NCBI GenBank assembly: GCA_943704415.1
Contig: CALSCO010001308.1
Coordinates: forward strand, 1 to 21,362
Source: Parvularia atlantis
Lineage: Eukaryota > Opisthokonta > Rotosphaerida
DNA length: 21,362 nucleotides
Reading direction: 5' to 3'
Below, in pieces: positions 1-21,362 of this stretch. A program made the translations under genes and the position numbers. Within the stretch, counting starts at the first letter, position 1. Each line of letters begins with the position of its first letter. The notes under the pieces are model-generated. The model did not search any database. It was given only the letters and a program-made list of their open reading frames with translations, and was not told the origin of the DNA.

Positions 1-29
1 ACCCCCCCCCCCCCCCACCCCCACCCCCC
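1..29. repeat. C-homopolymer tract at window edge
   Basis: Sixteen bases at the edge are C except the first, followed by interrupted C runs of four to six (G runs on the minus strand). It would lie in an intron or break the helicase gene. It resembles a low-complexity contig end, or a G-quadruplex-prone tract. Confidence 0.7.
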
Positions 30-1180
30 GTCGTCGCTCGATGCATGCATGCCTTGGGCGTTTCGGGCGGCATCTCGGGCGCGACGTCGAGCAGCATGCT
101 GTGTGCCACATCAGTCGCACGGCAGCGCGCTTGCACGACGCGGCGCGCACCGCTCCATGCTCTCGATCTCCTCCTGGCCCGTAAGGAACACGAGAATGTC
201 GCCCGGCACGGGCTCGTCGCGGTGCAGCTGCAGCACCGTCACGAGCGCCGAGTCCATGTACTCGGGCTGCGTGCGCGTCGCCGGCACGGTCAGAGAGGGC
301 GCACGTGCTGTGCGCGCACGCGTCCACCTTGGCCTCCTCCATGAAGTACTGCTGCACGGGGAACTGCCGCCCGGCGACATAGATGACCGGCGCGCTGTCG
401 TCGCGCCCGCGATCAAGACGCACGCGTGGCTGACGCCGTGCACGCACTCGTTGAAAAACTTGGAGAACTTGTCCGCGTCGAGCGTCGCCGACATGACGAT
501 GATCTTGAGCGGATTGGCCGTCGCGGCGCGGCGCACCTGGATCTGCTTGACGATGCCAAAAAGCACGTCCGTGCGCACTGTGCGCTCGTGCGCCTCGTCC
601 AGGATCACGACGGCGTAGCGCAGAAGCAGCTCGTCCGACAGCAGCTCGCGCAGGAGCATGCCGTCCGTGAGGTACTTGATGCGCGTCGCGGCCGAGCTCA
701 CGTCGTCGAAGCGGATTGTGTACCCGACCTTGCGCGCGCGCGTGCCCAGCGGCTCGTCACGCACATGCGGCGGCGGCAGCGGCACCCCGCACCAGCTGCC
801 CGAGCGGCGTCCCGGTCTCGTCGGCCACGCGCTTGGCGAGGGTGATCGCGGCGACGCGGCGCGGCTGCGTGATGGCGATCGCGCCGAGCCCAGCCTCGTG
901 CAGCAGCTGCGGGATCTCTGCGCGGTTGCCACGGCCGCGTCAGCCGCTGCACGGGGCGAGGCACGGCACGGGCGCGCACGCGTCGTCTTGCCCGACCCGG
1001 TCGTCGACGTGATGATCGTCGTCGGGCTCTGGCGGATGCGCGCGACAATCTTGGCACCGGCTGCACGATCGTGCGCATGATCAGCAGGCCGCTGCACGAT
1101 GAGCAGGGCGGACGCGCACCTTGGAAGACCGGCAGCTGCTGCCGCTGTCGAAGCAGCTGCGCCGCCGACGTCGCGGGCAT
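1..1180 (-). CDS. DHX33: DHX33/Dhr2-type DEAH-box RNA helicase, C-terminus beyond window
   Basis: ATP-dependent RNA helicase of the DHX33/Dhr2 group, known in ribosome biogenesis in the nucleolus. About 259 residues are visible in seven exons: 1180-1120, 1060-980, 917-793, 728-448, 394-328, 266-151 and 98-53. All phases agree. Motifs in order: LPVFQAG near residue 20, motif I TGSGKTTQIPQ (split by an intron), ITQPRRVAA (Ia), [32 protein letters not shown] (II), IVMSATLDA (III), [14 protein letters not shown] and [13 protein letters not shown] (IV). The RFDD and GRQFPVQQY stretches resemble DHX33 more than Prp22 or Prp43. The start ATG at 1180 gives a very short N-terminus, which is normal for this group. 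Motif I reads STTGSGKT where family members usually have GETGSGKT. The helicase C-terminal half lies off the left edge. The last visible exon ends AAG followed by GC, a possible GC donor at position 52. Confidence 0.86.
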
Positions 1181-1208
1181 GCTTGGCGCCTGATTGCGGA
1201 TCACGCGG
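1181..1208. promoter_or_regulatory. 28-bp divergent intergenic gap DHX33/CAB2
   Basis: This is all that lies between the start codon of the helicase (minus, ATG at 1180) and that of CAB2 (plus, ATG at 1209). No TATA-like sequence or known factor site is visible. It is too short to hold two promoters with two leaders, so the promoters must reach into one or both genes, or one start lies further in. Confidence 0.55.
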
Positions 1209-2592
1209 ATGTCGGGAAGCACCGAGGACGCGGCGCGGCGCTTCTTCGCGGCCGCGACGGCGCCCGCCGACCTCACGGTCAAGCGCGCGGCGATGCAGCA
1301 GTTTGTGCAGACGCAGCTGCGGCGGCGGCGCGGCGTCGTGCTCGTGACGGTGCGCGTGACGCGTGACGTGTGCAGATGCTGACGGCAGATGCTGACGGCA
1401 ACGCGCCTAGTCGGGCGGCACAACCGTCCCGCTCGAGCGCGCCACCGTGCGCTTCATCGACAACTTCAGCGTCGGCACGCGCGGCGCCATCTCGGCCGAG
1501 TGCGATGGCCGGCCGCCGCACCTGCGATGTGCTGATCGCGCGCCACGACAGGCACTTTATCCAGCTCGGCTACGCCGTCGTCTTCCTGCACCGCCAGTAC
1601 AGCCTCCAGCCGTACCACCGGCACTTTAGCCACGCCGAGCGCGGCCTGCTCGACCACCTCATGCTGGACGAGCGAAGCCAGCGCGTGTCGGGTGGCGTCG
1701 CGCCCGCGTCGTTCTGGAGCGGCATGCTGACCGTTGTCGCCCAGTGCTCCCGCGCGACCGCGAGGACATCGCCGCCGTGCTCAAGCAGTACGAGGCCGTC
1801 GTCAAGGACCAGGCGCTGCTGCCCGTGACCTTTGTCACCGTCTCTGAGTACCTCTTCCTCCTGCGCGACGCAGCAATGGTGCGCACGTTGAGCTCGCCCG
1901 TCTCGACCTGACGCCCGCGGCGCAGGCCATGCGCCCGCTCGGCCCCGCCGCCGTGCTTTACCTCGCTGCAGCCGTGTCGGACTTTTACCTGCCCGAGGAC
2001 AAGATGGTGCGCGCTCCGTGCCGCGCCGCATCGCGCGCATCTCACGCGGCACGCGCAGTCGGAGCACAAGATCCAGAGCGGCGACGGCGGCCTGCGGCTC
2101 GACCTGGACCAGGTGCCCAAGACGCTGCACCTGCTCAAGGCCGCGTGGGCGCCGCAGGCCTACGTCATCTCGTTCAAGGCGCGCATCGCACACTGTCTCT
2201 GCGCGACCTGACGTGCGCGCACGGGTCGCAGCTCGAGACGGACGCGTCGCTCCTGCTGAAAAAGTCGCGCCAGTCGCTCGAGCGCTACAAGCACCAGGTG
2301 CGCGCGCGCACAACACGCGCACACTGCCTCACCGCCCCGGCTCGCAGCTCGTCATCGGCAACATGCTCGCGACGCGCAAGCGCCTCGTCACGCTGTCGCA
2401 CGCCAGCGGCGCGGTCGAGGACATTGTGCTGACGGACGAGGAGGTACGTCGCGCCGCGCGCTGCCACGAGCACTCACAGCCGTCCGCTCCACGCAGCTGC
2501 ACAAGCACCCAGACGCGCACATCGAGGCGCGGCTCATCGCGCGCGTCGTGCAGCTCCACCGCGAGTACACCAAGCAGACCGCAAAGCTGTGA
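1209..2592 (+). CDS. CAB2: Phosphopantothenate-cysteine ligase (PPC synthetase), CoA biosynthesis
   Basis: Joins 4'-phosphopantothenate and cysteine to form 4'-phosphopantothenoylcysteine, the second step from pantothenate to coenzyme A; cytosolic. Nine exons: 1209-1349, 1411-1499, 1552-1691, 1745-1878, 1926-2006, 2059-2178, 2232-2297, 2348-2443, 2497-2592. They sum to 963 nt (320 residues), the usual size. Family signatures: [11 protein letters not shown] near residue 46, [18 protein letters not shown] (nucleotide binding), [27 protein letters not shown], then VISFK joined to [22 protein letters not shown], and a C-terminal [12 protein letters not shown]. The start at 1209 is the first ATG in the open frame. 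Intron 6 (2179-2231) begins with GC: no GT donor of the right phase exists there, it contains an in-frame stop, and the SFK|LETD junction is conserved. The stop lies 17 bp from the stop of the convergent CHIP-type gene. Confidence 0.93.
1350..1410 (+). other. CAB2 intron 1 with duplicated branch-site region
   Basis: A 61-nt GT-AG intron ending in TAG. It carries a perfect 13-bp tandem duplication (1374-1386 and 1387-1399), each copy holding GCTGAC, the branch-site motif used throughout the window. Each copy is also preceded by a potential GCAG acceptor. The acceptor at 1410 is the one that joins VLVT to SGGTTVPLE in frame. Confidence 0.8.
2179..2231 (+). other. GC-AG intron (CAB2 intron 6)
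   Basis: 53 nt, donor AAG|GCGCGC, acceptor TCGCAG, with CTGAC inside. Reading through shifts the frame and meets a stop. Every GT inside leaves the wrong phase. The joined protein matches the conserved FKLETD segment of PPC synthetases. Confidence 0.88.
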
Positions 2593-2609
2593 CGTGACGG
2601 ACGCACATA
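2593..2609. other. 17-bp convergent gap CAB2/CHIP-type gene
   Basis: Only 17 bp separate the TGA of CAB2 (2590-2592) from the TGA of the minus-strand U-box gene (2610-2612). There is no room for two 3' untranslated regions, so each polyadenylation site must lie inside or beyond the neighbour's coding sequence, giving sense-antisense overlap. Confidence 0.85.
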
Positions 2610-3853
2610 TCAGACATGGTTCGCTGCCCAGCCGTTCCTGCAGGCGGGTCAGCAAACACCGCACGCGCGTGACACCTGCACCGACGCACTTGTCCAAAAA
2701 GTCGTCGATCGCGCTCTTGAGCGCGAGGTTCGAAATGAGCTGCGCCTCGGTCAGCCGCGCGCGCGTGATCGGGTCAAAGTGCCCGACGCGGTGCAGGTGC
2801 TCGAGGATCGACGCGCGCTCATACCTGCGCACGGGGCCTCAAAAACGTCGAGCGGGCGCGTGAGACCGCGGCGCTCGCGCACGCACGTGATGCCGCTCGG
2901 CGCGATGACCGGATCGCGCATTAGCTCAAAGTCGATGTTGCCCAGCAGGTACTCGGGCACCTCGCGCCGCTGCGCCGCGTCAGTGCCATCGGTAACGGAT
3001 CAAGGCGCACTGACCTTGACGTCGTCGGCGGCGTTCACAAACAGCTGGCGCAGCCCCGATAACCTCTCGTCGGCCGCGCGGCCGACCTCCTGCCGCTGCG
3101 CCTCGTCCGCCGCGGCCGCGAGCTTGCTGTGCGCGACGTGGGCACGGCACGCACGACCGTCACGCGCAAGCGCACGCACCGCTTCCGGTCCTCCTCGACC
3201 AGCGTCGTGAGGTAGCGCTGCAGGTCGTTCGTGCGCCCGAGCCGCTCGTCCTCGTCGCGCTCCCATTTCTGCCGCGACCGCCGTCGTCAGCGACGTGAGC
3301 ACGAGGCGTGCCGATCGCACCATGCGGCGCGCGCGCAGGATCTGCTTGTTGATGTCCTCGGCGTAGTTGTCCGGCTGCTGGTGCGAGAGCGCGAACGCTG
3401 CGCACGGCGTGCGTGAGGCCGTGCCGTCTGCCCGGGGACGAGGACGCGCACCGCGGCGCAGCGCCTCGAGCGCGTCGTCGAAGCGGCCCTGCTCCAGCAG
3501 GCCGACGCCGCGCAGGTACAGCGCCTTGACGGACGCCGGGTCGAGCGCGAGCGCGGCGTCGGCGTCGGCCACGGCGGGCGCCCACTGCTGCAGCCGCAGA
3601 TGGCACAGGGCGCGGTTGACGAGGTGCACGGGCGCGGCAGGGCTCGCTTGCTGCGCGCGCGCATCTGCTCAGCGGCGCGTCCGCATCCGCCGCGCCGCAT
3701 CGCACACGCACCACCGCCTTGCTGTACTCGCCCAGTGCCTCGTCGTACCGGCACGCCGCGAAGCTCGCGTTGCCGCGCGCGCGGTGCGCCTCGCCTGCAA
3801 ACGGCCGCCGGGATCAGCGATGACGTAGGGTGACAGCCGCGCGCACCGGCCAT
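2610..3853 (-). CDS. STUB1: CHIP/STUB1-type TPR and U-box E3 ubiquitin ligase
   Basis: Co-chaperone ubiquitin ligase: the TPR domain docks on the C-terminal EEVD of Hsp70/Hsp90 and the U-box recruits E2 to mark clients. Nine exons (3853-3847, 3794-3712, 3650-3452, 3397-3321, 3268-3180, 3126-3015, 2969-2887, 2824-2690, 2637-2610) give 813 nt, 270 residues, slightly shorter than animal CHIP (303). Three TPRs cover about residues 3-110 ([51 protein letters not shown]). The clamp residues GN, NRAL and VKA are present, with R where CHIP has its first clamp lysine. A charged helical hairpin follows, then the U-box ([36 protein letters not shown]) and a C-terminal NGWAANHV that fits the family ending. 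The first coding exon is only 7 nt (ATGGCCG). All eight introns are GT-AG. Confidence 0.9.
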
Positions 3854-3896
3854 GACCGCGGCGTGGCTGAAAGACAGCAAAGACGGATGTGCATCA
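3854..3896. promoter_or_regulatory. 43-bp divergent gap CHIP-type gene/HAD hydrolase
   Basis: The minus ATG at 3853 and a plus in-frame ATG at 3852 share the palindrome CATG, so the two possible start codons overlap. I prefer the plus start at 3897 because the HAD fold begins four codons later, which leaves a 43-bp gap. No TATA-like element is visible. Confidence 0.5.
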
Positions 3897-5036
3897 ATGG
3901 TCAGCGGGACGTACAAGGCGGTCGTCTTCGACATCGGCGGCGTGGTCGTTGCGTTCGCCTCTCGCTCGCCTCGCTGCGCGCTCGCTGGTGACGCGCCGCC
4001 GTGCAGGTCGGCTCGCCGCTCGAGGGCATCCGCGATTACGAGCGCGCGCACGGCATCCCGGATGACTACGTCAACATCGTCATGTGCACGGACGCATGCG
4101 ACGCGCGATGCTCCGGGCCCTGATCGCGCGCGCAGCGTGCGCTACGGCCAACGCGGCGCGTTCCAGCGGCTCGAACGCGGCGAGCTGTCGCTGGACGAGT
4201 TCTACAAGGCGCGCCGCAGCTCCGACGTGCGACGGCCGCGGGTGACGCGCGCGCGCGCATCGCAGGCGTTCGAGGCAGAGCTCAACGACCCGGCCAACTA
4301 CGCGCTGTACGAGGAGTACCTCGCCTCGCGCGGCCGGCGTGCGTCGTCGGCGCGGATCGCATCGCCGCGCGGCTGATTGGAGAGAGACGACGGTAGCCGT
4401 GCCCGCGCGCCCGCCGCGCATCGCCATCAACGCCGTCGAGCTGTTTGGGCAGATGATGGCCAAGGTCGCCACGCCCAATGCGCACATGCTCGAGGCCATC
4501 CGGCGCCTGCGCGGTGCGCGGTTGTGCTCTTGCGGCCGCGCTCATCGCTTACGAGACACGCGCAGCGCGTGGCTTTGTCGTCGCCGCGCTCACCAACAAC
4601 TTCCAGGCTCGCACTGCAACCGCCTTTTGCTCGCCACACGAGGGGCTGATCGCGCGCGGCCGCAGGTCGCCGACGGCTCGCTGCCCTCGACCAAGGAGAC
4701 CGACATCCCCGCACTGTTTGACCACTTCATCGAGTCGTCCGTCGAGGGCCTGCGCAAGCCCGACCCGGCCTTCTTCGAGCTCGCGCTGAGGCGGCTGGGC
4801 CTGCCCGCGTCGCAGTGCATCTTCCTGGACGACCTCGGCATGTGCGTGCCGCGGTGCACGCGGCGATGTAGCTTTGCTTACTCGCTGCCGCCGCCGCCCG
4901 CCACCGCAGCAACCTTAAGACGGCCAAGCAGCTCGGCTTCACGACAATCCGCGTTGGGCTGTTTAAGAACGACGAGGCGCTGCAGGCGCTCGAGCGCCTC
5001 GTCGGCTTCGAGCTGTATGCGCGCGCGCGCTTGTAG
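3897..5036 (+). CDS. HAD-superfamily hydrolase (ACAD10/epoxide-hydrolase-N-like)
   Basis: Haloacid-dehalogenase-type hydrolase; substrate unknown. Eight exons (3897-3947, 4007-4083, 4136-4208, 4266-4338, 4397-4513, 4566-4606, 4666-4841, 4910-5036) sum to 735 nt, 244 residues, typical of the family. Motif I is VFDIGGVVV with nucleophile Asp12. The acid/base Asp at +2 is Gly, as in ACAD10-type domains. A helical cap follows (GAFQRLERGELSLDEFYK, residues about 50-70). Motif II is VVAALTNN, motif III is GLRKPDPAFFELAL (Lys) and motif IV is CIFLDDLG. The conserved NLKTAKQLGFTTIRV lies near the C-terminus. Introns 3 (4209-4265) and 6 (4607-4665) start with GC. The second is forced, because no GT lies in its 5' half and read-through shifts the frame. 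An upstream in-frame ATG at 3852 would add 15 residues. Confidence 0.86.
4209..4265 (+). other. Probable GC-AG intron (HAD intron 3)
   Basis: 57 nt, donor AAG|GCGCGC, identical over nine bases to the CAB2 GC donor. A GT donor exists at 4227 but would make a 39-nt intron and add six residues between FYK and AFEAEL. The length is a multiple of three and stop-free, so retention is possible. Supported by length and alignment, not forced. Confidence 0.65.
4607..4665 (+). other. GC-AG intron (HAD intron 6)
   Basis: 59 nt, donor CAG|GCTCGC, acceptor CCGCAG, with GGCTGAT inside. There is no GT before the branch region and read-through changes frame. The join ALTNNFQ|VADGSLPSTKE restores the conserved HAD frame. 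Confidence 0.88.
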
Positions 5037-5065
5037 TTGCACTCTGCACTGCACCGGCGCGCTCG
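5037..5065. other. 29-bp convergent gap HAD hydrolase/SLH1
   Basis: Only 29 bp lie between the TAG of the HAD gene (5034-5036) and the TAG of SLH1 (5066-5068, minus). The 3' ends of the two transcripts must overlap. Confidence 0.85.
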
Positions 5066-8000
5066 CTAGGTCGCCAGCACCGCAAAGTCTAGCTGCTGGT
5101 CCAGGCCCATGTAGACGTCCGAGATGAGCAGCAGCGCGTAGCGGTACGGCGAGGCCGACGCTGGCGGGGCTTCGATCGCCAGCGTCACCGTCGAGGCGTC
5201 GAGCAGCTGGCGCGTGACCACGGTCAGCTGCCGCGTGCCACCCATCGCTGCCGCCGCACCGTCACGCGCTTGAGCGCCCGCATCTCGCCCGCACCCACGT
5301 CCGCGCACACGAGCCACCAACCCTCATCCTGCGGTTTGGGGAAGTGCGGCGCGTGCGCCTTGTGGCCGTGCTGTGGGCGCCGCGTCGTCAGCACCGCGCG
5401 TGAGACCAGCAGCACACCCGGCGCACCCGGCGCGTCAGCCCCGAGCGCCGCAGCGACCGCCGCTTGAGGTCGATCACGAGGTCGTAGCGCGCGCCGGCAC
5501 GCAGTGCCACGGCCAGCGTCTCGGACGGATCAAGGCCTAGCTTACCGGAGGACGGCGACTGCTCATCCTCGTCCGCGCTCTCGACCGCAAACGACATCTC
5601 CGTGATCGGCAGCTGCGCCACCACGGCGGCAGCCTGCGACGCAGTCAGCGTCGGCAGCGACGACTAGCCAGCGTCTGTGCGCACCACTCGCGCCGCGTCA
5701 CGCGACACGGCCCGCGACAGCACGCGCGCAACCTCGTCCTCGCTCATCGCCAGCAGCTCCGGCAGCACCTGCACCGGCGCGCGATCAGCACGCGGCAGCC
5801 ATACAGCGCTTGCGGTCGCACTGGCAGCTCGCTTAGCCGCGGGTTGCCCGGCTCGATGCCCGGCAGCGTCGTGAGCGGCGAGTCGTCGGGGAAGCGCGCC
5901 TGCTTGAGGCTCTGTACGAGCGTCATCGTCTGCAGGCACGTGGCCGTTAGGCCCTTCTCCGCCGCGACGTCGACCATGGCCTGCGCGGAGCGCGTGAGCC
6001 GCCGACAGCCCAGCGCTGTAGCTGATCGACAGCGTGCCTGCAGAATGCGCACGGCGCTGTCCAGCACCGTCTTGAGGTCGGTGTAGTAGTCGGAGATGGG
6101 CAGGGCGGCTCGGGCAAAGTGCGCCTGCAGCAGCAGGTTCGTCTTGACGTGCGGCGACCCAGCGTCGTACACGTCAATCTGCCGCCACCCCGTCAGCGGC
6201 ACGGCATTGGCCGCGCGGCAGCAAGGGCGCGCCTTCCACGGCAGCGACTGCGACAGCTCTGCGTTGAGCATGTCCTCGTTGTGCCGCACGGGCAGCTCGT
6301 CAAACTCGCGCGCGTCGCACAGCAGCTGCCCGGACGCACACAAGTCAAGCGCCATCGGTACGTGCGCCGTCGGTACGTGCGCGCACCTCGTGCACGGCCT
6401 GCACCGTCATCGCACTCGTGAGCGAGCGGTGGAACAGGCCCACGGTCTCGTGCGAGAGGTAGTAGTACGACGCGACCAGGCCGAGCGTGGTCGTGTGCAC
6501 GGCAAAGTCGTCGCCCTCGATCACTGCCCGCCGCGCGCACAGTCAGCCCGACAGCCGAGCCCGCACCGGGGCCTCAGCGGCGCACGGATGCAGCCCGAGC
6601 GCTGCAGTGCGCGCAGCGTGTCCTCAATCAGTTGCGACAAGTGCTGGCTCACGCCTGGTGTGCGCGCGTGGTGAGGTCGCGGCTGCATCCACGCGCAGGT
6701 CGCACCGTCGGGCGTCACGTCTTCGACGTTGTAGTACGACGGGTTGACCATGACGCGGCGGTAGTAGTACGTCCACGTGAGGTAGTCAATCGCGTCTTGC
6801 TTTGTGGCGATTGTGCCACCGGCGATCTGCACGCGCCGCGTTGAAACGGGTGTGCGCCAGGCACGGCGCGCACCTCCGCGTTGAGGTGGTTGTGCAGAAA
6901 CATGTGCAGCGACGACTCAACCGGGAAGGGCTCGTACAGAAACTTCTTGTAAAAGTCCTTCTTCTCGTCCTGTACGTAGATCACCGCCACGCCCTTTGTG
7001 TCATACTGCGGGCGGCCTGCGCCCCGCCGCTACGTCTTAGCGGCAGTGCGACCACCAGCGGCCCCGCTCGATGCACCCGCGCGGCCCATCATCTGCAGCA
7101 CGTCCGTGATCGGCATGTCGACGTAGCGGTGCGTCTTGGCGTCGAAGAACTCGGTGCCCTTGATGATGACCAGGTGCGTGGGCGTGTTGACACCCCACGC
7201 CAGCGTCGACGTCGCCACGAGCACCTGGCGCGCGTGCACAGTGTCAGCGCGGTGCACAGCAGAGACGTCAAGCGACCTGGATTTTGCGGTTCGCAAACAG
7301 CTCCTCGACGATCTTGCGGTCTGTGTAGCGGCCGCAGGAAGCAGTTACCCGCACCCGCCGCGCCCCTTGCGCCACACGCACCCGACTCGACGAGGCCGGC
7401 GTGGTGCAGCCCGATGCCAAAACCGAGGCTGAATTTGAGATTGCTGGCGCGCGCAAGAGGGGTCAGCACGGGGACGGCTCAGCCACGTGCACGGCTTCCG
7501 CACCTGTCGGTCGCCCGCGAGAGCACCTGCTCGAGCTCGTCGTCGGTCATGCCGAGGAACTGCGCGCAACCGTGAGCACCGGACCCGCCGCTGCACCAAG
7601 CGCGCGCACACCTGGCGCGGGTTCTCCTCCTGCGCGCACAGGCTGATCAGGTCCTGCGCGGTCAGGCGCGTCTGCCGCCGGCTTGAGACGAACACTGTGC
7701 CCCGGGCGGCGCGTCACAACGGCCCGGACCACAACAAAGGCGCGCGCTGGCACGAACCGATCACGGGCTTGTTGGGCGAGTACTCGCGGATCTCGGAGAA
7801 GGCGGGCTTGTTCATCGTGGCCATGCGCGGGCAAAAGTGCTTGCCCGAGAAGCCGCTGCGGTCCTGCATCGTCAGCCCGGCGCTGCGCACAAAGACCGCG
7901 ACGCACCGCACATGGACCTCGAGCGGCACGGGGCGCACGGACGGGCGGAAGTTGTACAGGCCGACCTAGAAACGGCGAGCGATTGAGCCGCTGCAGACGC

Positions 8001-11000
8001 GCGGTGCCGCGAGGCGCGCACCTCCTTGATGCCGAGCCAGTCGGCCACATCGCGCGCGTTTGCCAGCGCGGTCGACAAGCCCACGAGGCGGATCTTGCTG
8101 TCGGTGTGCGCCGAGATGTAGCTGCGCGGCAGGGTCAGCGTAGGCACGCGCGGAGTCGTGTGGGGTCTGACGCACTTCATGCGCGACACGATGACCTCAA
8201 GCGTCGGGCCGCGGTCCTGCCCGAGCAGGTGGATCTCGTCGATCACCACCTGCGCACGCGTCCGTGTCAGCCGGCCGCTCTCTGCACTGGCGCCGTCTCA
8301 CGCGCGCACCAGCGACACCGCCTTGACGTAGTTGCGCGTCTGCCACGAGCGCGAGACGGCGTCCCACTTCTCCGGCGTGGTGATGATGATGTCGGAGCTG
8401 CAATACGCGGCTGAGCGAGCGCTGTCGCAAATGCGGCGCGGGGTCGGGCGCACCGCTCGATCGTACGCATGTCGGGCGTGACGTCGCCCGTGAGCTCGAC
8501 CAGGCGCTTGCCCGTGACGCGCACGAGGTCGCCCGACCACTCGTTCACGCGCTCGCGCACGAGCGCCTTGAGTGGCGCGATGTAGACGACCTGCGCGTGT
8601 GTCGTCAGCGCCGCAGCCTTGTGTGCCCTGTGCGAGCGTGCCTTGGATGACGGGTACTCGCGGAACGCGCGCCACATGGCGATCTCGGCAGCGATCGTCT
8701 TGCCTGTCGCGCGCACGGTCAGCGCGGCTAGCAGGCGAGACAGAAGCGCGCGCACCGGAGCCGGTGGGCGCGCCGAGCAGCACGTTGTGGTCGGTGTGGT
8801 ACAGCGCGTGGAAGATCTGCGTCTGCGGGCGGCACGGGTGAGCGTCGCGCCTGCAGCAACGCCAGGTGCACGCACACCTGGATCGGGTTAAAGTGCGTGA
8901 AACCGTACAGCGCCTCGATCTTGGGGTCCTGCAGCGCCGTCACGGGCAGCGGCTGCAGGTCCAGCAGCTCGGTGTGCTGCGCCCTGGGCGTCAGCGCAGG
9001 CGCACAGCACGCGCAACGAGCCCACGTGCCGGCGGGTGCCGGTCCGGAAGGATCAGGTGCCGGAACGACAGCGCGATCACCGTCTCGGCGCTGAGCCAGC
9101 GATCGGACACGGCGCGCACGTGGTACTGCGGCGGCAGCGGCTCGAAGATGGGGATGTTGAACACGAGCACATGCGGCTCGCGCTGCGGCGGCCCCGGGCG
9201 TGAGCGTGCATCAGCTTCGTCCCCGCCCGCTCACGCACGTGCTGTTTCTTGTGCAGGAGAAAGTACTCGGTGTGGTAAAAGTGCTCGTTGTTCGCGTCCT
9301 CGACCCAGATCCACCAGGGCTCGACCGAGCCGTGGATGCGCTCGTTCCAGTCAAAGTCGGCCGTGATCGTGAGCTGTACGCGCAGGACGGACCTGAGGCG
9401 GCCGCGACCGCTCAGGCTGCGCGTCTTGCTGCGCCAAGCGTGTGCACACCGCGTGATCGGCTGCACCGTCGCGTCGAGCTGCAGCAGCGGGAACTGGTGC
9501 ACGTAGCTCTTGACGACCTTTCCGAGGCGGTGGTGGTGGATGAGGTCGCCTGCACCGCGTCGCGCATCAGTCGGGCACGCCGCGGTCGTTCGAAGGCGCG
9601 CGCGCGTGCCGATCTCCAACGCGTCCATGTCGCGCATGCGGTCGAGGCTCGTGTTGGCCCGGTTCAGCTTCGTGATGACCTCAAACTCGATCATCGGCAG
9701 CTGCGCGAGCGGGTGCTCGAACGACCTGAGCCGGCAAGTCAGCGTGGGCGTTCGGCTCGGCGCGCAGTTCGCGCGCACCACTGCCGCCTGTCGATCGTCT
9801 TGCACAGGTTGAGCAGGCGCGACGCGACAGTGACCCACGACTTGCGCAAGGCCTGGCGTCCGAGCAGGTCAGCCCCCACGCGCGCGGTCGGCACAGCGCG
9901 CACCATCTCAAACATCGCTCGCATGATGCGCGACGCGTTCTGCACGACGTAGGCTGAGTCGGACACGAGGCTGAAGTCGTCCAGCACGCCGCGCGAGATG
10001 TACGTCTGCAGGAGGATGTTGACCTTGCCGTACGCATTCTCCGTGCCGCCCTGCGAGAAATGACGCTATGAGCCCGCAGACCGCGTCGCACGGTGCGCGC
10101 ACCTTGACCGGGCACACGGTCTGCTCTTGCAGCAAGCGCTCGAGCTCGGGCTGCTCCTCGTCGCGAACCTTGATGTTCTCAAACTCGGACGACTGCGACA
10201 CGAGCGCGAGCAAGTCCGGCTCGGTCATGGTCGATGCAAACTGCTCGTTGAACAGCTCGACCGTCAGGTACCGGATGTAGAAGTGCGACGCGATGCGCCC
10301 GAGGTCCGTCGGCGCGAGCGAGCTGGGCGGCAGTCCCGCGTCAGCAACCCTACGCTGTGCCGCGGCAGACGTGCACACCCGGAGCGCTCGTTGTAGCGGA
10401 TCATTTTGGCCTTGTCGAGCTGCAGCGCGCATTGGTGCACGAGCTCGCGCCTGTTTGACCGCGTGTCAGCCGCCGAGGTGCCCGCGCGCACGTGTGCACG
10501 CGCACCGCTTCAGGTGCAAGCCGGGGTCGCGCTCAATGTCCTCGTAGCTGAGGCCGTAGAAGAGCGCGTTCTTCTTCATGCGCACGTGCAGGTACGTGTA
10601 GCTCATCCACTCGATCGCCTGGGGCGCGCGCCGGGTCGGTGGGCGGGCGCGGCTACGCACGCACCACAGCGCGCACCTCGTCCACCGTGCTCACCGTGCC
10701 GAGCACGACCTCGGCGTTGAGGTTGTCGGTGAGCATCTTGATGAATTGCGACTCGATCGGCGTCTGCGATGTGACCTGGTTGAGGTAGTGCGTGAGCTGT
10801 GTGCCGCATGCGCGTGCGAGGTCAGTGCGGCTGCGGATCAGTCGGTGGGCAGGCGCGAGCCTTGTCGTGCGTCGTGACGATGATGCCCTCGCCGGACGTG
10901 TCAAACTGCGGCCGGCCCGCGCGGCCAAAGATCTGCATCACGTCGAGAATGCCCAGGTCGACGAAGGCTGGCGGGGCGTGCTCAGCGTGAACGCGGGGCA

Positions 11001-14000
11001 GACACGGCGGCCGGGCGCGCACCGCCCTTCTCGGCGTTGTACAGCTGCGTGCCCTTGATGATCACAGTGTGCGCCGGCAGGTTGACACCCCACGCGAGCG
11101 TGGCCGTGCAGCAGAGCACGCGGATCATGCCGTCGCTGAACACCTGGGCGTGCGGGCGTGCCGTCAGGTCGTGCCCGCCTGCCACCCGCGGTGCTGCGAC
11201 GCGCCTTCTCGACCAGGTTGCGGTCGGCGCGCAGCATGCCTGCGTTGTGGCAGCCAAAGCCGCTTGCAAACAGCTCCTGCGCCAGCGTGAGCGGCGACGG
11301 CGCGTACATGCCCGCGCCGGCGCACCCGCAGCTCGCGGTTCTTGGACTTGCCCACCTGGTTCTGCGCCGTGATCCAGCGCGGGTTGTTGGCGTCCGGCTT
11401 GAACAGGTCCGTCAGGCCCTTCTTGCTGGCCATGTCGCGAAGTACCTGCGACGTCTTGACCGTGTCCTTGCGCGAGTGCACAAAGACCATGACCTGGTGC
11501 CCCTGTCGCAGGCTTGATCGCGGACGCCTTATTTCAGCCGCTGACGGCAGACGCAACGAGTAGCACGGCAGCCGCACCGGTCGACGATCTTGTCAAAGCA
11601 GATCTCGTTCATCACCTGCACCTGCCGCATCACGCCCTTCGGCTTCACGCCGATGAACTGCTGCGACAGTGGCACAGGGCGGAAGCCGTTGTCAAAGTAG
11701 AACAGGCCGACCTGGCACGCGCAGCGATAGGCCTCAGCAACCCTACTCTTCCCTCGCGATGTGCGCACCATCGGGTTGACGCGCAGGAACTGAGCCACGT
11801 CGATGTAGTTGGGCAGCGTCGCCGACAGACCGACGATGCGGATCATCGACTGCGTCGACTCGACCTGCCCGCGCGACACCGTCAGCCAGCAAGCATGCGG
11901 CGGCGTGCACACACCTGGCGCAGCGTGCGCGCGATGAGCGTCTCAATCACAGGGCCGCGGTCGTCGTGCAGCAGGTGGACCTCGTCGATGATGAGCAGGC
12001 GCACCTGGAGCACGGCCGTCAGCGCGCAGCGCGGCGTCACTCGCCCGTCCGCCGCGGCACCTGCTGCGCCAGGCCCACGTCGCCCGTGTTCTTGCGCGTG
12101 ACGACGTCCCACTTCTCGGGCGTGGTCACGATCACCTGCGTCGCTTGGATCTCGGCCTTGGTCATCTGCATGTCGCCTGCGAGCACGGCTCAGCCAAGCA
12201 CAGGGGCAAACGCGCGAGCCGCGCACCCGTGAGCTCGGCCACAGTGACGCCGAGGTAGCTGAGGCGGCCCGAGAACTTGCGCACGACCTGCGGCGCGGCC
12301 AACGTCAGCGCAGGACAGAGACGCAACCGGAAGCTTGCCTCGGCCGCGAGCGCCTTCATCGGCGCGACGTAGATGATCTTGAACTGCGACAGGTCGTACT
12401 TGCCGCGGACGACGTGCTGCGCGCCCTGCTGTGAGCGTGGCCGGGCCATGCTGCGGCGTGCACGCACGTTCTTCATCTCGTGCAGGATCGTCATCATCGC
12501 CACGTCCGTCTTGCCGGCGCCCGTGGGCGCGCACACGAGCATGTTCTCGTTCGTGTTGTACGCCACGTTGAACACGATCGACTGTAGCCGGTTGAGCGAC
12601 TTGTACCCGGCGAAGGCTGCATGTGCGCGCGTTGATGAGCGTGCACTGCGGCGCACACCCCAGCACGGCGCACCCTGCCGCGCAAACTCGTCAAACATCG
12701 TGATCTCCACCGGCTCCTCCATGTCCATGCGCGCGGCCGGCTGCCGGGCGCTGCGTGAGACGCAAAACACGGCGCGGGCGCGGCACGAGCGCACCTTGGA
12801 CACGGGGATCGAAACCTCCTCAAAGTCTTTGTCGTCGCGGCGCGTTGTGCCGGCGGGCAGTGCCAGCTTCTGGCCGTTCCAGTTGATCTGCGCCGGCTGC
12901 GACGTCGTGTAGACCTGCAGCGCGCGTGTGGGCGGCACGGCGACCCCTCGCGCAATGCGCGCACGTTCGGGTAGACGATTGCGGGCGCCGTGACGCGGTC
13001 GGACGAGAACAGCGGCGCGTGCGCGGCGTCCTCGAGTTGCCGGCGGCGCGTGTCGAGCAGGTCGATCGTGTCGAAGCCGAGCGCCGCCGCCAGCGCGGTC
13101 TGGTCGTCGGCCGAGATGGCTGCGGGGCGCGTGCGGCGTCAGCGTGCGAGGAGCGCAGGACGGGAGGCGCACACGCACCGCCGCCCTTTTTGGACGCGCG
13201 CTTCTCCTCCTTGCGCACGAGCTTGGCCAGGCGCTTCTCGGCCTCGGTTTGGATCGTCACCTGCGGACCCACGGCCGGCGCACGGCGTCCTGATGCGACC
13301 ACGCGCTCTCAGCCGGCACTGTGAGGCCACATGCGCGCAGCGCACACACCCTTGGCCGTGTCATGCGACTTGTCGACGGCCGTGCCCGAGACGTGCGCGA
13401 TCGTGCGCAGGGCCTCCTGGACGGCGGCAACGATCTGTCGCAAGCAGTGAGCGCTGGTGTGCCATACAGCCACGCCGCACCTCGCTCCGCTTCTCGAGCA
13501 GGCGCTGCACCGTCTCAATTGAGTCGTAGCCGACCATGTCGAACAGCTCCGACTGGATGTCTGGCGTTGAGCGGTTCGACCTGGCAATGCAAGGAGCATG
13601 AGCACAGGCAGTACACACGGCACAGAGCGCACCGCAGCATGTCGAACACGGTCATCGACAGGTCCTCGGCCGAGATTCCCTCGGCGCCCTGGAGCACGTT
13701 GCGCAGGAAGAATCGGTCGATCGGTGCGTCGAGCGCGCTCTTCGGCTTGGCGTCGTCCTTCGTGGCCCTCGGCTCGCCTGCGCCTGGCTCAGACACGGCG
13801 ATGAGGGGAGAGGGTGCACGCGCACGCGGCGCACCCTCGACGGCCTTGCCCTTGCCGCGCCCGTCCGCCGCAGACGCCAGGCGGGTCGACGGGTCCGGGA
13901 AGAGGGTCGGGCCGAAGAATGCAGCGGCCTCGCGCGTGTCGTGCTTTGTGCGCGGTGCGGCGGTGAGCGCGGCTCAGACAGTGCCCACGCACACGCGTCG

Positions 14001-14721
14001 CCGCACCAGGATCTGGTCGCGCGCATGCATCGGGTCCACAAACGCGAGGTCGGCGCCAAACTCTTGGGGCCGCGGGAATCGGTCTGGCGCGCAACGTGTT
14101 AGATTGGCCGACGAGCCGTTTCGCGCGCCGCACCGTTGAACGACTTGGACGCGAGCACGATGCTGACCTCGCGCGCGATGTCGCGCAGGTCGGCAAAGTC
14201 GCGCTGCTCGATCACGCCGCAGACCGACATCAGCTCCTCGCGCGCCTCGCGCTCGTCGACTGCTTCGGCGCCGAGCACACGCAACACGGCGAGCGTCGCG
14301 CTGTGGAAGGCGTCGCCCGAGAGCTCGTCGCCGACGACGCGACGCATGCGGGCGACCAACTGCCGATTGCCGCCGCGCCGTCAGTCGAGGCCGCGGGCCT
14401 ACGAGGGGAAACGCGATCGCGCCTTGCGGTACGCATCGTGCTCTTCGCGCTTGTCCGACGCGTCCAGCAGCGCGACGCGCGCCCACTGCGTCGCCTCCTC
14501 CCTGTGCGCGCGGTGATTGCGCGGGCGGCATTCAGCATGCGCATCGGCATCAGGCGCTTGCGCAACTCGTCGAGCCCGCTCGCGACGGCGCGCATCTGCT
14601 CGCGGCGCTCGGCCGTCTGCTTGAGCAGCAGGAACATGCGCGCCGCGCCCGCCACGGCCCCGTCCGACGTCCGCGCCGCGCGCAGCGCGCCGGTTAAGCG
14701 TGGCGCATCGAGCACGGTCAT
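5066..14721 (-). CDS. SLH1: SLH1/ASCC3: Ski2-like two-cassette helicase of the RQT/ASC-1 complex
   Basis: ATP-dependent helicase that splits collided ribosomes in ribosome-associated quality control (RQT complex); cytosolic. About 58 exons give 6525 nt, 2174 residues (ASCC3 is about 2200). N-terminal PRLTGALR matches ASCC3. [12 protein letters not shown] lies near residue 300. Cassette 1: APTGAGKT (about 510), [35 protein letters not shown] (about 615), [57 protein letters not shown], then a Sec63 domain. Cassette 2: APTGSGKT (about 1358), [25 protein letters not shown] (about 1460), [42 protein letters not shown], then a second Sec63 domain ending [27 protein letters not shown] and [12 protein letters not shown] favour SLH1/ASCC3 over BRR2. 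Both ATPase sites look intact. Confidence 0.93.
10797..10860 (-). other. GC-AG intron (SLH1 intron 23)
   Basis: 64 nt, donor AAG|GCTCGC, two branch-like motifs (ACTGAT and ACTGAC), acceptor ACACAG. There is no GT at all before the branch region. It joins VTTHDK to [18 protein letters not shown], which is invariant in the family. Confidence 0.9.
11144..11204 (-). other. GC-AG intron (SLH1 intron 21)
   Basis: 61 nt, donor AAG|GCGCGT, with CCTGAC before the acceptor. It joins NLVEK to [19 protein letters not shown]. All internal GT dinucleotides near the donor give the wrong phase, so GC use is forced by the frame. Confidence 0.88.
14360..14422 (-). other. GC-AG intron (SLH1 intron 2)
   Basis: 63 nt, donor AAG|GCGCGA, with ACTGAC before the acceptor. 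The length is a multiple of three but read-through meets an in-frame TAG. Internal GT donors leave the wrong phase. It joins DAYRK to [15 protein letters not shown]. Confidence 0.82.
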
Positions 14722-14765
14722 GATTCGAGTGTCGACTGCGTGGGTGAAAGTGCCGTTTTGACGGC
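14722..14765. promoter_or_regulatory. 44-bp divergent gap SLH1/MRN1
   Basis: Separates the ATG of SLH1 (14721, minus) from the ATG of the RRM gene (14766, plus). It holds a GTCGAC palindrome and a short T run, but no recognised promoter element. Both starts are well supported: PRLTGALR follows the SLH1 start at once, and the RRM gene has no earlier in-frame ATG in this gap. Confidence 0.6.
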
Positions 14766-15149
14766 ATGGCGGAGGCGCAGAGACGGCGCCGCGCCGCCGA
14801 CAGCGACGAGGGCGACGCGGGCGACGAGGGCGACGTCTACGACGCGGCGGACGCGGACGTGGCGGTGACGAGGAAGGCGGACGAGGAGGATGAGGGACGT
14901 CCGGGGAAGCGGCAGCGTGTGGAGGAGGAGGAGGAGGAGGAGGAGGAGGAGGAGGGCGACGATGACGGGGTGAACGACGAGGGCGCCGTGCGCGTGACGG
15001 TGGGCGAGATGGAGCCGCGGCTGGACGAGGACGAGGTGGAGCCGACCGACGGCGGGTTCGTGCATGACGACGACCACCTCGCGGAGCAGCCGGCCGTGGG
15101 CGAGAAGGACGCGGAGCACAATGAGCATCACGAGGATCACGAGGAGCAA

Positions 15150-15205
<56 letters not shown>

Positions 15206-18200
15206 CGCGCCGCACGACCGCCAGCCGCGCTCGCTGCACGAGATGGAGGTGCACGACGACGGTGAGGAGGACAACTACGACGGCGAGGGCGACGATAGCG
15301 AAGCCGACGACATTGGCGACGGCGAGGGCGAGGGCGAGGGCGCTGAGGGCGATGAGGCGGCAGCAAAAGGTGGCGCGCCCAAGACGGCGGGCCCGGCCGA
15401 GACGGAGGGCGCAGCGGACGCCGAGGGCGCAGCGGCGCCGACGACCGACGCGGACAAGGCGCAGGGCGAGGCGGCCACGGGCGACGACAGCGCGAACGGC
15501 AAGGCCGAGGGCGAGGGCGAGGCGGCGGCCGGGACAGCGACGGCGGCGACGCGCAAGCGCGGTGTGCGCGGCGGGCGCAAGACGCGCGACAGCGGCCTGC
15601 CGCGCGTGGTGTACTTTGGCAACCTGGACGAGTCAACGACGCTGGCGCACGTCATGGAGGCCGTCTACGGCGGGCTGATCGAGTCGTGCCGGCTGTCTCC
15701 CCAGCAGCACTGCGCGTTTGTGACGTTTGTGCACGCCCTGGACGCGCGGCGGTATGTCGAGATGATCCTGCACACGGGCGTGACGATCAACAACAAGCCG
15801 GCCAAGATCGGGTGGGGCCGCAACCCGCACGTCGACCCCAAAGTGCAGCGTGCGATCCAGCAGGGCAGCACGCGCTCAGTATTCGTGGGCTCAATCACGT
15901 CCGAGATGACCGAGGTGCTGCGACTGCGCCGCGTCGTTGACATTCACTGACGATTGCAACGCGTGCAGGAGTGGTTCCGCAAGGAGCTCTCGCGCTTCGG
16001 CGTGATTGAGAAGGTGCGCTTCCTGCCCGAGAAGCCGATTGCGTTTGTGCACTTTGCGTCGGTCGCGGCTGCGATGAGCTGCGTCGCCGGTGCGCTGCGC
16101 GTGTGCGGCTGCAGCGCGCAGTGGGTGGGCTGAGTGGCCGTGCGCAGCGCTCAACGAGGATGAGGAGTTTCACAAGAAGCACAAGGTCAACTACGGCAAG
16201 GACCCGTGCAACCGGCCCCCGCCCCGCAACGCCATCCCGCGCTTCTCTCAGACGATGATGCCGAGCGGCGGCGGCAGCGGCGGTGGCGGCGGGCGCGGCG
16301 GCGGCGGAATGATGCACGGCGGCGGCGGCATGATGCACGGCGGCATGGGCATGGGCATGGGCATGGGCGGCATGAACATGGGCATGAACATGGGCGGCGG
16401 CATGGGCAAGGGCCAGGGCGGCCCGTCGCGCACGGTGTACCTGGGCAATCTCGACCCGGCGACGACGTACGACGAGCTGTGCGCGCACATCCGTGGCGGC
16501 GCGCTCGAGAACATCAAGGTGCGTCGCGCGTGCGCGGCCGCGCGTGATGCGGCTCACGACGGTCGCGCCCGGGCAGATCATCCCGGAAAAGTCGTACGCG
16601 TTTGCGTCGTTTGTGACGGAGGAGGGCGCGTCAATCTTCTTCGAGTACGCGTCCGAGAACCCGCTCATGATCCGCGGCCGCACGGTCAAGGCACGTGCAA
16701 CGCGTGGTCGCCTGTGTGCACTGCCGTCGATGACATGGCGCGCGCATAGCTGGGCTGGGGCAAGAACTCGCCCATCCCGAGCGACGTCGCGCAGGCGATC
16801 CATCAGCACCGGGCGACGCGCAACGTGTACATCGGCAACGTACGACGCGCGCCCGGATGCGCCGTCGTGCTTGCCTCTCATGCCGCGCGCCGGGCACAGA
16901 TCGACGAGGGCCTGACCGAGTCGCGTCTGCAGAACGACTTTGGCGAGTACGGCACGATCGAGCGCATCCAGGTCGTCAGCGACCGCCAGTGCGCCTTTGT
17001 CGAGTTCACGTCGATCGCGTCGGCCATGCGCGCGGTGCAGGCCGCCCCGACCAAGTCGCCCTATTCCAGCTACCGCGTCAACTACGGCAAGGACTCGTGC
17101 GCGCAGCAGCCCAAGAACTTTGTGCGCAAGATCCACTCGATGGGCGGGCGCGGCGGCATGCTGCAGCCGCAGCTCGGCGGCGGACGCGCGCTCCTGCCCC
17201 CGCCCAACGCCGTCGTCAACTTGCAGCCGCGCGCGCCGTCGCTCTTGGGTGAGATGCCGACGGGCCCGTACCTCGGCATGCCGCGTGGCGGGAGCCTCCT
17301 GCCGATGCTGGGCCAGCAGCGCCAGGAGTACCTTCTGCCGCCGCCGCCTGGTGGCCAGCAGATGGGCGGGTACGGGCCAGGGCCCGACTACGGCAGCGAC
17401 CGCGGCGGGCGCGGGGGCGGCACGCGGCAGCCGTACGGCGACTACGGCAGGAGACCTGAGCCGCAGCGCGGCTACGACGGCGACGGCGACGACATGGGTG
17501 GGCGCTACGACCCGTACGACCGCGGCTACGGCCAGGGCGGACGCTCGGGCCCGCCGCCGCGCCGCGATCAGTCGGGCTACGACGAGCCGTACGACCGCGA
17601 CATGCGCAGGGAGCAGCGGCCCCACCCGCAGCAGCCCAGCTACGGCCAGCAGGCGCCCCCGCAGCAGTACGCGCATGCGCCGGGCTACGGCCAGCCCGTG
17701 TACGGCCAGCAGGCGCCTCCGCAGTCGCAGCCGGGCTACGCACAGCCGGCTTACGGGCAGCCACAGCAGCCGGCGTACGCGCAGCCGCAGCCTCAGCCGG
17801 CGTATGCGCAGCCGCAACCGGGCTACCCGCAGCCGGGCTATGCGCAGCCGGGCTACCCGCAGCCGTATGGGCAGCAGCCGGCGTACGCGCAGCCGCAACC
17901 AACGCAGCTACAGCCGGCGTACGGGCAGCCGCAGCCCTACGGTGTCGCCGTGCCGCAACCGGCAGTGGCGCAGCCGGTGGCGCAGCCCAACCCGTACTAC
18001 CCGCAAGCCACCGCCGCCGCCCAGGCTGTGGCACCCGGCGCTGCCGCGTTGCAGGCCGCGCAGCAGCAGCAGGCGACGGTGTACGCGGCCGCGTACGCGC
18101 AGGCGTTTGCGGTGCGTGCCCGTGCGCTCGTGTGGCATCGGCGCAGCTGACACGTGCTGGCGCTGTGCAGGCGGCGATGAACCAGTACATGGGCCAGCAG

Positions 18201-18533
18201 ACGTACGGCGCGGCGGGTGCGGCACCGACGGCCGCCTCAGGCATGCCGGCCGCCGCGCCAGCCGCAGCAACACCAGCGTACGGCACCGACGTGCAGGCGC
18301 AGCAGCAGGCGCGATCTGCTGAATGCCGCCGGTCGAGACCCAGCGTGCTGACGCGCTCGCCGCAGGCCGCCTACGCCGCCATGTACTACAGCGGCAAGTA
18401 CACGCAGGAGCAGCTGCAGCAGATGTACGCCGCCTACACGACCGCGGCCGCGACGGCCGCTGCGCCGGCTGCGGGCGCCAAGGTACAGCGGGGCAATGCC
18501 GCGGGTGGCGGAGGTGGTGGCAAGCGCAAGTGA
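14766..18533 (+). CDS. MRN1: MRN1/nrd1-like mRNA-binding protein: four RRMs with acidic polyQ and Tyr/Gln-rich tails
   Basis: Post-transcriptional regulator of the yeast Mrn1 / fission-yeast nrd1 (msa2) family; binds mRNA, cytoplasmic. Eight exons (14766-15914, 15969-16089, 16148-16518, 16577-16690, 16750-16839, 16900-18111, 18171-18308, 18366-18533) sum to 3363 nt, 1120 residues, about twice fission-yeast nrd1. RRMs: about 280-352 (VVYFGNL, KIGWGRN), 368-445 ([17 protein letters not shown]), 517-595 (TVYLGNL, LGWGKN), 608-690 ([17 protein letters not shown]). The alternating GWGK and NYGKD ends are the family hallmark. An acidic N-terminus carries E11 and Q19 runs, a Gly/Met linker joins RRM2 to RRM3, and a C-terminus of about 430 residues is rich in Gly, Arg, Tyr, Gln and Pro. 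Intron 4 (16691-16749) is GC-AG and forced by frame; intron 7 (18309-18365) is a probable GC-AG. Confidence 0.9.
14922..14954 (+). repeat. Pure GAG run, poly-glutamate E11
   Basis: Eleven uninterrupted GAG codons (residues 53-63) in the acidic N-terminal tail of the RRM protein. A perfect trinucleotide tract, so likely length-variable between strains. Confidence 0.95.
15147..15203 (+). repeat. CAG/CAA run, poly-glutamine Q19
   Basis: Nineteen Gln codons (residues 128-146): one CAA, seven CAG, one CAA, ten CAG. It follows a His/Glu/Asp-rich stretch and precedes RAPHDR. PolyQ of this kind is common in low-complexity tails of RNA-binding proteins. Confidence 0.95.
16257..16424 (+). repeat. Gly/Met/His-rich linker between RRM2 and RRM3
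   Basis: Encodes a run of GGGSGGGGG, two GMMHGG units, then MGMG and MNMG dipeptide repeats (about residues 460-515). It is a coding low-complexity linker, in frame with both flanking RRMs. Confidence 0.9.
16691..16749 (+). other. GC-AG intron (MRN1 intron 4)
   Basis: 59 nt, donor AAG|GCACGT, acceptor GCATAG. It joins RGRTVK to LGWGKNS, the conserved end of RRM3. None of the internal GT dinucleotides is in phase 0, so GC use is forced. Confidence 0.9.
17437..17950 (+). repeat. Imperfect GYGQ / QPGY / QPAYAQ repeat tract
   Basis: Encodes degenerate short repeats of Tyr, Gln, Pro, Gly and Ala (units such as [10 protein letters not shown] and QPAYAQPQ), preceded by an Arg/Gly/Tyr/Asp-rich segment. 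Composition is like prion-like domains that drive RNP condensates. Repeat units about 15-24 bp long recur in the DNA. Confidence 0.85.
18309..18365 (+). other. Probable GC-AG intron, in-frame if retained (MRN1 intron 7)
   Basis: 57 nt, donor CAG|GCGCGA, GTGCTGAC before the acceptor CCGCAG. It has no stop and is a multiple of three. Splicing gives [16 protein letters not shown], which fits the Ala/Gln/Tyr composition. Retention adds 19 basic residues unlike their surroundings. Confidence 0.65.
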
Positions 18534-19029
18534 CACAGAGAGGAGAGGGCGGACGGCGCGGCTCGGGCTCTGTGCCGTGGTGCTTCTTCTGCCTTGCCCT
18601 TTGCTGCGCCCTTGGCCTCTTTTTGTCTGTGTGCGTCTCGCTGGTTGGTCTTCCTGCCCTGCCCCTGCCGTTGCGCGAGGTTGCTGTGTCTACAAGCGCT
18701 TTGCCTGCGAGCGCTGCTTCTGCCCTGCCCTGCGTGCGCGAGCTGCTTCTGCCTGTGCGTGCCTGTGCGTGCGTGCCCTTGCGCGTGCCTGTGCGTACGT
18801 ACCCTTGCGCGTGCGTGCCTGCGTGCTCCTGTGCGTGTGCCTGCACGTGCGTGCTGTGCGTGCGCGCTTCTTCTGCGCCAAAGAGGTCTGCCATCGCGTC
18901 GCAGCACGCCAACTTCCCGACCCGCGCTCGCGCCGCACTCACTTCCGCCCCCTTCCTCGTGCGGCAGCGCCCAGCTCGTCCCGCCGCCGGCACCGCCCGG
19001 CCCCGATGATCATCATTGCACTGTACATC
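18534..19029. other. 496-bp intergenic, shared 3' region of MRN1 and the AIP-like gene
   Basis: The only large gap between genes in the window, lying between convergent stops. No conserved coding frame, tRNA or mobile element seen. The plus strand is rich in pyrimidines and TG (runs of CTTCTGCC, CTGCCCTGCC). From about 18745 to 18875 it is a degenerate TGCGTGCC/TGTGCGTGCC tandem tract. Probably the 3' untranslated region of one or both genes. Confidence 0.7.
18745..18875 (+). repeat. Degenerate TGCGTGCC tandem tract
   Basis: Many close copies of GTGCGTGCC and CTTGCGCGTGCC with point changes, in the MRN1 3' region. Alternating pyrimidine-purine steps make it a candidate for unusual helix structure. 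No function is claimed. Confidence 0.75.
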
Positions 19030-20064
19030 CTAGACGAACATGCGCGCGTACACCTGCCGGTCCTTCTGGTCGAGCACGCGCAGGCGGGCGCGGACGGCAC
19101 ACAGCTCGCGCTGGATCTCGTTCGCGGCGTCGGCGGCGGCCGGGAGCGACTCGCACAGGACAAGGTCGCGCTCGGCGAGGTCAAGCTGTGCGTCGCCGGC
19201 GACAGCATACGCCTGCGCGCGGCGGAAGAGGGCCTTGTGGTCGTGCGGGGCGGCGACGAGGACGGCGGTGCAGTGCTCGACTGCCTGCTGCGGGCGCTTC
19301 ATCTTGAGGCAGCACGCGGCGAGGTTGAGGCGGCACGCGCGCTCGATCTGGCGCAGGTCCGGGTCGTGCATCGTCGCGGCCGAGGCCGAGAAGAGCGTGT
19401 CAAGGTGACCGAGGGCGAGCTCGTAGTGCGCGCGTGCCGCGTCCCACCGCCCCGCAGCGTAGTCGTCGTTGCCGGCGGCGCGGTGGCGGCGCGCGGCGTC
19501 GGGGCGCTCGTGCGGCGCGTACTCCCACAGGTCGCGCTCGAACGTGCCGTGCAGCTGCGCCGCGACGAGACGCAGCTCGAGCACGGCGCGGCGGTCGAGC
19601 AGCGCGGCCGTGAGGTCGGCGTCGCGGGCCATGCGCTCGGCCGCGCCGGGGCCGCATCCGCAGCGCGCGCCGCTTGCGACGTGGGCGGCGTGGTCGTGGT
19701 CTTGCTGCTCCTGCTGTTCGCTCACGTCGCGCATCGCCGTCGCCAGCTGCAGCAGGTCGCCGGCGTGCGCCGCGCCGCACTCGGCCTCGACCACGTCGCC
19801 CGGGCGCAGCGCCGGCAGTAGCCGCTCGATCGCCCGCACCGCGAAGCGCCGGCCGAGGCGCACGGGCAGCGGCGCGCCGTCGGCCGGCCCGCGGCGCGCC
19901 ACCGACGCCTCGCCGCCGTGCGAGCTGTCGAGCAGCACGCGCCGCGCCACGTCCCACACGCGGTAGTGCACGAGCACGCTGCCGATGGCCGACCAGTCGA
20001 CGGCGGCTGCGTGCTCGTCGGCGTGGTCGTGGCGCACGATGCGCAGCTCTTCCTGATCACTCAT
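19030..20064 (-). CDS. AIP/XAP2-like TPR immunophilin cochaperone, intronless
   Basis: FKBP-like N-terminal domain fused to TPRs, the architecture of AIP (XAP2), an Hsp90 cochaperone. A single exon of 1035 nt encodes 344 residues (AIP has 330). Residues about 30-110 hold the degenerate FKBP fold (VLVHYRVWD, VLLDSS, RFAVRAIERLLPALRPGD). About 135-175 align with the AIP segment after its Cys pair (RCGCG, LELRLVAAQLHGTFERDLWEY). TPRs run from about 185 (RHRAAGNDDYAAGRWDAARAHYE) through RACRLNLAACCLKMKRPQQAV and HDHKALFRRAQAYAVAGD. The C-terminal helix ends DRQVYARMFV, like the RFRGIF end of AIP. The FKBP active site looks degenerate, so prolyl isomerase activity is doubtful. This is the only gene here with no intron, and its ATG overlaps the stop of the upstream TTL-family gene. 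Confidence 0.82.
   Translation of the reverse strand: MSDQEELRIVRHDHADEHAAAVDWSAIGSVLVHYRVWDVARRVLLDSSHGGEASVARRGPADGAPLPVRLGRRFAVRAIERLLPALRPGDVVEAECGAAHAGDLLQLATAMRDVSEQQEQQDHDHAAHVASGARCGCGPGAAERMARDADLTAALLDRRAVLELRLVAAQLHGTFERDLWEYAPHERPDAARRHRAAGNDDYAAGRWDAARAHYELALGHLDTLFSASAATMHDPDLRQIERACRLNLAACCLKMKRPQQAVEHCTAVLVAAPHDHKALFRRAQAYAVAGDAQLDLAERDLVLCESLPAAADAANEIQRELCAVRARLRVLDQKDRQVYARMFV
20057..20064 (-). other. ATGAGTGA stop/start overlap between TTL-family and AIP-like genes
   Basis: On the minus strand the eight bases 20064-20057 hold the ATG of the AIP-like gene and, in another frame, the TGA of the TTL-family gene. No intergenic space exists between two same-strand genes. Confidence 0.8.
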
Positions 20065-20291
20065 CCGCTGAGACCGAGACAAAGTGTGTGCTCGCTGCTC
20101 TTGTCGTGTGCCCTGTCGTCTGTCTTGCGATGCTCGCTGGGCTTGTCGTCTGCCCTGTCGTCTGTCTTGCGATGCTCGCTGGGCTTGTCGTGTGCCTTGT
20201 CGTCTGTCTTGCGATGCTCGCTGGGCTTGTCGCCTGCCCTGTCGCCTGTCTTGCGATGTTCGCTGGGCTTGTCGCCTCTACGCCCTGATCG

Positions 20292-20323
<32 letters not shown>

Positions 20324-21362
20324 GTCGGTGAAGGGCACCGACAGCAGCACCGTGTCGCGCAGCACCGCCGCCTTGAGCGGGCCCAGCACCACGCTCGCCG
20401 TCGTGTCCATCGACGGCGACTTGTTGAGCTCGAGCAGCCACGGCCGCAGCTCGGCGTCGACGACAAAGTCGGCCTGTGCGCCGCCGTCGTCAGTCGATCA
20501 GCACGGCACGGCAACAGCAAGCGAGACGCACGCCGAGCAGCTCAAAGCAGCGCTCGACGCACAGCCCGCGCGCACGCTCGTCCTGCACGATTGCCGGCGC
20601 GACCTGCACCACGACGCGCGCAATCGCCGCGTGCATGTCGCTGCGCAGCCGCTCGGCCGCGTCGTGCGGCAGCAGCGCAAAGTACGCGTCGCTGCGAGTA
20701 TACGTCAGCGCTTCGCGAATGCGGCAGACGAGAACGGGCGACGTACGTGTGCATGTAGGCGTCGCCAAGGTCGTACGTCGCGCCGTCGCGGTGGTTCGTG
20801 ACGTGCGCGGCGCGGACATGTGCGGCGTCGCGCGTCGAGAGCGGCGTCGGCGGCGCATACGGCGCCTCAGCCAGCTTGACGTAGCCCTCACGGTGGACGT
20901 GCACGCGCGGCGGGGCGAGGGCCGTGACGAGCACGTACAGCCGCACGTGGTACTTGCGCTGCGCGCAACGTTGCCGCGTGTGAGACAAGCGCGGCGCGAT
21001 CAGGCGACACAACGCCGTGCACGAGGTGCGGCGGGTCGACGCAGCGCTGCAGCACGAGGCCGGCCTCGTTACGCACGTCGGCGGGCGTCCAGACAATGCG
21101 CACGTCCTCGCCGCGCGCCGCGCTGGCCGGCTTGAGCTTGGCGCCGCATGCCTCACGTCAACCGCGCGTCCTTCGCGAGCGCCGCCGACGCACGATCCAG
21201 GGGCGCGACCCGTCCAGCAGCTCGGCGAGGCGCGGGGCGTCGGTCGGGAGGAGGACGGCGGGCGGCACGTCACGTACATCTCGATGATGGTGCAGCAGGT
21301 CGATCCGCGATACCGGTGGTCGCGGCCGCTCCGGCCCGTCCTGGTCGTGCTGGCGCATCGGC
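20057..21362 (-). CDS. Tubulin-tyrosine-ligase family protein, N-terminus beyond window
   Basis: ATP-grasp enzyme of the TTL/TTLL family (amino-acid ligation to proteins; fungal relatives such as Pby1 have unclear substrates). Five visible exons: 21362-21194, 21136-21014, 20958-20747, 20691-20532, 20473-20057, about 359 residues in agreeing phases. Family motifs in order: SRPWILKPASAARG (ATP-binding lysine and loop), RKYHVRLYVLVTAL, HREGYVKLAEAPY, AHVTNHRDG (HLTN equivalent), ARGLCVERCFELLG, ADFVVDAELRPWLLELNKSPSM (metal-binding Glu and Asn). After the catalytic core comes a tail with an Asp/Asn-rich run (DDDDDDDNDDNDD) and a 14-residue tandem repeat (consensus TTSPASIARQTTGQ), four and a half copies. 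The four visible introns are GT-AG. The stop at 20057-20059 lies inside the first codons of the AIP-like gene. The start is off the right edge. Confidence 0.85.
20089..20278 (-). repeat. 42-bp coding tandem repeat, about 4.5 copies
   Basis: Units at 20089-20130, 20131-20172, 20173-20214, 20215-20256 and a partial 20257-20278, differing by a few substitutions. Being 14 codons long, the unit preserves frame and encodes repeats of TSPASIARQTTGQ type in the TTL-family tail. It also covers the only upstream sequence available as a promoter for the AIP-like gene. Confidence 0.93.
20284..20331 (-). repeat. GAC/AAC trinucleotide run, Asp/Asn-rich
   Basis: Reads on the minus strand as FTDDDDDDDNDDNDDQ, between the TTL catalytic domain and the 14-residue repeats. 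A perfect to near-perfect trinucleotide tract, probably length-variable. Confidence 0.9.

Follow-up and report, generated by a model that had tools for sequence, protein, structure and literature searches.

High share of predicted GC-AG introns in a GC-rich window of the Parvularia atlantis genome

Introduction

How frequent are introns beginning with GC in Parvularia atlantis, and does their frequency reflect the base composition of the genome or a changed spliceosome? A sequence-only reading of positions 1 to 21,362 of contig CALSCO010001308.1 (assembly GCA_943704415.1; this whole 21,362-nucleotide stretch is hereafter called the window) had proposed 15 such introns and taken them as a sign of relaxed or re-tuned 5' splice-site recognition. 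For comparison, GC-AG introns represent on average 1.009% of introns in 130 fungi (PMC7072748).

Genes in the window

Seven intron-bearing genes were recognised. The largest, on the reverse strand (5066..14721, 57 introns), encodes a double-cassette helicase of the SLH1/ASCC3 type, with matches to ASCC3 and Slh1 and with the Pfam domains Sec63, DEAD and SNRNP200_wHTH each present in two stretches. On the forward strand lie CAB2, encoding a phosphopantothenate-cysteine ligase (1293..2592; matched by yeast CAB2 and human PPCS), one of whose eight introns (1683-1744) has an uncertain donor; a HAD hydrolase gene of the EPHX2 N-domain type (3897..5036, seven introns), placed by homology and the gene model; and a multi-RRM gene of the MRN1/Nrd1 type (14766..18533; RRM_1), best matched among solved structures by 2rt3 (Negative regulator of differentiation 1), for which 7 of 13 called introns were kept. 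The three other genes, all on the reverse strand, present only GT introns: a DEAH helicase gene assigned by homology and cut at the window end (112..1180, five introns), a CHIP-type TPR + U-box gene (2647..3853, seven introns, four exact in donor-neutral alignment) and a possibly incomplete TTLL-type tubulin ligase gene (20276..21279, five introns, two exact). No RNA families, tRNAs or snRNAs were found in the window. The scan for viral relatives gave no match, and the genome scan matched only records labelled archaeal or bacterial.

Share of GC donors

We called introns with our own gene finder, which was blind to the earlier list and for which GC was a permitted donor; its donor and branch weights were fixed after viewing the 15 proposed sites. 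The untrained codon model was kept because a retrained one moved a few borders off homology. With donors limited almost exclusively to GT and GC, 102 introns were called, 17 of them with GC (17/102 with nothing dropped): the 15 already proposed, plus 1683 and 17713. Seven calls were removed before the tally, i.e. 1683, which GT alternatives adjoin, and six calls in repetitive sequence of MRN1 (17713 with GC; 17328, 17802, 17883, 18217 and 18483 with GT). The 95 introns left in the seven genes comprise 80 GT and 15 GC donors. This is a share of 15.8% (interval 9.8-24.4) in a sample of one 21-kb window, with 57 of the 95 introns within SLH1, and it exceeds the fungal mean roughly 15-fold (P = 6e-14). 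The total differs slightly from the 97 introns counted previously, but the same 15 GC donors were recovered, and all 15 coordinates carry GC, followed by an AG acceptor and a branch-like motif. The abundance of predicted GC-AG introns in the window, about one in seven and far above the fungal norm, is therefore confirmed.

Admitting GC alongside GT (prior 0.1) increased the log-likelihood by 122 nats. Among the 14 decoy dinucleotides tested, CG gained 33 nats and the others at most 25. The number of introns picked did not discriminate between GC and CG (18 each); the likelihood gain did. GC and GT introns have similar mean lengths (57.0 and 55.8, respectively; overall SD 4.9), and the G+C content is 69.4% for the window and 73% for its introns.

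Placement of the GC donors

Donor positions in SLH1 were then compared with human ASCC3 by spliced alignment, all 16 donor dinucleotides being weighted equally (donor-neutral alignment). This returned 44 introns (34 GT, 9 GC and 1 GA), of which 42, including 8 with GC donors, were identical to the gene model; the remaining two are 6-nt slips off GT donors. The tally was unchanged with an intron penalty of 8, and also with lengths of 30-200, and became 33/9/1 (GT/GC/GA; n = 43) with a penalty of 20. Pooling six genes, with CAB2 represented by the PPCS alignment only, 62 of 74 calls were exact to the model (53 GT and 9 GC), with 7 of 12 calls off the model in HAD and TTL. When donor and acceptor were both left free, only 10 of 44 borders fell at GT/GC-AG, protein alignment being uninformative on borders in that setting.

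At 10 of the 12 sites tested against a homologue, the exact GC site scored highest among all kinds of donor. Eight of them belong to SLH1 (reverse strand) and are firm predictions from the ASCC3 alignment: 11144..11204 (aag|GCGCGT), 10797..10860 (aag|GCTCGC) and 8977..9029 (ccg|GCACGT), with the widest margins over the runner-up (11 points); 9550..9609 (tcg|GCACGC), whose omission costs 17.5 nats; 8591..8641 (aag|GCACGC); 12288..12338 (gag|GCAAGC), ahead by 2 points; 6179..6232 (aag|GCGCGC), ahead by 1 point and by 31 over any GT; and 5981..6037 (cag|GCACGC). For this last intron, a good GT donor lies 15 nt upstream (6052, GTGCGC); it would remove 5 residues and costs just 4.2 nats, and 6052 is a possible alternative donor. 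The two other sites, on the forward strand, are also firm: 2179..2231 in CAB2 (aag|GCGCGC), from donor-neutral alignment to human PPCS, and 16691..16749 in the third RRM of MRN1 (aag|GCACGT), aligned with the first RRM of the same gene; retention of the latter would cause a frameshift, then a stop.

Two further introns are firm on frame. In the HAD gene (4607..4665, forward strand, cag|GCTCGC), the best GT model loses 10 residues and costs 13.0 nats, and GT alternatives score at most 112 vs. 130 for the GC site; the EPHX2 alignment did not recover the site, and another placement scores 145. In SLH1 (14360..14422, reverse strand, aag|GCGCGA), where the site itself has no homologue, retention would introduce an in-frame TAG; with non-GT donors barred within 60 nt, the model chose a 135-nt intron, again starting with GC, at a cost of 12.9 nats. 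These bring the firm predictions to 12 out of 15. The other three candidates are ambiguous. The one in the SLH1 N-terminus (14502..14557, reverse strand, caa|GCGCCT) has a weak donor and no homologue; its GT alternative (14566) costs 6.1 nats, and the retrained model shifted the donor to 14542, likewise GC. The 57-nt candidate of the HAD gene (4209..4265, forward strand, aag|GCGCGC) is readable in frame and was not recovered by the EPHX2 alignment; it scores 45 vs. 47 for a GT alternative, and in the gene model the GT donor at 4227 (GTGCGA; 39-nt intron) costs 3.3 nats. The candidate in the MRN1 C-terminus (18309..18365, forward strand, cag|GCGCGA) is also readable in frame, between low-complexity flanks (cost 6.8 nats).

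The sequence-only reading had called at least six of these donors forced, with no in-phase GT available. This was too strong, as in-phase GTs are present upstream of 2179 (15 nt), 11204 (9 nt), 10860 (18 nt) and 16691 (6 nt); they are disfavoured because their use would delete conserved residues. Its count of seven stop-free multiples of three among the 15 GC introns was correct. Among GT introns, in-frame readability is less common (12 out of 80; P = 0.010), and a few of the GC introns may therefore be retained or false. Five of the seven readable ones lie within the conserved helicase, where retention would add 17-20 residues.

Donor motif and pairing with U1

The donor motif of the window is not of the usual GTAAGT type: GT donors have G at +3 in 73 out of 80 cases, and C at +4 in 69 (P = 5e-20 against the intron background) vs. 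A in only 2. Position +4 is also C in 14 out of 15 GC donors, +5G is similar in both classes, and a CTNAY branch motif is found in 12 of 15 GC and 58 of 80 GT introns. We also noted an unexplained skew towards phase 0 (13 out of 15 GC vs. 43 out of 80 GT introns; P = 0.02). None of the 95 donors carries ATCC at positions +3 to +6, and U12-type introns were rejected.

Ordinary fungal GC-AG introns combine a GC donor and an AG acceptor with compensating flanks, and such flanks are present here. Ten donor features were tested, and the P values are uncorrected. The exon ends with AG (positions -2 and -1) at 12 of 15 GC vs. 20 of 80 GT donors (P = 9e-5); this holds in phase 0 alone (12/13 vs. 18/43; P = 0.0014) and is just significant in the donor-neutral block (6/8 vs. 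12/36; P = 0.048). Adenine at +3 is found in 6 of 15 GC vs. 3 of 80 GT donors (P = 4e-4), and in 5 of 8 vs. 0 of 36 within the donor-neutral block (P = 5e-5). The computed pairing with canonical U1 is stronger for GC donors than for GT donors mutated to GC (-3.07 vs. -1.87 kcal/mol; P = 0.009), a difference that is not significant inside the SLH1 donor-neutral block (P = 0.22). The weights of our gene finder favour -2A and -1G, with a lower prior for GC than for GT, and might therefore pick out compensated GC sites. Since U1-pairing bases at -2 and +3 are over-represented in GC donors, a C at +2 seems to be still costly. The proposed relaxed or re-tuned recognition is partly supported: the GC share is high and the motif as a whole is atypical, but simple relaxation does not fit.

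Origin of the GC donors

An artefact, with the GC sites lying in read-through exon or nearby GT donors being used instead, is extremely improbable. The in-frame readability of GC introns, the three ambiguous sites and the GT donor near 6037 leave it some room, but it is opposed by the donor-neutral alignment, by the 10 sites where GC beats every other donor and by a likelihood gain far above that of any decoy, CG included; the homology likewise disfavours exon misread as intron. Avoidance of pseudo-donors in exons failed as independent evidence: compared with synonymous-codon shuffles, GTGCG (26 vs. 15.3) and GCRCGY (73 vs. 50.7) are commoner in coding sequence and CTGAC is rarer (7 vs. 11.9), and we draw nothing from this comparison because the shuffles do not preserve neighbour effects. 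Hardly more probable is a derivation from introner elements, i.e. a transposon-like family of repeated introns. In Micromonas pusilla, GC donors are found in 43.5% of introner introns vs. 9.7% of regular introns (PMC4815162, in the available extract), and the window is extremely dense in introns of very uniform length. Nevertheless, we found hardly any sequence conservation past the splice signals, and across the 95 introns neither terminal inverted repeats (end complementarity 5.08 vs. 5.08 for the null), target-site duplications (junction repeats 1.97 vs. 1.98) nor, in pairwise comparison, a repeat family. Against four dinucleotide shuffles, the mean pair similarity was 8.66 vs. 7.95-8.67 for GC-GC and 8.31 vs. 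8.35-8.46 for GT-GT; the best pairs were slightly above (18 vs. 13-15 and 22 vs. 18-20, respectively). A mononucleotide-shuffle null had given an excess of mean similarity (9.23 vs. 7.8), which disappeared once the shuffles preserved dinucleotides and the branch points were masked, leaving the small best-pair excess. Nonconventional introns of the Euglenid kind were also rejected, as the ends of an intron pair no better than ends taken from different introns.

Base composition alone, with a GC-rich mutation or conversion bias setting the C:T ratio at +2 and with machinery and selection unchanged, is a more serious contender, albeit less probable than not. Taking the C/T ratio at four-fold sites (15.2) and the selection implied by the fungal mean, with an assumed C/T of 0.7-0.9 for a typical fungus, 14.7-18.2% of GC donors are predicted, which covers the observed share; with the ratio of intron interiors (2.13), just 2.4-3.0% are predicted. 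The need for any relaxation beyond composition thus depends on the neutral yardstick, and composition may or may not be sufficient by itself. In the extracts available of the published surveys, the three genomes richest in G+C are also those with the top three GC-AG shares in a set of 61 species (PMC3033335), but the correlation is weak outside these species, and Micromonas RCC299 has only 1.5-2.7% of GC donors at 64.1% G+C, vs. 22-26% in M. pusilla. We consider rather unlikely a re-tuned recognition, in which U1, U6 or a partner (U1C, Luc7) changed so as to read GYRCGY donors and weaken selection at +2. The dominance of +4C, which is unpaired with canonical U1, and that of +3G fit such a change, and snRNA changes were suggested by Irimia and Roy in connection with the similar GTGCGTG donor of Ostreococcus (PMC2483917, in the part available). 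On the other hand, the enriched bases, -2A and +3A, are complementary to canonical U1, and this speaks against altered U1 bases opposite them. It is equally unlikely, in our view, that the host lineage convergently evolved the splice code of GC-rich picoalgae (GYRCGY, +4C, CTGAC) because U1, U6 or a protein partner of U1 was altered; if so, about one-sixth of non-introner introns may start with GC, and gene finders demanding GT would misannotate the genome throughout.

The reading that we favour, and that is probably correct, is that these are U2-type GC-AG introns of the usual kind, tolerated through compensation in a GC-rich host. T-to-C mutational or biased-conversion pressure at +2 would continually generate GC donors, which would survive mainly where the rest of the site, i.e. 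exon-end AG and +3A, pairs well with a U1 presumed canonical at these positions. The same machinery would excise GC and GT introns, both classes having +4C, +5G, the CTGAC-like branch point, the length and the CAG end in common; the GC sites would be spliced in RNA, and the rest of the genome may have a similar share.

Comparison with other genomes

The high GC-AG share had been presented as an anomaly. This does not stand, as precedents in GC-rich genomes have been published since 2011 (PMC3033335); the accessible extracts of this and the other algal sources give 39.6% of GC-AG introns at 69.5% G+C for Aureococcus anophagefferens and 22.2% at 65.9% for M. pusilla. The window resembles the former in G+C and in a share far above 1%, but Aureococcus is an alga with introners (PMC9860276) and a higher share. 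M. pusilla CCMP1545 is similar to the window in its high G+C, GC donors (22-26%), AG|GTGCGT motif and NCTGAC branch (PMC3033335, PMC3879977, PMC4815162). In contrast to the window, where introns measure 56-57 nt and bear no introner signs, this green alga has introns of about 180 nt, and, in the same extracts, 79% of its GC donors lie in introns containing D-IE1. GTGCGT donors are described for both Micromonas and Ostreococcus (PMC3879977, PMC2483917, in extract). Ostreococcus lucimarinus shares the atypical +3G, +4C and +5G donor (GTGCGTG) and an ACTGAC branch (PMC2483917, in extract), but this alga is intron-poor outside one chromosome region, whereas the window is intron-dense. The haptophyte alga Emiliania huxleyi, with 50% of GC donors as cited in the extract of PMC4815162, is comparable by its very high share. 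Relative to ordinary fungal GC-AG introns, it is the frequency that differs.

If it extends genome-wide, the share observed here would add one more lineage, fungus-like, with a large fraction of GC donors that is apparently not introner-driven. As introners have no apparent role, the question of composition vs. spliceosome becomes testable here, from U1, U6 and the donors of close species. In M. pusilla, GC donors amounted to 5.9% in earlier gene models vs. 25.6% among RNA-supported introns (PMC4815162, in extract). Gene predictors requiring GT would likewise miss or break about one in seven introns.

Gene content of the window

The window has a G+C content of 69.4% (21,362 bases). A DEAH helicase gene is cut at its left end, where, within 1-150, the helicase frame meets poly-C sequence and the rest of the helicase is absent. 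The CAB2, HAD hydrolase, SLH1/ASCC3, TPR and MRN1/Nrd1-type RNA-binding (RRM) genes lie within the window, as do a CHIP-type TPR/U-box ligase gene (2647-3853, minus strand) and a TTLL6/7-like polyglutamylase (TTLL-type ligase) gene (20276-21279, minus strand). A minisatellite with a 42-bp unit (4.4 copies, 93% match; 20089-20274) separates the start of the TPR gene (20064) from the end of the TTL gene. The solved structure closest to the RRM protein is 2rt3 (Negative regulator of differentiation 1, E=7e-20; runner-up 5e-10), which we take to be fission yeast Nrd1; the name MRN1 is that of the earlier, sequence-only reading. The N-terminal part of CAB2 gives a longer and higher-scoring alignment with yeast CAB2 (score 251, 49/76 identical) than with human PPCS (score 184, 39/62 identical), at similar identity. 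For SLH1, human ASCC3 scores above yeast Slh1 (1061 vs. 947 bits, and likewise in further comparisons), which counts against a close yeast relation. The source is probably a fungus, and the TTLL and CHIP genes would point to an early-diverging one with a flagellum. The first-draft SLH1 model has 2,126 residues and contains both helicase cassettes.

Frequency of GC donors

Introns were predicted with a purpose-written gene finder combining a coding model, donor and acceptor weights, a branch motif and length; its weights were chosen after inspection of the sites of the sequence-only reading, the list itself being unused. With practically only GT and GC donors, it returned 102 introns, 17 with GC. 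Seven calls, two with GC, were dropped before counting: one in CAB2 and six in repetitive MRN1 sequence. The remaining 95 introns comprise 80 GT donors and the same 15 GC donors that had previously been counted among 97 introns: 2179 (CAB2), 4209 and 4607 (HAD), 16691 and 18309 (MRN1), and 14557, 14422, 12338, 11204, 10860, 9609, 9029, 8641, 6232 and 6037 (SLH1). The first SLH1 draft recovered all ten of its sites plus a spurious one at an open 3' end (5106). The GC share in the window is thus 15.8% (9.8-24.4%) with all 15 sites, and 12.6% (12/95; 7.4-20.8%) with the firm sites only, i.e. without 14557, 4209 and 18309 (p=3e-10 against the fungal GC-AG average of 1.009%; PMC7072748). SLH1 (10/57) and the other genes (5/38) do not differ (p=0.77).

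When one extra donor dinucleotide was allowed at a prior of 0.1 over a baseline of GT alone, the log-likelihood gain was 122 nats for GC, followed by CG (33), TC (25) and CA (23), with smaller gains from all other dinucleotides. We also aligned SLH1 to human ASCC3 with all 16 donors weighted alike and an AG acceptor required. This donor-neutral alignment gave 44 introns (34 GT, 9 GC and 1 GA), 42 of them identical to the gene model at the base level; the two others (10096 GC, 9232 GA) begin 6 nt within GT introns of the model. Because the 10096 call is one of these, the GC share in this SLH1 block is 8/44 (18.2%; 9.5-32.0%). When the acceptor was freed as well, borders slid, leaving 10 of 44 at GT/GC-AG, and the alignment cannot then place them. 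Donor-neutral alignments of DEAH, CHIP, CAB2-PPCS, HAD and TTL produced 19 GT and one GC exact matches and 10 off-model calls, five of which fall in HAD. The alignment of CAB2 to its yeast counterpart, excluded from these totals, gave three exact GT and two off-model GC calls.

At 12 GC sites, every GT..AG, GC..AG and other..AG intron, as well as retention, was then tried with neighbouring introns held fixed, and the protein was scored against its homologue (for 16691, against the gene's own first RRM). The GC site scored best at 10 of the 12 (eight SLH1 sites, 2179 and 16691), with a lead of 1 to 11 points on the runner-up, whatever its type, and of 14 to 46 points on the best GT alternative. 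At 4607 it was better than the GT alternatives only, and at 4209 a GT alternative scored slightly higher. Banning non-GT donors near each of the 15 sites cost 3.3 to 17.5 nats, least at 4209, 6037, 14557 and 18309. Some sites had been described as forced for want of an in-phase GT; such GTs do exist near several of them, but their use deletes conserved residues. In the minus-strand SLH1 interval 5981-6052, the GC donor 6037 has a good GT donor, GTGCGC at 6052, 15 nt upstream, whose use would delete five conserved residues; the two are possibly an alternative 5' splice site pair. Judged from the sequence, the GC-AG introns of the window are real, firmly so at 12 sites.

Features of GC and GT introns

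GC and GT introns are similar in length (57.0 and 55.8), +4C (14/15 and 69/80), +5G (14/15 and 71/80) and CAG end (14/15 and 71/80), while CTGAC is found in 9/15 vs. 27/80 (p=0.08). GC donors more often have AG at the exon end (12/15 vs. 20/80) and A at +3 (6/15 vs. 3/80), positions where U1 pairing can offset the +2 mismatch. Both differences hold for the 12 firm sites alone (10/12, p=2e-4; 6/12, p=9e-5); within the SLH1 block, that of +3A is strong (5/8 vs. 0/36, p=5e-5) and that of the exon-end AG barely significant (6/8 vs. 12/36, p=0.048). Pairing with canonical U1 is stronger for the actual GC donors than for GT donors mutated to GC (p=0.009), an advantage not significant within the SLH1 block (p=0.22). 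Phase 0 is commoner among GC introns (13/15 vs. 43/80, p=0.02). As previously counted, seven of the 15 can be read through in frame, vs. only 12/80 GT introns (p=0.010); this excess reflects either a few false calls or the survival of GC donors where retention is least harmful.

In the CAB2 intron 1350-1410, the 13-mer GCAGATGCTGACG occurs in 2.2 tandem copies (1372-1400), which duplicates the branch-point motif CTGAC. In the coding sequence of DEAH, CAB2, CHIP, HAD and SLH1, GTGCG and GCRCGY are commoner, and CTGAC rarer, than in synonymous-codon shuffles.

Composition or changed recognition

These would be ordinary U2-type introns whose donors drift from GT to GC under strong G+C pressure, the drifted donors being retained where flanks compensate. 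A relaxed recognition of the 5' splice site had been proposed instead. We used a balance model with selection strength taken from the fungal mean and a C/T of 0.7-0.9 assumed for fungi. It predicts 2.4-3.0% GC donors with the intron C/T (2.13) and 14.7-18.2% with that of four-fold sites (15.2), for an observed 15.8%; relaxed recognition is therefore possible but not required. Composition does not explain the preference at +4, where C is found in 83 of all 95 introns and A in three; among GT donors, C occupies 69/80 and G only three (p=5e-20 against intron composition). Canonical U1 does not base-pair with a C at this position. A bold reading of the preference would invoke an altered U1 or U6 contact.

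GC-AG shares are given in PMC3033335 for Aureococcus (39.6%, 69.5% G+C), M. pusilla (22.2%, 65.9% G+C) and Chlorella (7.7%), with only 2.7% in Micromonas RCC299 despite 64.1% G+C. PMC4815162 puts GC donors at 25.6% in M. pusilla, with 43.5% where an intron contains an introner and 9.7% for regular introns, and cites 50% for Emiliania. Micromonas donors are described as AG|GTGCGT with an NCTGAC branch and 53% GC in IE-A1 (PMC3879977), and those of Ostreococcus as GTGCGTG, with snRNA changes suggested (PMC2483917); among introner families, the GC-donor share ranges from 0 to 50% (PMC9860276). No report of a fungus with GC-AG near 15% was found in the literature searched, and we do not claim that none exists. 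Whereas GC donors of M. pusilla are concentrated in introner-containing introns (PMC4815162), the 95 introns of the window bear no clear introner marks. This kind of GC-AG intron is already known; what is new is its probable host and the lack of introner signs.
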